Below the pieces are notes generated by a model. It saw nothing but the letters and a program-made list of their open reading frames with translations, had not been told where the DNA came from and did no database searches. A DNA stretch of 64,000 bases from an uncultured Desulfovibrio sp. (GTDB lineage Bacteria > Desulfobacterota > Desulfovibrionia > Desulfovibrionales > Desulfovibrionaceae), in contig CAJXRQ010000006.1 in the NCBI GenBank assembly GCA_913060505.1, forward strand, positions 58,750 to 122,749, given 5' to 3'. This document shows, piece by piece, positions 1-64,000 of this stretch. Positions within the stretch are counted from its first letter, which is position 1. Every line of letters begins with the position of its first letter. Both the position numbers and the translations under genes were made by a program.

Positions 1-585
1 GATAAATACGTACTGTATGGTTCTAGCGCTTCGATTGACCTTATTCATGTTCGCTCGAATCTTTTTCACATGCTCTAAACCTATCTCCCGCATGGGGATT
101 TCTTTGACGACCGGCTCAATCCAAACGTTTACATGCTGTTCGGTCTTCTTCACCGTTTCGGGCTTATTCGCCTGCTTAATCTCTGGCAGATAGTGGCGAT
201 TAAAATAGTCAGAAAAAGAAATACTTAACCGCTTTTGCCTTCGCTGTTTGGTCGCTTCGGCAATCCTTTCTTGCTCTGCTTCTTCTCGCAACTCAGCGAG
301 AGTACAAGGCCCGTCACCGGATTTTTGATTTTGCCTAATTTTCGCGTAAAGGTCTGCCGCCTCTTGAGGAGAATGGCCTTCGGTATGCCATCCAACCCCC
401 TCTGTAATCGTCCTTTTTTTTCTTGAGCCGTCTTTGCCTTCCTTCCACCACCAATAATTTAGGACGTAATAACGGTCTAAATGTATGGCATCCATTTTCC
501 GACTGCCATGCTCACGGTACTTAACACCTAGATAGTACCCATCGCCGTCCCGTTTGGCCCGTTGAGCCTTGTGCCACTTAGCCAT
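1..585 (-). CDS. Tyrosine-type site-specific integrase, N-terminal part (runs off the window)
   Basis: An open frame of 195 codons runs without a stop from ATG at 585 to the left edge of the window, so the C-terminal catalytic domain with the tyrosine is not visible. The start reads MAKWHKAQRAKRDGDG, followed by a basic segment with GVKYREHG. This resembles the N-terminal region of Desulfovibrio phage-type integrases. A Lys/Arg/Glu-rich linker at about residues 95-125 leads into a segment like a SAM-like core-binding domain (FSDYFNRHYLPEIKQ, then VNVWIEPVVKEIPMREIG). The gene points away from the att-like tRNA fragment at 756-783, which is the usual integrase-att arrangement. Family assignment is by resemblance, not by catalytic residues. 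Confidence 0.75.
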   Translation of the reverse strand, partial: MAKWHKAQRAKRDGDGYYLGVKYREHGSRKMDAIHLDRYYVLNYWWWKEGKDGSRKKRTITEGVGWHTEGHSPQEAADLYAKIRQNQKSGDGPCTLAELREEAEQERIAEATKQRRQKRLSISFSDYFNRHYLPEIKQANKPETVKKTEQHVNVWIEPVVKEIPMREIGLEHVKKIRANMNKVNRSARTIQYVFI

Positions 586-755
586 AAACCTTGCCTCGCT
601 TTCTATTTTGTACAAGGATAGTACAAGGATTTTTGATTACCACAAGTTGAAAATCGTGAAAGAGAATGAAATTTTTATACCATTTTATACAATATAATTC
701 AATAGATCGAAGACAACTTGGGCAAACAAATGAAAGCAGGTGAAACGATAACAAA

Positions 756-783
756 GGGAGTTCAAATCTCTTCGTCTCCACCA
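756..783 (+). other. Displaced 3' end of a tRNA or tmRNA gene, probable attachment site
   Basis: A T-arm can be drawn (GGGAG, loop TTCAAAT, CTCTT), followed by CGTCTCC, a discriminator A and an encoded CCA ending at 783. The 5' sequence does not fold into the rest of a tRNA, so this is only the 3' fragment. It lies about 170 bp upstream of the integrase start and is followed at once by a terminator, as expected for the distal att copy of an element inserted in a tRNA or tmRNA gene. The intact gene should lie to the left, outside the window. Confidence 0.6.
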
Positions 784-788
784 AAAAG

Positions 789-834
789 AACAACAAAAGC
801 CCACGACATTTTTCCGTCATGGGCTTTTGTTGTT
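789..834. terminator. Long inverted repeat, terminator of the RNA gene used as att site
   Basis: A 15-bp perfect stem (AACAACAAAAGCCCA with its complement) surrounds a 16-nt loop. It starts 5 bases after the CCA end of the tRNA-like fragment, so it is probably the original terminator of that RNA gene. From about 835 to 1299 I see no credible gene, only AT-rich DNA and the hydA upstream region. Confidence 0.7.
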
Positions 835-1299
835 TCCACTCCACTTTCTTCTCCAAACAATAAGCACAAATTATATAATCCACCAGCCAAAAATGAATAT
901 CCATTGGCACATTACCTTCTCCGCTGCTTGAATTAATCCAGACAATTGAACCATGATATTTTCTCAACTCCCCTCTTTGGTAGATTGGGGACTGCAAATG
1001 AAATTTGAATAGCCTAATCTGTCTTTTTTTCACAATTTTCTGTCTTTTAAGTGATCTAATCTCCATCTTCCATTTTTCGCTAAGTAGCGGACTTTTTCCG
1101 CGGAACGCCTTGACACAACTACTAATCACAAACTAGTATCCTTAAAGTGTTACCATTCTTATTTTCGTGCGAATTAGGCTGAAATTGAACTGATTGGCCG
1201 TAAGTCAGGAATGGTATCCATTGTCAGGATACACACAAAGTCATACCGGCGGTGGCTCCGGTGGGCTTGTCTTCAATCCACCCCAAAAAGGAGGGAATC

Positions 1300-2559
1300 A
1301 TGAAACAGATTGAAGGTGTGATGTACCAAACCAGCGCACCCAAAGGTAAAGACCCGGACAAATTGTTTTTCGTCCAGGTGGATGCCGACAAGTGCGAAGG
1401 CTGCGGCTCCTGTGAGGAGGTCTGTGCGACAGGGGCCATTCAGTCCATTAACGACGATGATATCCATCAGGTAGTTGATCCGGCTGCTTGCATGAACTGT
1501 GGTCAGTGTTTGGTAAACTGTCCGTATGGTGCCATCTACGAGGGAGTTTCCTACGTGGATGAAATTCTTGAAAAATTGAAAGATCCCAACACTATTGTCG
1601 TTTCCATGCCGGCACCGGCCGTACGCTACGGGCTGGGGGAATGTTTCGGAGCTCCCACCGGCACGTATGTTGGTGGAAAAATGCACACGGCACTGCGCAA
1701 GCTCGGTTTCGACTACATTTGGGACAACGAATTCTCGGCTGACGTGACTATTATGGAAGAGGGAACCGAACTCATCCAGCGCGTCAATGAACAGGGCAAG
1801 AAAGACGCTCGTCCGTTACCGCAATTCACTTCCTGCTGCCCGGGCTGGGTCAAATTCGCGGAAACGTTCTATCCGGACCTTATGCCCAACCTGTCGAGCT
1901 GCAAATCGCCCATCGGCATGCTTGGTCCCCTGACCAAGACTTACGGTGCGCAGGAAACCAAGATTCCGGGCAAAAAGATCTACAGCGTATCGATCATGCC
2001 TTGCATCGCCAAGAAGTACGAAGGCATGCGCCCCGAGTTGGACGATAGCGGCTTCCGCGATATCGACGCGACCATCAACACTCGCGAGCTGGCTTATATG
2101 ATCAAGCAAGCCGGTATCAACTTCAACAGCCTGCCGGACCAGAGGCCTGACCCAGTGCTGGGCGATTCCACTGGTGCGGCAACGATCTTCGGCAACAGCG
2201 GTGGTGTCATGGAAGCGGCACTGCGGCTTGCTTACGAAGTGCTTTCCGGCCAGAGGCTCGACAATCCGGACATCAAGGTCGTCCGCACCCACGAAGGCAT
2301 CAACACTGCCGACGTCAAGGTTCCCGGATTCGGAACGGTCAAGGTGGCTGTGGCCAGTGGTTTGGACAATGCGGCCAAGCTTTGCGACGAAGTTCGCGCA
2401 GGCAAATCGCCCTACCACTTCATCGAGGTCATGACTTGTCCCGGCGGTTGCGTAAACGGCGGCGGACAGCCCCTGGATCCGGAAATCAGGGCATCGCTGT
2501 TCAGAAGCACCGTTGCTCAGATCAACAAGCGTTTCCGGGCGCGCAAGGCCTCAGCGTAA
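1300..2559 (+). CDS. hydA: Periplasmic [FeFe] hydrogenase, large catalytic subunit
   Basis: Catalyses reversible H2 oxidation. The protein has 419 residues, close to the 421 of the Desulfovibrio enzyme. An N-terminal 2x[4Fe-4S] ferredoxin domain carries CEGCGSCEEVC (C32-C42) and CMNCGQCLVNC (about residues 63-73). The H-cluster domain has all three signatures: TSCCPGW, MPCIAKKYE and EVMTCPGGCVNGGGQP. ATG 1300 is chosen because AAGGAGG lies 5-11 bases upstream; the longer frame from 1252 adds an unrelated 16 residues. The large subunit has no signal peptide and is expected to be exported together with the Tat-tagged small subunit that follows 13 bases later. Confidence 0.97.
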   Translation: MKQIEGVMYQTSAPKGKDPDKLFFVQVDADKCEGCGSCEEVCATGAIQSINDDDIHQVVDPAACMNCGQCLVNCPYGAIYEGVSYVDEILEKLKDPNTIVVSMPAPAVRYGLGECFGAPTGTYVGGKMHTALRKLGFDYIWDNEFSADVTIMEEGTELIQRVNEQGKKDARPLPQFTSCCPGWVKFAETFYPDLMPNLSSCKSPIGMLGPLTKTYGAQETKIPGKKIYSVSIMPCIAKKYEGMRPELDDSGFRDIDATINTRELAYMIKQAGINFNSLPDQRPDPVLGDSTGAATIFGNSGGVMEAALRLAYEVLSGQRLDNPDIKVVRTHEGINTADVKVPGFGTVKVAVASGLDNAAKLCDEVRAGKSPYHFIEVMTCPGGCVNGGGQPLDPEIRASLFRSTVAQINKRFRARKASA

Positions 2560-2572
2560 GGAGGACCGAACC

Positions 2573-2905
2573 ATGAAAATGAATAGACGCGGTTTCATGA
2601 AAGCCTGCGGTGTCATGGCCGGGTATGCCGTGCTCGGTGTCAACCTGACCAAGGAAGCTGTTGCCAGCGCCATGGATTTTGTCGCCATGCGCCAAAAATC
2701 CGTATATAACGCTGACGCCAAGCTCTACAAGTTCAGGAAGTCTCAGGACAACCCCATGATCAAAAAGATCTACGATCCGAAAAAGGGATTCCTGCACGAC
2801 GGCCCCTGCGGACACAAGTCCCACCATCTGCTGCACACGCATTACATTGATCGCAGCGCACACTTGCAGGCTCTCAAGAAAAAAGGCCTCAAGTTCAAGA
2901 TCTAA
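2573..2905 (+). CDS. hydB: Periplasmic [FeFe] hydrogenase, small subunit with Tat signal
   Basis: A protein of 110 residues. The N-terminus has a twin-arginine motif (NRRGFMKACG) followed by a short hydrophobic stretch, so it carries the Tat export signal for the HydAB dimer. The rest matches the small HydB/HydS domain that wraps around the large subunit in Desulfovibrio. The start at 2573 follows an AAGGAGGA site that overlaps the hydA stop codon, so the two genes are translationally linked. The gene is full length with nothing broken. Confidence 0.95.
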   Translation: MKMNRRGFMKACGVMAGYAVLGVNLTKEAVASAMDFVAMRQKSVYNADAKLYKFRKSQDNPMIKKIYDPKKGFLHDGPCGHKSHHLLHTHYIDRSAHLQALKKKGLKFKI

Positions 2906-3099
2906 CGCTTAACAGCATCGACCTGCGGTGAGGATTATTCTGATCCTAGGGCCGAATGCTTCTCCCCTTCTCCCATACAATTTCTCTCTGCATTCATCTT
3001 TGCGCAATATCAAGAATGAGTATTACTTTTATTTAAATATTATCTATTTTATGTAACTATTTCTTGATTCGTGCCATTTTTTCACGTAAAAATTGACGC

Positions 3100-3215
3100 A
3101 TAGAACACCTCCCACCGGAGTAGTTCGCCTGCGGAAAGGGTCTCCCTGACTCCCAGGGTGGAACCACCCCGGTCCATCTATCAAATGGGCGAGGCCGGGA
3201 GGCGTGGTTTCCCTC
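3100..3215 (+). ncRNA. Structured leader RNA, candidate riboswitch (possibly Moco-type)
   Basis: The 385 bases between hydB and the next gene hold a compact foldable element. A closing helix pairs CCTCCC (3108-3113) with GGGAGG (3197-3202). Inside it are the hairpin GGGTGG-AA-CCACCC (about 3147-3160) and a small AGGG/CCCT hairpin. The order of conserved-looking pieces (CTCC, CTGACT, GGAACCAC, ATGGGCGA, GGAGGCG) reminds me of the molybdenum-cofactor RNA motif, but I recall that consensus only roughly. A further hairpin CAAAGAG/CTCTTTG (about 3228-3257) before a T-rich stretch could be its expression platform. The element sits 77 bases before the TM1266-like gene. Confidence 0.4.
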
Positions 3216-3291
3216 CTTTTCCATCGCCAAAGAGTTCGATAGGGGCCGGGCTCTTTGTTTCCGGCATAAGCCACACAACGAGGAAATATCG

Positions 3292-3534
3292 ATGCAGAAA
3301 CGACTCGGTATCATTGGCATCATCATCAAGGATCGCAACAAGGCGGCTGCCACAGTCAACGCTATTCTCAGCGAATACGGAGAAATGATTGTCGGTCGCA
3401 TGGGGCTTCCGTTCAGGGATCGAGGTCTGAGCATCATCGACCTGATTATTGAAGCCAACACCGACGAGGTGGGTGCATTGACCGGCAAACTCGGCATGCT
3501 CGAAGGAGTCCAGGTCAAATCGCTGTTGGTCTGA
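3292..3534 (+). CDS. TM1266-type iron-only hydrogenase system small regulator
   Basis: An 80-residue ACT-like protein (KRLGIIGIIIKDR, then IVGRMGLPFRDRGLSIIDLIIEA, then GKLGMLEGVQVKS). This family is commonly encoded next to [FeFe]-hydrogenase maturation genes and is annotated as an iron-only hydrogenase system regulator; its ligand is not established. The pattern is that of NikR/ACT ligand-binding halves without a DNA-binding domain. GAGGAA precedes the ATG. It is the first gene after the structured leader and is followed by the aspartase-like gene and hydF, suggesting one maturation operon. Confidence 0.85.
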   Translation: MQKRLGIIGIIIKDRNKAAATVNAILSEYGEMIVGRMGLPFRDRGLSIIDLIIEANTDEVGALTGKLGMLEGVQVKSLLV

Positions 3535-3572
3535 TTTCGATCCCGAAACATTCATGCGATCCGAGGACGGAT

Positions 3573-5009
3573 ATGCAATCTGCAAAAGCAGCTGAAACCC
3601 GGCAGGAACATGACGGGCTGGGCACGCTTGACGTGCCTGCGGAAGCATACTGGGGCATCCACACCATGCGGGCCGTGCGGAATTTTCCCTTCTCAGGATA
3701 CAGGTTGCACCCGGCGTTCATCAGAGCCTTCGCTCAGGTGAAACAGGCCTGTGCACGGACCAATGCATTTCTCGGTTTCATGCCCGAAGAACGCGCACAG
3801 GCCATCATGGATGCCTGCGCCGAAATAGCGGAAGGAAAACTTGCCGACCAAATCGTGGTCGATCCGTTTCAGGGTGGTGCCGGAACCTCGACCAACATGA
3901 ATTTCAACGAGGTCATTGCCGGACGTGCCGCAGAACTCTTGAGCGGCGATAGGGGGGACCGTTTTCTGGTTCACCCTATCCGCGACGTCAACATGCATCA
4001 ATCCACCAACGACGTATATCCTACGGCGTTGCGTGTAGCCGTTCTCTTTGAACTGGAGCAACTTGAACAGGCCATATCGCGCTTGCAGGAGGCTCTTCAG
4101 GAACGGGAACAGGCCTTCCGCGAAGTGGTCAAGGTGGCCCGCACCGAATTGACCGACGCCGTACCCATGACTCTTGATATGACTTTCGGCGCCTTTGCCG
4201 ATGCCGTTGCCCGGGACAGATGGCGAATCTTCAAATGCCGGGAACGGCTCAAGCGGGTCAATCTCGGAGGTACGGCAATCGGAACCGGGCTGGGTGCTCC
4301 ACGGGACTATGTCCTCTCCGTGGCCGGCAATTTGGCGGCCATCACGGGCTTGCCTGTCTCCCGAGCCGAAAATCTGGTTGAAGCCACCCAGAACATGGAC
4401 GTTTTCGTGGAAGTCTCCGGCATGCTCAAGGCATGCGCGACCAACCTGATGAAAATAGCCTCGGACTTGCGGCTTCTCTCTTGCGGACCTGATACAGGAC
4501 TTGGAGAAATCACCCTTCCGCCACTCCAGGCAGGTTCTTCCATCATGGCAGGAAAAATCAATCCGGTCATGCCGGAAGCGGTGACACAGGCGGCCATTCG
4601 CGTCATGTCCAACGATCAGGCGGTGACGCTTGCAGCCTCAATGGGGCAACTGGAACTCAACCACCTCCTGCCGCTCATAGCCCATGCCATGCCGGAATCA
4701 CTGGATCTACTCACCGCGGCTTGCCGGGGATTGTCCGAACATTGTGTTCCCGGCATCAGGGCCAACAAAAAACGCTGTGCCGAGCATGTGGAGCAAAGCA
4801 AGGCATTGGCAACGGTGCTGGTTCCCGCTTTGGGCTATGATCACGTGGAAAATCTGGTTGTCGAAGCCAAAGCCTCGGGCCGGTCAATACGCCAACAGGC
4901 TGTCAGCATGGGGGTTGCCTCTCCCGAGGCTGTAGAGCGGATGCTTTCCCCTCGCCAGTTGTGCAAGCTGGGTTTTACGCCCGGAGAATTCAAGGAATTG
5001 CAAAAATGA
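3573..5009 (+). CDS. aspA: Aspartate ammonia-lyase (fumarase/aspartase superfamily)
   Basis: A protein of 478 residues, the normal length for class II fumarase/aspartase enzymes, which split aspartate into fumarate and ammonia. The superfamily signature GSSIMAGKINPV is intact at about residue 319, and TSTNMNFNEV and HQSTNDVYPTALR mark the other two conserved active-site regions. The position between a TM1266-type gene and hydF is a recurrent arrangement in [FeFe]-hydrogenase maturation loci, where aspartase is thought to serve cofactor assembly or its nitrogen supply. That role is inference from context. Fumarase activity is less likely but cannot be excluded from motifs alone. Confidence 0.88.
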   Translation: MQSAKAAETRQEHDGLGTLDVPAEAYWGIHTMRAVRNFPFSGYRLHPAFIRAFAQVKQACARTNAFLGFMPEERAQAIMDACAEIAEGKLADQIVVDPFQGGAGTSTNMNFNEVIAGRAAELLSGDRGDRFLVHPIRDVNMHQSTNDVYPTALRVAVLFELEQLEQAISRLQEALQEREQAFREVVKVARTELTDAVPMTLDMTFGAFADAVARDRWRIFKCRERLKRVNLGGTAIGTGLGAPRDYVLSVAGNLAAITGLPVSRAENLVEATQNMDVFVEVSGMLKACATNLMKIASDLRLLSCGPDTGLGEITLPPLQAGSSIMAGKINPVMPEAVTQAAIRVMSNDQAVTLAASMGQLELNHLLPLIAHAMPESLDLLTAACRGLSEHCVPGIRANKKRCAEHVEQSKALATVLVPALGYDHVENLVVEAKASGRSIRQQAVSMGVASPEAVERMLSPRQLCKLGFTPGEFKELQK

Positions 5010-5039
5010 GTATACAGACCCGATTCGCACGGAGGAAGC

Positions 5040-6272
5040 ATGTCCGGTAAAGCACCACGCGGTATCAGGCTTGTCATTGCCCTTGCAGGACGGCGCAATG
5101 CCGGAAAATCTTCCCTGATCAACGCCATCACGGGACAGGAAACCGCCATTGTTTCGGACACACCCGGCACCACCACGGACCCGGTCGCCAAGCACTACGA
5201 ATTGCTTCCGTTGGGGCCGGTAACATTTTACGACACGGCCGGGCTGGATGATGAAGGCGAGTTGGGGGAACTGCGCGTCAAGGCGACCCGCAAAATCCTC
5301 TATCGTTGCGATGTCGCAGTCATCGTTCTTGGCGAGGAAGGATTTACTGACCACGAGCGCGGGCTTCTTGAAACCGTCCGGGAATTGAAAGTCCCGTATA
5401 TTCTCGTCTGGAACAAGTCGGATTTGCGCCCCTGCGGCAGGAACGAAACCTTTCAGATCGGCAACGAAACGATTTCCTGTCTGAATGTTTCTGCACAGAA
5501 CGGAACTAACGTCAATGAACTGAAACAATCGATCATCAACTCGGCTCCACCCGAATATCGACAGGAGCGGCTGATCGTGGGCGACCTGATCAACGAAGGC
5601 GACTTCGTCGTCTGTGTTGTGCCCATAGACTTGGCTGCGCCCAAGGGGCGGCTTATTCTCCCTCAGGTTCAAGTGCTTCGGGAAATTCTGGACTGTGACG
5701 CTGTTGGGATCACAGTCAAGGAACGGGAAATTCAAGCCGTGTTGGAAGGATTCAACCGCAAACCGGCTCTCGTCGTCACGGATTCCCAAGTGGTCATGAG
5801 TGTGGCTGGCGATGTGCCCGACGAAATTCCCCTGACAACATTCTCCACGCTGTTCGCCCGATACAAGGGAGACCTGCCCCGGCTTGTTCGGGGAGCAGCA
5901 GCCATTGACGAACTGCAGGACGGCGACAACGTGCTCATCGGCGAAGCCTGTTCGCATCACAACGTGGCCGACGATATCGGTCGGGTCAAAATCCCGCGTT
6001 GGATGAGCAGATACACAGGCCGGGACCTGAACTTTGAGGTCTACTCCGGCCACGATTTCCCTGAGGACATGGAACGGTTCAATCTAGTGGTTCACTGCGG
6101 AGCCTGCATGCTCAATCGTACCGAAATGCTCAGGCGCATTGCCGAATGTGGACGGCGAGACATCCCGGTCACCAATTACGGCATCGCCATTTCCAAACTT
6201 CAGGGAGTTTTGCCGCGGGTTTTACGGCCTTTTGGTTTGGAACAGTCTTTGGCGATACACGGAGCCTTCTAA
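5040..6272 (+). CDS. hydF: [FeFe] hydrogenase H-cluster maturation GTPase HydF
   Basis: HydF is the scaffold on which the 2Fe subcluster is completed before transfer to HydA. The 410 residues begin with an Era-like GTPase domain: P-loop GRRNAGKSS at about residue 17, DTPGTT switch I, DTAG, and NKSD as the G4 motif. A dimerisation domain follows, then the C-terminal [4Fe-4S] site with ACSHH near residue 304 and HCGAC near residue 351, the expected CxH...HCxxC pattern. The start follows ACGGAGG. Canonical hydE and hydG are not in this window, so the other maturases must lie elsewhere. Confidence 0.96.
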   Translation: MSGKAPRGIRLVIALAGRRNAGKSSLINAITGQETAIVSDTPGTTTDPVAKHYELLPLGPVTFYDTAGLDDEGELGELRVKATRKILYRCDVAVIVLGEEGFTDHERGLLETVRELKVPYILVWNKSDLRPCGRNETFQIGNETISCLNVSAQNGTNVNELKQSIINSAPPEYRQERLIVGDLINEGDFVVCVVPIDLAAPKGRLILPQVQVLREILDCDAVGITVKEREIQAVLEGFNRKPALVVTDSQVVMSVAGDVPDEIPLTTFSTLFARYKGDLPRLVRGAAAIDELQDGDNVLIGEACSHHNVADDIGRVKIPRWMSRYTGRDLNFEVYSGHDFPEDMERFNLVVHCGACMLNRTEMLRRIAECGRRDIPVTNYGIAISKLQGVLPRVLRPFGLEQSLAIHGAF

Positions 6273-6294
6273 AAAGGTCCAAAATTTTTCTTTC

Positions 6295-6338
6295 AGAACA
6301 GTGCCCCTTACTGCATACGCAGGAAGGGGCACTGTTCT
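6295..6338. terminator. Terminator between convergent hydF and hypE
   Basis: A 15-bp perfect stem (AGAACAGTGCCCCTT and its complement) around a 14-nt loop lies in the 185-bp gap between convergent hydF and hypE. It can stop transcription from either side. Confidence 0.75.
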
Positions 6339-6457
6339 TAGCGTGACAAAACAAACGTGAGCATACGCTCTTTCAATGTATGGAAAAAAGAAAAGAACTG
6401 TTCCTTGCAAGCAAAAAAAGCTTTCCATTCCCCTAAGAAAACAATTCCCTTCAGAGG

Positions 6458-7462
6458 TTAACAAATCCTTGGCAACTGTTCGCCTTCCAACATGCCAAGC
6501 AGCCGCTTGCCGCCAAGCCGCGTAACCAACACAACCTTGCCCGGATTGGCATCAGTCATGGTCCCGATACGACAGGCATCCTTGCCCAGAGGGTCGGCGC
6601 GCATGATTTCAAGCGCCCGGTCAACATCCGCCGCAGGCAACACGCAGAGGAATTTCCCTTCATTGGCCAGATAGAGCGGGTCCAGACCAAGCAGGGAACA
6701 CCCGCCGCGGACCTCGTCTTTTACCGGCAAGGCGTCTTCCTCCAACTCGCAACAAACATTGGAGCTGACGGTGATTTCATTAAGGGTCGTGGCCAGTCCT
6801 CCACGGGTGGGGTCCCGTAAAACATGCACGTCCGGCAGTTCCTGAACCAGCCTGACCAGTAGATGATTGAGCGCGGCCGAGTCCGACTCGACCCGAGCCT
6901 CGAAATCCAGCCCTTCACGAGTTCCCAAAACGGTCAGACCGTGATCGCCAATGGTCCCGGAAACAAGCACGGCATCCCCCGGCCGGGCCCTATCGCCACC
7001 GGGAGCAGGATCAACAAGCACTTCACCAACTCCGGTGGTATTGATGAAAATCTTATCCGCTGCACCTCTGGGAACCACCTTGGTGTCACCGGAAACAACA
7101 TGAACCCCGGCATTTCGGGCAGCCTCGCCCATGGCAGCGACAATCCGCTCCAGATCGTCCATGGGCAAGCCTTCTTCAATAATATACCCACAGGTTATAT
7201 AGCGGGGCATTGCACCCATCATGGCCACGTCATTGACTGTGCCATGCACGGCCAATGAACCGATGTTGCCGCCCGGAAAAAATATGGGATCCACGGTAAA
7301 GGAATCCGTGGACATGGCTGTTTTTCCGGACAGGGAGAACACGGCCGCGTCATTGAGCCGGTCGAGTTCATCATTGCCCAGGTATTTCAGAAACAGCTCG
7401 GAAACAAGACGCTGTGAAGCGCGTCCGCCACTACCGTAATCCAGAAGAACTTTTTCAGACAT
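6458..7462 (-). CDS. hypE: Hydrogenase expression/formation protein HypE
   Basis: HypE dehydrates the carbamoyl group received from HypF to a thiocyanate on its C-terminal cysteine, the source of cyanide ligands for the [NiFe] active site. The protein has 334 residues. It begins MSEKVLLDYGSGGRASQ, the PurM-like N-terminus, and ends in the hallmark PRIC with the cysteine as last residue. ATG 7462 is preferred over the long upstream frame because it matches the family N-terminus and starts 4 bases after the hypD stop. It is the last gene of the eight-gene operon. hypF, hypA and hypB are not in the window. Confidence 0.95.
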   Translation of the reverse strand: MSEKVLLDYGSGGRASQRLVSELFLKYLGNDELDRLNDAAVFSLSGKTAMSTDSFTVDPIFFPGGNIGSLAVHGTVNDVAMMGAMPRYITCGYIIEEGLPMDDLERIVAAMGEAARNAGVHVVSGDTKVVPRGAADKIFINTTGVGEVLVDPAPGGDRARPGDAVLVSGTIGDHGLTVLGTREGLDFEARVESDSAALNHLLVRLVQELPDVHVLRDPTRGGLATTLNEITVSSNVCCELEEDALPVKDEVRGGCSLLGLDPLYLANEGKFLCVLPAADVDRALEIMRADPLGKDACRIGTMTDANPGKVVLVTRLGGKRLLGMLEGEQLPRIC

Positions 7463-7466
7463 ATGT

Positions 7467-8561
7467 TCAATCCAATTTGTATTTGTAATAGGCCGCGCAA
7501 CTGCCTTCGGTGGAAACCATGCACGGGCCGACAGGATTTGCCGGCGTACAAGCCTTGCCGAAAAGCGGGCATTGATCGGGCTGCAAAACGCCCTTGAGGA
7601 TATCCCCACACTTGCAGCCAGGAAGGGCCGGTCCCTCTTCAATGACAATGCCAAATTCTTTTTTGGCGTCGAACCCGGCCCACTCATCGCAAATTTCCAA
7701 CCCAGAGCCGGGAATCAATCCCAAACCGCGCCATAAGGCGTCACAAGGTTCGAAAACTTCATACATGACGTCCATGGCTTTCCGATTGCCGGAATCACTG
7801 ACAATGCGAGTGTAATCATTGCCCACCTGCGCCCCGCCATGGTTTCGCCATTCCACCATTTTCAGCAGAGACTGCAGGATATCCAGCGGCTCAAATCCCG
7901 TGACAACGGCAGACTTGCCATACGTTGCCGGAATGAATCGGTACGGTTCCACCCCGATGACGGCCGAGACATGCCCGGGCAACAAAAAGCCATCCAGGGT
8001 GATGGCCTGATCAGCCAGCAACGTATCCAACGCTGTCGGTACGGTTTTATGAAAACAGAGAATCCGCAAATTGCGGATGTCCTGCTCCCGGGCCATCTTC
8101 ATGGTTCCAGCAATGGTTGGAGCTGTGGTCTCGAACCCCACTCCGATGAATACCACCAGATTGTCGGGATTCTCCCGGGCCAGCTTGAGTGTATCAAAGG
8201 GAGAATACACCACCTTGACTCGCGCCCCGTCAGCCACTGCCTTTTTCAGGTTACGCCCCTTCTCGCCGGGCACACGCATGAGATCGCCAAAAGTAGCGAG
8301 AATGACGCCATCCCTGCCTGCCAAGTCCAAAAAGGCGTTGACCTCGGACTCATGCGTCACACACACCGGGCATCCCGGTCCGCTCAGATGAATGATTTTC
8401 TCGGGCAGGAGTGAACGCAAACCGCTTTGAAAAATCGCCACGGTATGCGTTCCACAAACCTCCATGAAACGAAACTCACTGTCCAGCGAGGCATTCAGCT
8501 TGTCGAGCAGCTGCCTACACAATTTCGGATCGTGAAATCGATCCAGAAGTTCAAAGCTCAT
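7467..8561 (-). CDS. hypD: Hydrogenase formation protein HypD
   Basis: HypD is the iron-sulfur scaffold that, with HypC, carries the Fe(CN)2CO unit of [NiFe] hydrogenases. The 364 residues contain the conserved cysteines in MEVCGTHT, SGPGCPVCVTH and the C-terminal GCKCGDILKG followed by CPLFGKAC and GPCMVSTEG. Start 8561 (MSFELLDRF) gives the usual length and lies 4 bases after the hypC stop. No defect is visible, so the Fe(CN)2CO assembly branch of this operon looks functional. Confidence 0.95.
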   Translation of the reverse strand: MSFELLDRFHDPKLCRQLLDKLNASLDSEFRFMEVCGTHTVAIFQSGLRSLLPEKIIHLSGPGCPVCVTHESEVNAFLDLAGRDGVILATFGDLMRVPGEKGRNLKKAVADGARVKVVYSPFDTLKLARENPDNLVVFIGVGFETTAPTIAGTMKMAREQDIRNLRILCFHKTVPTALDTLLADQAITLDGFLLPGHVSAVIGVEPYRFIPATYGKSAVVTGFEPLDILQSLLKMVEWRNHGGAQVGNDYTRIVSDSGNRKAMDVMYEVFEPCDALWRGLGLIPGSGLEICDEWAGFDAKKEFGIVIEEGPALPGCKCGDILKGVLQPDQCPLFGKACTPANPVGPCMVSTEGSCAAYYKYKLD

Positions 8562-8565
8562 GCAA

Positions 8566-8814
8566 TCAGCCCTCGACACCCGAGGGCACGCTACATTCAA
8601 CAATTTCGCCGAGGCTTTTCAAGCTCTCTTCGGCCTGCTCGCGGTCCAGAACACGCAAGGCAAATCCGGCATGGATGATCAGGAAATCCCCCAGCTTCGG
8701 AGCTTCCGGCAAGAGCATGGTGGAAGCCTTTATTGTGGTTTGACCCCGGTCCACCCGGCAGGTGGCCATTTCTCCCTGAATATCAAGCACCTCTGCGGGA
8801 ACGGCAAGACACAT
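8566..8814 (-). CDS. hypC: Hydrogenase assembly chaperone HypC
   Basis: An 82-residue chaperone starting MCLAVPAEVLDI. The invariant Cys2 that binds the iron-cyanide unit is present. HypC partners HypD and also binds the hydrogenase large-subunit precursor. Here the only large-subunit-like protein nearby is the atypical one at 13224-14903, which makes it the likely client. The start at 8814 gives the exact family N-terminus; the longer frame from 8925 is not supported. Confidence 0.94.
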   Translation of the reverse strand: MCLAVPAEVLDIQGEMATCRVDRGQTTIKASTMLLPEAPKLGDFLIIHAGFALRVLDREQAEESLKSLGEIVECSVPSGVEG

Positions 8815-8854
8815 AATGAACTCCCTTGGTGCGGCGTATGGCCGCAAATGTTGA

Positions 8855-10072
8855 TTACGAGGCAGAAGTGTTTCCAAGCAACTGCGAAGCCAGATACGCA
8901 TGCCCCTTGTCCATCGAGTATTCATAGTCCATGTCCCAATGAATCCGGGCGCTCATGGCTATATGCGGCAATGGGACGAACTTCGCAGAGCCAGAAAGCA
9001 ACGCACGGTAGCAGGGGTCCGCAATAACAAGATCCACGGAGGGATCGTTCATCAGCTTGCTGATTTCACCCTCATCGTCCGTATCGCGATCTGCCTTGCC
9101 GCGTTCCGCCAAAAGGCCGATGTTGCCTTCATTGCCCCGGAAAAGCGGATCGCTCGGCGTGACGGAAATCACATTGACCTGAGAAATGCCGAAGTCATGA
9201 TTCAGGCAGTACTTCAATCCATACCCAAGAGTCGGCTCCCCGACGACCAACACATGCTCATAAGGTGCAGACTGGACAGGTTTTGCAGGTGAAAAGTCCT
9301 TTTCCCCCTGCAGCAGGGCCATATAGGCCTCGCGTCCTGCCAATCCAACGGGCATACCCGCCACAAAGGGAATGCCGTAATCGGCATACATGCGTTCGGC
9401 CAATTTCAATCCGCTGGTGGAGACCACGGCATTCATGGCCGCTCCGGGCGCCTGGCGTACTCCTTCAAGCGAATCGGCCTGGCCGGGAACAGGAGCCGAT
9501 AAAACACCCACAGGCTCGAAACCGGTCGAGGCGATGGTCTCGAACAACGGGTCAAGATGGCTTTCCTTGCCTGTAGACAAATGAATGGCCCCAAGCACGT
9601 TGATGCCTTTCGGATGTTTGGGAGCATCCGGGTCCATGAATTTGTCGGCCAAAGCCAGCAATGCCTTGGAGGCGCCTTCGGGATACGGCTCGGAACCGGC
9701 TGTCGGCACCATGAACACGGGCATGTCCGTTCGGGACTCGATAGTACGGGCAAAGCCCTTGAGGTCCGTTCCGATGATCTCGGAAATAGGCGTTCCGGAC
9801 AAAGCCACAAAGCGGCGGTTCAACCCCTTTGCCGTTTCAACAATATTATTGATGAATTTATCGTCGTTCCCAAGAATGACGTCCATCTCCAGCAGGCCGG
9901 CACCGACGACCGTGGCTGGCCCGCGATACCAGCGGGGCTCGTCCTCGACGTTGATGTGCCATGCTCCGCCCGCCGGTCCGTAGACGACGACAAGCCCCTC
10001 GAAATCGTACAGGGCCGAGCTGACACCAAAATAGCCCGTGGCCAGAGGAAGAAGGTGGTGATATTCTTTCAT
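8855..10072 (-). CDS. Nitrogenase component 1-like subunit, beta type, without cluster cysteines
   Basis: A 405-residue member of the nitrogenase component-1/oxidoreductase superfamily (NifD/NifK/BchB-like). GMPVGLAGRE and LVVGEPTLGYGLKYCLN in the C-terminal half fit the repeated Rossmann domains. At the places where NifK-type proteins carry P-cluster cysteines, this protein has YGPAGGAW (instead of HGPxGC) and SGTPISEIIGTDL (instead of a cysteine before the xEIIGDD loop). The only cysteines are in KYCLN and ADPCYRA, far from the cluster site. ATG 10072 (MKEYHHLLPLA) follows AAAGGA and removes an unlikely 21-residue extension. It lies 32 bases after the partner subunit gene and probably forms a heterodimer with it. 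Confidence 0.85.
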   Translation of the reverse strand: MKEYHHLLPLATGYFGVSSALYDFEGLVVVYGPAGGAWHINVEDEPRWYRGPATVVGAGLLEMDVILGNDDKFINNIVETAKGLNRRFVALSGTPISEIIGTDLKGFARTIESRTDMPVFMVPTAGSEPYPEGASKALLALADKFMDPDAPKHPKGINVLGAIHLSTGKESHLDPLFETIASTGFEPVGVLSAPVPGQADSLEGVRQAPGAAMNAVVSTSGLKLAERMYADYGIPFVAGMPVGLAGREAYMALLQGEKDFSPAKPVQSAPYEHVLVVGEPTLGYGLKYCLNHDFGISQVNVISVTPSDPLFRGNEGNIGLLAERGKADRDTDDEGEISKLMNDPSVDLVIADPCYRALLSGSAKFVPLPHIAMSARIHWDMDYEYSMDKGHAYLASQLLGNTSAS

Positions 10073-10104
10073 GACAGTCCTTTTATATTGCGATGCGCTA
10101 CGCC

Positions 10105-11403
10105 TCAGATGAGAAAATCGTGACCGTAAATCCAATCGTGGTTGGAAATCGGATTAGCCATTGCTTCACGGGTCTGCTCCAGCATCCAGAGTGAGGCCTC
10201 GTAGCCATACTTTTGTTCCTGATAACGGGACAAGGGAACGTTGGCCGCATTGGTGCAATACATTCCGGCGTCGACCCCATAGGCGATTTCCACATGATCG
10301 AACGGCTGCGTCTGCCCGCAAAGTCCGGGATGCGAGGCGTTATAGACCATGATGTCCGGCGCCTGCTCGCGCAGCTGACCGATAAGTTCCCATTCATAGG
10401 GTTTGATGGTGCCCCGGGCGAAAAGCGTCTCCACGTTCAAGCCGTTTTCCAGCAGGAACAGGGCCAGCTCAAAGGGGCTGCCGTTGATGCTGCATCCAAC
10501 GGCCACGGATTTGCCGCGAAGCTCTTCGAAAATGGGTTCAGCCGCTTGCCGGGCCTTTTGTTCGTGGTTGTCGATGTCCAGGGAACGGCCCACGGCCTCG
10601 CCGATCTTTCCATACTGTTGCCTGATGGTAGAGAAACCATACGAAGTGGGCGCAAAGCATGTTGGTATGCCCATTTCCTTGTCCATTTTCCCGCTCAATC
10701 CATTAGCCAGAGGATGCAGGACCACTGAGGCGCGTCCTTTCGCCATGCGGGCAAATTCCTTCAGATCATGGCACAGGGGAATCTGGACAACTTCGTCCAT
10801 GCCGCCATCGGCCAGGACCTGATACAGTTCGCTCTGAGCGGACAAGGGCATGAATGTGCCGAGCAAATTAACCACGCCATCGTCAGGAACGCGAGGTTCG
10901 TGCTTCAGGAAGTCGAAAAACGAGGTATAGGCAGAAGTAAAAGGCGACTCCTTGAGACCGATGGTGATGGGAGCCATGGCCCCGAGAATGATCCGTTTGC
11001 CCGTGGATGCCTCCAGCCTGTTGATGACTCCCGTAAAATCGGTACCCAGAATGTAGTCCGGGCAGCCCACGATAAGAAAGATCACCTTTTCGTCGCGGCG
11101 GGCCGCAATATCCGCTATCCCTTTTTCCATTTTGTCCAAATGGTTGCCCATGGTCATGTCCAGTTCGGACAGGCAGAGCATGTAGAAACGTTCAGTAAAA
11201 CCACGAGCATGAGCCATGAAAGCCGAGTGCCGTAAACAGGCCGACGGTCCGACCATGACAGCCACGGACTCCGGCAATAACAGACAGGTTTCAATGACTC
11301 CCCAGCCTGCGAGGTTTGGCCCCACTCCTTCCAGAGGGGCAAAGGGAAAATCCGGTTTTTCCTTCAGGTCTTCCACCCTGATTCGGGCGTGATCCAAGTC
11401 CAT
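10105..11403 (-). CDS. Nitrogenase component 1-like subunit, alpha type, with three cluster cysteines
   Basis: A 432-residue NifD-like protein. C40 (VIETCLLLP), C56 (VGPSACLRH) and C114 (VGCPDYILGTDF) align by context with the three P-cluster ligands of NifD and the three [4Fe-4S] ligands of BchN-like proteins. GGAGGA lies 8-13 bases before the ATG. With the cysteine-less partner this would give one three-cysteine cluster site per heterodimer, as in dark-operative protochlorophyllide reductase, where an aspartate of the other subunit completes it. FeMo-cofactor ligands typical of true NifD are not recognisable. The substrate is unknown. Confidence 0.87.
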   Translation of the reverse strand: MDLDHARIRVEDLKEKPDFPFAPLEGVGPNLAGWGVIETCLLLPESVAVMVGPSACLRHSAFMAHARGFTERFYMLCLSELDMTMGNHLDKMEKGIADIAARRDEKVIFLIVGCPDYILGTDFTGVINRLEASTGKRIILGAMAPITIGLKESPFTSAYTSFFDFLKHEPRVPDDGVVNLLGTFMPLSAQSELYQVLADGGMDEVVQIPLCHDLKEFARMAKGRASVVLHPLANGLSGKMDKEMGIPTCFAPTSYGFSTIRQQYGKIGEAVGRSLDIDNHEQKARQAAEPIFEELRGKSVAVGCSINGSPFELALFLLENGLNVETLFARGTIKPYEWELIGQLREQAPDIMVYNASHPGLCGQTQPFDHVEIAYGVDAGMYCTNAANVPLSRYQEQKYGYEASLWMLEQTREAMANPISNHDWIYGHDFLI

Positions 11404-11428
11404 TATGATTCTCCTCCCTTATATGCGA

Positions 11429-12196
11429 TCAGGCAGCGTTACGGCTTGCCGCGAAATTGACGATGGTCCGGCCCAAATCGAAAAAACGCTTTGACGTGGG
11501 CAACGAACGATCACCCTCGACAATGGTTTTTCCTTCTTCCTCAAAACGGTGGATGGCCGTATCGCGCGGAATCACGCCGATAACCGAGGTATCCATTTTA
11601 TGCGCGAACTCCTCCACGCGCTCCACCTCGTCGTCCATATCCCGGCAGTTCAGAATCAGGCCGCCCAATTCCGCATAGTTGCGGTCCGCAAAGTTGCGCA
11701 AAGCCAAAATGATGTTCTTGGCGGCCAGCAAGGCCATCTTTTCACCCGAGGTGACGATACAGACCTTGTCTGCAAAGCCCTCACGCATGGGGACGGCAAT
11801 ACCACCGCACACGATATCCGCCATGATGTCGTACAGGACGACATCCGGCCGGTAGGTGTCATAGGCTCCCATTTCGTCCAGCAGATCGAACGCCGTGAGC
11901 ATGCCCCGCCCAAAACAGCCGACACCGGGTGTGGGGCCGCCGACTTCCAGACAGGCAACATCGCCGAATCCGCGCCTGATGATGGCGTCCAGCGCTTCCG
12001 GCTGCCCCTGCTCCTGCAAATATTGAAGGATGGGCGGCGGAGGTGTTCCGCCGAGCAGGTTGATGGTGGAATCGGTTTTTGGGTCGCAACCAAGCTGCAT
12101 GACGTTGTATCCGTCCAGCCCCAACGCTGCGGAAATGCAGGAAGTCACCGTAGACTTACCGATACCGCCCTTTCCGTAAATTGCTACCTTGATCAA
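11429..12196 (-). CDS. NifH-like ATP-dependent reductase (nitrogenase iron protein family)
   Basis: A 255-residue P-loop ATPase. Walker A is GKGGIGKST (residues 8-16). C94 in GVGCFGRG and C130 in IVCGGIAVP are the two cluster ligands that bind a [4Fe-4S] cluster between two monomers; R97 corresponds to the ADP-ribosylated arginine region of NifH. Such proteins pass electrons to a component-1-type partner upon ATP hydrolysis. The start is TTG at 12196, overlapping the stop of the radical SAM gene as TTGA and preceded by AAGGAG, so translation is coupled. No nifE, nifN or nifB is near, so this is a nitrogenase-like, not nitrogen-fixing, set. Confidence 0.93.
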   Translation of the reverse strand: MIKVAIYGKGGIGKSTVTSCISAALGLDGYNVMQLGCDPKTDSTINLLGGTPPPPILQYLQEQGQPEALDAIIRRGFGDVACLEVGGPTPGVGCFGRGMLTAFDLLDEMGAYDTYRPDVVLYDIMADIVCGGIAVPMREGFADKVCIVTSGEKMALLAAKNIILALRNFADRNYAELGGLILNCRDMDDEVERVEEFAHKMDTSVIGVIPRDTAIHRFEEEGKTIVEGDRSLPTSKRFFDLGRTIVNFAASRNAA

Positions 12197-13203
12197 AGCT
12201 GCTCTCCTTGCATTTTAAGTGAATGCCCCTTGTCCTTGCCTGCGGTCCTTCCGGCCCGTTTCAAAACATTTTTTGCCTCGTCAACCGAGACGTAGCGCTT
12301 GTGGGTGGTAATCTGAAATTCGTACTCGATCTTGTCCTTCCTGCTTTGCAGAAACGGATTGCAATTGGGCATGATCACGTTGGCCCCGCCCTGCGCCATG
12401 GCACGATACTGACCGTTGTCCGGATCCAGTGTCGCCACGGTGTTGGCCGCAGCCATATGCGTGTTCCCGGTGACTATCCTGGTCAGAGCAAAAACGCGCA
12501 GCATCAGTTCGATGTCCCCTGCGGCTTCATCCTTGAGCGGTGTTTGCGCATGGGGAATGAAGGGACCGATATTGATCATGTCCGGCTGAAATTCCTGAAA
12601 AAAAAGAATATCATCACAGAGATCTTCCAGCGTCTGGCCGGGTAATCCCACGATGTTGCCCACTCCGACCTGAAATCCGAGTTCACGCAACTCGTCGATG
12701 TTCCGCAAACGATCCTCAAGCCTGAATCCCGAGCGCATGCGCGTGTAAAGTTCGGGATTCATGGTTTCATGCTTCATGAGGTACCGCTCGGCCCCGGCAT
12801 CCCTGAAGGCAATCAAGTCCTCACGACAACGCCGCCCCAGACTCAGGGTGATGGCCACGTCGGCTCCGTCCAGAATTCGCTCAATGATGGAGCAGACCTT
12901 GGCGCGGGTATAATGCGGATCTTCCCCCGATTGCAGAACAACAGTCTTGAGCCCGGCCTCCGCAACGGCCAAGGCCGTGTTCACGATGTCGTTCCCACTC
13001 ATGCGAAACCGTTTGCATTGGTCATTATCCTTCAACAGGCCACAATACAGGTCGTTACATCGACAGTAGTTGGAAAAATGAACCACCCCCCGCAATTGGG
13101 CAGTGTCTCCGACCTGATCCCGCCGGACCCGGTCAGCTTCAGCGAACAGGGCATCCTGATTGCCCTGGTCTCGAAGCGCATCGACAATGGTTTCTCGGTT
13201 CAT
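12193..13203 (-). CDS. HydE/BioB-like radical SAM protein with altered cysteine motif
   Basis: A 336-residue protein with the fold pattern of the HydE/PylB/BioB group: SNYCRCNDLYCGL near residue 40, LQSGEDPHY, SLGRRCREDL, RYLMKHETMNPELY, VGNIVGLPGQTLEDL, and IGPFIPHAQTPL, where HydE has very similar text. The radical SAM motif is not the usual CxxxCxxC: the three cysteines read CxCxxxxC, and the position of the central cysteine holds Asp. I checked this codon by codon. Start ATG 13203 lies 20 bases after the stop of the hydrogenase-like gene. Whether it still binds [4Fe-4S] and SAM is open. It is unlikely to be the housekeeping HydE. Confidence 0.82.
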   Translation of the reverse strand: MNRETIVDALRDQGNQDALFAEADRVRRDQVGDTAQLRGVVHFSNYCRCNDLYCGLLKDNDQCKRFRMSGNDIVNTALAVAEAGLKTVVLQSGEDPHYTRAKVCSIIERILDGADVAITLSLGRRCREDLIAFRDAGAERYLMKHETMNPELYTRMRSGFRLEDRLRNIDELRELGFQVGVGNIVGLPGQTLEDLCDDILFFQEFQPDMINIGPFIPHAQTPLKDEAAGDIELMLRVFALTRIVTGNTHMAAANTVATLDPDNGQYRAMAQGGANVIMPNCNPFLQSRKDKIEYEFQITTHKRYVSVDEAKNVLKRAGRTAGKDKGHSLKMQGEQL

Positions 13204-13223
13204 GACAGCCACTCGCAGATTGA

Positions 13224-14903
13224 TTATTTTGCGTTCACGACGCTGGTACGTCCGGTATCCGTATCTTCGACAACCACAAGGCACGCGTTGCATGGGTCCA
13301 GCTCATGCACGGTACGGAAAATTTCCAGGGGGTGTTCGGGATCTGCAACCGCAGTCCCCACAAGAGCGCGTTCCAAAGGCCCTCGCACTCCACCTTCGTC
13401 ACGCGGAGAAAAATTCCACAGGGAAGGGATAAGATAGTCGTGGCTTTCGACCCGGTTGTTTTCCAACCGTATGGTATGCACCAGCGCTCCGCGCGGAACT
13501 TCCACGCAACCGTGCCCCACTCCCGAAGCAGGCAGGTTCAATTCCGAGCAGAGAGCACCACTTTCGTGCGGCAAGGACGCTTCCAGTTCATCCAGCCATT
13601 GCAAGCAGGCATCGGACAAAACCATGGACTCTGTGCCTCGCGACACGACACGACCGATGGTGGAATTAAGGGCCGCCAGAGACAGGCCGCAACCTTCGAG
13701 AATATCGGACGTTATCCGGCCAACAGCATCCGTTCCATGGGCAAGACCACCCAAAACCCTGGCTAACGGTCCGGCCTCGCAGGCCTCGCCACAAAGCCGC
13801 GGAGCAGGCAACCAGAAGGCGTTTGCCAACTTGTTCCAATGAAATGCAGGATCAGATTCCCCCGGTTGCAGGCGATAATGGTTTCGGTCCGTTTCATTCC
13901 AGTCAGGATCAGACAATTCAGAAATGTCGTCCACATGGTATGTCCGCACCGCCCACGCTCCGGGAACTCCCGTTCCCTCAGACTCCGTAGAGATGAATCC
14001 GCCGGGCAAAAAGGCGTGTTCCTGCCGGGGATGGGCAAAATCCTCCCAAGCCAGAAAAGCAGATCCCCGCCCGATGTCCGACCAATGCCCGTAAACCCTT
14101 GCCAACCGTTGCAGGTCTTCCAAAAACACTGTCTGGATGAAATCCTTGCATTGGCAAAGTAATCCCCGCAGTTGTCCAAGGACTTCAGGACCGAGATCCA
14201 TATTTTCCGGAAGCCCCCCTGGCCGATAGGCGGAAAAACCATCAGGACCGCATCCCAACAGGGACAAAGCTTGGGTGATAACACAGCCAGTTTTTAACGA
14301 CTCGAAGCTGTGGGAGGCCACAAGCAGGTGGAATTCATCCGGACCATGATAGTCCGGGGCCCCCTGCGACGAGAGGGAATCCATACCTTCACGAACGTCA
14401 AAAAAAGTCCGCAGGCGTTCCTTGGTATTCAGAAAATATTCCCGATCACGGTCGGACTGTCCGGCCAATCCGGCAGGATCAGCCCGAAGCGCCGAGGCAG
14501 GACATATCCAGTCCGAAAGGTGAAATTGGTAAACATGGAGCAGATGCTCCTGAATACATCGCAGGGATTGAACAATGCTGCGGACCTGAATGGCGCAATG
14601 CGGAAGGACGACGCCTGCCAAATCCTCCAGAGCACGAATTGCGGCAAGGGCGTGCCCGTCGTTGCACAGGCAGTGAGCCTGTTGAACGAGTTGCGGACGG
14701 CCCTGCGCATCAAGCCCACCCCGCAAAAGCAGGTTCATATTGCGCATCATTCGACCGGTGCTCCAGGCATCAGCCACCCGGCCGTCAGTAAGCCGGACGC
14801 GAATCACAAAGGTATTTCCCGTACACTCGACAACTTTCCGAGTGCACGATCCATGTTCCGTAGCTTGTTCTACCGCAAGAGCGGCAGCGGTATTTTTCGT
14901 CAT
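13224..14903 (-). CDS. Lone [NiFe]-hydrogenase large-subunit-like protein with altered metal motifs
   Basis: A 559-residue protein. Its N-terminal half has STGRMMRNMNLLLRG and AHCLCNDGHALAAIRALED, matching the L1 region RxCGVCxxxH of [NiFe] large subunits, but with C78-x-C80 in place of CxxC; H84 is kept. The C-terminal L2 motif is DPCNAC (C538, C541), as in DPCxxCxxH, but lacks the final histidine and continues 18 residues. Two to four cysteines could therefore still hold Ni-Fe. No small subunit and no maturation protease gene is adjacent. ATG 14903 has a GGGGAG site; the longer frame from 14972 starts inside the leader. It is first in the operon and the probable client of HypCDE. Confidence 0.8.
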   Translation of the reverse strand: MTKNTAAALAVEQATEHGSCTRKVVECTGNTFVIRVRLTDGRVADAWSTGRMMRNMNLLLRGGLDAQGRPQLVQQAHCLCNDGHALAAIRALEDLAGVVLPHCAIQVRSIVQSLRCIQEHLLHVYQFHLSDWICPASALRADPAGLAGQSDRDREYFLNTKERLRTFFDVREGMDSLSSQGAPDYHGPDEFHLLVASHSFESLKTGCVITQALSLLGCGPDGFSAYRPGGLPENMDLGPEVLGQLRGLLCQCKDFIQTVFLEDLQRLARVYGHWSDIGRGSAFLAWEDFAHPRQEHAFLPGGFISTESEGTGVPGAWAVRTYHVDDISELSDPDWNETDRNHYRLQPGESDPAFHWNKLANAFWLPAPRLCGEACEAGPLARVLGGLAHGTDAVGRITSDILEGCGLSLAALNSTIGRVVSRGTESMVLSDACLQWLDELEASLPHESGALCSELNLPASGVGHGCVEVPRGALVHTIRLENNRVESHDYLIPSLWNFSPRDEGGVRGPLERALVGTAVADPEHPLEIFRTVHELDPCNACLVVVEDTDTGRTSVVNAK

Positions 14904-14908
14904 GGTCT

Positions 14909-14924
14909 CCCCGGTTGCCCGGGG
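14909..14924 (-). promoter_or_regulatory. Hairpin over the ribosome binding site of the first operon gene
   Basis: A perfect CCCCGG-GCAA-CCGGGG hairpin with a GNRA tetraloop ends inside the GGGGAG ribosome binding site. Its formation would mask initiation at 14903. A second stem, AGGGCGA (14985-14991 region) with TCGCCCT (14963-14969 region), lies further upstream in the same leader. Confidence 0.5.
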
Positions 14925-15048
14925 AAGGGGTGGGAGCGAAAGGCGATGACGCATTCTCGGAAAGGGCGACACGTCAAGGCACGCTCGCCCTAAGGTCAGA
15001 AACCCCCTTCCCGCAGGATACGTTCACAACAAAAATCACAGATGGGTT

Positions 15049-15120
15049 ACAATACAGGCGTACGTAACACGTGTCAATATACAGTAACACTTCTTGCCAC
15101 TTATTATTAACAAGTAACAC
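15049..15120 (-). promoter_or_regulatory. Promoter of the nitrogenase-like operon with three phased GTGTTAC repeats
   Basis: Read on the minus strand, TTGACA (15077-15072) and TATTGT (15054-15049) are separated by 17 bases, a good sigma-70-type promoter giving a leader of about 140 nt. GTGTTAC occurs three times as direct repeats at 15114-15120, 15084-15090 and 15064-15070, with starts 30 and 20 bp apart, so all lie on the same helix face. The lowest copy is in the promoter spacer. This suggests an operator for a multimeric regulator. The same heptamer occurs once upstream of hydA (1147-1153). Confidence 0.6.
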
Positions 15121-15233
15121 TAAAATGGCCATACAAAAAGGTTCAAAAGAAATATTCCCAAAGACTTCAGCCACAAAATAAAAGAGAATAAGAATCTTTT
15201 GCAGATTAATGCGAACTGTGTGAGTGTAAAAAT

Positions 15234-16769
15234 ATGGCAATAAGAATAGGACGAATTGACGAACTCAGCCTGACGCAGGAAACCAAACAGAACAGCCTGC
15301 TGGCAGCAATAGCGAAAAGTGCGGAAGAACTGACGAGTGGAAAAGGCTGGCCCAACGGAGTCATAGATCTGATGGCCGACCTTGGGCGCATAACCCGTGT
15401 CAGCCGCGTATGGATTTTTCAGGTCATCGAAATCAATGACGACTATATCATTCAGGACTACCCCTTTGAATGGGCAGACTCAGCCGGGCATGCCCAGCTT
15501 TCCATGCCCAAATTCAACACGTTTCGAAGAGAAGTGAAAAACGCTTCTCCCGAGTATAAACAAATGCTGGAGAGCCGAAAACGAGGCGAATGGCAGAGCG
15601 TTATCGTATCCCAGCTGGATGCGGGAGAATTCAGAGAGAACCTTGAAGGACAGGGAATTCTCTCCATGCTCACCATCCCCATCATCGTGGAAGGAAAATG
15701 GTGGGGCATTCTGGGCTTTGACGACTGCAAACGGGAGTACCATTGGAGCGAGGTGGAAATTGCCCTGTTGCGGACCGCCACATACCTTCTCTCCAACGCC
15801 ATCCTGCGCGACAGGCTTTCCTCCAAGACCAAGCAGTTTGAAATTCTGAAGGGCATTACCGACGCCAGCACGTGGGAACTGGATCTCGTCAGCGGACATT
15901 TCTGGTGCAGCCCGGAAGTCTTCGCCTCCCAGAATGGGCTGACGGAAAACATCCATATGTCTCAGATCCGGGCACTCCGCCGCATTCATCCGCAGGATCG
16001 CAAAAACGTCTTTGCAAGCATCCGCGAGCACATCAGGGAGGGCAAAAACACCTTCCGCAAGGATTTGCGCGTTGCCCGCGACTGCGGCGAATATGTATGG
16101 ATTGAAATCATTGCACAACTTTCCACAAACGAAAAACACGAACTGCGCAAGCTCTCGGGCATTGCCGTGGAAATACTGAAACGCAAACAGGAAGAGGAAA
16201 AATTACGCCAAAAGGCCAACAAGGATCCGCTCACCGGGGTGGATAACCGCAGAAGCTTTGACAGGCATTTCGCCAAACTGATGTATCGATACAAGGAGTC
16301 CCACGAAATTTTCACCCTCTTGCTGTTGGACCTCGACCACTTCAAGAATGTGAACGACACATGGGGCCATGCCATGGGCGACGAAGTTTTGCGCCACATT
16401 ACGCGAATCTGCAAACGCAACTTGCGCGAGTCGGACCAACTGGCCCGCATTGGCGGCGAAGAATTCGCCATTTTGCTTTCCGGTATTGATGAAAATATGG
16501 CCCGAACCATTGGAGAACGCATTCGCATGGATGTCGAATCCCACCCCATGCAAACGAAAAACGGCCCCATCAGAATGACTTTGAGCCTTGGCGCCGCGGG
16601 CCTTGAACGGGATTCCGGAAGCAATTCCTGTGAGCAACTCTACCAACAGGCTGACAGCGCTCTGTACGCAGCAAAAAACAAAGGCCGGAACGCGCTGGTG
16701 GCTTGCCATGACATGGATGCAGCCGGTGAGAGATCCACATATGAATGGATTCAGCCGTCATGGTCCTAA
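15234..16769 (+). CDS. Diguanylate cyclase with GAF and PAS sensor domains
   Basis: A 511-residue soluble protein. A GAF-like domain covers about residues 20-190 (LTIPIIVEGKWWGILGFDD), a PAS/PAC domain about 205-320 (FRKDLRVARDCGEYVWIEI), and a GGDEF domain the rest. The active-site loop is GGEEF, an allowed active variant, and RESD five residues before it is an intact inhibitory I-site, so an active, product-controlled c-di-GMP synthase is expected. It is transcribed divergently from the nitrogenase-like operon across a shared 330-bp regulatory region. No strong ribosome binding site is visible before ATG 15234. Confidence 0.9.
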   Translation: MAIRIGRIDELSLTQETKQNSLLAAIAKSAEELTSGKGWPNGVIDLMADLGRITRVSRVWIFQVIEINDDYIIQDYPFEWADSAGHAQLSMPKFNTFRREVKNASPEYKQMLESRKRGEWQSVIVSQLDAGEFRENLEGQGILSMLTIPIIVEGKWWGILGFDDCKREYHWSEVEIALLRTATYLLSNAILRDRLSSKTKQFEILKGITDASTWELDLVSGHFWCSPEVFASQNGLTENIHMSQIRALRRIHPQDRKNVFASIREHIREGKNTFRKDLRVARDCGEYVWIEIIAQLSTNEKHELRKLSGIAVEILKRKQEEEKLRQKANKDPLTGVDNRRSFDRHFAKLMYRYKESHEIFTLLLLDLDHFKNVNDTWGHAMGDEVLRHITRICKRNLRESDQLARIGGEEFAILLSGIDENMARTIGERIRMDVESHPMQTKNGPIRMTLSLGAAGLERDSGSNSCEQLYQQADSALYAAKNKGRNALVACHDMDAAGERSTYEWIQPSWS

Positions 16770-16891
16770 AATCTGCCGCATAAGGCTGAACTTTCCAAAA
16801 AGAAAAAACACCCTCCTAATAGATTCTTCGTATTTTTTTCATTTTTTCACTTGACATTTGTTGGATATTCGCAAACTGTGCGTTGTTATAC

Positions 16892-16939
16892 ACCAGCGGC
16901 ACCCGTGGAGGCGCGGTCTGAATGTTGGCCGGCGCTGGT
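16892..16939 (+). ncRNA. 48-nt structured leader element, copy 1
   Basis: The ends ACCAGC and GCTGGT pair, enclosing GC-rich inner stems. The same 48-nt element, of identical length and with about 30 matching positions, lies upstream of the second RRM gene on the minus strand at 52961-53008. Position before two paralogous RNA-binding protein genes suggests a regulatory leader, perhaps an autoregulatory or cold-responsive one. Confidence 0.55.
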
Positions 16940-16961
16940 TTTTTCGGAGAACAGGTATTTC

Positions 16962-17001
16962 AAGAAGCAGTGTGCGCATCTTGTCCACTGCTTCTTTTTT
17001 T
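16962..17001 (+). terminator. Terminator hairpin inside the RRM gene leader (attenuator candidate)
   Basis: AAGAAGCAGTG (16962-16972) pairs perfectly with CACTGCTTCTT (16986-16996), followed by T residues. It lies between the 48-nt leader element and the RRM gene start at 17054, so it can act as an attenuator or end a short leader RNA. Confidence 0.65.
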
Positions 17002-17053
17002 TGACGCACGGGCGTCAATATGCATCATCACTTTATTTTCAGGAGAATTCTGA

Positions 17054-17317
17054 ATGTCCAAGAACATCTATGTTGGCAACCTGCCCTGGTCCTGCACCGA
17101 AGACGAAGTCCGCGCGGCTTTCGAAGCTTACGGTGAAGTCACCTCCGTAAAACTGATTGAAGATCGTGAAACTGGTCGCCCTCGTGGTTTCGGTTTTGTG
17201 GAAATGGAAGACGCTGGCGCAGGCGAAGCCATCAAGAACCTGGACGGCACTGACTTCGGTGGCCGCAACATCAAGGTCAACGAAGCCAAGCCCCGCCCGG
17301 AGCGTCCGCGCTGGTAG
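17054..17317 (+). CDS. RRM-type RNA-binding protein
   Basis: An 87-residue single RNA-recognition-motif protein. RNP2 is IYVGNL (residues 5-10) and RNP1 is RGFGFVEM (about 46-53), both intact. Such small glycine-poor RRM proteins occur in cyanobacteria and deltaproteobacteria and bind RNA non-specifically, often under cold stress. AGGAG lies 9 bases before the ATG. A close paralogue is at 52580-52846. The two proteins share most of their residues and a common leader element. Confidence 0.95.
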   Translation: MSKNIYVGNLPWSCTEDEVRAAFEAYGEVTSVKLIEDRETGRPRGFGFVEMEDAGAGEAIKNLDGTDFGGRNIKVNEAKPRPERPRW

Positions 17318-17350
17318 CTTTTGCTTCCCGCTGACTGAACAGGCACATAG

Positions 17351-17381
17351 CGCCCGTTCCTTATCCGGGAACGGGCGTTTT
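17351..17381 (+). terminator. Rho-independent terminator after the RRM gene
   Basis: CGCCCGTTCC pairs with GGAACGGGCG around a 7-nt loop, followed by TTTTCTTTT. Confidence 0.8.
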
Positions 17382-17406
17382 CTTTTCCTTCAACAAGGGG
17401 TGAAAA

Positions 17407-17568
17407 TTGGCAGTAAAACGCAATTACTCATTTGAAAAACGTCAAAAGGAATTGGCAAAAAAGAAAAAGAAAGAAGAAAAACGCAAGCGCAAGCAAGCCA
17501 GAAAAGCATCCGAAGATTTCGACGAATCTCCTCAGGAAAACGACTCGGACTTCGACGCTGCCGAATAG
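17407..17568 (+). CDS. Small Lys/Glu-rich protein with TTG start
   Basis: A 53-codon frame starting at TTG 17407, preceded by AAGGGGTG. The product begins (M)AVKRNYSFEKRQKELAK, continues with a long run of Lys, Glu and Arg expected to be helical, and ends acidic (ENDSDFDAAE). I recall similar short proteins with the same RNYSFEKRQKEL-like start in other deltaproteobacteria, function unknown. The strongly basic middle suggests nucleic-acid or ribosome binding. It is followed by its own terminator, which supports expression as a gene. Confidence 0.7.
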   Translation: MAVKRNYSFEKRQKELAKKKKKEEKRKRKQARKASEDFDESPQENDSDFDAAE

Positions 17569-17587
17569 ACGGGGCTCACCCATCAAA

Positions 17588-17620
17588 AAAGGCCGGACGC
17601 TTGCGCCCGACCTTTCTTTT
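17588..17620 (+). terminator. Terminator after the small Lys-rich gene
   Basis: AAAGG-CGG-CG pairs with CG-CCG-CCTTT around a TTG-containing loop (two mismatches), followed by CTTTTT. Confidence 0.7.
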
Positions 17621-17687
17621 TATTCTTCAATGCAATACTCAAATGGCAATGAAAAACTTCCCTCAACCGGCAGCCTCTACCTTGGGA

Positions 17688-19004
17688 TTATGATGAAATA
17701 TATCCCCACTGAACAAGGCGGGCATATGCATATTTAGCCTGAGTCCCTTTCCGCACGCTCTTCAGGAAGCGGGCATAGTCCTCAGCAGCTCCATGCTGAT
17801 TACCCATTTTCTCTTTACATAGGCCTGTAAAAAATACCGTATGAGGATTGCCGGGAAGATATTTTTCATAGCCTGAAAACTCATTCAAGGCTTCGGGGTA
17901 TTGACCAGTTGCAAGCAACGTCACGCCTGCTATCTGCATAGCCTGGGGTTCCTGCGGGTAAGCCTCGCGAGCCTTTTGGGCAAAACGGGCTGCCTTGTCG
18001 GTATGTTTCATGGATAACTGACATTTGGACATCATCAACAATCCGGCATAATCTCTCGGCTGATGCTTCAGGGCTGTCTGGAAATGTTCTTCCGCCTTGG
18101 CGTATTCCTTGGAGCCCATATTTTTTTCGCCTTTCTGCAACGCTTCAATGGCCGGAGCCTGCTTTCTTACTCTTGCAGTGTTGTCCAGATACCGTTCCCG
18201 CAGCATCCTGAACTCACGCGAATCCGGATACTTGGCAGCCGCACGGCGTGCCGTAGCCAAACGCTCGCTACTCATGGGGTGGGTAGCGAACATAACCTGC
18301 AAGGCCGAGGGGTGAGACTTGTGTTGCTCGTTGAGCATTTCCATAAGGCCGACCATACCGTCAGGGTCGTAATCGGCACGAGTCATATACTCCACGCCAA
18401 GGGAATCCGCCTGCCGTTCGTCATCCCGACTATAATGGGCCAGCAGTGCCCCCATACTGTACTGCCCCAGTCCCGAGGCCAGTGATCCGAAACCGGCGGA
18501 GTCGGCTGCGGTCGTTCCCAGCCCCACAATCAGGGATGTCAGCGTGGCAGAACTCATGCGAGACGCGGTATGCCGTGCGTTAACGTGCCCCAGCTCATGC
18601 CCCAGCAAGGCGGACAGCTCGGCTTCGTTGTCCAGATCAAGTAATATGGCCCGGGTTACGCCAATACTGCCGCCGGGAAAAGCATAGGCATTAACATAGG
18701 TAGCGTTGAGCGCGCGAAAGGAATAAGGCATGCCGGGTCGATGCGTCCGTTTGGCCATGTTCATGCCCACGGAGCTCAGATAGTTATTCAATCCGGAATC
18801 CTGAACCGGGCCGTAATCGCTGGAAAACTGATGCGGCGATTGCTGCTTGTCCAATGCGATTTCCTGTTCTTTGGAAACAAGCATGAACTGGGATTGTCCG
18901 GTAACGGGATTCTTGGCACATCCGGCGGCAGCGCCAAGGGCCGCACAGCCTGAAACCTTGAGAAAATCCCTGCGGCTCAACTGCCGCATACGATCATTTT
19001 TCAT
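17688..19004 (-). CDS. Tat-exported M48-family metalloprotease lipoprotein with TPR region (BepA-like)
   Basis: A 438-residue protein. The N-terminus has a twin-arginine motif SRRDFLKVSG and then GAAAGCAK, a lipobox, so a Tat-dependent lipoprotein is likely. The zinc protease motif HELGH lies near residue 136 in ALLGHELGHVNARH, with the downstream glutamate region DDERQADSLGVEYM. The C-terminal 160 residues (KAEEHFQTALKHQPRDYAGLL and repeats) form TPRs. This architecture is that of BepA/YfgC, a periplasmic protease and chaperone of outer-membrane assembly. ATG 19004 is the only start compatible with the signal. Confidence 0.92.
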   Translation of the reverse strand: MKNDRMRQLSRRDFLKVSGCAALGAAAGCAKNPVTGQSQFMLVSKEQEIALDKQQSPHQFSSDYGPVQDSGLNNYLSSVGMNMAKRTHRPGMPYSFRALNATYVNAYAFPGGSIGVTRAILLDLDNEAELSALLGHELGHVNARHTASRMSSATLTSLIVGLGTTAADSAGFGSLASGLGQYSMGALLAHYSRDDERQADSLGVEYMTRADYDPDGMVGLMEMLNEQHKSHPSALQVMFATHPMSSERLATARRAAAKYPDSREFRMLRERYLDNTARVRKQAPAIEALQKGEKNMGSKEYAKAEEHFQTALKHQPRDYAGLLMMSKCQLSMKHTDKAARFAQKAREAYPQEPQAMQIAGVTLLATGQYPEALNEFSGYEKYLPGNPHTVFFTGLCKEKMGNQHGAAEDYARFLKSVRKGTQAKYAYARLVQWGYISS

Positions 19005-19121
19005 TGCATACTCCGTAGTTCAATACGCTGGCCGGGCGAGTCTCTTACCAAAAGCCCCCGCCCCAAAACAATGGGCTGACAAATTGCCTTGTAGCGGCTC
19101 ATTTTCTTCAAGACAACCGCT

Positions 19122-19775
19122 TTAAAAATCGGATTCAACGGCAGAGATAACAGTGGGACACCCGGTCATGCAGGCATGTTTGCGAGTACCGGGATAGTCG
19201 CAACAGACTTCGGGCTTGAGGTCGTGAATGGAGCAGGTCCACAGGCCGTCTGTATCCGTTAACCACGGACAGACTTCTGCGAAAATTCCAGTACCGGGCC
19301 GTACCCAAATTCTATACGCGCCGTTTTTGCAGGGATGAACCCATTCAAGGATATCATCCCGACCGGCCTGCTGCCATCGCAGCACGTCTTCAGGCGAGCA
19401 TTCGCGGTGGTAGTCCAGTGTCCGGCAGCACTTCCCGCAACGGATACAGTGAAAATCCCGCATTTGCGTGGCGATACGTATCTGCAATGGCTCGCCGGGA
19501 GGCTCCACAATCTTTGCATCTCCCCAGAATACGGCCTTGCATATGGTACACAGCTTCGCACGATCAGGAACATGCTCGACAAAAAGGGAACGCATACCAC
19601 CATCTGCAAACTGGCTGTCAAAACAGGCTTGAGGTGCGCCGAGCATGGAAGCCACGGCTGTCCACAATCCGCCCTGTGGCCCATACTGTTCAAAATCAAT
19701 GCATACGGCCTCAATGGCCTCGCCCGGGGTGAGGAAAATATAAGATTCACACTCTGCGTCGGAACAAATATTCAT
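19122..19775 (-). CDS. YkgJ-family cysteine-cluster protein
   Basis: A 217-residue protein. The central part has CIRCGKCCRTLDYHRECSPEDVL, the zinc/iron-binding CxxCxxCC pattern of the YkgJ family, followed by CPWLTDTDGLWTCSIHDLKPEVCCDYP, the usual second cysteine group. The N-terminal 85 residues are not conserved in what I recall of the family, and contain CTICKAVFWGD. Function of YkgJ proteins is unknown; a metal cluster is likely. It is flanked by terminators and appears monocistronic. Confidence 0.85.
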   Translation of the reverse strand: MNICSDAECESYIFLTPGEAIEAVCIDFEQYGPQGGLWTAVASMLGAPQACFDSQFADGGMRSLFVEHVPDRAKLCTICKAVFWGDAKIVEPPGEPLQIRIATQMRDFHCIRCGKCCRTLDYHRECSPEDVLRWQQAGRDDILEWVHPCKNGAYRIWVRPGTGIFAEVCPWLTDTDGLWTCSIHDLKPEVCCDYPGTRKHACMTGCPTVISAVESDF

Positions 19776-19806
19776 GATTCGATAGAAACATATTTCCGCA
19801 AAAAGA

Positions 19807-19838
19807 AAAAGCCGGAGGCAAAAACACCTCCGGCTTTC
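19807..19838. terminator. Terminator after the 19860-21023 kinase gene
   Basis: AAAAAGCCGGAGG pairs with CCTCCGGCTTT. On the minus strand the stem is followed by a T-rich run, fitting the end of the kinase gene. Confidence 0.75.
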
Positions 19839-19859
19839 CGTTACAGTCGTTATTTAATC

Positions 19860-21023
19860 TCAATCATGCACCTCAAGCTCGCGTGGCAGCTCCACAAAAA
19901 ACGAGATCATTCCATCGCGCTCTTCAAATCCGATGCGCCCATTGAGATAGCGTTCCACCGCAAGGACGGCACGGTACAATCCGAAGCCGCGTCCCGCGCC
20001 CTTGGTGCTATAAGCCCTCTTGAACATGCGTGCGCGCTGTACCGGCGAAAGTTCGCCGATATTGGTCACGCGAAACATGATACCACTCTCTGAGGGCACA
20101 CACGCAACCGTGACCGTTCCGCTCTCAATGCTGGCTTCCATGGCATTTTCCACCAGTACGGAAAGCACCAGCCGGAGCAGGTCGGGATCAGTCCTGATCT
20201 CCCCGTCATAATTACAGTCCGTCACGCAACGACACTCGTGTCCCATGTCGATATCACCGCAATCTCCAAGCACCTGACCAAGAATCCTTGTTGGACGCAT
20301 CTTTTCCGGTATGACTTTGATTCTTGCCTGCTCCACGGCCCGCCAGACCTGATAGTTGCGAATCTGCCCGACCAGGGCCTTGGATGCGGCCCGCATATGC
20401 CCGGTGTACTCGGACAAGGGTTCGCCAATCTCGTCTTCCAGAAGATTGCCGAGCATGACCAGCCCGGAAGCGCTGTTGAGCAGTTTATGGAACACCAAAC
20501 GCTCCATCTCCATGGCACGCTTTTCATAGCCGATGTCCATGCCCGCAAACAGTGAATAGGAATTGCCCTCAAAGGAAAATCGTATTGTGAAAACCTGCAA
20601 CACCAACGTATCCCGAAAACCGGGCCGCGCCCGCTGGAGCAGACATTCCTGAAGCCCGGTGGTCCCCCGAAAACTTTCAAGAATGGCTCGAGCTGCCCCG
20701 CAATGGCGACAAAAGAGGGTTGTCCCGCATCCGTTCTGGCTGTTTTGCGCATGGACGCAACCAAGAGCCTCGCCCGGGCGCATGCCCACAGGCTCGCTGT
20801 TGCCGACCTCTTCTGCCAGCGTTCTGAACGCATCGTTGCAGTATACGGCCTGCCTCGTGTCGTTGATAATGATCATCCCAATGGGCATAGGGCCGAGTAA
20901 ATCGGGAATCAACGACTTTCTCAGACGCTTTGCCACGTCTTGCAACGCTTCCATGCCGGTCCGTTCGGCAGGAAGAAACTCTGTAGAAAGACTCTGCAAA
21001 ACGACTCCTCCTATCATATCCAC
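19860..21023 (-). CDS. PAS-domain sensor histidine kinase with atypical phosphoacceptor region
   Basis: A 387-residue soluble sensor. A PAS domain (about residues 40-110) is followed by CVHAQNSQNGCGTTLFCRHCGAA, a cysteine cluster common in sulfate-reducer sensor kinases and possibly redox or metal sensing. The phosphoacceptor region reads VFHKLLNSASGLVML, which is not the usual HExxxP type. The ATPase domain has an N-box (VLVENAMEAS) and a glycine-rich G box (GAGRGFGLY). It follows the sigma-54 regulator gene 75 bases downstream on the same strand, so it may be a second input to the same regulator. Confidence 0.85.
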   Translation of the reverse strand: MDMIGGVVLQSLSTEFLPAERTGMEALQDVAKRLRKSLIPDLLGPMPIGMIIINDTRQAVYCNDAFRTLAEEVGNSEPVGMRPGEALGCVHAQNSQNGCGTTLFCRHCGAARAILESFRGTTGLQECLLQRARPGFRDTLVLQVFTIRFSFEGNSYSLFAGMDIGYEKRAMEMERLVFHKLLNSASGLVMLGNLLEDEIGEPLSEYTGHMRAASKALVGQIRNYQVWRAVEQARIKVIPEKMRPTRILGQVLGDCGDIDMGHECRCVTDCNYDGEIRTDPDLLRLVLSVLVENAMEASIESGTVTVACVPSESGIMFRVTNIGELSPVQRARMFKRAYSTKGAGRGFGLYRAVLAVERYLNGRIGFEERDGMISFFVELPRELEVHD

Positions 21024-21098
21024 ACTAGCATTGTGCGTTGCCTACCAAAGAGCAGTCAACAAATCACGTTAAAAATCATACTATCAGAAATCCCGGCA

Positions 21099-22505
21099 TT
21101 ACCGAAAACGGTCAACGCCCACACCAAGGCGTTTGATGATTTTTTGCAGGGCAACGCGAGAAAGGCCACTCAGCCGGGCGGCTTCGGAAACGTTACCGGA
21201 AGTGGCCGAGAGAAGATTCTCCACATACGAACGCATGAAATCATTCATGACGGCGGCTTTCGCATCCTTGTAGGGGGATACGGACGCAGTTCCATCGGAA
21301 CTTGTATTTCCAGAGTTCACAGCCTGACTTTCCACCAACCGGACCAGAGGCATATCCACGACCGGTCCCGTGCAGAAAACGGACAGGCGGCGCACGAAGT
21401 TCTGCAACTCCCGCACATTACCGGGCCATGGTTTGGTGCTGAGATAGGCCAAAACCTCAGGCGTCAGCTCTCGGGGTTCACGGTTCATTTCCCCACAACT
21501 CTGGAAGGTGAAATGGTTTGCCAGCAAGGGAATGTCTCCGGGCCTCTCCCGCAGGGGAGGCACTTGTACGGAAAGCACGTTCAGGCGATAATACAGGTCT
21601 TCCCGAAAACTCTTGTCCCGGATACGGGCTTCCAGATCCTGATTGGTGCTGGCCATGATGCGTACATCAACCGAAACATTGCTGTTGGCGCCGACAGGAC
21701 GTACCTCCTGTTCCTGCAGGCAGCGTAAAAGCTTTGTCTGCAAGGCATGAGGAATATCGCCAATCTCGTCCAGCAGCAGGCTGCCGCCTCGTGCGGCCAC
21801 AAACAATCCGTCGCGATCCCGGTCCGCTCCGGTAAACGCACCGCGGACATGGCCAAAAAGTTCACTTTCCAGCAATTGTTCAGGGATGGCCGGGCAGTTC
21901 ACGCTCAACAATTCATGCCCGGCCCGACTGCTCAGGGTATGAATCGTCCTTGCCACCAGTTCCTTGCCGGTGCCGGACTCCCCGCGAATAAGCACGGTGT
22001 AGTCGGACTCGGCAATGGCGGCCAGGGCCTCCTTGAGCCTGCGCATGGGAACGCTGTCGCCTACCAGGGCGTCGCACTGTTCATAACGTCCCACAAGACT
22101 GCGCAAACGCATGTTTTCCGCTAACAGGACATGATGTTCCAACGCCCGTGTCGTGACCCGAAAAAGATTCTCCGGCTCCACCGGCTTGGTCAGAAAATCG
22201 TGGGCACCACCTTTAACGGCCTGTACGGCGGTTTCGATAGTCCCATAGGCCGTCAGTAACACGGCCGTTGTCTGCGGACTGGCCTCGCGGGCCCTCTCCA
22301 TAAGCTCCAGTCCATCCATCCCCGGCATGGACAGATCTGTAATCAGTACGCCGAAAGGCTCATTGCCCATGGCTTCCAGTGCATCTGCGCCGGAATGGGT
22401 AGCCACAATGCGATGTTCCGGAAACTGCCCCTGAAGAAGCCGGGTCACACCGTGGGCAAAATCCCGTTCATCATCAACTACCAGAATACTTGCGCTCTCG
22501 TTCAT
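21099..22505 (-). CDS. Sigma-54-dependent response regulator (NtrC/AtoC family)
   Basis: A 468-residue activator. The receiver domain (residues 1-120) has the phosphoacceptor in LITDLSMPGMDGLEL and the switch lysine in FLTKPV. The AAA+ domain has Walker A GESGTGKE, the sigma-54 contact loop GAFTGA and the R-finger region LYYRLNVLSVQVPPLRER. A FIS-type HTH ends the protein (VSEAARLSGLSRVALQKIIKRLG). The start ATG overlaps the TGA stop of the upstream haem-sensor kinase (ATGA), so the two form a cognate pair. A sigma-54 promoter before the transporter operon at 25252 is a likely target. Confidence 0.95.
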   Translation of the reverse strand: MNESASILVVDDERDFAHGVTRLLQGQFPEHRIVATHSGADALEAMGNEPFGVLITDLSMPGMDGLELMERAREASPQTTAVLLTAYGTIETAVQAVKGGAHDFLTKPVEPENLFRVTTRALEHHVLLAENMRLRSLVGRYEQCDALVGDSVPMRRLKEALAAIAESDYTVLIRGESGTGKELVARTIHTLSSRAGHELLSVNCPAIPEQLLESELFGHVRGAFTGADRDRDGLFVAARGGSLLLDEIGDIPHALQTKLLRCLQEQEVRPVGANSNVSVDVRIMASTNQDLEARIRDKSFREDLYYRLNVLSVQVPPLRERPGDIPLLANHFTFQSCGEMNREPRELTPEVLAYLSTKPWPGNVRELQNFVRRLSVFCTGPVVDMPLVRLVESQAVNSGNTSSDGTASVSPYKDAKAAVMNDFMRSYVENLLSATSGNVSEAARLSGLSRVALQKIIKRLGVGVDRFR

Positions 22506-24949
22506 GCTACTCCCGTATCCTTTCCGTGCGCAGGAAAGGTCACTACAAATTCCGCTCCCGGTCCGGCATTCACGTCAATACTGCCGCCCATGTCCTTGAT
22601 CAGGCCATAGACCACGGCCAGTCCCAGCCCTGTTCCCTTGCCCACGTCCTTGGTCGAAAAGAACGGGTCGAATATGTTTTCAAGCACGTCGGGAGGAATA
22701 CCGGGACCATTGTCCCGTACGGAAAGCACGACTTCATAATCATCGGACAGGGTCACACTGACATCAATGCGTCCATCCGCCACGCCATCCAACGCGTCCA
22801 AAGCATTCCCCAACAGATTGGAAAGTATCTGGTCCGCGGCCTGGCGGGAAAGCTCCAGCGCGCCAGCCTTGGCGTCTATGTGAGCCTGCATGGCCACATT
22901 CCGGGCCTCGGCCTGTACACCATACGCGCGCACCGCGCTTTGGACCACATCCCCAAGGGCGGCATCCTCCACGGTCACCTTGGTTGGCCGCGCAAAATTC
23001 AAAAGATCCTGAAGCACGTTCTGCGCCTGCGTGGCATGCCGCATGATCACGTCCACATCGTTGCGTTCCTGCTCCGAAGACGCGGCATTGCGCAACAACT
23101 CCCCATAGCATTTGATCACACCCAACGGATTGTTCATCTCGTGCGCCAAACCGGACGCAAATTTTCCCACGGAGGCCAGTTTTTCACTCTGGCGCATGCG
23201 GGCCAGCATCCGCTTTTCATTGGTCACCTCGCGCACATAAACAACCAGACGCCGATCCGTATCACCTACAGGATACATGCTCACGGAAAACGAGCGGCCG
23301 TCCGAAAAACCGACTTCACGCAAGTCCGGCTGGTCCCGCTCCATGGTTTCTCGCAGTGGACAATCACTCCCTCCCTGTCCCGAGTATTCGGCAAAAAGCG
23401 ATGGGATCAAATTTTCTGCGCCGATGTCATCACCGTTCTTCCTGTCAAGACCGGCCAGATTGCAACCCAATGAACGGGCCGCCTGATTGGCCAGCATCAC
23501 CATGCAGTTGCCATCCATAAGCAATAAGGGGTCGGCGATTCCTTCCACAATGGATTGCAGCAAATCCTTCTGTTGTACCAGATTGTCCAACGCCCCGAGG
23601 TTCTCCATGCCGATGCCGATCTGCTGCCCCAACGCACGAAGCACGGTACGATCCTGTTGCTTGAGCACAAGATCATGATCCCACATGACGAATAAAAGAC
23701 CTTCGTTCACTGCGTCGTCGGCACCGACGGGAATCACGGCAAGCCCCGGCTCGAACAACGGAACGCTTTCCGTGAGAATCTCGCGCCAGTTCTCCGGCAG
23801 TTCAGGTCGCCCAGTTCCTTGTGGCCAGGCATAATAATTCTGGGTAGCCAACATGCAGATGAACGCCGCGCTGGAAGCATTGAACCGACGGGCAATTTCC
23901 GGCAAGGCACTATACCACATCTCCCGGCGCGATCGGGATCGATTCAACTTGTCCAGCAGGAGTACGAAAAGGGCCACATCCGACTGACGTTCCGCAGCCT
24001 CCTCGCTCAATTCCTCAGTGCGCCGCTCCACCATGCGTTCCAGATTGGCGGCATAGTCGCGCAATTGGGTCTGGGCGCTTACCAAATGATCACCCAGTTC
24101 CTCCATACCCTGAACAATTTCCTCAATCTCGTCCTTCTGCTCCACCCTGTCCAGAACCCGAATCTCTTCCTGATTCTTGAAGCGTTCACGAAATATACGA
24201 GTCAGCCGGTGCAGGTTGTGCGTCACCAGGCGATTGAAAAAGAACTGAACCACGGTAAAAAAAATGAGCATACCGGATGCATAGATACCAACATAGCCCA
24301 CAGTGGCGTCCCGAATCTGGGTCACGGCGAAATCCACGGGCAGGCCCACGAGATCTATGCCCCCGATTTCCCCCACGGAGCGCCCGAAACCACGTTTGTC
24401 ACCATAACGCTCCAACAGCACCTTCGGAGCCTTGTCCGGGCTGCCGTGGCAATGCATGCATTTTTTTTGGAATACGACAGGACGAGCCGTTAAAAAATAT
24501 TCAATGCCGTTGATATGCCGGTACCCCTCCCAAAGCACGAGTCCCTTGCTATCGCGAAATCCCTGCATGAGTTCGCGCTCCAGCTCATTTATTTCAAACT
24601 TCGGGTTGCGGGCGTTTTCCGACACGCGACGGTAAAGGTATTGGGATCTGGACATATTCAGCTGGTCCATGACCTTGCGCGAAATATAGGAAGAACTCAT
24701 GGCCTCGATAACGAACTGGTCGCCGGAGACCATGGTGTACATCTTGGGGCGCAGGGTCTTGCGCACGTACTGTTGCACGGAATCAACCTGCGCAAGCACC
24801 AGTTCCGCCTTGTCCACCACCTGCGAATGCAACAGGGACTTGAGATGAAAATACATGCTCGCGGAAAAGAATATGCCCACAAGCAATACGATTGCACCAA
24901 GGCCGAGCAGAAAACGGGCTTGCAAAGTCTGGGGGCGCAAGGTCGTCAT
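22502..24949 (-). CDS. Membrane sensor histidine kinase with DUF3365-type haem domain
   Basis: An 815-residue kinase. A transmembrane segment (about residues 12-35) precedes an extracytoplasmic domain with a c-type haem motif, [14 protein letters not shown], near residue 165, as in DUF3365/Tll0287-like sensors. A second transmembrane helix (about 225-250), HAMP and coiled-coil, a GAF-like domain (about 360-470), a PAS domain (about 480-590) and HisKA ([15 protein letters not shown]) with HATPase_c ([33 protein letters not shown]) follow. Redox or ligand sensing through haem is inferred. ATG 24949 is preferred; an in-frame GTG at 25006 gives 19 more residues. Confidence 0.92.
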
Positions 24950-25177
24950 AACCGGAGTTCTCCGAAATCGTGTCCTGAATGTTCGTATGTTCGAGCCGTC
25001 CCTCACCTATGCCGGAAAGCATGGTCAGTGTAGCACACACGTACCATGAAGCAAGAGAAGCAAACCATTCCGGATTATTGCCAACACAAGACGACATCTG
25101 CAAACAAAAGTTAGCACCATCCATTTGCCCATTCTCATTTTTAAGCAATGAAAACAAGGCAATAACAAGTCTAATAA

Positions 25178-25195
25178 CTTGGTACGACATTTGCC
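25178..25195 (+). promoter_or_regulatory. Sigma-54 promoter of the transporter operon
   Basis: CTTGGTACGACATTTGCC matches the -24/-12 consensus (TGGCACG-N4-TTGC) at all key positions except one C to T change. The GG (25181-25182) and GC (25193-25194) are 10 bases apart as required. Transcription would start near 25206, 46 bases before the gene. The NtrC-type regulator and its haem kinase are encoded immediately upstream in the opposite direction. Confidence 0.8.
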
Positions 25196-25251
25196 TATGC
25201 CACTACGACAAATGGCTTTTGTCCGGTTAATCATTCATAAGGAGAGGTAGT

Positions 25252-26892
25252 ATGGCTAATTCCGATGTAGGACGTCCAAGCAACTCGCCGCTGATCATCA
25301 TCAGTGGCCTGTTGCTTGTATTTGGTGTCCTGGTTGTTTCCGGGGTGCTCACTCCCATGTTCAAATCGCTGCACACGCATAAACAGATCGACCTCATGGA
25401 GGCATTGACCTTCATTGGAGCCGGAATCGGTTTCGTTACCGCGGTGCTCAGAATGGGACGCATGAACAAACCCATGGGCAAGTTCGATATTTTTGTGCTC
25501 GAAACCATTCCCGGCATCCTGTTCATCATGGTTCTGGCCATGGCTATCCGCTGGTTCCTCGAACCCGTGGTCGTGATCATGTCCAAACAGCTGGTGCCGG
25601 TTCTGGGCTTCAAGATTCACAAGGTGCTCAACCTGAACTACGTTGTTCTGGGTATCCTTGTGGGCATCGTCATCACCAACAGCTGGGGAATCCCCAAATT
25701 CGCGGCCAGTGGCGTCAAGACTGCGCGCTTCGTGCTCAAGATGGGTGTTATCCTTCTGGGTGCCCGCTACTCCTTTGCCGAACTCGCAAAGCTGGGCATG
25801 GTTTCCGTCTGGATGATCGGATTCTTCGTCCTGGGTACGGTATTTTTCGTGCTCTTCCTCGGCAACCTGTTCAAGCAACCCAAATCCATGACCGGCGTTC
25901 TTTCCGCAGGCATGGGTGTTTGCGGCGTTTCCGCCACCGTGGCATGCGCTCCGGTTGTACGCGCCCGTTGTTCGGAAATGGCATACACCATTGGTACCAT
26001 CCTCGGCTTCGGTATCCTGTGCATGTTCGCTTTCCCCACCATCGGCAAAATCGTGGGCATGAACCCCACCCAGTTCGGCGCATGGGCCGGTACAGGCATC
26101 CTGAACTCCGCCCAGGTTGCTGCGGCCTGCCTGGCATTCAACGCCGTGGACATCAAAACACTCAAGGTGGGTGAAATCTTCAACATCACCCGCGTACTGT
26201 TCCTGCCGGTCATCGTTCTGGTTCTTGCCAGTTGGTACGGCAAGCAGTCCGGCCAGAAATTGAGCTTCAAGGAAGTCGTCATCGACAAATTCCCCATCTT
26301 CATTCTCGGCTTCCTGCTGCTCTTCCTCATGTCTTCCTTCGGGCTGTTCAGCCCTCCGGGCCACTACAAGGGCAAGTATCTCGACTTCAGCTACAACCAG
26401 CGCACGGAAATTACTCCCGAAGAGCTGACGGTGCTCCACAACGCGCAGAGCGCTGGCATCGTGGGCCTGAATGCAGAAGAAAAAGCGGCGTTCGACGACC
26501 TCGTGCACCAGCGCCAGATCGCGGGCAACTTTGCGGAACGCGACAACAAGGCAGCGTTTGACACCACGGCCCGCAAGCACATGGCCGGGCTGGAATCCAT
26601 TCTGGCACGCGCCAAGGGCAAGGAAATCGTCATCGCCTCGGAAGTGAAAAGCGCAATCAAGCATGCGGTCAAGCAGGTGCACAAGAAGTCCAAGACCATT
26701 GTCACCCTGACTGACGCCATGATCTGGTTCTTTGCATACGGGCTTATCGGTCTGGGCATGCAGATCACACGCAAATCCCTGGCCCAGGCAGGTGGCTGGC
26801 CTCTGGTTATGGGAGCCATATCCGGCATAACCAAGGCGACGCTCTCCTTCATTGTCGTCATGTACTTCGTCAAAGACGTTGTCCTCAAGTAA
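25252..26892 (+). CDS. YeiH-family transporter (putative sulfate exporter) with inserted soluble domain
   Basis: A 546-residue membrane protein with about ten hydrophobic segments. The pieces KMGVILLGARYSF, GMGVCGVSATVACAPVVRA and NSAQVAAACLAFN are typical of the YeiH/YadS family annotated as putative sulfate exporters; the true substrate is unproven. Most members have about 330-480 residues. Here a soluble stretch at about residues 375-480, rich in Glu, Lys and Ala (LNAEEKAAFDDLVHQRQIAGN), separates the last helices. AAGGAGAGG precedes ATG 25252. It is the first gene behind a sigma-54 promoter and starts a run of small co-oriented genes. Confidence 0.85.
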   Translation: MANSDVGRPSNSPLIIISGLLLVFGVLVVSGVLTPMFKSLHTHKQIDLMEALTFIGAGIGFVTAVLRMGRMNKPMGKFDIFVLETIPGILFIMVLAMAIRWFLEPVVVIMSKQLVPVLGFKIHKVLNLNYVVLGILVGIVITNSWGIPKFAASGVKTARFVLKMGVILLGARYSFAELAKLGMVSVWMIGFFVLGTVFFVLFLGNLFKQPKSMTGVLSAGMGVCGVSATVACAPVVRARCSEMAYTIGTILGFGILCMFAFPTIGKIVGMNPTQFGAWAGTGILNSAQVAAACLAFNAVDIKTLKVGEIFNITRVLFLPVIVLVLASWYGKQSGQKLSFKEVVIDKFPIFILGFLLLFLMSSFGLFSPPGHYKGKYLDFSYNQRTEITPEELTVLHNAQSAGIVGLNAEEKAAFDDLVHQRQIAGNFAERDNKAAFDTTARKHMAGLESILARAKGKEIVIASEVKSAIKHAVKQVHKKSKTIVTLTDAMIWFFAYGLIGLGMQITRKSLAQAGGWPLVMGAISGITKATLSFIVVMYFVKDVVLK

Positions 26893-26903
26893 GGAGTTAA
26901 ATT

Positions 26904-27086
26904 ATGGAAGAAAACATAAAGATGGAAAAAGAGAATTGCCCCACGGCAAATGATCAGGAACAGCAGGAAAACGAAGAACGCGCCCTTTCGGTGTTCGCAT
27001 CGGAAAAAAACGAAGACCTTGTGGCCCTGTCACTGGTTATCGTGGTAACGTTCGTCGTACTCCTGTTCACCAAGTGGCTGGCCTAA
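26904..27086 (+). CDS. Small membrane protein, single C-terminal transmembrane helix
   Basis: A 60-residue protein. The N-terminal two thirds are very acidic (EQQENEERALSVFASEKNED); the C-terminus is one hydrophobic helix (LSLVIVVTFVVLLFTKWLA). AAGGAG lies 11 bases after the transporter stop and close to the ATG, so it is certainly co-expressed. A role as accessory subunit or regulator of the transporter is plausible from position only. Confidence 0.8.
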   Translation: MEENIKMEKENCPTANDQEQQENEERALSVFASEKNEDLVALSLVIVVTFVVLLFTKWLA

Positions 27087-27139
27087 ACGCATACTGACAC
27101 GGGAGGAGACTTCGGTCTCCTCCCGGTTTTCGGAGAATC

Positions 27140-27586
27140 ATGTTCAAACGTATTCTTCTCGCAACACATGGAACCCCGGGCGCACGCAAGGCGGAAACCC
27201 TTGCCGAAAACTGGGCGCGGCAAAGCGGCGCCGAACTGGCCGTCATTTCCATTTTCAACGACGACTGGAAACACATGACCGGTGATGACTGGTTGAACAC
27301 CTCCACGGCGCGCATGCAGTTCGCAAGCTACGTGGAAGACCAGGTCAACAGCGAAATGGACGCTCTGGAACAGCGCCTGCGGGAGCAGTTCGACGGATTG
27401 GAACTCCGCTTTCTCCGCCGCTCCGGCGTTATAGAGAACCAATTGTGCAAGGCTGCGGAAGAGATCGGCGCGGACATCGTCGTCATGGGAGCATACCAGA
27501 AAAAACAGGCTCCGGGATTCAAGGCACGCTTTGAAAACCGGCAATTGCACCCGCAACTGCCCTGCCCACTGCTGGTGGCCCCCTAA
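27140..27586 (+). CDS. Universal stress protein (UspA family)
   Basis: A 148-residue single-domain Usp. It starts FKRILLATHGTPGARKAETLAENWA and ends with GADIVVMGAYQKKQAPG...LPCPLLVAP, the regions that form the ATP site in UspA proteins. The usual G-x2-G-x9-G-S/T motif is replaced by a less canonical text, so nucleotide binding is uncertain. It is the third gene of the transporter operon. Confidence 0.88.
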   Translation: MFKRILLATHGTPGARKAETLAENWARQSGAELAVISIFNDDWKHMTGDDWLNTSTARMQFASYVEDQVNSEMDALEQRLREQFDGLELRFLRRSGVIENQLCKAAEEIGADIVVMGAYQKKQAPGFKARFENRQLHPQLPCPLLVAP

Positions 27587-27596
27587 CGGAATACAC

Positions 27597-28160
27597 ATGG
27601 AAAACGAAAAGCACACCACAGCATCGGACTGGATGCCCACGAACCTCCCATGGAAAGCGGAATTCTGGAGTGGGTTGGAAGCCATGACCGTCATGCGGCT
27701 CAATCCGCACTGGCACATTGATTCCGAAAACGGTGCATACAAGGTGGAAGACATCCTTTCCCATGCGACTTTCCCGACACAGGCCTTGGTCTCGGCACAG
27801 GACGGCCTGTGCACCATGGATTTTGCCGGAGCCGGGCTGAGCATTGCTGCACGCCGAAACGAACAGGGAAAGACCGATCTTTCCTACCGCTTCGAACCGG
27901 GAGCAACGCCGGGGCTTGATGCGCAAAAGGCCGAATCTGCCATGCGCTTCTGGTTGCCGAGCCTGCGGGAATATTATCGGCTCTTCACGGCGGACTCGCT
28001 GCAAAACAAATTCTGGCGGGTGTTCATGAATAAGGTCATGCTCAAGATGAACCCCACCCAACGCCGCATATGCGCCTTCATGTTCAAGTTGACCCTTCTT
28101 GAAATGCTGCTCATCGTCATTCTTGGCGTGGGCTTCTGGTTTTACGTAAACGCAGGATAA
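27597..28160 (+). CDS. Unknown protein with one C-terminal transmembrane helix
   Basis: A 187-residue protein that I do not recognise. The first 150 residues are soluble, with LSHATFPTQALVSAQDGLCTMDFAGAG, then AMRFWLPSLREYYRLFTADSL. A single hydrophobic helix (LLEMLLIVILGVGFWFYV) ends the protein, so it is probably tail-anchored with the N-terminus in the cytoplasm. The fold hints at a polyketide-cyclase-like (SRPBCC) domain but I cannot support this. Start 27597 lies 10 bases after the Usp stop. It belongs to the sigma-54 transporter operon. Confidence 0.75.
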   Translation: MENEKHTTASDWMPTNLPWKAEFWSGLEAMTVMRLNPHWHIDSENGAYKVEDILSHATFPTQALVSAQDGLCTMDFAGAGLSIAARRNEQGKTDLSYRFEPGATPGLDAQKAESAMRFWLPSLREYYRLFTADSLQNKFWRVFMNKVMLKMNPTQRRICAFMFKLTLLEMLLIVILGVGFWFYVNAG

Positions 28161-28163
28161 ACA

Positions 28164-28469
28164 ATGTCGAAAACACTACGCAATTTCATTCGCCATTTCT
28201 GGGTTTCCTTCGGAGCAACGGCTTACCTGTCCTTTGCCGGGCTGCTGCTCTATCAATATCTGGCCGTAGTCAACAATCTGCCGGGAGCTTTCCTCTCCGT
28301 GCTGTACGATGCCAACGGCGACTGGTGGCTCGACGCGGATTGGTCGCATCCGGTCTTTCTGGGATGGCTGGCCTGCGTACTGCTTTTTTCCACGGGCTAC
28401 GGACTGGTCCGCAGGCATGACAATCGGGAATACCGGGAGCCGGACATCCAGAGCCAACCCGGCTTCTGA
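28164..28469 (+). CDS. Small membrane protein with two predicted helices
   Basis: A 101-residue protein starting 3 bases after the previous stop. It has a hydrophobic segment at about residues 14-35 (FGATAYLSFAGLLLYQYLAVV) and another at about 68-84 (VFLGWLACVLLFSTGYGLV), with a Trp/Asp-rich loop between (NGDWWLDADWSHP). No family recognised. Tight coupling suggests it works with the tail-anchored protein upstream. Confidence 0.75.
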   Translation: MSKTLRNFIRHFWVSFGATAYLSFAGLLLYQYLAVVNNLPGAFLSVLYDANGDWWLDADWSHPVFLGWLACVLLFSTGYGLVRRHDNREYREPDIQSQPGF

Positions 28470-28533
28470 TGCGCGAAAATCATTGTTCTTCCTCCCTCTT
28501 TGCCGTTAAATAAGAGTATGCGAGGGAGCAAAT

Positions 28534-29829
28534 ATGTGGGCGCGTATTCAGGAGATGGCCATTCGGCGGGAAACGCCGGATGAGCTTCACCCCGGAGACA
28601 AGGCCGGAGATGTTACCATCCGGCAGCGCATCCCCGGCATAGTCGGCAACCGACGATATCGGGGCTTCGCAGAGATGCGCCCATTCGAAGTCCGCCAGTT
28701 CTACGATGTGGACACCAGCGCATTTCTTCGCTGGCAACAGCAGGCCCGCTACGCCCACCTTCCCGAGCATCCATCCTATGTCCGCGCCTGCCGGGAATGG
28801 GATGGTGGAGTCATCCTGCCGGACCCCCGGCTGCCAACGCTTGCCCAAAGCACGGCCAGAGAACCGATGGAAAGCCAGACCGCACTCGACTTTGCCTATC
28901 GGCTGGCTGTGATCATCAACACCCTGCACAAACATTGTTCCGCACATCTCAACCTTTGCATGCATTCGGTGCTGCGCGATCCGGCAACCAACTCGCCTGC
29001 TCTTTCCCGTTTCGGCCAATCCCTGCGAAACGGTTGGCAAGACCTTTGGGCCAACACGCGACGACAGTCACTGGACTGGAGATTTGCTGCCCCGGAACTG
29101 ATCCGTGGAGATACGCCTGATACTGCTGCCGACGTTTTTGCCTTCGGAACCCTGTTGCAGGAGATAACCACTCCATCTCCCGAACGTTTTTCACTGACGC
29201 ACTGGCTTGTGTCCATGCCTCTGCTGTGGAAATTGTTGTCGTCGCCAACCCCGGACTACTCGCTACCGCAACAGGTGCGTGCACTGATTTCGGCCACACG
29301 CGAGTATTTTCCCCATAACCGTCCATGTATGGATGAAGTTATCCGTGTTCTCGCGGAAACAGCGTCCGAGCCGTATTCCATTCCGCCGGAAATCGAAGAA
29401 CCACCGCGTCCAGGACCTCCTAGCCGCCGCCGGGTCATGCTCTTCATCAAACCGGATAAACATGCCGGAAAACTTTTTGACGAAGCCGTGATCAAAGCGC
29501 CTCAAAATGACGACGCACTCCTGTTCGTGAGCCTTATTCCCCTCAATCTGGCATACGGCGAACTGGAGATGTTCAAGGCAAGACTGTTCAAGACGCTGGG
29601 CAAAGGTCTTCGTGCCTGTCGCGACCATAATATCCTGTGGGGATTGCGGCTGTTGGAAAACGTGGATGCGGAACGGGCTGCGGAACGGATAGTCCGCCAG
29701 TTTTCACCCGACCTCGTCGTGTGTGGACGACCTTCGGACAAGGGAGTCCTGCGCCGCATGACGCAAGGCGTGGTCCGGCATATCGAAAAAGCGCAGGCAA
29801 ACCTGATTCTGCTTGATAGCGAGGCCTGA
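28534..29829 (+). CDS. Protein-kinase-like (pseudokinase) domain fused to a Usp-like domain
   Basis: A 431-residue protein. The first 290 residues have the layout of the C-lobe of a Ser/Thr kinase: HCSAHLNLCMHSVL in the place of the HRDLKPxNIL loop, then WRFAAPELIRGDTPDTAADVFAFGTLLQEI, a clear APE and DVxxFG region. The catalytic Asp is replaced by Asn, no DFG is present and no glycine-rich loop or VAIK lysine is visible, so it is probably inactive. After a proline linker (EEPPRPGPPSRRR), residues 305-431 resemble a Usp domain ending SPDLVVCGRPSDKG...ANLILLDSE. It ends the transporter operon. Confidence 0.75.
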   Translation: MWARIQEMAIRRETPDELHPGDKAGDVTIRQRIPGIVGNRRYRGFAEMRPFEVRQFYDVDTSAFLRWQQQARYAHLPEHPSYVRACREWDGGVILPDPRLPTLAQSTAREPMESQTALDFAYRLAVIINTLHKHCSAHLNLCMHSVLRDPATNSPALSRFGQSLRNGWQDLWANTRRQSLDWRFAAPELIRGDTPDTAADVFAFGTLLQEITTPSPERFSLTHWLVSMPLLWKLLSSPTPDYSLPQQVRALISATREYFPHNRPCMDEVIRVLAETASEPYSIPPEIEEPPRPGPPSRRRVMLFIKPDKHAGKLFDEAVIKAPQNDDALLFVSLIPLNLAYGELEMFKARLFKTLGKGLRACRDHNILWGLRLLENVDAERAAERIVRQFSPDLVVCGRPSDKGVLRRMTQGVVRHIEKAQANLILLDSEA

Positions 29830-29842
29830 AGCTGTACAGGCT

Positions 29843-30166
29843 TCAGCGTGGCCCCAAACACCGTTGAAGAAAGGCGTCCATTGTTTCCTGATCGGAGCGC
29901 CCCATGAGTCGGTCTACCTCGCCGCCTTTGTGGAACAAAAGATACGTGGGTGTTCCCGTGACCATATGCTGCCGCATGCCTGCATCAAGAAAACCATCCT
30001 GATACACGAGAAAACGGACTCGCCCACCATACTTGTCCTGCATGCGGTCCATCAGGGCCAACTGTTCGCCATACAATGGATCCCGCTTGAGGAACCCCAC
30101 CAGAACCGCAATTTCTGAATCCGTTATCTTACGGTTCTCTTCATTGGGAATGATTGCTTCAATCAT
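29843..30166 (-). CDS. Thioredoxin-like protein without CxxC
   Basis: A 107-residue thioredoxin-fold protein. The segment GRVRFLVYQDGFLDAGMRQHMVTGTPTYLLFHKGGEVDRLMG is the second half of a thioredoxin, including the cis-Pro (TGTP). The place of the active CxxC holds FLKRDPLYGE, so there is no disulfide chemistry. GGGAG precedes ATG 30166; a longer frame from 30223 is possible but would add a hydrophobic stretch without a good ribosome site. It ends 13 bases from the convergent pseudokinase-Usp gene, where CTGAAGC/GCTTCAG (29826-29846) can form a small hairpin. Confidence 0.8.
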   Translation of the reverse strand: MIEAIIPNEENRKITDSEIAVLVGFLKRDPLYGEQLALMDRMQDKYGGRVRFLVYQDGFLDAGMRQHMVTGTPTYLLFHKGGEVDRLMGRSDQETMDAFLQRCLGPR

Positions 30167-30390
30167 GCGCACTCCCGTACAAGCCGCGACTTTTCCCAAA
30201 AGCAATCCAATGTTCATTCCCATAACCTGTTAGTGTGTTTAGTTTTTTACACGCCAGCCATAAGCACCCGAATTTGTATACCTATGAAGGTCTTATTTTT
30301 TAAACACAGCCAGGCAGCGCGTCATGCAATATCATGAAAACAAGGGAAAACGACAAAATAGCAAATGATTACAGGGAATAAAAAAAACGA

Positions 30391-30425
30391 CCCACTGTCG
30401 CATCAGAATCAAATGCGACAGTGGG
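30391..30425 (-). terminator. Terminator after the large sigma-54 regulator
   Basis: A 14-bp stem CCCACTGTCGCATT with its complement around a short loop. On the minus strand it is followed by CGTTTTTTTT. The rest of 30224-30452 shows no gene. Confidence 0.8.
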
Positions 30426-30452
30426 AACAGAAAAAGCGACAATGCGACAAAA

Positions 30453-33305
30453 TCAATCATGCATGTCGAACTGATCCATTTTACGATAAAGAGTAGCCCT
30501 GTGAATACCAAGCAGCTTGGCGGCCTTGGCCTTGTTGCCTCCGGTCTTCTTCAGTGCATCGGCGATGGCCGTGGCATCGGCGTTTGCAGGTCTGCGTTTC
30601 TCAACCAACGTTACCGTGCTGCTGTGCCGAAGACTTTGCATAATGTCCCGACGAATGTACTCAATGCCGATTTCCCCTTCCGGGGCCAAAATGCAGGCAT
30701 GCTCCATGATATGCTTCAGTTCGCGAATGTTGCCGGGCCAGGAATATCGCATGAGCAAATCCAGCACTTCCTTGCTCACGCCTGTGTAGGTCTTTTTGAA
30801 CGTGTCGGAAAACATCTCCAGAAAATGATTGACCAGCAAAGGCATGTCGCCATCGCGCTCCCGCAGGGGCGGCAGGTTTATGGGCATGACGTTGAGACGG
30901 TAGTAAAGATCTTCGCGGAACGCGCCTTCGCGCACTTTGGACAACAAATCCACGTTGGTAGCGGCAATAATGCGTACATCAGCCTTACGGGTTTTGGATT
31001 CCCCGACCTTCTCATACTCTTTCTGCTCCAGAAAGCGTAAAAGCTTTACCTGCAACAGCGGTGAGATGTCGCCGATCTCGTCCAGAAAAAGCGTTCCGCC
31101 CTGCGCGGCTTCGATACGGCCCACCTTGTCACGGACAGCACCGGTAAACGCACCGCGAACGTGGCCGAACAATTCGCTTTCCAAAAGGCTCTCGGAAAGT
31201 GCGGAGCAATTGACCTTGACGATGGCCCGGGACGAACGGGAACCACCGTAATGCAATGCATCCGCCACCAATTCCTTGCCTGTGCCAGACTCCCCGCGAA
31301 TAAGCACCGTGGAGTCCAGTGGCGAGAGTTGTTCCAGCAGGTGATAGACTTCCTGCATGCATTCGCTCTTGCCCACCATGCCCCGGAAACCGAAACGCTC
31401 ATGCAGCCTTTTTTCCAGATCGGCGATACGCGTGATATCCTTGATGACCAAAACGGCACCGGCAAACTGCATATTGGCATCCATGAGCGGGGAGCAATTC
31501 AACTCCAGCATGCGTTCCGGGCCGTCGTCATGACTGCACTCCACTTCGTATCCGAGTACAGGCCTTCGCGTCCGCAAGACCTGCTCCAGAACGCTCACAC
31601 ACGGGCTGTCTTCACAACGCAGGACTTCCTTGACCGGCTTGCCGGGAGCTTCGTCCCGCTTCACGGCGCACATGGGAGTAACCGCGCTGTTCGTGGAGAT
31701 GATCCGCATGTCGCTGTCAACGGTGATAATGCCGTCCGGTATGCTGCGGAACGTGGCCTCCAGATTCAACCGTAACCGTTCCTTTTCCCTGTTTGCCATC
31801 TCCAGAGCCTCGTCGGAGGCTTTCCGATCGCTCACGTCGCGGCCAACGCACTGGAACTGCTTGAGGCGTCCCCGGTGGTCAAAAATGGCGCGGTTGATCC
31901 AACGCATCCAGCGAATGGCACCATCATGGCGCATGGTCCTTTGTTCCACAGCCATGACAGGGCGTTCAGGAGTGACCTTGCGCACCCAATTAATAAGATT
32001 GTCCCGTTCCTCGACAACCACCGTGGACAGGAAACTGACGCCCAAAAATTCATCTTCATCGCGGCCAAAGAACTTGGCGCAGGCCGGGTTTACGAAGGTA
32101 AGTGAAAAATCCGGGGCAAAACGGCAAATCAGCTCGGTCTGGTCCTCGACAACGGCACGATACAACCGGGCTCCCTCGCGTAACGCCTCTTCAACCACCT
32201 TCCTGTTGGAAATGTCCCGGATAAAGGCGGTAGTCACGCCCTGACCATCGTGTCCGAAATGGCTCATGGACGCTTCAACGGGAAATTCGGAGCCATCCTT
32301 GCGCACATGATACCGCAAAGGAGTTACTTCATGGCCCTGTTGCAAATCATGCATGCTTTTTTCCGGCTCAACGGAAACATCGCCTATACGCATATTCAGC
32401 ATTTCACTGCGGGAATACCCATACAATCGCAAGGCGGCATCGTTGGTATCCAGAATCCGGCCATCCGAACGGTTGATCAGCAAAATCGCATCGCGTGCAG
32501 CCTGATAGACGCTCCGATACCGCAGTTCGCTCTGGGCAAGCACTGCCTCGGAACGTCTTCTGGCGGTGACATCCGTTTCCTTGAGCGTGAATCCCACCAG
32601 AATCCTGTCCCGATATACGGGCTTGAGCACAAGCTCGAACAAGGCGTCGCCACGTTCCCGCTCCAACTGGACGATTTCGGCCCCCTCGCGGACCTGCTGC
32701 ATGGCGTCTTCGAACAGTCGGGCTGCGCTGTCCCCCACCAGGGCGCGGTATTCGCGTCCACACATGGCGTCCACGGAACGCCCCAAAATCGATGAGGCCG
32801 CATGGTTGGCGTCCACAATCAGCCCATTGGGATCGAGAACCCACGCGGGCATGGTGCAACTGTTCAGCACGCCCTGAAAAAGACTGCGGAGATTATTGTT
32901 TTCCCGCCCAAGAAGGTGGATGCGGTTCAGTAAACGGCAATGTTCCACGGCACGAAATGCCACGGCAGCGAGGCGCGTCCGCTCCACGGGAACCCGTACA
33001 TAGCCGAACATGCCGTGTTTGAAGAGGGAAAAGGCGTGGTCCGTGTCGCCGTTTTCCACAAGGACAACGAATGGGGTATCCATTCGCATATCCAGATAAC
33101 GGTCCACCAGCGACGAACCGTCTTCCAAAGGCAAATCGGCGGCCAAAGCCACATCGGGCCATCCTTCGGCCACACGAGCGAAAAAGTCGTCCGGGTCTTC
33201 CGTTTCAACAACGGTGTAGCCGCATTGCTTCAGAATGTCGGCAACCAAACGTCGAACCCGTTGATTCCTGTCGCATACAAGAAATCTGGCTCTCAAAACT
33301 TCCAC
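30453..33305 (-). CDS. Sigma-54 activator with degenerate receiver and multiple PAS domains
   Basis: A 950-residue regulator. The N-terminus (about 1-135) is receiver-like, but the phosphoacceptor position is Ala (VALAADLPLEDG), so it is probably not phosphorylated. At least three to four PAS/PAC domains follow (about 160-280, 285-400, 405-520, 540-640), then the AAA+ domain with GESGTGKE, GAFTGA and LYYRLNVMPINLPPLRER, and a FIS HTH (NKAKAAKLLGIHRATLYRKMDQF). Signals must therefore come through the PAS domains. The gene stands alone between two terminated units; no target promoter is evident next to it. Confidence 0.93.
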   Translation of the reverse strand: MEVLRARFLVCDRNQRVRRLVADILKQCGYTVVETEDPDDFFARVAEGWPDVALAADLPLEDGSSLVDRYLDMRMDTPFVVLVENGDTDHAFSLFKHGMFGYVRVPVERTRLAAVAFRAVEHCRLLNRIHLLGRENNNLRSLFQGVLNSCTMPAWVLDPNGLIVDANHAASSILGRSVDAMCGREYRALVGDSAARLFEDAMQQVREGAEIVQLERERGDALFELVLKPVYRDRILVGFTLKETDVTARRRSEAVLAQSELRYRSVYQAARDAILLINRSDGRILDTNDAALRLYGYSRSEMLNMRIGDVSVEPEKSMHDLQQGHEVTPLRYHVRKDGSEFPVEASMSHFGHDGQGVTTAFIRDISNRKVVEEALREGARLYRAVVEDQTELICRFAPDFSLTFVNPACAKFFGRDEDEFLGVSFLSTVVVEERDNLINWVRKVTPERPVMAVEQRTMRHDGAIRWMRWINRAIFDHRGRLKQFQCVGRDVSDRKASDEALEMANREKERLRLNLEATFRSIPDGIITVDSDMRIISTNSAVTPMCAVKRDEAPGKPVKEVLRCEDSPCVSVLEQVLRTRRPVLGYEVECSHDDGPERMLELNCSPLMDANMQFAGAVLVIKDITRIADLEKRLHERFGFRGMVGKSECMQEVYHLLEQLSPLDSTVLIRGESGTGKELVADALHYGGSRSSRAIVKVNCSALSESLLESELFGHVRGAFTGAVRDKVGRIEAAQGGTLFLDEIGDISPLLQVKLLRFLEQKEYEKVGESKTRKADVRIIAATNVDLLSKVREGAFREDLYYRLNVMPINLPPLRERDGDMPLLVNHFLEMFSDTFKKTYTGVSKEVLDLLMRYSWPGNIRELKHIMEHACILAPEGEIGIEYIRRDIMQSLRHSSTVTLVEKRRPANADATAIADALKKTGGNKAKAAKLLGIHRATLYRKMDQFDMHD

Positions 33306-33410
33306 CTTCCCATTACTGTTATCCCGTCAATGACCGTACACCATAGGTTGACGAATGAACAGCCCCGCGGCAAAGGCGCAGACAGAGCTTGACATATACA
33401 TACATCTATT

Positions 33411-33427
33411 GTCCTCTTATGAAGAGG
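33411..33427 (+). promoter_or_regulatory. Palindrome before the 80-residue gene
   Basis: A perfect CCTCTT-ATG-AAGAGG inverted repeat lies 28 bases before ATG 33455, and TTGACA (33389-33394) stands upstream. It may be an operator or leader hairpin. No convincing -10 box is seen at the right distance. Confidence 0.3.
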
Positions 33428-33454
33428 TAAAATTCAACCCAAAGGAGTGGGACT

Positions 33455-33697
33455 ATGGCACAGTATACCGAAAACGATCTGCCGATCGAAGTCCAGCACG
33501 GCGAGCTGGTTACACTGAGCGATGGAACCTCGGTTCGTTTCGAATCAAACGGCGAAGCGAAAGACATCATGATCAATGACAGTTTTTCTCCGGCAACCAC
33601 GCTCTTCCCGGGCAACGATTACAGCTTTGAGGCGCATGGCAACACATTCCGCATCACATGCACCTTCGAAGACTCCATGAAAATTGAAAAATGTTGA
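33455..33697 (+). CDS. Small acidic protein of unknown function
   Basis: An 80-residue protein with AAAGGAG before the ATG. It starts MAQYTENDLPIEVQHGELVTLSDGT and ends HGNTFRITCTFEDSMKIEKC, with a mostly beta-strand pattern and a terminal cysteine. I recognise no family. It is followed by a GC hairpin (GGGCGG...CCGCCC, about 33706-33728), so it is probably monocistronic. Confidence 0.7.
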   Translation: MAQYTENDLPIEVQHGELVTLSDGTSVRFESNGEAKDIMINDSFSPATTLFPGNDYSFEAHGNTFRITCTFEDSMKIEKC

Positions 33698-33875
33698 TCA
33701 ACATCGGGCGGTTCCGTGTGGAGCCGCCCCCCCCTTCAACCCCCCCAAGACATGAATATCATGGACTTTACCTCTTCTGACGGCGATGCTATTTTAAACG
33801 CTATCGGGGCATGTTCATAGCGAGGAACATACCTGCCCTGCGCCATTCGTAGTAACGTGAGAGGGGAGTGAAAGC

Positions 33876-34295
33876 ATGGCGAAGGTTCTTATTGCCGAAG
33901 ATGACAGAATTTCACAAAAACTGGCCGTCAAGATTGTGGAAGGCATGGGCCACCATGCCTATGTCAGTCCGCATGGAAAACATGCCTATGAAGCATTGAT
34001 GGCATCCAACGACTTCGACATGCTGCTCACTGACATCATGATGCCGGAAATGGACGGACGTCAGCTTATCCAGACCCTGCGGGGCGACCAGCAATTCATG
34101 GATCTGCCCATCGTGATCATGTCTGCGGTCGTAGGTATCGGAGAAATCTCCAACCTGCTCAAATTGGGAGCGACTCTTTTTCTTGCAAAACCTTTGGATC
34201 GCAAGGAATTGCAGGAATACATCAGCCGTTGCATCCAAGAAGCCGACCAGAAAAAGAAAGAAAAGGCGGCTGCCAGAAAAAAAAAGAAGAGCTGA
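33876..34295 (+). CDS. Single-domain response regulator (CheY-like) with Lys-rich tail
   Basis: A 139-residue protein. The receiver core is complete: acidic pair EDD (residues 8-10), phosphoacceptor in LLTDIMMPEMDG, Ser/Thr switch in VIMSAV and Lys in FLAKPLDRKEL. After residue 123 comes a basic tail of mostly Lys, Arg and Ala (KKKEKAAARKKKKS) that could bind nucleic acid or membrane. No output domain is present and no kinase gene is adjacent. GAGGGGAG precedes the ATG. Confidence 0.92.
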   Translation: MAKVLIAEDDRISQKLAVKIVEGMGHHAYVSPHGKHAYEALMASNDFDMLLTDIMMPEMDGRQLIQTLRGDQQFMDLPIVIMSAVVGIGEISNLLKLGATLFLAKPLDRKELQEYISRCIQEADQKKKEKAAARKKKKS

Positions 34296-34450
34296 CCCGC
34301 TTCCGCACGTCAACACTCTCCTTTGCAACGGGAATTCCTGTTGTTTCGTGCACAAGCATGCACACTCTTGCCAGCCTTTCTGCCTAAGGGTATTGTGCGC
34401 CCCGCTTTCCAAAAAAGATCAAACGGGCAACACAGCCCACGAGGTACACA

Positions 34451-35023
34451 ATGAACAGCAAGCACCACTTTCTCATTCTGGCTTTGTCCATTCTCGTCTT
34501 CATGTTCGCAGCAACCGGCGCATGGGCCTCGGACAAGACTCCCGATCCGGAAAACACCCTGTATATGGACCTCAAGGACGGCCGTGTGGTCATCGAAATG
34601 TACCCGAACCTGGCACCACATCACGTTGCCCGTATCAAGGAACTTGTTCGCCAGGGATTTTATGACGGACTCACCTTCCACCGGGTAATCGAAGGATTCA
34701 TGGCCCAGACAGGTTGCCCCCTGGGCAACGGAGCCGGCGGGTCGGGACAGACGCTCAAATCGGAATTCAGCAACCACCGCCACTACCGCGGCGTTTGCTC
34801 CATGGCCAGGATGGGCGGCGACATAAACAGCGCGGACAGCCAATTTTTCATCATGTTCGACAAAGCCCCGAGCCTGGACCACCAGTATACGGTCTGGGGC
34901 AAGGTTATCAAGGGTATGGAATACGTGGACATGATCAAAAAAGGCGATCCCAGCGCCAACGGCGCGGTCAAAAATCCGGACCACATCATCCGCATGCAGG
35001 TTGCTGTGGACGTCAAGGAATAA
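34451..35023 (+). CDS. Exported cyclophilin-type peptidyl-prolyl isomerase
   Basis: A 190-residue protein with an N-terminal signal peptide (about residues 1-25, hydrophobic core ILALSILVFMFAATG, ending AWAS). The cyclophilin core has the active-site text FHRVIEGFMAQTG and the glycine-rich GNGAGGSGQ loop. It should catalyse prolyl isomerisation in the periplasm. A DsbC/DsbG-like gene follows 15 bases later; the pair looks like a small periplasmic folding operon. Confidence 0.93.
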   Translation: MNSKHHFLILALSILVFMFAATGAWASDKTPDPENTLYMDLKDGRVVIEMYPNLAPHHVARIKELVRQGFYDGLTFHRVIEGFMAQTGCPLGNGAGGSGQTLKSEFSNHRHYRGVCSMARMGGDINSADSQFFIMFDKAPSLDHQYTVWGKVIKGMEYVDMIKKGDPSANGAVKNPDHIIRMQVAVDVKE

Positions 35024-35038
35024 CTCGGAGGATAGACC

Positions 35039-35677
35039 ATGAAATGCTTCACAACCCGCATATTATTGACAGCGGCATGTCTGCTTGTTTTGACGACAGC
35101 GGCACAGGCTGCCGAACCCAATATGGACGCCATCCCCAAAGCTGATCCGAAAACCGTTGCGGCATTGAAGGATCTGTCTCATGAAATCACGCTGGGCAAG
35201 GGAAAGACCGACGTAGTCATGGTCTCGGACCCGTTCTGCGTCTTCTGCCGCATGGCTTACGATCACCTGGCCGGTGAACCGGATTCCGTGGGAAAACTCC
35301 TCATGGTCCACGTTCCTCTTGCAGGCCACCCCGGTTCAGACATGGCCGGGGCGCTGGCCGGATACCTTGCGACCAAAGGCAAGGGCCGGGAGGCGATTGA
35401 TCTGGCCTACCATATGGACGAGCCGGAAACCAATAGCTATAGCGAGGCCGGGGCCATTGTTTACAAGGAATTCCAAAAAGCATTCCCCGACGAACTGAAG
35501 TCCCTCTCCATGAAACAATTCATAAAGATCCAATTTCCCATTCTTTTCGATACTTCCAAAGCAGTTCGAAAACTCGGCCTCAAGGGGACGCCACACATCA
35601 TGGCCAATGGTCGACATCTCAATGGCTACAAGGCTTCGTGGCTGGACCTGATTCTCGCAGCAGGCAAGAACGGCTAA
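35039..35677 (+). CDS. Periplasmic thiol-disulfide oxidoreductase, DsbC/DsbA-like
   Basis: A 212-residue protein with a signal peptide (cleavage near QAAEP, about residue 24). The active site is CVFC in VSDPFCVFCRMAYDHL, and KGTPHIM holds the cis-proline. The layout fits the DsbC/DsbG catalytic domain more than classical DsbA, but the DsbC dimerisation domain is missing. It follows the cyclophilin gene and probably shares its transcript, which ends at the strong terminator at 35700-35746. Confidence 0.88.
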   Translation: MKCFTTRILLTAACLLVLTTAAQAAEPNMDAIPKADPKTVAALKDLSHEITLGKGKTDVVMVSDPFCVFCRMAYDHLAGEPDSVGKLLMVHVPLAGHPGSDMAGALAGYLATKGKGREAIDLAYHMDEPETNSYSEAGAIVYKEFQKAFPDELKSLSMKQFIKIQFPILFDTSKAVRKLGLKGTPHIMANGRHLNGYKASWLDLILAAGKNG

Positions 35678-35699
35678 AGCCACCCACAAGACAGAACCC

Positions 35700-35746
35700 A
35701 ATAAAACAGGGCCGGGATTCATGATGAATCCCGGCCCTGTTTTATT
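35700..35746. terminator. Bidirectional terminator
   Basis: A perfect long stem (AATAAAACAGGGCCGGGATTC and complement) lies between the convergent DsbC-like and acyl-CoA ligase genes and carries T-runs on both sides. Confidence 0.85.
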
Positions 35747-35785
35747 GGAACGATAAAAAAACGTTATTGATATTGCAGCGACCTG

Positions 35786-37513
35786 TTATCGAACAGTGTT
35801 TTCCTCTGCATCAATGTAGAGAAAACGTTTTATCTTGTGCGTAGGCGTCTTTTCAAAGGGTTCGACCTGTTCAATAATGCGAGCGAGCCGCGAGAACGTG
35901 GAAACCCTTCCATTAACCTTCTTGCGGATCCCCTCAATGATTTGGCGTACCTTGTCATAGGCCTTTGTCTCGGTCATCTTCCGGGTACTGAATTTCTCGT
36001 CGATACCCTCGGAATCAAGGAACACGCGAGCCACCAGCTTGCCTTCCTGACGAAATACCAACGACTCCAACACATGGTCGCATTCGTTGATGACGGCCTC
36101 GATCTCTTCCGGATAAATATTCTCCCCGCTGGGACCGATAATCACATTTTTGAGCCTGCCCCGCAAAAAGATGTAGCCGTCCTCATCCACATAACCGAGA
36201 TCGCCGGTTCGGAAATAGCCTTCTTCGGTGAAAACTTCCTCCGTAACCAGAGGAGCCTTGTAATACCCCTGCATGACGTTGGGGCCTTTGACAAGCAATT
36301 CACCTTCTCCGGTTTCCGGGTCCGGATTATCCACGATGACATCCACTCCGGGCACCGGATATCCGGCGGAACGGAATTTGGTCGTCTCAGGCGTGGAGCC
36401 GGAAACCAAAGGCGAAGTCTCCGTCATGCCGTATCCCACGGCATATGGAATTTCCGCATTCCTGAGAAACAGTTCCACTTCCGGAGCCAAAAACGCACCG
36501 CCAATAGGGATACATTTAATATTGCCGCCAAAAGCTTCCATGAGCTTGCGCCCTGCCACCTGCTGCAATTTTTTCTTGGCAGCGCCGATCTTCATGAGAT
36601 TGCGGCCAATGCCGGAGCCAGCCAGCTTCGGCAGAATTCTGTTCTTATATATTTTTTCAATGACCAAAGGCACGATGAGCAGATAGGTCGGCTTGACCTT
36701 GGCCAAGGCAGGCATGAGGGTCCGGGGAGTCGGCGGCTTGCCCAGATAATGCACGGATGCGCCGCGCAGAATCGGAATAACCAAGCCGAGCGTACATTCA
36801 TAGGTATGGGCCAGAGGCAGTACGGACATCAACCGATCGGTTTCTACGATGTTGACGATGTTGGCAGTGGACTGGGCGTCAAAAATAATGTTGCGGTGCG
36901 TAAGCATGACACCCTTGGAATGACCTGTGGTGCCGGACGTATACAGGATGGCAGCCAGATCATCCGGCTGAACGCCTTCCGTATAGTTCCCACCCTTCTT
37001 GTCCATGAAACGCATGAGCCGTTCCTTGACCTGCTCATAGCGGCTGCGGGCCTGCGCCATGGCCTCCTTGAAGGATTGCTTCAGCCCATCGTTCGGGTCC
37101 ACGGAAAAATCATCAAGCGTGATCTTGGTGTGCATATTGTCGAATTCGGCATAATCGACTTTGTGCATATACCGCCGGGAAGCAAACAAGGCCACGGATT
37201 CGGAATGACGCAAAATATGTTGAACCGCGGTATCGTGAAACTCCTGAAGAATGGGTACGGCCACGGCTCCCATGGTGGTAATGGCGAAATAGGCCACACC
37301 CCAGTTGGGCATATTCTCGCCCAGAATGGCTACACGGTCCCCCGGAACCACGCCCCGGTGTTGCAGCAACAAGGTTACATCCTGCACCAATTGGTGAAAC
37401 CGGGAAAACGTCAGCATTTCCCCATCCACCAATCCAAGGGCGGGGCGATCCCCAAAACGTTCCGCGCTGCCATCCAACGCAGTCTTGAGCGTGGTTGCTT
37501 CCGTCGTGTTCAA
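35786..37513 (-). CDS. Long-chain fatty-acid-CoA ligase-like AMP-forming enzyme
   Basis: A 575-residue adenylate-forming enzyme. The AMP-binding motif YTSGTTGHSKGVMLTH is near residue 192, with VGYGMTETSP and TGDLGYVDEDGY further on, and the C-terminal catalytic lysine region PTHKIKRFLYID. It should activate fatty acids to acyl-CoA or acyl-AMP. The start is taken as TTG 37513 because GAGGAGG lies 7 bases upstream; an ATG in that leader is followed by an immediate stop, and the frame from 37564 lacks a ribosome site. Monocistronic by appearance. Confidence 0.9.
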   Translation of the reverse strand: MNTTEATTLKTALDGSAERFGDRPALGLVDGEMLTFSRFHQLVQDVTLLLQHRGVVPGDRVAILGENMPNWGVAYFAITTMGAVAVPILQEFHDTAVQHILRHSESVALFASRRYMHKVDYAEFDNMHTKITLDDFSVDPNDGLKQSFKEAMAQARSRYEQVKERLMRFMDKKGGNYTEGVQPDDLAAILYTSGTTGHSKGVMLTHRNIIFDAQSTANIVNIVETDRLMSVLPLAHTYECTLGLVIPILRGASVHYLGKPPTPRTLMPALAKVKPTYLLIVPLVIEKIYKNRILPKLAGSGIGRNLMKIGAAKKKLQQVAGRKLMEAFGGNIKCIPIGGAFLAPEVELFLRNAEIPYAVGYGMTETSPLVSGSTPETTKFRSAGYPVPGVDVIVDNPDPETGEGELLVKGPNVMQGYYKAPLVTEEVFTEEGYFRTGDLGYVDEDGYIFLRGRLKNVIIGPSGENIYPEEIEAVINECDHVLESLVFRQEGKLVARVFLDSEGIDEKFSTRKMTETKAYDKVRQIIEGIRKKVNGRVSTFSRLARIIEQVEPFEKTPTHKIKRFLYIDAEENTVR

Positions 37514-37613
37514 ACCATGCCTCCTCTCAAATGATATACGGCCCGAACCAGCCGTGGACAGCACCCTGTATCATCTGGTGCGAGGAGGTCAAGTATTACG
37601 CACGGACGGTCGG

Positions 37614-38303
37614 TTAGCCGAGAGCCGCTTCCACGGCGGCTTCAACATGAATGGCCGTAGTGTCAAAAAGAGGCAGATCCGTATCGCCCGGAGTCACCAG
37701 CAAGTCGATTTCCGTGCATCCAAGCACGACACCCTGAGCGCCCTGTTTTCTGAGATCCTCGATGATCCGCAAATATTCCTGGCGGGATGCATCGTTGACG
37801 ACTCCTTTGACCAACTCATCAAAAATGATGGAATTTACCCGTGTACGATCTTCCTTTTCCGGCACCAGAGTATTGATGCCGAACTGAGCCAACCTGTCGC
37901 GCAGAAAATTATCTTCCATGGTAAAGCAGGTGCCCAATAGTCCCACGGTGGAAAGTCCCTCTTTCCTGATCGCCTGAGCCGTGACGTCCCCAATGTGAAC
38001 AAGCGGAATATTGATGCTCTCCTGTACCGTGTCGGCCATTTTGTGCATGGTATTGGTACAAATAAGCAGCATATCGGCCCCGGCTGCCTCCACCCGGCGT
38101 GCGCTTTCAGCCAGCTTGCACCCGATTTGTTCCCATTGTCCGGCCTGCATGCAGTCTACGTATTCGTTAAAGTCCACACTGAACATGGAGATCTTGCCGC
38201 AATGCCAGTCCCCCAAACGCTCTCCGATTTGACGATTGATACATTGATAGTAAGTGACCGTGGATTCCCAACTCAAGCCGCCCAACAAGCCGATAGTTTT
38301 CAT
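37614..38303 (-). CDS. Aspartate/glutamate racemase family protein
   Basis: A 229-residue protein. It starts MKTIGLLGGLSWESTVTYY and has the two catalytic cysteines in ICTNTMH (about residue 83) and VLGCTEIDLLV (about residue 195). These act as the paired acid and base in cofactor-independent racemases. It follows azlD by about 140 bases on the same strand, so it may be read with the AzlCD amino-acid exporter. The gap 38304-38442 holds no gene. Confidence 0.9.
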   Translation of the reverse strand: MKTIGLLGGLSWESTVTYYQCINRQIGERLGDWHCGKISMFSVDFNEYVDCMQAGQWEQIGCKLAESARRVEAAGADMLLICTNTMHKMADTVQESINIPLVHIGDVTAQAIRKEGLSTVGLLGTCFTMEDNFLRDRLAQFGINTLVPEKEDRTRVNSIIFDELVKGVVNDASRQEYLRIIEDLRKQGAQGVVLGCTEIDLLVTPGDTDLPLFDTTAIHVEAAVEAALG

Positions 38304-38442
38304 AATCTTTTCCTATTTAATCAATTTAAAAAAAATGAATACGGGTCAAAAGCAGATTAAATGGCCGCACGAGTTCATGGCAAACTCAAAAGGCAAAGAT
38401 TCCGTTTGCCACAAACTCGGCGGGCCACATCAGGATGGCTTC

Positions 38443-38769
38443 TTATGTGAAAAAATATCTCGAACCGGCCACAATGGCCATGCCCAAAGCTACGGTACCA
38501 AAAAAGCTGCGGGTACACACGGCCAGCACAAAGGCGGGAATACCAGCCCAAAGAAACACGTTGCCAAGGCTCAGGTTCAGCGAGGCATCATGCACCAGCA
38601 ACGACGGCAACAGCAATGCGGACAATACGGCCGTGGGAATAAAAGAAAGCCAGCGGATAGCAACGTCCGGAAGTGAACGCGATGCCAACGCGAGCATGGG
38701 CAACGCCCGGGGAATATACGTCACGGCACACATGCCGACTATGGTCAAAAACACTACCGTCTGGTCCAT
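38443..38769 (-). CDS. azlD: Branched-chain amino acid exporter subunit AzlD
   Basis: A 108-residue membrane protein with three to four helices (VVFLTIVGMCAVTYIPRALPML and others). AzlD/AzlC pairs export branched-chain amino acids and analogues. ATG 38769 overlaps the end of azlC by 16 bases, which is the typical arrangement. The longer frame to 38826 lies inside azlC and is not needed. Confidence 0.88.
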   Translation of the reverse strand: MDQTVVFLTIVGMCAVTYIPRALPMLALASRSLPDVAIRWLSFIPTAVLSALLLPSLLVHDASLNLSLGNVFLWAGIPAFVLAVCTRSFFGTVALGMAIVAGSRYFFT

Positions 38770-39458
38770 GTTTCCACTCCTGCTCCCAAAGTTGCGCCAA
38801 GTACGGTGGCCGCAATGACGCTCCACTGATCGAATCCGGCTTGCATAAGCGCCACGGACATCAGCCCGGAAAATCCGGCCACCAGCCAGTGCAGCCCGTT
38901 CTTTGCCTGCATGGCCAACAGGGCGATAAACATGGCAGGAAGGGCGAAATCCATGCCCAACGGCTTTACATCAGGAATACTGCTCCCTGCCATGGCCCCA
39001 ATCCATGAGGCCAGCACCCAGATAGAGTGTGCCAAAAGATTGATTCGAAAACTCAAAGATTTACAAACATCATCGTCATTGAATCTCGTGGAATGCACGG
39101 CGAAAGTTTCATCCGTCATTTCCCCGCAAAACCAAGCCATCTCCCACAACTTCCAGGAACGCACATAGGGGGCAAGAGCCGCGGACATGAGCAAATGGCG
39201 GAGATTGACGACAAATGTTGTAATCACAATGCTTAGAGGCGGCATACCTGCTGCAAACATTCCCACAGCTATGAGCTGAGCCGACCCCGCATACACGAGC
39301 ACGGACATGATCACAATATTCAATTCGGACAGGCCGGCTTTTTGAGCCAGCACGCCGAAGGCCACGCCCACAGGCAAGTACCCCATGCCCAATGGCGAAA
39401 CCCGGCGCAAAGCCTCACTCCAGGAGGACTGTCTGCATTCCATAGATTGTTCCATCAT
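38754..39458 (-). CDS. azlC: Branched-chain amino acid exporter subunit AzlC
   Basis: A 234-residue membrane protein with the AzlC pattern LGMGYLPVGVAFGVLAQKAG, then SVLVYAGSAQLIAVG and the central helices. It pairs with AzlD, whose gene overlaps its 3' end. A MocR-type regulator is transcribed divergently from a 126-bp intergenic region, so it is the likely regulator of this exporter. Start 39458 or 39455 (two adjacent ATGs). Confidence 0.9.
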   Translation of the reverse strand: MMEQSMECRQSSWSEALRRVSPLGMGYLPVGVAFGVLAQKAGLSELNIVIMSVLVYAGSAQLIAVGMFAAGMPPLSIVITTFVVNLRHLLMSAALAPYVRSWKLWEMAWFCGEMTDETFAVHSTRFNDDDVCKSLSFRINLLAHSIWVLASWIGAMAGSSIPDVKPLGMDFALPAMFIALLAMQAKNGLHWLVAGFSGLMSVALMQAGFDQWSVIAATVLGATLGAGVETWTRR

Positions 39459-39584
39459 CTACTCTCAAACAACGGCAGAAGTTTTCCGGGCTGCATTCCC
39501 GGCGTTGATGGTTGCAGTGAACACCAAATTCTGTCATCAGTACAGATACAGTTTAAACAAAATACGACCATAACAGATGACGCC

Positions 39585-41018
39585 ATGAATGAACAAAACA
39601 CCTTCCGCTACAAGGAAGTGGAACGCCGGCTATTGGACATGATCGACTCCGGTGTGCTGAACATGGGAGACAAACTCCCCTCACTGCGATCCCTGAGCCG
39701 CGATCTGGGCGTGAGCATCAGTACAGTGAATCAAGCATACGTGCAATTGGAGTCGAACGGCATCATCGAATCCCGTCCCCGTTCAGGATTTTTTGTCCGC
39801 CGTATGGCCTGCAAACTTCCCAGCCCGGAAACCGCCACGGCTACAACGGCGGAAGCCTGTCCCGTGACCCGCGGCGGCTTGATCCGCAAAGTTCTAGACG
39901 CCGTGGGCAACAAGGAAGCCGTACCGCTCAACGTTGTGGAGCCCACGCCGGACCTGTTGCCCGTGGCCGAGATGGGGCGGATCATGGCTCAAGTGCTTCG
40001 GAACCACCCCGATGATGCACTGGTGTATGACACCATTCTCGGCAATGCCCGGCTTCGCAAACAGATTGCCTTTCGCAGCATGGAAACCGGAACCCCCGCG
40101 GAACCGGACCAACTGATCATCACGGCAGGATGCCTCGAAGCACTATACATATCCCTGCGCGCCACAACCCGCCCGGGAGATATGGTGCTCATTCAGGCGC
40201 CCACATATTATTGCTTCCTGCATTTGCTGGAAAACCTCGGCCTCCGCGTGGTGGAAATTCCTTCGTACCCGGACAGGGGGGTTCTTCCTGAAGATATTGC
40301 TGCGGCCCTGCGAAAGTTCGACATCAGTGCATGCATCTTTTCGCCAAACTTCAACAACCCGGATGCCAGCACAACCCCGGACGAGGCCAAACTCGAAATA
40401 GTGGAGATGCTGGCAAAATTGAATATTCCCATTATCGAGGATGATGTTTCCACGGACCTGCACTTCGGCCCCAAGCGGCCCGGCACCATGAAACAGTTCG
40501 ACAAAAAGGGATTGGTACTGCTCTGTTCGTCGTTTTCCAAGACAATCGCACCCGGATACCGTGTAGGCTGGATGCTGCCGGGACAATTCATGGAAAAGGC
40601 GCAGGAAGTGAAATATACCACCAATGTCTGCACTGCCACCCCCACACAGATGGCTGTTGCGGAATACATGTGCCGTGGCCGTTTTGAACGCCACGTTCGT
40701 CGTTTGCGCGTCCGGGTGGAACAACAGATGGACACCATGCTCCGCCATGTAGGCGAATATTTTCCGACAGGCACACGGGCCACGCACCCTGATGGCGGCG
40801 GCGTATTATGGCTGGAACTTCCGGGTGGGGCTGACGCCGTCGAATTATTTCTTGCTGCCCGCGCCAAAGGCATCAACATTGCGCCGGGCTCCATCTTTTC
40901 CACACAGGACAAATTCAACAGCCATATTCGCCTCAGTTGCACCGGAGTGTGGTCTGAACGAATACGGTGGGGTTTGAAAACCCTGGGGGCTTTGGCGAAT
41001 GAAATGGCCCGAGGCTGA
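39585..41018 (+). CDS. MocR-family regulator (GntR HTH plus PLP aminotransferase-like domain)
   Basis: A 477-residue protein. The first 70 residues are a GntR winged helix (KLPSLRSLSRDLGVSISTVNQAYVQLESNGII). The rest is a fold-type I aminotransferase-like domain with FSPNFNNPDAST, IEDDVSTDLHFG and the PLP lysine in CSSFSKTIAPGYRVGW. MocR proteins sense amino acids or PLP derivatives and control metabolic or transport genes. ATG 39585 is the natural N-terminus; upstream frame to 39342 lies within azlC sequence. Divergent to azlCD. Confidence 0.92.
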   Translation: MNEQNTFRYKEVERRLLDMIDSGVLNMGDKLPSLRSLSRDLGVSISTVNQAYVQLESNGIIESRPRSGFFVRRMACKLPSPETATATTAEACPVTRGGLIRKVLDAVGNKEAVPLNVVEPTPDLLPVAEMGRIMAQVLRNHPDDALVYDTILGNARLRKQIAFRSMETGTPAEPDQLIITAGCLEALYISLRATTRPGDMVLIQAPTYYCFLHLLENLGLRVVEIPSYPDRGVLPEDIAAALRKFDISACIFSPNFNNPDASTTPDEAKLEIVEMLAKLNIPIIEDDVSTDLHFGPKRPGTMKQFDKKGLVLLCSSFSKTIAPGYRVGWMLPGQFMEKAQEVKYTTNVCTATPTQMAVAEYMCRGRFERHVRRLRVRVEQQMDTMLRHVGEYFPTGTRATHPDGGGVLWLELPGGADAVELFLAARAKGINIAPGSIFSTQDKFNSHIRLSCTGVWSERIRWGLKTLGALANEMARG

Positions 41019-41058
41019 TCCATTCCTCATAATGAGCCTTCCGGAAATATAAACAAAA

Positions 41059-41087
41059 AAACGGCCATCGCATAAGAATGGCCGTTT
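41059..41087. terminator. Terminator between convergent MocR and Lrp-type genes
   Basis: AAACGGCCAT pairs with ATGGCCGTTT around a 9-nt loop, with A/T-runs on both sides. Confidence 0.8.
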
Positions 41088-41115
41088 CTGTTTTATCGTT
41101 GTCCGCTCAGGTCCA

Positions 41116-41580
41116 TCAGACCTTGAATTCAACCCATTTGTTCATGGCTTCAAGATAAATGAACGACTCCGTGGATGTAATCTCGCTGATCGAAGCCAGC
41201 TCTTCCACCAGAAAACGGTGCATATCCTTTCTGGATTGTACGAAAACTTCAAGAATAAGATCGTAGCGCCCGGTCACGTTGATGACAGACTGCACGGCGA
41301 CGAGTGAAGATACGCGTTCCATAACCTCGCTGTTGGCGGGGATACTGAGGGTCAGGCCAATCAGGGCCGTAAGCGTATCGCCAAAAAACAGGGGATTCAC
41401 CGATGCGGAAATACGCAGGTACCCCTCACGGACCATGCGCTCGGTGCGCAGACGGACAGTCCCGTCCGAAACGTTGAGCTTGCGGGCAATATTCTTGTAG
41501 GATTCACGTCCGTTGCGCTGCAATTCACGGATAATGCTGTAATCGATCACATCAAGGGTCAGTTGCTTTTTCTTCACCAT
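41116..41580 (-). CDS. Lrp/AsnC-family transcriptional regulator
   Basis: A 154-residue regulator. The HTH is [24 protein letters not shown] (about residues 22-45), and the C-terminal RAM domain senses amino acids ([23 protein letters not shown]). ATG 41580 gives the family N-terminus. It is transcribed divergently from kbl across 228 bases, so control of kbl and the downstream peptide-uptake genes by amino-acid supply is likely. Confidence 0.93.
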
Positions 41581-41808
41581 GTATCCTCCTGCGCCCCGGA
41601 CAAACGGCCCAGGCATTGCGTATTTTCTACAATATTCGTAAATAATAGCCAACATATTGCGCATTGGTCAATTGATTCCGAATCAGCAGAAAAGCAAACA
41701 GCAGACCAGTTGCGATTCCATGAAATTCATACTAGGTTTTTTACTTGTATAGAAAATAAGAACTACATTTTTTTTCGAAATTATTACAATGAGCTACGGA
41801 GATCAACC

Positions 41809-42999
41809 ATGCGAAACGAGTTGTTTTCCTCCCTTGCCAAACAGACCGAGGCGCTCAAAGGCGACGGCCTGTTCAAGGAAGAACGGATCATAACCTCCCC
41901 GCAACAGGCGGCCGTCCGTGTTGGAGGCGAAAACGAGGTACTCAACTTCTGTGCGAACAACTACCTCGGCCTTTCCAATCATCCCGAACTTGTCCGCACC
42001 GCACAACAGTCTCTGGAAAAATACGGGTTCGGCATGTCATCGGTCCGCTTTATCTGCGGCACACAGGACATCCACAAACAACTGGAAAACAGGCTGAGCA
42101 ATTTCCTCGGAACCGAGGATACCATTCTTTACAGCTCCTGTTTTGACGCCAACGGCGGCCTTTTCGAAGCCATTCTCGGCCCAGAAGACGCCATCATCAG
42201 CGACCAGCTCAACCACGCCTCCATTATCGACGGCGTTCGTTTGTGCAAGGCCAAACGCTTTCGCTATGCAAACAACGACATGGCCGATCTGGAAGCCCAG
42301 CTCAAGGCTTCGGCCGACTGCCGCCACAGGCTGATCGTCACGGACGGCGTATTTTCCATGGACGGCATTATTGCCAATCTGAAAGGCATTTGTGATCTGG
42401 CCGACAAATATGACGCACTGGTCATGGTGGACGATTCACATGCTGTCGGATTTGTGGGCGAAAACGGTCGCGGCACCCATGAATACTGCGGCGTCATGGG
42501 ACGGGTCGACATCATCACCGGCACGCTGGGCAAGGCGCTTGGCGGCGCTTCGGGCGGATACACTTCCGGCCGCAAGGAAATCGTGGCGTGGCTCAGGCAG
42601 CGTTCACGGCCCTATCTTTTTTCCAACACGCTGGCTCCGGTCATCGCGGCCACGTCCATTGCCGTGCTGGACATGCTTTCCGGCTCCAGCGAGCTGCGAG
42701 ACAGACTCAACCAAAACAGCCGCCACTTCCGATCCCGCATGGAAGAGGCGGGATTCGACCTCGTGCCGGGCGATCACCCCATCATTCCCGTCATGCTCGG
42801 CGATGCGGTACTGGCCTCGAAGATGGCCACACGCATGCTGGAACTGGGAGTTTACGTGGTAGGTTTCAGTTTTCCGGTGGTTCCGCGCGGGGCAGCTCGA
42901 ATCCGTACTCAAATGTCCGCAGGACATACCCTTGAACAAGTAAACACGGCTGTGGACGCATTCATTACCGCAGGCCGTGAATTAAACATCATCAAATAG
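41809..42999 (+). CDS. kbl: Glycine C-acetyltransferase (2-amino-3-ketobutyrate CoA ligase)
   Basis: A 396-residue PLP enzyme (398 in E. coli Kbl) of the alpha-oxoamine synthase family that converts 2-amino-3-oxobutyrate and CoA to glycine and acetyl-Co[35 protein letters not shown] and the PLP lysine motif [14 protein letters not shown] are intact. The Tdh-type partner enzyme is encoded about 7 kb downstream on the other strand. ATG 41809 is chosen; a longer open frame to 41563 overlaps the Lrp promoter region. An M20 hydrolase follows 7 bases later. Confidence 0.95.
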
Positions 43000-43006
43000 G
43001 AACCCC

Positions 43007-44086
43007 ATGAACTCGCTCGACAATATCATCGAACTGACAAGCAAACTCATCCGCTTCAAATCCATGCACTCACAACCGGATGAAATCCACGCCTGCGCCG
43101 ATTTCATCATGCAATGGTGCAAAGACAACGATATCGAGGCGTCCAGAATCGAGCAGGAAGGCGTGCCTTCCATTCTGGTCATGCCGGAAAACAACAGCGC
43201 AACGCTGGCGCTGATGTCACACATTGACGTGGTGGACGCCACGGACGACCTGTTTGAACCGCGCATTGAAAACGACCGTCTGTACGGGCGCGGTGCTGGT
43301 GACGACAAATACGCCGCAGCATTGTCCCTCGTCCTGTTCCGTGACCGCCTGCAAGCACTCCGCGCCAAGGGTCTGAACCAAAAGGACATGGCCTTCGGCG
43401 TGATCATTACCGGAGATGAGGAAATCGGCGGTGCCAACGGAGCCGGGCATGCCCTGACCAGGGTGGATTGCGAATACGTAATCGCTCTTGACGGCGGGAC
43501 GCCAAAACGCATGGTGCTCAAGGAAAAAGGCATCATCAACCTGACCGTGACCACCCATGGCAAGGCCGCCCATGGCGCCCGGCCATGGTTGGGCCAAAAC
43601 GCCATCGACGCACTCATTGACGACTACCAGGCCATCAAGAAACTTTTCACGGAATCAACAGAAGACCATTGGCACAGCACCGTGAACCTGGGAATCATAC
43701 GGGCCGGGGAGTCCGTGAATCAGGTTCCCGCTACCGCGACAGGACAATTCAATATTCGCTATACCGACCACGACGATCCCAAGGCCATTGTCGAGGACAT
43801 CAGGGCCACGGTTTCCGGGGATGTCCATGTTGAACGCATCGATCCGGTCTTTGCCTCACCAGAATCACGCTACACCGAACGGCTTCTGAAAATCTCCGGA
43901 GCCGAAGCCGTACAGGAACACGGAGCCAGTGATGCCCGGTATTTGAAAAAAAACGGCATGGCCGGTGTCGTGTGGGGAGCCGAAGTGTTCGGGTCCATCC
44001 ATACGTCCGAAGAATGCGTATCCATCCCGAGCATCGGCACGCTGCTTGATGCGCTTCAGACGCTTGTCATGGAGTTGGAAAAATAA
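43007..44086 (+). CDS. M20-family metallo-hydrolase (peptidase/deacylase)
   Basis: A 359-residue protein. Metal-binding text is seen in LMSHIDVVD (about residue 70), GRGAGDDK (about 100) and the catalytic pair in ITGDEEIGGANG (about 133). Such enzymes cleave dipeptides or N-acyl amino acids. It lies 7 bases after kbl and before the peptide importer, which fits a role in using imported peptides. The exact substrate cannot be told from sequence. Confidence 0.9.
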   Translation: MNSLDNIIELTSKLIRFKSMHSQPDEIHACADFIMQWCKDNDIEASRIEQEGVPSILVMPENNSATLALMSHIDVVDATDDLFEPRIENDRLYGRGAGDDKYAAALSLVLFRDRLQALRAKGLNQKDMAFGVIITGDEEIGGANGAGHALTRVDCEYVIALDGGTPKRMVLKEKGIINLTVTTHGKAAHGARPWLGQNAIDALIDDYQAIKKLFTESTEDHWHSTVNLGIIRAGESVNQVPATATGQFNIRYTDHDDPKAIVEDIRATVSGDVHVERIDPVFASPESRYTERLLKISGAEAVQEHGASDARYLKKNGMAGVVWGAEVFGSIHTSEECVSIPSIGTLLDALQTLVMELEK

Positions 44087-44176
44087 AATCCATCTTCTGC
44101 TGCCATAGTATGCTGCATAACGAGGCTCTTTTCTAAAGCGGCAAAATCGTATATGTAGTTAAGCGCATGTTTGATT

Positions 44177-44210
44177 CCGCACCCGGTCCCGTTTTCGTGG
44201 CCGGGTGCGG
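44177..44210 (+). promoter_or_regulatory. GC-rich hairpin before the peptide-binding protein gene
   Basis: CCGCACCCGG pairs with CCGGGTGCGG around a 14-nt loop. No T-run follows, so it may stabilise the transcript or act as a weak terminator for the kbl operon. Confidence 0.5.
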
Positions 44211-44275
44211 TTGACGAGAGGAACTGAACGACTGTTTCCATTCTGAAAAACGAACTCGATCCGTTGGAGGTTTGA

Positions 44276-45886
44276 ATGTTCAAAAAAACTTTGCTGTTCG
44301 CATTGCTGGCCGTGTTCGCCCTGACGAGCGCCGCCTTTGCCGCACCGAAAAAGGGAGGAACTCTGGTCTTTGCCCGCGGAGCGGACAGCCCAGGTCTCGA
44401 CCCCGCATACGAAACCGACGGCAACTCCTTCATGGTCTGCGACAACATCTACGACGCACTGGTCGGCTTCAAGCCGGAATCTACAGACCTGAAGCCCTGC
44501 CTTGCTGAATCCTGGGACATTTCCCCGGACGGCAAAACATACACTTTCCATCTGCGCAAAGGCGTCAAGTTCCATGACGGAACCGATTTCAACGCCGACG
44601 CCGTTGTTTTTTCTCACGGCCGCCAGATGAAAGACAAATCCCACATCAATTTTTTTGCAAAAAAATGGGCCTGGCCCAAAGAACAGCCGGCCGCAGAATA
44701 TTGGCTGTCCATGGACATGGACAACCTGATTGATTCCATTACGGCCACTGATGACTACACTGTCGTCTACAAGCTGAAAAAGCCTGAAGCGCCGTTCATT
44801 GCCAACATGGCCATGGACTTTGCCGACATCGTCAGCCCCACCGCCGTGCTCAAGTACGGTCAGGACTACATCACCCACCCCGTGGGAACCGGTCCCTTCA
44901 AGTTCACCAAGTGGATGAAGAACGACCGCATCATCCTGGATCGCTTTGTCGGATACTGGAACGGCGACGCCTATCTGGACAGGGTCATCTTCCGCGTCAT
45001 CCCGGACAACTCCGTCCGCTTCCTGGAACTCAAGTCCGGCAATGTTCACGTTTGCCAGTACCCCAACCCCGAAGACCTGGAAATGGCCGAGGCTGATCCC
45101 AACCTCAACGTCATCACCCAGCCGGGCATGAACATCGGCTATCTGAGCTTCAACCACACCAAGCCGCTGTGGCAGGACGCCAGAATCCGCCAGGCCATTG
45201 CCCACGTGGTCAACAAGAAAGCCATCGTGGACAACATCTACTACGGCATGGGTATTCCGGCCACGAATACCATTCCGCCGAACCTCTGGAGCTACAACAA
45301 CGATATCGTCGACTACGACTACAACCTCGAAAAGGCCAAGCAGCTGCTCAAGGAAGCCCACTTCTTCGAAAAGCTGAAGGCCGCCGGACAGGACAAAATC
45401 AAATTGTGGTGCATGCCTGTCGCACGCCCGTACAACCCTTCAGGCATGAAAGTGGGTGAAGCCCTCCAGGCCGACCTCAAGAAGCTGGGCATCAACGTCG
45501 AGCTGGTAACCATGGAATGGGGAACCTATCTCAAGAAACAGCGCAAGCAGGATCCGGGCATGGACCTCTTCCAGCTTGGCTGGACCGGTGACAACGGCGA
45601 CCCGGACAACTTCCTGGCAGTGCTGCTGGATGGTCTGGCCGACCCCAACGTTCGTACTCAATGGAAGAACGAAGAATACCACAAGCTGATGGTGCAGGGG
45701 CGCGTGACCACCGACAAGGCCAAGCGTACCGAAATCTACCGCAAGGCCCAGCAGCTGATCCATGACGAAGTGCCCATGATCAACATGGCCCACTCCATTG
45801 TGGCCCAGCCCCAGAGCAAACGCGTTCAGGGCTTCAAGCTGCACCCGACCACCAGCGTCTACCTGCACAAGACCTGGCTGAAGTAG
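44276..45886 (+). CDS. Peptide ABC transporter substrate-binding protein (DppA-like)
   Basis: A 536-residue periplasmic binding protein. The signal peptide is short ([22 protein letters not shown]). The mature part has the family-5 signature [27 protein letters not shown] and [16 protein letters not shown] lies 7 bases before the ATG. The size and order (A, B, C, D, F) match dipeptide or oligopeptide transporters. Which peptides are bound cannot be told from sequence. Confidence 0.95.
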
Positions 45887-45920
45887 TATTCCTTCCAGTC
45901 TAACGACTTAAGCAAACCAT

Positions 45921-45949
45921 GCGGCAGGAGCGTTACGCGTTCCTGCCGC
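45921..45949 (+). terminator. Hairpin between binding-protein and permease genes
   Basis: GCGGCAGGA pairs with TCCTGCCGC without a T-run. Such hairpins often stabilise the binding-protein mRNA and lower expression of the membrane genes downstream. Confidence 0.5.
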
Positions 45950-45972
45950 TTCAATGAAAGTAGAGTCGAACG

Positions 45973-46974
45973 TTGCTATATTTTATTCTCAAGAAATTGG
46001 CACAAGTCATTCCGACCCTGCTGGGACTCTCCGTGCTCATCTTTTTGATGATCCACATGGTTCCCGGCGACCCGGCCGAAATGATGCTGGGAGAACGTGC
46101 CAATGAAAATTCCCTCCGGGAACTGCGCCACCAGCTCGGACTGGACCAGCCCCTGTACGTGCAGTACGGAAAGTTCATGGGCCGCCTCGTTCAGGGAGAC
46201 CTGGGACGCGCCCTGCGAACCAACGAAAAAATCACCAAGGAAATCAAGGAACACTTCCCGGCTACCCTTGAGCTTTCCATGGTCGCAATCATTATCGCCA
46301 TCGTTCTGGGGATGCTGGCAGGCATAATTTCTGCCACAAAACAGTATTCCATCTTCGATTACGGGTCGATGTTATTATCACTCGTAGGAGTCTCAATGCC
46401 GATTTTCTGGCTGGGACTTGTGCTCATGATCATATTCTCGATCAAACTCGCATGGCTGCCGCTATCGGGCCGGCTGAGCTATGACATTGTCCTTGAACCC
46501 ATTACCAACCTTTATCTGGTGGACTCCCTGCTTCAGGGTAATTGGGCCGCTTTCAAGGACGCCCTGTGGCACATCATCATGCCCGCGATCACTCTGAGTA
46601 CGGTTCCCATGGCCATCATCGCCCGCATGACCCGTTCCAGTATGCTGGAAGTCCTGCGGCAGGACTACATTCGCACCGCCAAGGCCAAAGGTCTTGCTCC
46701 GCGCATCATCCATTACAAGCACGCCCTTCGCAACGCGCTCATTCCGGTGGTAACGATCATCGGCCTGCAATTCAGTATTCTGCTGGGAGGTGCGATCCTG
46801 ACCGAAACCATATTTGCATGGCCCGGCATAGGCTCATGGCTTCTGAATGCCGTCTATGCGCGCGACTTCAACGCCGTGCAGGGCGGAACCATGCTCATAG
46901 CTCTGGTCTTCGTCCTCATCAACGTGCTGGTGGACATCACCTACGCATGGATCAACCCAAGGATTAAGGTGTAG
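45973..46974 (+). CDS. Peptide ABC transporter permease (DppB-like)
   Basis: A 333-residue membrane protein with six helices. The start is TTG 45973, giving (M)LYFILKKLAQVIPTLLGLSVLIF, the typical DppB N-terminus. The permease loop that contacts the ATPases is RTAKAKGLAPRIIHYKHALRNALIPV, near residue 235. No good ribosome site is seen. The DppC-like gene follows 2 bases after its stop. Confidence 0.93.
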   Translation: MLYFILKKLAQVIPTLLGLSVLIFLMIHMVPGDPAEMMLGERANENSLRELRHQLGLDQPLYVQYGKFMGRLVQGDLGRALRTNEKITKEIKEHFPATLELSMVAIIIAIVLGMLAGIISATKQYSIFDYGSMLLSLVGVSMPIFWLGLVLMIIFSIKLAWLPLSGRLSYDIVLEPITNLYLVDSLLQGNWAAFKDALWHIIMPAITLSTVPMAIIARMTRSSMLEVLRQDYIRTAKAKGLAPRIIHYKHALRNALIPVVTIIGLQFSILLGGAILTETIFAWPGIGSWLLNAVYARDFNAVQGGTMLIALVFVLINVLVDITYAWINPRIKV

Positions 46975-46976
46975 TC

Positions 46977-47885
46977 ATGTCCTGTACGCAAACAGCAAAC
47001 ACAACCACGGACGCCTCCTGCAAGTCGCGCTCGCCGCTTGCGGAAGCGTTGCTACGGCTCCACAAGAACCGCACGGCACTCGTCGGGTTGATCATCGTTG
47101 CGGTCTTCGCTTTTCTGGCCATCTTCGGTCACTGGATTGCACCGCACGATCCGCTGGAACAATCCCTGTATACCAAACTGAAGCCACCCTTCTGGATGCC
47201 CAAGGCCGCGGACGGCTTCCTGCTCGGAACCGACGACTTCGGCCGCGACCTGCTCTCGCGTATTATCTACGGCGCACGCATATCCATGCTCGTCGGGGTG
47301 GTCTCCGTTTCCATCTCCCTGGTAATCGGAACAATTTCCGGCGCCATCGCCGGTTTTTACAGGGGGTGGGTGGATATCCTGATCATGCGTGTCATGGACA
47401 TCCTGCTGGCCATTCCGAGCATTCTGCTGGCCATCGTCATCGTGGCCTTTCTCGGCCCCAGCCTCCAGAACGCCATGATCGCCATTGGTGTGGTTTCCAT
47501 CCCCCGCTATGCGCGTATCGTTCGCGGATCGGTTCTTGAAGAATACTCCAAGGACTACGTACAGGCGGCACGGGCGTTGGGAGCATCGGATACCCGGCTC
47601 ATTTTCCTGCACATTCTGCCGAACTGTCTTGCCCCGCTCATCGTTCAGACAACATTGGGCTTCGCTTCCGCCATTCTGGAAGCAGCGGCACTCAGCTTTC
47701 TGGGTCTTGGCGCACAGCCGCCCACACCGGAATGGGGCGCCATGCTTGCAGGCGGACGCGCGCTGATTCTGCGCGCATGGTGGGTCGTAACCTTCCCCGG
47801 TATCATGATCCTGCTCGCGGTTCTCGGATTCAACCTGCTCGGCGACGGCCTGCGCGATGCGCTGGACCCGAGACTGAGGGATTAG
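46977..47885 (+). CDS. Peptide ABC transporter permease (DppC-like)
   Basis: A 302-residue permease. It has an N-terminal helix after a Ser/Thr-rich start, then GTDDFGRDLLSRIIYGARISM typical of DppC, and the ATPase contact loop DYVQAARALGASDTRLIFLHILPN. It pairs with the DppB-like protein upstream. Confidence 0.94.
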   Translation: MSCTQTANTTTDASCKSRSPLAEALLRLHKNRTALVGLIIVAVFAFLAIFGHWIAPHDPLEQSLYTKLKPPFWMPKAADGFLLGTDDFGRDLLSRIIYGARISMLVGVVSVSISLVIGTISGAIAGFYRGWVDILIMRVMDILLAIPSILLAIVIVAFLGPSLQNAMIAIGVVSIPRYARIVRGSVLEEYSKDYVQAARALGASDTRLIFLHILPNCLAPLIVQTTLGFASAILEAAALSFLGLGAQPPTPEWGAMLAGGRALILRAWWVVTFPGIMILLAVLGFNLLGDGLRDALDPRLRD

Positions 47886-47897
47886 GGGAAGACAGCA

Positions 47898-48878
47898 ATG
47901 ACACAACAACCACTATTGACCGTGGACGGCCTGTCCACATACTTCTATACGGATCGCGGCGTGGCCAAGGCTGTCTGCGATGTGAGCTACGACATCAATC
48001 CCGGGGAAACGCTTGGGGTCGTGGGCGAATCGGGATGCGGAAAATCCGTCACGTCCCTTTCCGTCATGCGCCTCATCCCCGAACCGCCGGGCAAGATCGT
48101 CAGCGGAAAGATAACCTTTGACGGTCAGGATCTGCTCAGTCTGAACGAACGCCAGATGCGCAAGATCAGGGGTAACAAGATATCCATGATCTTCCAGGAA
48201 CCCATGACCTCTCTGAATCCGGTCTTCCGCGTGGGCGACCAGATTGCCGAGGCCATCATTCTGCACGAAGGCCTGAGCCACAAGGCTGCCCTTGAGCGGG
48301 CCGTGGACCTGCTCAAGCAGGTGGGTATCCCGTCACCGGAATCACGTGTTTACGATTACCCGCACCAAATGAGCGGCGGCATGCGCCAGCGCGTCATGAT
48401 TGCCATGGCTCTGGCCTGCAAGCCCAAGCTCATCATCGCGGACGAGCCGACCACCGCTCTGGACGTGACAATACAGGCCCAGATTCTGGAACTCATGGAC
48501 AAGCTGCGCGAGGAAACAGGGACGGCCATCCAGCTCATCACGCACGATTTGGGCGTCATTGCCGAGACCGCGCAAAAGGTGTTGGTTATGTATGCCGGGC
48601 GCGTTGTGGAACAGGCTGACGTAAAAGACCTGTTCACCAACCCCATGCACCCTTACACACGCGGTCTGATGCGCTCCATTCCGGGGCTTGGCGAGCAGGA
48701 GGAAAGGGAACGTCTGGAGACCATTCCCGGCGTGGTCCCCTCGCTGCTCAACCTGCCCAAGGGATGCCGGTTCCATGACCGTTGCCGCCACGCCATGGAG
48801 CGTTGTGCACTTGAGGAACCAGAACTCAAAATCGCCGACGGCAAGCACCCTGTCCGCTGCTGGCTGTATCAGGAGTAG
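47898..48878 (+). CDS. Peptide ABC transporter ATPase (DppD-like)
   Basis: A 326-residue ATP-binding subunit. Walker A is GESGCGKS, the signature is [15 protein letters not shown] and Walker B is [12 protein letters not shown]. The C-terminal oligopeptide-transporter extension has [15 protein letters not shown], a conserved four-cysteine motif that in DppD/OppD-type proteins binds an iron-sulfur cluster. Start overlaps no neighbour; the DppF-like gene follows 3 bases after the stop. Confidence 0.95.
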
Positions 48879-48881
48879 TTC

Positions 48882-49883
48882 ATGAGCGAATCAAACAAGG
48901 ATATACTCGTCCGGCTCCGAGGTGTGCGAAAGCACTTCGAGGTCAAGGGCGACATGGGCCGCAAAAGCGGCGTGGTCAAAGCCGTGGACGGTGTGGACCT
49001 CGACATATACAAGGGCGAAACGCTCGGTCTGGTGGGAGAATCAGGATGTGGCAAATCCACGCTGGGCCGTTGCATCCTGCGTCTTGAACACCCAGAAGCC
49101 GGAGAAGTCCTCTACAAGGACACCAACGTGCTCACCCTGTCGCGCAAGGCCATGATCCCCATGCGCAGCAAGATGCAAATCATCTTCCAGGATCCCTATT
49201 CGTCCCTGAATCCGCGCCAGACCATCGGCCAGATCATCGGCGAAGGCCTGACCATCCACAACATCGGCCAAAAAAGTGGACGTATGAACACCGTACGTTC
49301 CCTGATGGACAAAGTGGGTCTGCGTCCCGACCAGATCATGCGCTACCCACACGAATTCTCGGGCGGTCAACGCCAGCGTATCGGCGTGGCCCGGGCACTG
49401 GCGCTGAACCCGGAGCTGATCATCTGTGACGAGCCGGTTTCAGCCCTGGACGTTTCCATTCAGGCACAGGTCATCAACCTGCTCATGGACCTGCAGGAAG
49501 AATACAAGCTGACCTACCTGTTTGTGTCGCACGACCTGAGCGTGGTCAAACATATCAGTGACCGTGTGGCGGTCATGTATCTGGGACGCATCGTGGAACT
49601 GGCCGATAAGAACGCGCTCTACGAAAATCCCAGCCATCCCTACACACAGGTGCTCCTCAAGGCCGCCCCTGTTGCGGAGGTAGGTTCCAAGCCCAAACGT
49701 GAGGGACTTTCCGGCGAACTGCCCAGTCCGCTCAATCCGCCTGCTGGCTGCCACTTCCATACCCGTTGTGACAGGGCCACGGACAAATGCCGCAAGCAGA
49801 CTCCTGCCCTGACCGATCTGGGCGGTGGGCACATGGTGCGTTGTTTCCTGCATTCGGACAAGGTTGCCGAAGATCTGGATTAG
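48882..49883 (+). CDS. Peptide ABC transporter ATPase (DppF-like)
   Basis: A 333-residue ATP-binding subunit. Walker A is GESGCGKST, the signature [15 protein letters not shown] and Walker [13 protein letters not shown]. The C-terminal extension [19 protein letters not shown] has three of the four cysteines of the DppD/OppD extension. It ends the importer operon, which closes with a strong terminator. Confidence 0.95.
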
Positions 49884-49914
49884 ACAGTTAACGGCCGCAT
49901 ATCAAAATGAGGAA

Positions 49915-49946
49915 GGACCGCGGCAGTTGTTGCGGTCCTTTTTTTA
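49915..49946 (+). terminator. Terminator of the peptide importer operon
   Basis: AGGACCGC pairs with GCGGTCCT around a 10-nt loop, followed by TTTTTT. Confidence 0.85.
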
Positions 49947-50018
49947 GCCTCTTTCGCCTCCGGCGGCCAAAGAACCTTCTGAAAAAAGTTCTTTGAAATC
50001 TCCCAAACTTTTATAACG

Positions 50019-50061
50019 CTGCGGCCCGCCCTGCTTTCGCAGGATGGGCCGCAGTTTTTTT
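50019..50061 (+). terminator. Second terminator-like hairpin within a GC-rich intergenic repeat
   Basis: CTGCGGCCC pairs with GGGCCGCAG, with an inner CCTGC/GCAGG stem, followed by TTTTTTT. The surrounding 49950-50160 has pieces such as GCCTCCGGCGG and CCCGCCGGAGG that look like a degenerate REP-type repeat of sulfate reducers. No gene lies in 49884-50197. Confidence 0.6.
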
Positions 50062-50197
50062 ATAAATATAAATTAATACCCCGCCGCGCATTCGCAGGAT
50101 GCAGCGGCAAACAAGGGATGCAAGGGACGTGTCCCTTGCCCGCCGGAGGCATATCTTGTCGTCCAACACCGCCGACGGCGGCATCATATTCTGTATT

Positions 50198-51250
50198 TCA
50201 CGCCTGACGGGTCCAGTCCAGAATGACCTTGCCGGACTGGCCGGAACGCATGATCTCAAATGCTTCGGCATATTCATCTATGGAGAAATGGTGTGTAATG
50301 GCGGGAGAAATATCCAGCCCACTTTGCAGCATGGAAGTCATTTTATACCATGTTTCAAACATTTCGCGCCCATAAATTCCCTTGACGAACAGCCCCTTGA
50401 ATACCACGGTATTCCAATCAATGGTCGTTCCGGGAGGAAGAATACCCAACAGGGCGACTTTGCCACCGTGGTTCATTTTTTCCAGCATCTGGGTAAAGGC
50501 CGAAGGATTACCGGACAACTCCAGTCCCACGTCAAACCCTTCCACCATGCCGATATCTTCCATGACCGATTCAAGCGATTCCTTCATGACATTCACCGTT
50601 CGGGTGGCCCCCATACGCTTGGCCAATTCCAGCCGGTAGTCGTTCACGTCGGTAATGACCACATGCCGTGCGCCAACATGCCGACAAATTGCCACGGCCA
50701 TCATACCGATGGGACCGGCTCCGGTAATGAGCACATCCTCACCTACAAGGTCAAAGGAAAGAACCGTATGTGCGGCATTGCCTAACGGATCCAACACGGA
50801 AGCCATGTCATCGGAAACATTGTCAGGAATACGAAAGGCGTTCACGGCCGGGATGCACAGATACTCGGCAAAGCAACCGGGCCTGTTCACCCCCACACCA
50901 ACAGTGTTGCGGCACAGGTGGCGTTTTCCCGCCCGGCAGTTGCGGCAATACCCGCAAGTGATATGCCCTTCGCCGGACACACGATCACCGGGCTTTATGC
51001 CTTGCACTTCCCCGCCGATCTCCACGACTTCTCCCACGAATTCGTGCCCCACCACCATGGGGACGGGAATGGTTTGCTGTGCCCACTCGTCCCAATTGAA
51101 TATATGGATGTCCGTGCCGCAAATGGCGGTTTTGGTAATGCGAATGAGCGCGTCATTGTGGCCGCAGGAAGGAAAAGGAACCTGTTCCATCCAGATCCCC
51201 TGTTCGGCTTTGCTTTTTACCAGTGCTTTCATGCTTGGCTGTATTTCCAT
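50198..51250 (-). CDS. tdh: L-threonine 3-dehydrogenase
   Basis: A 350-residue zinc alcohol dehydrogenase-type enzyme. The catalytic zinc site has AICGTDIHI and GHEFVGEV. The structural zinc is in [15 protein letters not shown], and the NAD domain has GAGPIGMMA. The [12 protein letters not shown] stretch is typical of Tdh. It oxidises threonine to 2-amino-3-oxobutyrate, the substrate of Kbl. Upstream GGGAG supports ATG 51250, though a second in-frame ATG lies 6 codons later. Sorbitol-dehydrogenase-like function is less likely given Kbl nearby. Confidence 0.93.
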
Positions 51251-51535
51251 AAAATCTCCCTGAGGCCAAAATCATTTGCTGTTGTAAACGCCGTATTTTC
51301 TTTGCGTCACTTCTCATAAGGAAGCAAGAATTTAGTGAAAAACATAAACAGACTACGCGGCTTTCGGATTGCGCAAGGCAGAACCAAAGCGTAGCATATC
51401 CGCCACGCTGCAGCCAACGGCAACCACATTGGACTGTTATCGTGCCCGGAAGTACCCGTTCTGCCACCTTTTGAGGCCGATGTAAGCGGTGTAAAACAAT
51501 TTTCTTTGTCCGGCGAAGGGAAAAGGAGACAAGTC

Positions 51536-52207
51536 ATGAGTACTGAAACGATCATCAACCAATCGCTATGGCCTCGAGCCAGCCACTACGAAATGTTCCG
51601 TTCCCTTGCTCAACCGCATTTCAGCACAACGGTCCGCGTCGATGCCACAGACTTGGTCTGCACGCTCAAACCGGCAGGGCACTCCATATTCGCAGCGTGC
51701 CTGTTTTGCATCATGCGCGCTGCAAATCATGTCCCTGAACTGCGCACGCATTTCAGGCCCGGGCCTGAAGGAGATACGGTGGTACGCCATCCGGTCATTC
51801 ATCCGAGCGTGACTGTTCCCATTGAAAACGGCCTTTTCGGTTTCTGCTACTTTGAACACGCAAAGGACTGGGCCGAATTCGCGCCGCGTTGCAGGCAGGC
51901 AACCTCAGATGCAAAACAGCAAACACGGCTCACGGACAAAAGCAAAGGAAATGACTATTGGCTTTTTCTGACCTGTCTGCCGTGGTTGGACTTCACGAGT
52001 CTTACACAGCCAACAAACGGCCCGGAGGATTGTTTTGTGCGCATAGCCTGGGGCAAACTGACAACTGAAAACGGAAGAACCTCCATGCCGGTCAACATAC
52101 AGGTCCACCATGCATTGGCGGACGGCATGCACGTGGCCTGTTTCATGGAGCGGCTTCAATGGCACCTGAGCCATATTGAAGAAACATTCGGGATCAAAAT
52201 TCAATAA
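51536..52207 (+). CDS. Chloramphenicol-acetyltransferase-like acyltransferase
   Basis: A 223-residue protein, close to CAT trimer subunits (about 213-219). The catalytic motif HHALADGMH matches HHxxxDGxH, including the active histidine. The rest (FSTTVRVDATDL, HPSVTVPIENGLFGFCYFEH, WLDFTSLTQPTN) follows the CAT layout. It may be a true CAT or a housekeeping acyltransferase of similar fold; the pattern does not decide. AAAAGGAG precedes ATG 51536. The region 51251-51535 holds no other gene. Confidence 0.85.
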   Translation: MSTETIINQSLWPRASHYEMFRSLAQPHFSTTVRVDATDLVCTLKPAGHSIFAACLFCIMRAANHVPELRTHFRPGPEGDTVVRHPVIHPSVTVPIENGLFGFCYFEHAKDWAEFAPRCRQATSDAKQQTRLTDKSKGNDYWLFLTCLPWLDFTSLTQPTNGPEDCFVRIAWGKLTTENGRTSMPVNIQVHHALADGMHVACFMERLQWHLSHIEETFGIKIQ

Positions 52208-52227
52208 ATATTTTTCACGATACAAAG

Positions 52228-52260
52228 AAAAAGGCCCGGCGCATGCGCCGGGCCTTTTTT
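52228..52260. terminator. Bidirectional terminator between the CAT-like gene and infA
   Basis: AAAGGCCCGGCGC pairs with GCGCCGGGCCTTT, with A-run before and T-run after. Confidence 0.85.
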
Positions 52261-52280
52261 CCTGCGGTCCCGATAAACAA

Positions 52281-52499
52281 TTAACGGGGTCTGAATGTGA
52301 TGCGACCGCGGGTCAGGTCATATGGGGAAAGTTCAACCGTAACGGTATCGCCGGGCATGACCCGAATGCGGAACTTGCGCATCTTGCCGGAAATATGGGC
52401 GAGCACTTCGTGCCCGTTTTCAAGCTGTACACGAAACATGGCGTTGGGCAGGGCTTCTTCTACCGTGCCCTGAACCTGAATGCCTTCTTCCTTGGCCAT
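52281..52499 (-). CDS. infA: Translation initiation factor IF-1
   Basis: A 72-residue S1-like OB-fold protein, the exact family size. It has [54 protein letters not shown] and ends FRPR, all typical of IF-1. AAGGAG lies close to the ATG. It binds the A site of the 30S subunit at initiation. It follows the RRM gene on the same strand, with a terminator between. Confidence 0.97.
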
Positions 52500-52534
52500 T
52501 TAAACTCCTTGGTTCTTGAACTCTATTCGTAAAA

Positions 52535-52558
52535 AGGCCCTGCCGTGAGGCAGGGCCT
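52535..52558 (-). terminator. Terminator after the second RRM gene
   Basis: AGGCCCTGCC pairs with GGCAGGGCCT around GTGA, followed on the minus strand by TTTTTA. Confidence 0.8.
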
Positions 52559-52579
52559 AAACCATACGAAATTAAACGA

Positions 52580-52846
52580 CTACCAGCGGGGTGCGCGCTC
52601 GGCACGGGGACGAGCTTCGTTCACCTTGAGATTGCGGCCACCGAAATCGGTGCCGTCCAAGGCGTCGATGGCAGCCAAAGCGCCCTCGTCTTCCATTTCC
52701 ACAAAACCGAATCCGCGCGGGCGGCCGGTTTCACGGTCTTCGATCAACTTCACGGACAGAACTTCACCGTAAGAGGCAAAGGCGGAACGTACTTCGTCCT
52801 CAGTAGAACTCCAGGGCAGGTTGCCAACATAAATGCTTTTGGCCAT
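52580..52846 (-). CDS. RRM-type RNA-binding protein, paralogue
   Basis: An 88-residue RRM protein with RNP2 IYVGNL and RNP1 RGFGFVEM. It closely resembles the protein at 17054-17317; the first part (YVGNLPWS.TEDEVR.AF..YGEV) and middle are almost the same, differing mainly at the C-terminus (RPRAERAPRW). Start 52846 follows TTGGAG. The 48-nt leader element lies 115 bases upstream, as in the other copy. The duplicated regulatory leader and protein suggest shared control. Confidence 0.95.
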   Translation of the reverse strand: MAKSIYVGNLPWSSTEDEVRSAFASYGEVLSVKLIEDRETGRPRGFGFVEMEDEGALAAIDALDGTDFGGRNLKVNEARPRAERAPRW

Positions 52847-52960
52847 TGAAAAAAACTCCAAATAAAAAAGTAAACATCCGGCCGGAGCTCATTGGTCACC
52901 CCATGAACAAGAGCACGAGAACGAAAACATCGCCTGCATTGCGACCGGCATCGAGCATGT

Positions 52961-53008
52961 ACCAGCACGGCCCTACAATACGGCCACGTCCCCGTGGACG
53001 CTGCTGGT
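52961..53008 (-). ncRNA. 48-nt structured leader element, copy 2
   Basis: Same length and terminal ACCAGC/GCTGGT pairing as the element at 16892-16939, on the opposite strand and in the same position relative to its RRM gene. Several differences change both sides of inner pairs, which would be expected if the structure is selected. Confidence 0.55.
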
Positions 53009-53100
53009 TTGTGCATGAAGCCCTACCCCACGCCAATGCTGGCGTCAAGGATTCCAGTACCCTTTTTGCACGGAAGTCCTTTTGCGACTGCAAAAAAAAA

Positions 53101-53122
53101 GGCCGGTCCCGAAGGACCGGCC
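53101..53122. terminator. Terminator after the MetS-like gene
   Basis: GGCCGGTCC pairs with GGACCGGCC around CGAA, followed on the minus strand by a run of nine T. Confidence 0.85.
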
Positions 53123-53146
53123 AAAAACCGTTGCAATAGCAATTGA

Positions 53147-53245
53147 TTACTTTTGGGAATTAATGGCCTTGCGAATGCACAGGGATGCACCACCCCAGGT
53201 GATGCCAAGTCCGATGACCATCATGATGACAGCTCCGGTAGTCAT
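53147..53245 (-). CDS. MetS-like small subunit of a NSS-family transporter
   Basis: A 32-residue hydrophobic peptide (MTTGAVIMMVIGLGITWGG, then ASLCIRKAINSQK) with one transmembrane helix. It starts 2 bases after the stop of the NSS transporter, behind GAGGAG. Small subunits of this kind (MetS with MetP) are needed for function of some methionine/alanine NSS transporters. Too short for usual gene finders and easily missed. Confidence 0.85.
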   Translation of the reverse strand: MTTGAVIMMVIGLGITWGGASLCIRKAINSQK

Positions 53246-53247
53246 GA

Positions 53248-54756
53248 CTATCTCCTCCTCAGGAAGTTTCCGTTAACGCCGGTGTGCCCGGCAAAAGCCA
53301 TTTCCTTGCTGGACACGACAAAAGCCAACACAAGGCAGACTCCGAGAATCGCCCAGCCGAAGGACATGATGGCAGCATCCGGATAGTCGCCGTAGTTCTT
53401 GTTCAAGTCAGTGTAGAAGTTCATGACAACCATGTAGGTCATCATGATGGGAGCAACAAAACGCAGGCAGAATTGCCAAATTGCGCCCACGGAAAACTCG
53501 GAAGTCGCATTGGCATGTCCCTGCAACTCATCCAGCTTGCAGAACCAGCTGATCATGATAATTTCCAGCAGACCGCAGCTCAACACTCCGAAGTTGTTAA
53601 TGAAGTGGTCAACGATATCCAGGAGGAGCAGGCCGCCTCCCATGGTAAACGCTATGCTGACGAGAAAGCCGAGACCACAAACCACGCTGGCCGCGCCCTT
53701 TCTGCTCATGGCCAGCTTGTCCACAATGGTGGAAACAACAGCTTCGGTAAGCGAGACATGCGAGGACATACCGGCCACAGTCAGTGCCAGAAAGAACAGA
53801 ACCCCGAAGAACACCGGCATGGGCATCAGGTTGATGGCCGTCGGCAAGGTGATGAAGGCCAGTCCCACACCGGAGCTGACGACTTCACTCACGGCAACGC
53901 CTTTTTGGACAGCCATGTAACCAAGCACACCGAAGATCATGAGACCGCCCAACATGGAAAAACCACAGTTGATGAAGACGGTCATGGTGGCGTTGTTGTT
54001 GATGTCCGATTTTTTGGGCAGATAGCTGGAATACGCCAGCATGATGGAGAATCCGATGGACAGGCTGTAGAAAATCTGACCGTAGGCGTCAGCCCAAACC
54101 TGATGGTTCATGATGGCAGAGAAGTCCGGACGGAACAGCCACTGCAATCCTTCGGCAGCACCGGGAAGCATGAGAGTACGGCCGATAAACGCCAGCACCA
54201 GCAAAAACAGGAGCGGCATGAATACCTTGTTCAAACGCTCGACACCGCCGCGTACGCCGGAGAATACGGCAATGAAGGATACTACCCAGGCCAGGGCGGT
54301 GGCACCTAAAATCGGCCAGTTGAAACCGCCCATATCAAGCGGAGAACCGGTCAGATGCAGATAGTCCTTGAAGAAGAAGTCTGAAGGTGAAGTACCCCAG
54401 GCCTGTGTGAAGGAGAAAATGAAATAGCAGATAGCCCAGCCCACAACGACGACATAGTAGGTGGAAATGACGAAAGCCACCAGCATCTGGAACCAGCCCA
54501 GCCATTCCCAACGGCGGGAGATGGAAGAAAAAATTCTGGGAGCCGAGCCGCGGAATTTGTGGCCGAGACCGAATTCCATAATCATGAACGGAATGCCCAC
54601 GGTCAGCATGGCGATGATATAGGGAATCAGAAATGCGCCGCCACCATTATCATACGCCATGTAGGGAAAGCGCCAGATGTTGCCGAGGCCGATAGCGGAA
54701 CCGACGGCGGCCAAAATAAAGCCTGTGCGTGAACTCCACGTTTCACGTTTTTGCAT
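53248..54756 (-). CDS. Sodium-dependent NSS-family transporter (MetP/SNF-like)
   Basis: A 502-residue integral membrane protein with about eleven to twelve helices. The sodium and substrate region AAVGSAIGLGNIWRFPYMAYDNGGGAF at the N-terminus is that of neurotransmitter:sodium symporters. With the MetS-like partner downstream it is most likely an amino-acid importer, perhaps for methionine, alanine or another hydrophobic amino acid. ATG 54756 gives MQKRETWSSR, the usual NSS start. 54757-55043 holds no gene. Confidence 0.93.
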   Translation of the reverse strand: MQKRETWSSRTGFILAAVGSAIGLGNIWRFPYMAYDNGGGAFLIPYIIAMLTVGIPFMIMEFGLGHKFRGSAPRIFSSISRRWEWLGWFQMLVAFVISTYYVVVVGWAICYFIFSFTQAWGTSPSDFFFKDYLHLTGSPLDMGGFNWPILGATALAWVVSFIAVFSGVRGGVERLNKVFMPLLFLLVLAFIGRTLMLPGAAEGLQWLFRPDFSAIMNHQVWADAYGQIFYSLSIGFSIMLAYSSYLPKKSDINNNATMTVFINCGFSMLGGLMIFGVLGYMAVQKGVAVSEVVSSGVGLAFITLPTAINLMPMPVFFGVLFFLALTVAGMSSHVSLTEAVVSTIVDKLAMSRKGAASVVCGLGFLVSIAFTMGGGLLLLDIVDHFINNFGVLSCGLLEIIMISWFCKLDELQGHANATSEFSVGAIWQFCLRFVAPIMMTYMVVMNFYTDLNKNYGDYPDAAIMSFGWAILGVCLVLAFVVSSKEMAFAGHTGVNGNFLRRR

Positions 54757-54983
54757 GAGTTTTCCTCTCTTTGCGAACAAAAACCTTGTTCGCCCCTTAT
54801 AAATCCAAAAAAAACGACAACGGTTTACTCAAAACGGAATCTCGACTCACATAATGACCTTTTGAATGATTGTCTACGTCAAAAAACACCTCTTTCTTCC
54901 GTAAAAAAGCAAAAATTCTTTTGCTTATTAGGCAAAAAAAGCCAAACGGCGCATTTTTCCAGCCACTTTTCCCTAAAAAAACG

Positions 54984-55012
54984 AATCCCGCATTTCTTAA
55001 AAAATGCGGGAT
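54984..55012 (-). terminator. Terminator after the glycosyltransferase gene
   Basis: ATCCCGCATTT pairs with AAATGCGGGAT, followed on the minus strand by TTTTTTT after CG. Confidence 0.75.
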
Positions 55013-55043
55013 CAGAGACAAAACATATGGGAAAATGATAGAC

Positions 55044-56087
55044 TTAAAGCAAACCCTTTAGCCATGCTTCAAACTCCACGGCTTGTTTCTTGAGGTGAAA
55101 CCGCTCACCGCAGGCAATACGGGCTTGCTCCTTGTATTTTTGCAACGAGTCGTCGGAAAGTTCCACGACCTTTTTCAATGCGGCATGGAATTCGGCAGGT
55201 CCGGCATCGCGGGGCAGAAGAAATTCATTGAGCGCTTCCGGCCAGACTTCGCGAACACCACCCACATCGCGACACACAGGCAGCACACCGCAGGCCATGG
55301 CTTCCAGCAAGGTGTTGGGCAAACCTTCGCTCGTGCTGGCCAAAACAAATACGTCCGAACCGGCAAGTATGGAATTTACATCGGTACTGAATCCGCTGAA
55401 GTGAACATGATCGTCAACACCGAGCTGTTGGCTCAGGGCGGCCAGTTCATCGTCACGGTCACCGGTTCCCACGATATTCAGGCGGCAATTTTTCAATCCC
55501 TTCATGGCCTCCAGCACGACCTCATGCCGCTTGGTCTTGATGAGTTGTGCGGTCATGACCAATTCACGGGGTTTGCCGGGCGGCGGACACGCTTCGGCAG
55601 GGATTTTCCCATTGAGCACGACATGCACGTCTTCCGGGTGGACATACGGCAGATTGCGTTGAAATCCATCGGCAATAAATTGGCAAGGACAAAGAAAATG
55701 AGGACGAATCCATTCGTGCACGCGGCGAGTGCGCGGTTTGAAAGCAATGTCACCGGGCAAACCGATACGTTGCACCACGGGAATCCCCAGCAAGCGGGCC
55801 GCAATCCCGGCCGTGGTCAAATCCTTGCCGACGTTGATGATCAAAACGTCAATACGCGCACGGGTAAATGCAGCCATGAACCGGGCAACGGAAAGCGGGT
55901 TGAAATCCGGGCCAAAAGAAACGGCTTTTCCATGTCCCAACTCCTCGCGGCAGCGGTCCAGAAAAACGCCGGGCCGGGCCCACACAAAATTCTTGTGTCC
56001 CAGTTCCCGCATTTCACGGGCAAAAGTCAAAAACCACGTTTTGACTCCGCCCCACTTCTTCGTTGCATTAACCCAGGCTATCCGCAC
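55044..56087 (-). CDS. GT4-type glycosyltransferase
   Basis: A 347-residue enzyme of the glycosyltransferase 1 (GT4) type. The N-terminal Rossmann domain starts RIAWVNATKKWGGVKTW. The C-terminal donor-binding domain has TSEGLPNTLLEAMACGVLPVCRDVGGVRE, with the E-x7-E motif. GTG 56087 is chosen since GGAGG lies 6 bases upstream and it gives the natural start; the longer frame to 56156 has no ribosome site. It probably acts in polysaccharide or lipopolysaccharide synthesis. No other sugar genes are adjacent. Confidence 0.9.
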   Translation of the reverse strand: MRIAWVNATKKWGGVKTWFLTFAREMRELGHKNFVWARPGVFLDRCREELGHGKAVSFGPDFNPLSVARFMAAFTRARIDVLIINVGKDLTTAGIAARLLGIPVVQRIGLPGDIAFKPRTRRVHEWIRPHFLCPCQFIADGFQRNLPYVHPEDVHVVLNGKIPAEACPPPGKPRELVMTAQLIKTKRHEVVLEAMKGLKNCRLNIVGTGDRDDELAALSQQLGVDDHVHFSGFSTDVNSILAGSDVFVLASTSEGLPNTLLEAMACGVLPVCRDVGGVREVWPEALNEFLLPRDAGPAEFHAALKKVVELSDDSLQKYKEQARIACGERFHLKKQAVEFEAWLKGLL

Positions 56088-56207
56088 CAATGTCCTCCGG
56101 TTCTGCGAGCCGGACACCATGCCACGGCACCACGGACATCTGCCACAAAAACGCACCGCGAGTCCAGCTCGGCACGCGCTTGGAAATCGTTGCTGGAAAT
56201 AAGGACT

Positions 56208-57137
56208 CTAGCCGGCAACAGCCCCGGAGGATGTTTTGATATCATTGACGTGCACGCAGTTCCGACCTGCCTTTTTGCTCAGGTAGAGTTGCTTGTCGGC
56301 CCGGTCCAAAACGTCTTGGGCACTTTCGCCATTCTTGACAACGCCTCCCCCAAAAGAAGCTGTCACCCGTATTGGCTGTCCTTCATGATCAACCCAGGAC
56401 TGCTCCACAAGCATACGAACACGGCCAGCCAGCTTCACAAGCCCCTCTTCCCGGACATTGGAAATCAAAACCAAGAACTCCTCGCCGCCCCAGCGACAGA
56501 TGCTGTCCAAAGGACGCAAGCCCCCGGACAAGGTCCGGGCCGTCATGGTCAACACCTGATCCCCCACAAGGTGTCCCCATCTGTCATTGATACATTTGAA
56601 GCGGTCAATATCCACGAACAGAACACCATACGGAACACCCTGTTTTTGAAACCCATTATGCAGACGTTCCAACATGATATCCGCATAACGCCGGTTGCCC
56701 ACATTGGTAAGCGGATCACGAAAGACTTCTGTCCGCAATTCCTCCATTTCTTCAATGAGACAGGCGTGCTTGCTGTCATCCGCAAAGACCTCCACTGCGC
56801 CGATGATTTCACCTTTTTCATCATACATGGGTGAGGAGCGAACAAAAACGGGGATTCTATGCCCGAGTTTGTGGTGCATGAACAGGTTGGCTTCCCTTCT
56901 CAGGCCGTCTTCCATGGTCGCGGCCAGGGGGCATCCATTTATGCAAAGTTCGGTTCCTTCCCCATCAATGTGGCGCAAAGGGTTGTCCGGGCAACGTTTG
57001 CCGATCACCTCTTCGGGGGGATAACCGCTGATCCGCTCGGCACCCTTGTTCCAATAGGTCACCTGCATATTCCGATTCACGAAATAAACTCCGTCTGTCA
57101 GGGATTCGAGCACATTCCTATAAAAATCGTGATCCAT
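56208..57137 (-). CDS. PAS-GGDEF diguanylate cyclase
   Basis: A 309-residue soluble protein. A PAS domain (about residues 1-125, GVYFVNRNMQVTYWNKGAERISGY) is followed by a GGDEF domain with GGEEF at the active loop and RPLD five residues before it as I-site. Active c-di-GMP synthase expected. GAGGA precedes the ATG. The bases 57138-57399 show no gene, only the molbindin terminator. Confidence 0.92.
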   Translation of the reverse strand: MDHDFYRNVLESLTDGVYFVNRNMQVTYWNKGAERISGYPPEEVIGKRCPDNPLRHIDGEGTELCINGCPLAATMEDGLRREANLFMHHKLGHRIPVFVRSSPMYDEKGEIIGAVEVFADDSKHACLIEEMEELRTEVFRDPLTNVGNRRYADIMLERLHNGFQKQGVPYGVLFVDIDRFKCINDRWGHLVGDQVLTMTARTLSGGLRPLDSICRWGGEEFLVLISNVREEGLVKLAGRVRMLVEQSWVDHEGQPIRVTASFGGGVVKNGESAQDVLDRADKQLYLSKKAGRNCVHVNDIKTSSGAVAG

Positions 57138-57345
57138 TCACATCCTCTTTGAGGCTTGGCCGCGCAAATGATATTTTCGGGAGCAGAGTTCTTATACTAT
57201 ATCATTTCTCCTAAACAGGATCAATTACTACTTAGCGCAAAGCTATATTATCCTGGTGTAGTACAAAAAAGAAATGAACCGGCAGAGAATGGTAGACAGA
57301 AGCAGCACTTCACATTTTCATCTTAAGCTTGCAGGACACGCAAAA

Positions 57346-57376
57346 AGGGAAAACCGTAAACCGGCTTTCCCTCCCC
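57346..57376 (-). terminator. Terminator after the molbindin gene
   Basis: AGGGAAA pairs with TTTCCCT with an inner CCGG/CCGG-like stem, followed on the minus strand by TTTG. Confidence 0.6.
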
Positions 57377-57399
57377 AGAAATGACAAACAGGCGCGCCG

Positions 57400-57609
57400 T
57401 TAGTCCTTGACTACCATTACGCTGGAAGCCTTGACCATGGCTTTGACCTTGGCGCCTGCCTGCAAACCCATCTTTTCGACCGAGCCTTTCGTGATCACGG
57501 AAACAACTTCGACACCGGGAGCGATTTCGATGACCACTTCGGCATTTACCATACCCACATTCACTTCTTTTACGGTGCCGGGAATCAAATTTCTGGCGCT
57601 TACTTGCAT
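57400..57609 (-). CDS. Molbindin-type TOBE-domain protein (molybdate/tungstate binding)
   Basis: A 69-residue Mop-like protein (SARNLIPGTVKEVNVGMVNAEVVIEIAPG, then VKASSVMVVKD). Single-domain molbindins bind and store molybdate or tungstate as multimers. AGGAGGACTC precedes the ATG. It stands alone between a cyclase and a MerR regulator; no mod transport genes are adjacent. Overlapping frames are not used. Confidence 0.94.
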   Translation of the reverse strand: MQVSARNLIPGTVKEVNVGMVNAEVVIEIAPGVEVVSVITKGSVEKMGLQAGAKVKAMVKASSVMVVKD

Positions 57610-57788
57610 AAGGAGTCCTCCTTTTACTGATTTGAACTATTTCCTCTCTTCCAGCTGATTCCGTCAAGATATTAAAAAGAAAATAATGAATACTCATCTC
57701 GTAAAAAAATGCCAATGCTCCGCTCACGCGAAGCAAAATTTCATTGGGCAAAAGTTACTCTCCCCTCTAAAAATCAGGCAATAAAAAA

Positions 57789-57813
57789 GCCCACTCATTC
57801 GCCGTGAGTGGGC
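57789..57813. terminator. Terminator after the MerR gene
   Basis: GCCCACTCA pairs with TGAGTGGGC around TTCGCCG, followed on the minus strand by a TTTTTT run. Confidence 0.8.
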
Positions 57814-57848
57814 CGATTTCAATAGTCATGTCTTCAAAAGAAACAGAA

Positions 57849-58652
57849 CTATTCCAAAGGGATTTGTACTTCGGTAACGTAATTCTCCGGGTTCCCGGCC
57901 AGGATCATGCCAGGCCCTTTGATGTAACGCTCCCGAAAGGGCAATGCAGGCGTCAGACCGTGCTCCTTGGCAAAGTCAAAAAGCGCTTCGTAGGATTTGC
58001 CCAATTGATCGTAAGGGCCTTGATGCACGGTGGAAAGGCAACGGATACCAGGGAGACATTTTACCTTGAAATTCCCTCCATCGATTTCGCGTTTGAGCGG
58101 CACGCAGGACTCTATGTCTGCCTGTTCACGATACTCTGCATCATGATATAGACTCATGGCACATCCGGTGGAGTATCGTCCTGCCTTGCGGTAGAGTTTG
58201 CCAAAGGCCTTGCCCGAATCCTTGTATGCTCCTGTCCAACGCAAGGATATGACCCAAAGGGGTTCAAGCAACTTTTCCGCCACAACACCGACCTCAATTG
58301 ATTTCATGTCCGGTACCCTCTTTTCTCGTTTGAGAATGGTCGTAATGGATGCGGATATTTTTTGCAGCCTTCCGACTTCCTTTTGAATCTCCGTCTGCCG
58401 TTGCCGCAGAACCTCTACAAGGTCGGCCTCGTCGTTACAGCGTTGGAGAATGTTCTGGATCTCGGAAAGAGAAAACCGCATCGATCTCAAAAGCACGATG
58501 GTCCGAGCCGTTCCCGCGTCCGACTTTGAGTAGTAGCGATACGACGTATCCGGATCCACATAGCTGGGAACCAGCACGTTCTTTTCATGATACAGCCGAA
58601 GCGCCTTCACGGACAGACAAGTGATTTTCGAGAACTCGCCAATTTTGTACAT
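57849..58652 (-). CDS. MerR-family regulator with GyrI-like effector domain
   Basis: A 267-residue protein. The N-terminal MerR winged helix starts MYKIGEFSKITCLSVKALRLYHEKNVLVPSYVDPDTSYRYY, followed by a dimerising coiled coil and a GyrI-like small-molecule-binding domain from about residue 115 (WISLRWTGAYKDSGKAFGKLY). This is the layout of BmrR/drug-sensing regulators. The gene starts at, or within a base or two of, the expected transcription start of its own MerR-type promoter, so translation may be leaderless. Confidence 0.92.
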   Translation of the reverse strand: MYKIGEFSKITCLSVKALRLYHEKNVLVPSYVDPDTSYRYYSKSDAGTARTIVLLRSMRFSLSEIQNILQRCNDEADLVEVLRQRQTEIQKEVGRLQKISASITTILKREKRVPDMKSIEVGVVAEKLLEPLWVISLRWTGAYKDSGKAFGKLYRKAGRYSTGCAMSLYHDAEYREQADIESCVPLKREIDGGNFKVKCLPGIRCLSTVHQGPYDQLGKSYEALFDFAKEHGLTPALPFRERYIKGPGMILAGNPENYVTEVQIPLE

Positions 58653-58658
58653 GCGACC

Positions 58659-58689
58659 AATCTACGGTCTCCCCCAGGGGGAGACTCAA
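58659..58689 (-). promoter_or_regulatory. MerR-type promoter with 19-bp spacer and operator dyad
   Basis: On the minus strand TTGAGT (58689-58684) and TAGATT (58664-58659) are 19 bases apart, the long spacer typical of MerR-controlled promoters. The 19-bp palindrome GTCTCCCCCTGGGGGAGAC (58667-58685) fills the spacer and overlaps the -35. Positive autoregulation by the adjacent MerR protein is likely. From here to 58973 no other gene is seen. Confidence 0.85.
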
Positions 58690-58973
58690 GCTAAAAGTAT
58701 CGGAAAAACAATTTTCAAAAATTTCTGGAAAAAGTTCTACGCGCATAGCATCGCAAATACTACGCCCGGAAGAGTCCACGGACCTGCTCTGCATAGTTCA
58801 TTACCTTGAGCAAACACAAGCTCACATCTACAGCGACAATCCACACACCCGCTACAAAAATGCAGTGTTGTTTCCTACACTTTTGTATGTCTCGCCAGGA
58901 GAAAGCGGGAATATCCGTGGCATTTTGATCAGGCGCATTTTTTGCAAAATCAAGGCAAAATCAGGAGATCGAA

Positions 58974-59885
58974 ATGCCTACACTTGAAACACCGTTAGGT
59001 TCCATTACGGCTATGGAAGGTGCCGAGTTTTACGGAACAGGCGCGTTGCGATCCTGTATTGCCATCGACGAAAGCCCGCTCTTGACGGGATACGGGACAT
59101 TGATTCCCCAGTTCTCTTCAAATTCCGTTCGCAAGCGACAGTTGCCCAGCCTCAGTTTTCATGAAAACGGCATGCCGCGCACTCTGCCCCTTGAAGAGCA
59201 GGTTACCATCACCACCCCGCTCGGCGTGTTACCGGCAGAGAAAGTGACCTTTTACCCGGATGGAGCCGTGAAACGGATTTTTCCACTCAACGGTTGCCTG
59301 TCCGGTTATTGGGAATTGAAGGATGAAATCAGGCTCGCCAGCCCTTTGAACATTGATACGCCATGCGGCCCCATGAAAAAACGTCTGATCAGCCTGTACT
59401 TTGGCCCTCATGGGAACTTGAAAAGCCTGACATTCTGGCCCGGCGAAAGGATCAAGGTGAAAGCTCCGCTTGGCCCGATTTCTGTCAGGGTCGGTCTTGC
59501 CTTTTACGATTCCGGTCAAATCAAGTCCCTTGAGCCAGCCGTACCTGTGGCAATAAAAACACCCATAGGTGAAGTCGTGGCCTTTGATCCGGACGCCCTC
59601 GGCATAACTGGCGACCAAAATTCCTTGCGCTTTGATGAAGCCGGAAACATCATGTCACTGGTGACCGTTTCCAGCTCCTTCAACATAACGACTCCCGATA
59701 AAACCATACGCAAAATCGAATCACCAACAAGACTGAACCCGGTGGATGGAGAGACAAGGGAACCGACGCCCATGACAGTGACTTTCAAAGAAGGAAAAAC
59801 TTTTTTCTCTGCCAGCGGAATGGCGGAATTCTCGGCTCCCTACGCAGCAATTCAGACAAAGGGACTGCTTCCGTTGTTCGGGTAA
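58974..59885 (+). CDS. Unknown protein of about five beta-type repeats
   Basis: A 303-residue protein without signal or membrane helix. A unit of about 30-60 residues recurs: TPLGSITAMEGAEFYGTGALRS, then TPLGVLPAEKVTFYPDGAVKR, TPCGPMKKRLISLYFGPHGNLKS, APLGPISVRVGLAFYDSGQIKS and TPIGEVVAFD...RFDEAGNIMS. Each has a T/APxG start and an FYxxGxoxS end, suggesting stacked beta hairpins as in repeat scaffolds. I know no function. CAGGAG precedes the ATG. It is flanked by terminators and probably monocistronic. Confidence 0.75.
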   Translation: MPTLETPLGSITAMEGAEFYGTGALRSCIAIDESPLLTGYGTLIPQFSSNSVRKRQLPSLSFHENGMPRTLPLEEQVTITTPLGVLPAEKVTFYPDGAVKRIFPLNGCLSGYWELKDEIRLASPLNIDTPCGPMKKRLISLYFGPHGNLKSLTFWPGERIKVKAPLGPISVRVGLAFYDSGQIKSLEPAVPVAIKTPIGEVVAFDPDALGITGDQNSLRFDEAGNIMSLVTVSSSFNITTPDKTIRKIESPTRLNPVDGETREPTPMTVTFKEGKTFFSASGMAEFSAPYAAIQTKGLLPLFG

Positions 59886-59906
59886 CGCCATAAACGCATC
59901 GCGCTC

Positions 59907-59944
59907 AAAAGTCCTTGACGGACCAATGCTGTCGAGGGCTTTTT
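59907..59944 (+). terminator. Terminator after the repeat protein gene
   Basis: AAAAGTCCTTGAC pairs with GTCGAGGGCTTTTT with two wobble positions, ending in a T-run. Confidence 0.7.
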
Positions 59945-60081
59945 CGCATTCTCGAAAATCCACAAGTTCATTTGGATTTAATTCAGAAACAATGCGTTTG
60001 CCGGGACAGGAACTCCGCGCTTAATGGGATATAACCTGATAGGCACAATTCGGGCGCATCCCGAAATCATGAGAGAACCAA

Positions 60082-60612
60082 ATGATTGAGCATGCTGTCA
60101 TCCCTTGTACTTTTGAACGTCATTCCAAAGCGATATTGGATATATTCAACGAAGTGATACGTAATTCGACAGCCCTCTATGATTACCAACAGCGCGACCT
60201 CGACAGCATGCGCGGCTGGTTCGAAGGGAAAGAGAAAAACGAATTTCCCGTAATAGGGATTGAAAACAGTGATGATGAATTGCTCGGATTCGGTAGCTAC
60301 GGGACATTTCGAGCATGGCCAGCGTATAAATATACTGTGGAGCACTCCATATATATCCATAAAGACTATCGAGGCCATGGACTGGGCCGGGTGCTCATGC
60401 AGGAATTGATAGCGACGGCCCGGCAAAAGGAGCTGCACTCGATGATTGGAGGGATAGACGCCTCAAACACGGGTAGCATCGCCCTTCACGAAAAGCTGGG
60501 GTTCAAACACGCTGGCACGCTCTACCAAGTCGGGTTCAAGTTCGGCCGCTGGCTTGATCTTGCGTTCTATCAACTTTTGCTGGATACGCCGGAGTATCCC
60601 GTTGAGGAGTAA
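60082..60612 (+). CDS. GNAT-family N-acetyltransferase (phosphinothricin-acetyltransferase-like)
   Basis: A 176-residue acetyltransferase. The acetyl-CoA loop motif DYRGHGLGRVLMQELI is clear near residue 95, and IGGIDASNTGSIALHEKLGFKHAGTLYQVGFKFGRWLDLAFYQ matches the Pat/Bar-type C-terminus. Such enzymes acetylate amines of amino-acid analogues. Substrate is unknown. It is the last gene before the tRNA and the AraC duplicates. Confidence 0.92.
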   Translation: MIEHAVIPCTFERHSKAILDIFNEVIRNSTALYDYQQRDLDSMRGWFEGKEKNEFPVIGIENSDDELLGFGSYGTFRAWPAYKYTVEHSIYIHKDYRGHGLGRVLMQELIATARQKELHSMIGGIDASNTGSIALHEKLGFKHAGTLYQVGFKFGRWLDLAFYQLLLDTPEYPVEE

Positions 60613-60654
60613 ACTTTACTGCAGTTTTTCTTCTTCGCTCCTGATATGCAAACA

Positions 60655-60693
60655 AACAAGGGACTAGCTCAAATTCTGAGTTAGCCCCTTGTT
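60655..60693 (-). terminator. Terminator of the tRNA-Arg gene
   Basis: AACAAGGG-CTA-CTC pairs with GAG-TAG-CCCTTGTT, just 3' of the tRNA on the minus strand, followed by TTTGTTTG. Confidence 0.8.
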
Positions 60694-60706
60694 CTTCATA
60701 AAAAAC

Positions 60707-60783
60707 TGGTGACCCCGGCAGGAATCGAACCTGCGACACCAGGATTAGGAATCCTGTGCTCTATCCTACTGAGCTACGGGGCC
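60707..60783 (-). tRNA. tRNA-Arg (anticodon CCU)
   Basis: A complete cloverleaf of 77 nt with encoded CCA. The acceptor GGCCCCG pairs with CGGGGTC (one G-T), the anticodon stem is CAGGA/TCCTG with loop TTCCTAA, giving anticodon CCU for AGG codons. The T-arm is GCAGG-TTCGATT-CCTGC. tRNA-Arg(CCU) genes are frequent integration sites, but no displaced 3' end is seen near by. Confidence 0.95.
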
Positions 60784-61046
60784 AAATAATGAGAAGCCTA
60801 GATATACGGGCTTCCTGTCAAGGTCAAGGCAAAACCGGCCAGGGCGGATGCTCTTGTCTGGTGGGTCGTCTTACCACATTCTCCAACCGTAACCTGACAT
60901 CGGCCTCAAAAAAACATTCGGAACACTCTCCGAGAGTTGAATACTTTACAGCGCAATATACCCGCGATATCGATTCTGTTATACTTGAGAAAGCTAACGT
61001 TCAGGAAAGAGCCACATATGTCAGACCTTCAACACTGAGAACAGCC

Positions 61047-61409
61047 ATGAAAGAACGCAATACAGACGAACTCATTGAGGAAATAACGCTTCACATCATG
61101 ACAGCGAGCCATGAAAGACTCCAGCAGATGACACGCTACTCCATTGCTGAATGTTTCAACATTAATGAATGCCGTCTTTCCACTGTGTTTCACGAAGTCA
61201 CCAACATGAAGCTCTCCGACTATATGGAAAGGGAAAGAATGATCCGCGCACGGGCCATGCTCATGAATGAACAATTTTCTTCCACTGATGAACTTTCCTT
61301 GAACATGGGCATCGCAAAAAAAAACCTCTTCAAAAGAAAATTCCGCAAAACATTTGGTGCCTCATTGGAGAAATACATGGAGCGCCTCCGGGCACATACG
61401 TCAGACTGA
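61047..61409 (+). CDS. AraC-type HTH protein without effector domain, copy 1
   Basis: A 120-residue protein consisting only of an AraC-like two-HTH domain: YSIAECFNINECRLSTVFHEVTNMKLSDYMERERMIRARAML and LSLNMGIAKKNLFKRKFRKTFG. Start ATG 61047 is used; the longer frame from 60756 runs through the tRNA. It is strongly similar, even at nucleotide level, to the gene at 61960-62367. Because the effector domain is missing it may act by binding a partner or as a pure DNA-binding protein. Confidence 0.8.
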   Translation: MKERNTDELIEEITLHIMTASHERLQQMTRYSIAECFNINECRLSTVFHEVTNMKLSDYMERERMIRARAMLMNEQFSSTDELSLNMGIAKKNLFKRKFRKTFGASLEKYMERLRAHTSD

Positions 61410-61959
61410 AGCTTCGGTACGCTCGGAGATACAATCGAGCCCCCCCTACGGCCTCAGCCAGCTTTCTGTCGAGGAGTCTTTTCATGTTGGCAAACCTCAG
61501 AACATTCAACATTTGACAGTCGAAACAAGGGCTTTCCTTGCCCCCTCCGGGTTTGCTTCTTTCAAAAGTAAACTGCACCTTTTATTTCCAACCTGTTTCA
61601 AAGGCGCATGCAGCATCCGTACGCTACAGCGTTATCAAGGCTCCTCCGTCCTCCCTCCATCATCTCCGGTAGAAAATTCCCAGCATTGAACAAAAGGACC
61701 ACTTTTGTTTACCGCCCCACTACGCTCATGCCGTATACGCATAAGCTCTGCTCATGTATAGCAATAACGATATAAAATAAAAATTACCACACTACAAAGG
61801 AGTAAAATACAAAATTCCAAACCATCGAAACCCATGCAGTAAAAGCTCACCATCAAACAACAAGCTGGGACTACCGCCACATATCGCACAAGCTATACTA
61901 CCACCAACAACGGCATGCGAAGTTCCACTCCCCGTCGCGCCGCAACACTGTGAGCAGCT
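61410..61959. other. Gene-free gap between the two AraC-type genes
   Basis: The 550 bases hold no credible gene. Near 61796 an AAGGAG is followed by no usable start. The stretch may include remnants of the duplication event. Confidence 0.5.
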
Positions 61960-62367
61960 ATGAAAAAATGTAATGTGAACGGGCTTGTCGAGGAAATAGC
62001 TCTCTACATCATGACTGCGAGCCACGAAAGGCTCCAGCAGATGACACGCTACTCCATTGCCGAATGTTTCAACATTAATGAATGCCGTCTTTCCACTGTG
62101 TTTCGCGAAGTCACCAACACAAAGCTTTCCGAGTACATGGAAAGGGAAAAAATGTTTCGCGCGCGGGTCATGCTCCTGAATGAACAGTTCCCCACCATCG
62201 AGGAACTCTCCACGGGCATGGGCATAGCCAAAGTCAATCATTTCAGAAAAAAGTTTCGCAGGACGTTCAGCGTCCCGCCCGGGAAATACAAAAAGCACGT
62301 CCGGACGCACCCAACAGGCCGGATACTGACGAACTGGGAAACGGACAACAGAGGAAATCAACCGTAA
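61960..62367 (+). CDS. AraC-type HTH protein without effector domain, copy 2
   Basis: A 135-residue protein with the same core as copy 1 (ASHERLQQMTRYSIAECF is identical) and a different C-terminal tail (HVRTHPTGRILTNWETDN). The second HTH is STGMGIAKVNHFRKKFRRTFS. It ends 23 bases before the unrecognised 204-residue gene, so it may control that gene or be cotranscribed with it. Confidence 0.8.
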   Translation: MKKCNVNGLVEEIALYIMTASHERLQQMTRYSIAECFNINECRLSTVFREVTNTKLSEYMEREKMFRARVMLLNEQFPTIEELSTGMGIAKVNHFRKKFRRTFSVPPGKYKKHVRTHPTGRILTNWETDNRGNQP

Positions 62368-62390
62368 CTTCAACGGCAAGGAGAACAACA

Positions 62391-63005
62391 ATGGAAAAGT
62401 ATTACGTCAACTTCCAGAACGATTCCGACCGCACGTGGACCATGGCCGTATACCAGAAACTCCCCGGTTCCGTAGGGCTGGACACCGTAGCATGGAAAAA
62501 AACCGCGGTTCCTCCGAGCGGATACAGCGGCGTGACCTGGAACCTTATCTACAACGTGGCCATTGCGGACTACCGCCAGCTCGCTCCGTTGGGCGTATAC
62601 ACGGCTTCGCAGGTTCTCGAAACCTCGCTGGGAACCGAATGGGACATTGTCTTCGATCAGGGCGTGCAGCAGCTTGTGCCCGTCGGCACTCTGGATGGAG
62701 AACTGGGCGACCATATCCTTATCAACAACAGATCCGGCCTGACCGCCAATCCCGGCATAGGCATGTCCGGCCGTGGCGCAGCTTTCAAGCGCGACGTGCT
62801 CAGCAATGCCAGTGCGCAGTTCAAGGTCACCCCGGTTTACTACGCTGCATTGTTCCGCAACGTGGAGCTGGGCGAAGTCATCAGCAGCAACGTCGAAGTC
62901 GGCCCCATCAAGCTGACTTTCAACGCCGGTGCCAACGTGGCCAACATTTGCGCCACGCGCCATGGTGACGCCATCGAGCTGGAAAGCAGCTACTCCCGCA
63001 CATAG
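62391..63005 (+). CDS. Unrecognised 204-residue protein
   Basis: A 204-residue protein with AAGGAG before the ATG. It begins MEKYYVNFQNDSDRTWTMAVYQKLPG, a pattern rich in aromatic and polar residues in beta strands, with WKKTAVPPSGYSGVTWNLIYNV following. The second half (NNRSGLTANPGIGMSGRGAAFKR, VEVGPIKLTFNAGANVANICAT) is also beta-rich. It faintly recalls RhiA-like proteins of Rhizobium, but I cannot confirm this. No signal peptide or membrane helix. Codon use is like the core genome. Confidence 0.7.
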   Translation: MEKYYVNFQNDSDRTWTMAVYQKLPGSVGLDTVAWKKTAVPPSGYSGVTWNLIYNVAIADYRQLAPLGVYTASQVLETSLGTEWDIVFDQGVQQLVPVGTLDGELGDHILINNRSGLTANPGIGMSGRGAAFKRDVLSNASAQFKVTPVYYAALFRNVELGEVISSNVEVGPIKLTFNAGANVANICATRHGDAIELESSYSRT

Positions 63006-63264
63006 CGGCGTACTGTTCCCGCCGGAAAGCTCTCGGGCCGGACCGTGTGTTCGGCCCGTTCGGCTCCGTATGCGGTGCCGGGACCAAGCGGACACTTTGC
63101 CCTCCTCCTCCCCATGTCTGCCCCGGCACCGTTCCTTGTGAAAAAGAACACACACTTGCAAATTGCACACCTTCCTATTTACAAGCCGTAAAAAAGAACT
63201 ATACTTTCCACCGGGTCAAGAAATGACCCTAAATTCCTGCTTTTCACAGCCTTCCGGAGGTAAC

Positions 63265-64000
63265 ATGCATCGTAAACACATAATGCTGGCAGTAATCCTC
63301 ACCACCTGTTTTATCCTGCCCTTGCAGGCCCAGGCGAAATCAAACCTGCCAGTCTTTACCGACCTTGCCGAACAGGCTGGGCGCGCAGTCGTCAACATCA
63401 GCACGGTCAAGGTTATTGAACAACAGCAAAATCCGCTCATCCGTCAAAACCCCATTCCGGAGGGACACCCCTTCCGCGAGTTTTTTGACCAGTTCGACAA
63501 GTTCTTCGGCCAGCAGCCCAACAGGCCGCACAAGGAACGCTCCCTCGGTTCCGGCTTCATCATTTCCGAGGACGGCTACATCGTCACCAACAACCACGTC
63601 ATTCAGGATGCGGACAAGGTGACCGTGCGCCTGCGCGAGAACGGCCCGTCCCACGAGGCGAAAGTTATTGGTCGCGATCCGGAAACCGACCTCGCCCTGA
63701 TCAAGATCGACGTTGACCATAAACTCCCCGTGCTTGAATTCGGCAACTCCGATGAAGCCAAAGTTGGTGAGTGGGTCGTTGCCATCGGCAATCCCTTCGG
63801 CCTCGGCCACTCTGTTACTGCCGGTATCATCAGCGCCAAAGGCCGCATCATCGGCGCAGGCCCGTTCGACAACTTCATCCAGACCGACGCCAGCATCAAC
63901 CCCGGCAACTCCGGCGGTCCGCTTATCGATATGGACGGCAAGGTCATCGGCATCAACACTGCCATCATCCCTTCGGGGGAAGGACTGGGCTTCGCCATTC
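63265..64000 (+). CDS. DegP/HtrA-type periplasmic serine protease, N-terminal part
   Basis: The frame is cut by the window end after 245 codons. A signal peptide (about residues 1-24, [18 protein letters not shown]) precedes the trypsin-like domain. The catalytic triad is visible: His in VTNNHV, Asp in PETDLALI and Ser in NPGNSGGPL. The Q-rich LA loop ([16 protein letters not shown]) is typical of DegP. PDZ domains should follow outside the window. GGAGG lies 5 bases before ATG 63265. Confidence 0.93.

Follow-up and report, generated by a model that had tools for sequence, protein, structure and literature searches.

A nitrogenase-like operon adjoining [FeFe]-hydrogenase genes as a candidate HydG-independent route to the H-cluster

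In the standard maturation of [FeFe]-hydrogenases, the five CO and CN ligands that the H-cluster carries are all reported to originate from tyrosine (PMC3105041). According to PMC12752695, these tyrosine-derived ligands pass through HydG, which makes an Fe(CN)(CO)2 synthon that is reduced by HydE. For the Hyp proteins, the account in PMC12134894 describes the anaerobic source of CO as open and states that reducing CO2 to CO needs about -530 mV and ATP. An aspA gene adjoining hyd genes has been described in PMC11736057. Here we analysed a 64,000-nucleotide stretch of DNA from an uncultured Desulfovibrio sp. (the window), in which parts of both maturation systems stand together with a nitrogenase-like gene set. 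We consider it probable, with considerable room for doubt, that this operon is a HydG-independent route to the H-cluster. It would then be a second, apparently undescribed way to build the iron, CO and CN centre of [FeFe]-hydrogenase.

The operon and its [FeFe]-hydrogenase neighbours

Eight genes, all present in the window sequence, are closely packed on the minus strand from 14903 to 6458, and Pfam and NCBIfam profile searches back the assignment of each (Table 1). HypC, HypD and HypE all score above their thresholds. A preliminary description of the sequence had reported this packing and the joining of parts of three metallocofactor worlds (NifH with two component-1-like subunits, a [NiFe]-like protein, a HydE-like protein, and HypCDE); coordinates and profiles bear out the former, and the latter is conserved in other genomes. 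It was also right that a [NiFe] small subunit, a maturation protease, nifB, nifE and nifN are not adjacent; the Pfam and NCBIfam profiles identified none of the operon genes as a small subunit. We found no description of the gene set in the literature searched, which agrees with its having been called undescribed-looking. The window genome carries separate nif genes on contig C24.

Table 1. Positions in the window and profile matches of the operon genes and the adjoining [FeFe]-hydrogenase genes
Gene	Assignment	Coordinates	Strand	Product	Profile match
HydA	[FeFe]-hydrogenase large subunit, likely client	1252-2559	+		TIGR02512 478 bits, above cut-off
HydB	[FeFe]-hydrogenase small subunit	2513-2905	+		PF02256 70 bits
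AspA	Aspartate ammonia-lyase family, hyd neighbourhood	3573-5009	+		NF008909 620 bits, cut-off 510
HydF	[FeFe] maturation GTPase/scaffold	5040-6272	+		TIGR03918 554 bits
HypE	HypE	6458-7462	-	C-terminus PRIC	TIGR02124 434 bits
HypD	HypD	7467-8561	-		TIGR00075 417 bits
HypC	HypC	8566-8814	-		PF01455 and TIGR00074 above cut-off; 62 bits, cut-off 48
K	Component-1-like subunit	8855-10072	-	405 aa	PF00148 89 bits
D	Component-1-like subunit	10105-11403	-	432 aa	PF00148 94 bits
NifH-like	ATP-driven reductase	11429-12196	-	TTG start	PF00142 251 bits
HydE2	HydE-like	12193-13203	-	336 aa	TIGR03956 262 bits, cut-off 254.6
NiFeL	[NiFe] large-subunit-like	13224-14903	-	559 aa	PF00374 291 bits

Directly downstream of the operon, HydA, HydB, AspA and HydF occupy 1252-6272 on the plus strand, and 185 bases separate the end of HydF from HypE. 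The window HydA retains the three H-cluster motifs intact (TSCCPGW, MPCIAK and EVMTCPGGCVNGGG); all three are found in 13 of 14 aligned rows, the 14th row being cut. HydB has a twin-arginine signal (TIGR01409 above cut-off), and AspA does not reach the narrower TIGR00839 aspA model (507 against 681).

Further families of the phylum also show the link between the operon and [FeFe]-hydrogenase genes. On one Desulfofervidaceae contig (L015/L058), 13 genes form a single run on one strand in the order HydA, HydB, TM1266-type regulator, HypE, HypC, AspA, HydF, HydE, NifH, D, K, HypF and HypD; the regulator matches the TM1266-family iron-only hydrogenase regulator model TIGR03959 with 108 bits (cut-off 61). 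The order at L014/L059 is HydA-HydB-AspA-HydF-HydE-NifH-D-K-HypF. All 20 distinct loci hold the NifH-D-K-HydE core, with HydF in the same fetched locus in 9/20 and HydA in 6/20. A divergent second case occurs in G062 and G158 (L033, L034), where the order is HydA-HydB-HydE-HydF-(NifH-D-K)x2-HypF-HypD-HypE and the profile search found no HydG at the true-HydG level. HypF lies inside the clusters of L014, L015, L033 and L034. HypC is present in 13/20 distinct loci, and HypC, HypD and HypE are not universal in the clusters: the fetched stretch of the G303 cluster has none of the three. Neither HypA nor HypB, the nickel insertion proteins, occurs among the eight window-operon genes or the 13 genes of the L015 run.

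Altered sites in HydE2, NiFeL and the component-1-like subunits

Although HydE2 passes TIGR03956, its radical-SAM motif reads CxxxDxxC instead of CX3CX2C. Alignment with the solved Thermotoga maritima HydE places the aspartate at the middle cysteine. The aspartate is found in all 19 readable rows of the HydE2 clade, and cysteine in 17/17 rows of canonical HydE, two of which are the same gene. In the tree, HydE2 forms a distinct clade on one side of a single branch (support 98/95). The HydE of the divergent L033 and L034 form has the normal motif.

In NiFeL, the cysteines of CGVC and DPCIAC of Desulfovibrio gigas 1yq9, all four of which we take to be metal ligands, are faced by H100, C103, C561 and C564 (numbering of the 582-aa ORF). 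C103, C561 and C564 are kept in 15/15 rows. Among 66 close relatives, the first L1 cysteine is lost in 64, leaving the four-cysteine (CxxC twice) [NiFe] set incomplete, and the fourth L1 position (the second L1 cysteine) is cysteine in all. NiFeL retains the Fe(CN)2CO pocket, and the arginine aligned to the CN pocket is likewise kept in 66/66; the protease-site histidine after DPCxxC is found in 0/66, one row being gapped. Since a cysteine ligand position and the protease-site histidine are lost, NiFeL is more suggestive of a carrier than of an enzyme, and we predict that it carries an Fe(CN)2CO unit without nickel.

The NifH-like protein has the P-loop GKGGIGKST, keeps the [4Fe-4S] cysteines C94 and C130 in 20/20 rows, and finds its nearest solved structures in nitrogenase Fe proteins. 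Two of three P-cluster-type cysteine positions are kept in D, which has no conserved cysteine before C56, and K has no invariant cysteine over 20 rows. The set of six P-cluster cysteine ligands of nitrogenase is thus incomplete across D and K. At the cofactor-cysteine position, alignment of D to NifE C315 gives an invariant histidine, and alignment to NifD C307 a histidine beside an unaligned cysteine, each with a single-sequence template; these alignments gave no placement for the cofactor-histidine position. The predicted model of D matches nitrogenase, NifEN, DPOR and Mar subunits with similar Z; that of K (pLDDT 78.1) matches subunits of NifEN and of DPOR, the best with an E of 1.5e-13. 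Models of the named nitrogenase-like families score far under their cut-offs against the window proteins.

Distribution against HydF and HydG

We examined an order sample of 199 genomes (100 HydF-positive, 99 HydF-negative) and a phylum sample of 326 (43 HydF-positive, 35 of them new there, and 283 HydF-negative). HydG was searched with TIGR03955 (cut-off 312), and 425 bits or more was taken as the true HydG level. The window genome (G000, 81% complete) gave no TIGR03955 match above cut-off (best E 1.6e-9). The D gene was found in 15/100 HydF-positive against 0/99 HydF-negative genomes of the order sample, and in 5/43 against 0/283 of the phylum sample. Within the HydF-positive genomes it followed the lack of HydG: 11/18 without HydG against 4/82 with it in the order sample, 2/4 against 0/31 among the 35 new genomes, and 13/22 against 4/113 in the combined 135. 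When HydG status was shuffled within genera, none of 200,000 shuffles reached the eight HydG-less genomes with D that were observed. A HydG-family match of 326 bits in G062 lies above the cut-off and was counted as a paralogue, because matches of this class (about 290-339 bits) are also seen in members of its genus that have a true HydG; counted as HydG instead, it changes the order table to 10/17 against 5/83.

HydG is thus present in 4 of the 17 genomes that hold D, and none at the true-HydG level was found in G000 and 12 of the 16 others, including the 99% complete G121. The Asp-type HydE is the sole HydE in 10 of 11 HydG-less genomes with the D family of the window operon. The four holders with HydG (G068, G089, G116, G178) have HydG, canonical HydE and the operon with its Asp-type HydE side by side, and therefore the operon is not simply exclusive with HydG. 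D is missing from 9 of the 22 HydF-positive, HydG-less genomes. The HydE search covered seven of these nine: four (G105, G145, G181, G186) have a HydE that is not of the Asp type, and three (G189, G248, G391) gave no HydE match. The other two are G023 and G038, 85 and 89% complete.

A proposed route, its alternatives and related systems

The preliminary description took NiFeL for the only candidate client in the operon. That claim is not supported: the adjoining HydA/HydB-AspA-HydF genes had been missed, and no [NiFe]-like gene exists in the fetched stretches of L014 and L015 or the rest of those contigs. On the best reading, the HydA H-cluster of HydG-less genomes is the more fitting client, and the operon likely takes the place of HydG in the window bacterium. 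The H-cluster would demand more CO than HypCD normally adds, and with HydG absent a CO source would be missing. Against the route, HypCD is known to yield Fe(CN)2CO, not Fe(CN)(CO)2, so the ligand numbers mismatch unless a further step is added. The four HydG-positive holders, the nine HydG-less genomes without D, the sets that lie apart from HydF, the clusters short of HypC, HypD or HypE and the 81% completeness of the window genome count against it as well.

The sequence data show that these genes form a set, that this set is linked to HydF, HydA and AspA and goes with a lack of HydG, and that both the HydE motif and the [NiFe]-like site are altered. The chemistry that we propose on top of this is inferred. 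HypF and HypE would make CN from carbamoyl phosphate, by analogy with [NiFe] maturation, with HypCDE(F) as the builders of an Fe-CN-CO unit. The ATP-driven electrons of NifH/D/K would serve to reduce a C1 substrate, CO2 being the likeliest, to iron-bound CO; taken alone, this step is less likely than not. NiFeL, where it occurs, would be given the Fe(CN)xCO unit by HypC/HypD and would hold it without nickel. The Asp-type HydE may make or carry the diiron precursor and hand iron to HydF, which with AspA-derived ammonia would finish the precursor and load HydA as in the standard route. A tyrosine-independent H-cluster, for which the nitrogenase-like complex makes CO (from CO2 or carbamoyl) on a Hyp-built Fe-CN unit, a former [NiFe] large subunit serves as nickel-free carrier, and a HydE with an Asp-ligated iron-sulfur cluster joins two units into a diiron precursor used by HydF, is conceivable though doubtful. 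It would amount to a novel function for the nitrogenase superfamily, would merge [FeFe] with [NiFe] maturation and would offer a candidate origin of CO in the absence of oxygen.

The set could instead be a separate ATP-driven reductase with an active D/K pair and an Fe-CN-CO or [NiFe]-like partner, its hydrogenase neighbourhood being incidental, as in the first model of the preliminary description. Its genes do lie apart from HydF in G100, G049, G185 and the four HydG-positive holders, and the invariant histidine of D at the NifE-aligned cofactor-cysteine position means that D may bind a cofactor. A [NiFe]-like gene that never accompanied the NifH/component-1 set elsewhere had been named as what would refute that description; NiFeL in fact stands with HydE-NifH-D-K in 16/20 distinct loci, and two of the other four are on contigs that start at or within HydE. 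We regard a separate reductase as unlikely, as holders are lacking among all 99 and 283 HydF-negative genomes, 13/17 holders have no HydG, the operon HydE is nearly always the sole HydE in HydG-less genomes, the L015 run includes HydA, HydB, the hyd regulator, AspA and HydF, and L014 and L015 do without the [NiFe]-like gene. Very improbable is an arrangement in which the nitrogenase-like and HydE-like genes are passengers with no related role, while HypCDE and NiFeL work for the usual [NiFe] hydrogenases of the genome. In its favour, a further PF00374 protein occurs in each of the 17 holders, so the Hyp proteins may have other clients; the claim that HypCDE require an Fe(CN)2CO-type centre stands as far as it points to an Fe-CN-CO unit, but the client need not be NiFeL. 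Against mere [NiFe] service, two HypD, one within the cluster, occur in 8/17 holders (the second of the window genome on contig C1), the NifH-D-K-HydE core is constant, and NiFeL lacks a cysteine ligand position and the protease-site histidine.

It is unlikely that the set acts in [FeFe] maturation other than as a HydG stand-in, reducing, repairing or protecting the diiron unit, HydF or HydA while CO and CN in HydG-less genomes come from elsewhere. Such a role would suit the four genomes in which HydG and canonical HydE coexist with the set. It would also suit G105, G145, G181 and G186, which have HydE and HydF, no HydG above cut-off and no PF00148 protein, so that another CO/CN source may exist; in vitro, PMC9431212 reports about 1% activation of HydA by HydF made with HydE alone. 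The clusters, however, carry HypC, HypD, HypE and in some cases HypF, machinery known for Fe-CN-CO units, and D is associated with the lack of HydG within genera.

If the HydG-independent route is real, it breaks the rule that H-cluster CO and CN come only from tyrosine, gives the nitrogenase superfamily a part in building the metal centre of another enzyme, and joins [FeFe] and [NiFe] maturation machineries that have been treated as separate. It would also bring the anaerobic CO source of Hyp-type assembly, which PMC12134894 describes as open, within reach of a direct test in natural HydG-less hosts.

The locus shares HydF, AspA, a HydE-family protein and the HydA/HydB client with HydE-HydF-HydG maturation, syntenic in several lineages, as well as the TM1266-type hyd regulator in the L015 run. 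It differs in the lack of true-level HydG in most holders, in the aspartate for the middle cysteine of HydE, and in the added NifH/D/K-like set and HypC, HypD, HypE and some HypF. With HypA-F maturation of [NiFe]-hydrogenases it has in common the Fe(CN)2CO part (HypC, HypD, HypE with the PRIC end, and some HypF), whereas HypA/HypB are absent from the window operon and the L015 run, and the large-subunit-like protein is altered and not found in L014 and L015. DPOR (BchLNB), chlorophyllide reductase, CfbCD and methylthio-alkane reductase (MarHDK) likewise combine a NifH-like reductase with two component-1-fold subunits; here their family models stay far under cut-off, D has two P-cluster-type cysteines and K none that is invariant, and the set is linked to [FeFe] maturation genes. 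The activation complex of methyl-coenzyme M reductase, as portrayed in PMC12176620, has other proteins, another client and an ABC-type ATPase, not NifH, yet it too is ATP-driven, contains nitrogenase-type clusters and activates the metal site of another enzyme, which offers a parallel to how the operon might work.

Gene content and genomic setting of the operon

The eight minus-strand genes claimed in the preliminary description were all recovered by gene calls and family models, and neither HypA nor HypB is among them. A [FeFe]-hydrogenase and part of its maturation set (HydA, HydB, AspA, and HydF) adjoin the operon directly downstream, on the opposite strand and convergent with it. The twin-arginine signal of HydB predicts that this hydrogenase is probably exported. 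Divergent from the operon start lies a diguanylate cyclase gene, and a sigma-54-dependent regulator is encoded further along the window.

Features discussed in the text, with positions in the window or in the sequence named
Feature	Position	Strand or orientation	Remarks
HydA	1252-2559	opposite strand to operon	all three H-cluster motifs present
HydB	2513-2905		PF02256; twin-arginine signal (TIGR01409 over cut-off)
AspA	3573-5009	opposite strand to operon, convergent
HydF	5040-6272	opposite strand to operon, convergent
Diguanylate cyclase	15234-16769	divergent from operon start	GAF-GGDEF
Regulator	30453-33305		receiver domain, multiple PAS domains, sigma-54-dependent
Second form, G062	L033: 1-18716
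Second form, G158	L034: 1818-17170
Second D of L034	L034: 9962-11437
HydG-like protein	G167:C1:1617584-1618891

The window genome (3.16 Mb in 51 contigs, 81% complete, with the window on contig C6) contains the HydE of the operon as its sole HydE over the cut-off. HydG was not found in this 81% complete genome, the best match to the HydG model having an E-value of 1.6e-9. Separate nif genes sit on another contig, and the operon is therefore probably not the nitrogenase of this cell. Genome G191 carries the set without any other protein of the component-1 family PF00148.

To collect related loci we searched with a D-subunit profile (A2), which gave nine loci in named genomes and further ones from other genomes. 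Gene maps then gave 20 distinct loci carrying a D of this family. All 20 combine it with HydE, NifH, and K, and 16 contain the [NiFe]-like gene. Two of the four loci without it are on contigs that start at or inside HydE, whereas L014 and L015 lack the gene. Within the fetched stretches of the 20 loci, HypC was present in 13, HydF in 9, and HydA in 6. The window arrangement recurs in L024, from a 99% complete genome of the same genus (G121). In Candidatus Desulfofervidaceae (L015/L058), whose D is 51% identical to that of the window, a single strand carries HydA-HydB-TM1266 regulator-HypE-HypC-AspA-HydF-HydE-NifH-D-K-HypF-HypD, with the families checked. This order is the plainest hint that the Hyp and nitrogenase-like proteins serve the [FeFe]-hydrogenase. 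The D-subunit relatives P0070 and P0077 belong to Thermodesulfobium narugense and Lebetimonas, named outside the order.

A divergent second form was found in two genomes of one genus, G062 and G158, where two NifH-D-K-like sets in tandem and then HypF-HypD-HypE come after HydA-HydB-HydE-HydF. Its D is only 23-26% identical, its HydE carries the normal Cys motif, and neither genome has a HydG at the level of true HydG (425 bits or more on the HydG model TIGR03955). The second D of L034 is a member of a very large family: of 7,995 sequences scored, 5,564 matched at E up to 1e-3. This family is common in metagenomes and has named members in Oscillospiraceae; some members of about 830 residues look like fusions.

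Co-occurrence with HydF and absence of HydG

We examined the distribution of D in 199 genomes of the order (D called at E up to 1e-30) and in 326 genomes of the phylum (E up to 1e-25). D was present in 15 of 100 HydF-positive and none of 99 HydF-negative genomes of the order sample. In the phylum sample it was present in none of 283 HydF-negative genomes and in 5 of 43 HydF-positive ones. The 43 include G289 and G442, which lie slightly under the HydF cut-off and are both HydG-positive and D-less. A genome counted as HydG-positive when its match to TIGR03955 reached at least 425 bits. Weaker matches, of about 290-339 bits, are found even in genomes that encode true HydG, and this class was scored as a paralogue, which affects G062. 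Proteins at this level, in G167 and elsewhere, constitute a second HydG-like family of one genus, often in genomes where true HydG is encoded too.

Among the HydF-positive genomes of the order sample, D was present in 11 of the 18 that lack HydG versus 4 of the 82 that have it (Fisher p 2e-7, relatedness ignored). To take relatedness into account, HydG status was shuffled inside genera g1, g3, g4, g7, and g13; g7, with no HydG-less genome, is uninformative, and g2 and g28 were excluded because their HydF-positive genomes are all HydG-less. The observed number of HydG-less genomes with D was 8, and none of 200,000 shuffles was as high. Of the 35 HydF-positive genomes new in the phylum sample, 4 lack HydG, and 2 of these carry D; none of the 31 with HydG does. 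Joining both samples, D was present in 13 of 22 HydF-positive genomes without HydG versus 4 of 113 with HydG.

Genomes with D by HydG status in the five shuffled genera
Genus	HydG-less	HydG-positive
g1	3/4	1/18
g3	2/2	0/21
g4	1/1	1/2
g7	none	2/9
g13	2/2	0/12

Four genomes hold both the system and HydG, which rules out strict exclusion between the two. Conversely, nine HydF-positive genomes have neither HydG nor D. Four of them (G105, G145, G181, and G186; loci L041, L042, L043, and L044) carry a Cys-type HydE and HydF with no HydG over the cut-off, and no PF00148 protein was found in them. The HydE search covered these four and G189, G248, and G391, in which it found no match; the remaining two, G023 and G038, are 85% and 89% complete. 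When the HydG of G178 (HydG_b) was used as query on the cluster loci, matches above 50 bits reached at most 63 bits and fell at HydE positions.

Altered sites in HydE, D/K, and the [NiFe]-like protein

Alignment to the solved HydE of T. maritima revealed that the radical-SAM motif of the operon HydE has Asp in place of its middle Cys. Asp was present in 19 of 19 readable clade members and Cys in 17 of 17 canonical rows, L018 and L052 being the same gene among the HydE rows. A branch with support of 98/95, recovered in all 200 bootstrap trees, separates the Asp-type proteins from the others. Such a separate clade rules out, in its simple form, the explanation that the operon HydE is the plain HydE of the adjoining hydrogenase. 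Of the 11 HydG-less genomes that carry this D family, 10 have the Asp type as their sole HydE, and both kinds occur in G100 and in all four HydG-keeping holders of D. Asp-type HydE therefore accompanies the nitrogenase-like set. We know of no radical-SAM enzyme with a CxxxDxxC motif, and none was among the papers listed by a literature search.

Structure models match D and K to component-1 subunits. Two Cys of D align to P-cluster positions, and K has no invariant Cys. Aligned to NifE, D shows an invariant His where the template has its cofactor Cys; in the alignment to NifD that Cys is unaligned, with a His of D next to it. This mapping of D/K sites uses single template sequences. Since the invariant His faces the cofactor Cys in the NifE alignment, we dropped the view that D is without any cofactor ligand. 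D/K likely holds a small cluster that relays electrons to another site. Long branches meet in the D/K tree, and it does not firmly position the pair among members of the nitrogenase superfamily.

The [NiFe]-like protein aligns to the D. gigas hydrogenase over most of its length. We compared 66 close relatives (P0201-P0266, of 74 matches listed, after scoring the 7,994 candidates with most shared words). The first of the four metal-binding Cys, a terminal Ni ligand, is replaced in 64 of the 66, and the second is kept in all. Most relatives retain DPCNxC, and all 66 retain the Arg that aligns with the CN pocket. The protease-site His occurs in none, one row being gapped. All eight distant relatives have the normal pattern. 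These features would suit a carrier that could accept Fe(CN)2CO from HypC/HypD, with neither normal Ni binding nor closure by a protease. The Hyp proteins do have other potential clients, as all 17 holders encode another protein of the [NiFe] large-subunit family PF00374. In G062 and G158 this is a protein of 366-367 residues with PF00346 and PF00374, of the complex-I-49-kDa/Ech type. It has CSLC and DPCVSC and lies under the NuoD cut-offs, and HypA adjoins its gene in G062.

Proposed route and comparison with known systems

In the standard route, HydG converts tyrosine to an Fe(CN)(CO)2 synthon, which is reduced and paired by HydE and then completed by HydF (PMC12752695); ammonia is supplied by AspA (PMC11736057). 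Without HydG, CN could derive from HypE/HypF, which make CN, not CO, from carbamoyl phosphate (PMC12134894). The same review calls the anaerobic CO source open, puts the requirements for turning CO2 into CO at about -530 mV plus ATP, and reports that added CO2 was excluded as direct CO source in R. eutropha. Because the operon itself encodes an ATP-driven NifH-type reductase, which fits this need, we tentatively put forward NifH/D/K as the CO maker, a rather doubtful step. Nearly as good a fit is given by an alternative inside the model, that NifH/D/K would reduce iron to Fe(I), a state that the altered HydE could no longer attain by radical chemistry. The HydG-independent route does not account for one mismatch: HypCD, which passes Fe(CN)2CO to a large subunit in an ATP-triggered step (PMC11565642), carries two CN per iron, whereas the H-cluster has one per iron.

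No paper describing this gene set was found among those listed in searches of the open literature; in their accessible parts, PMC9147875 and PMC4794192 touch it indirectly at most. The component families are known. We judge the system new as a combination because no paper on it was found and because it lacks a defining feature of each of the systems that it resembles, namely HydEFG, [NiFe]-hydrogenase, and nitrogenase.
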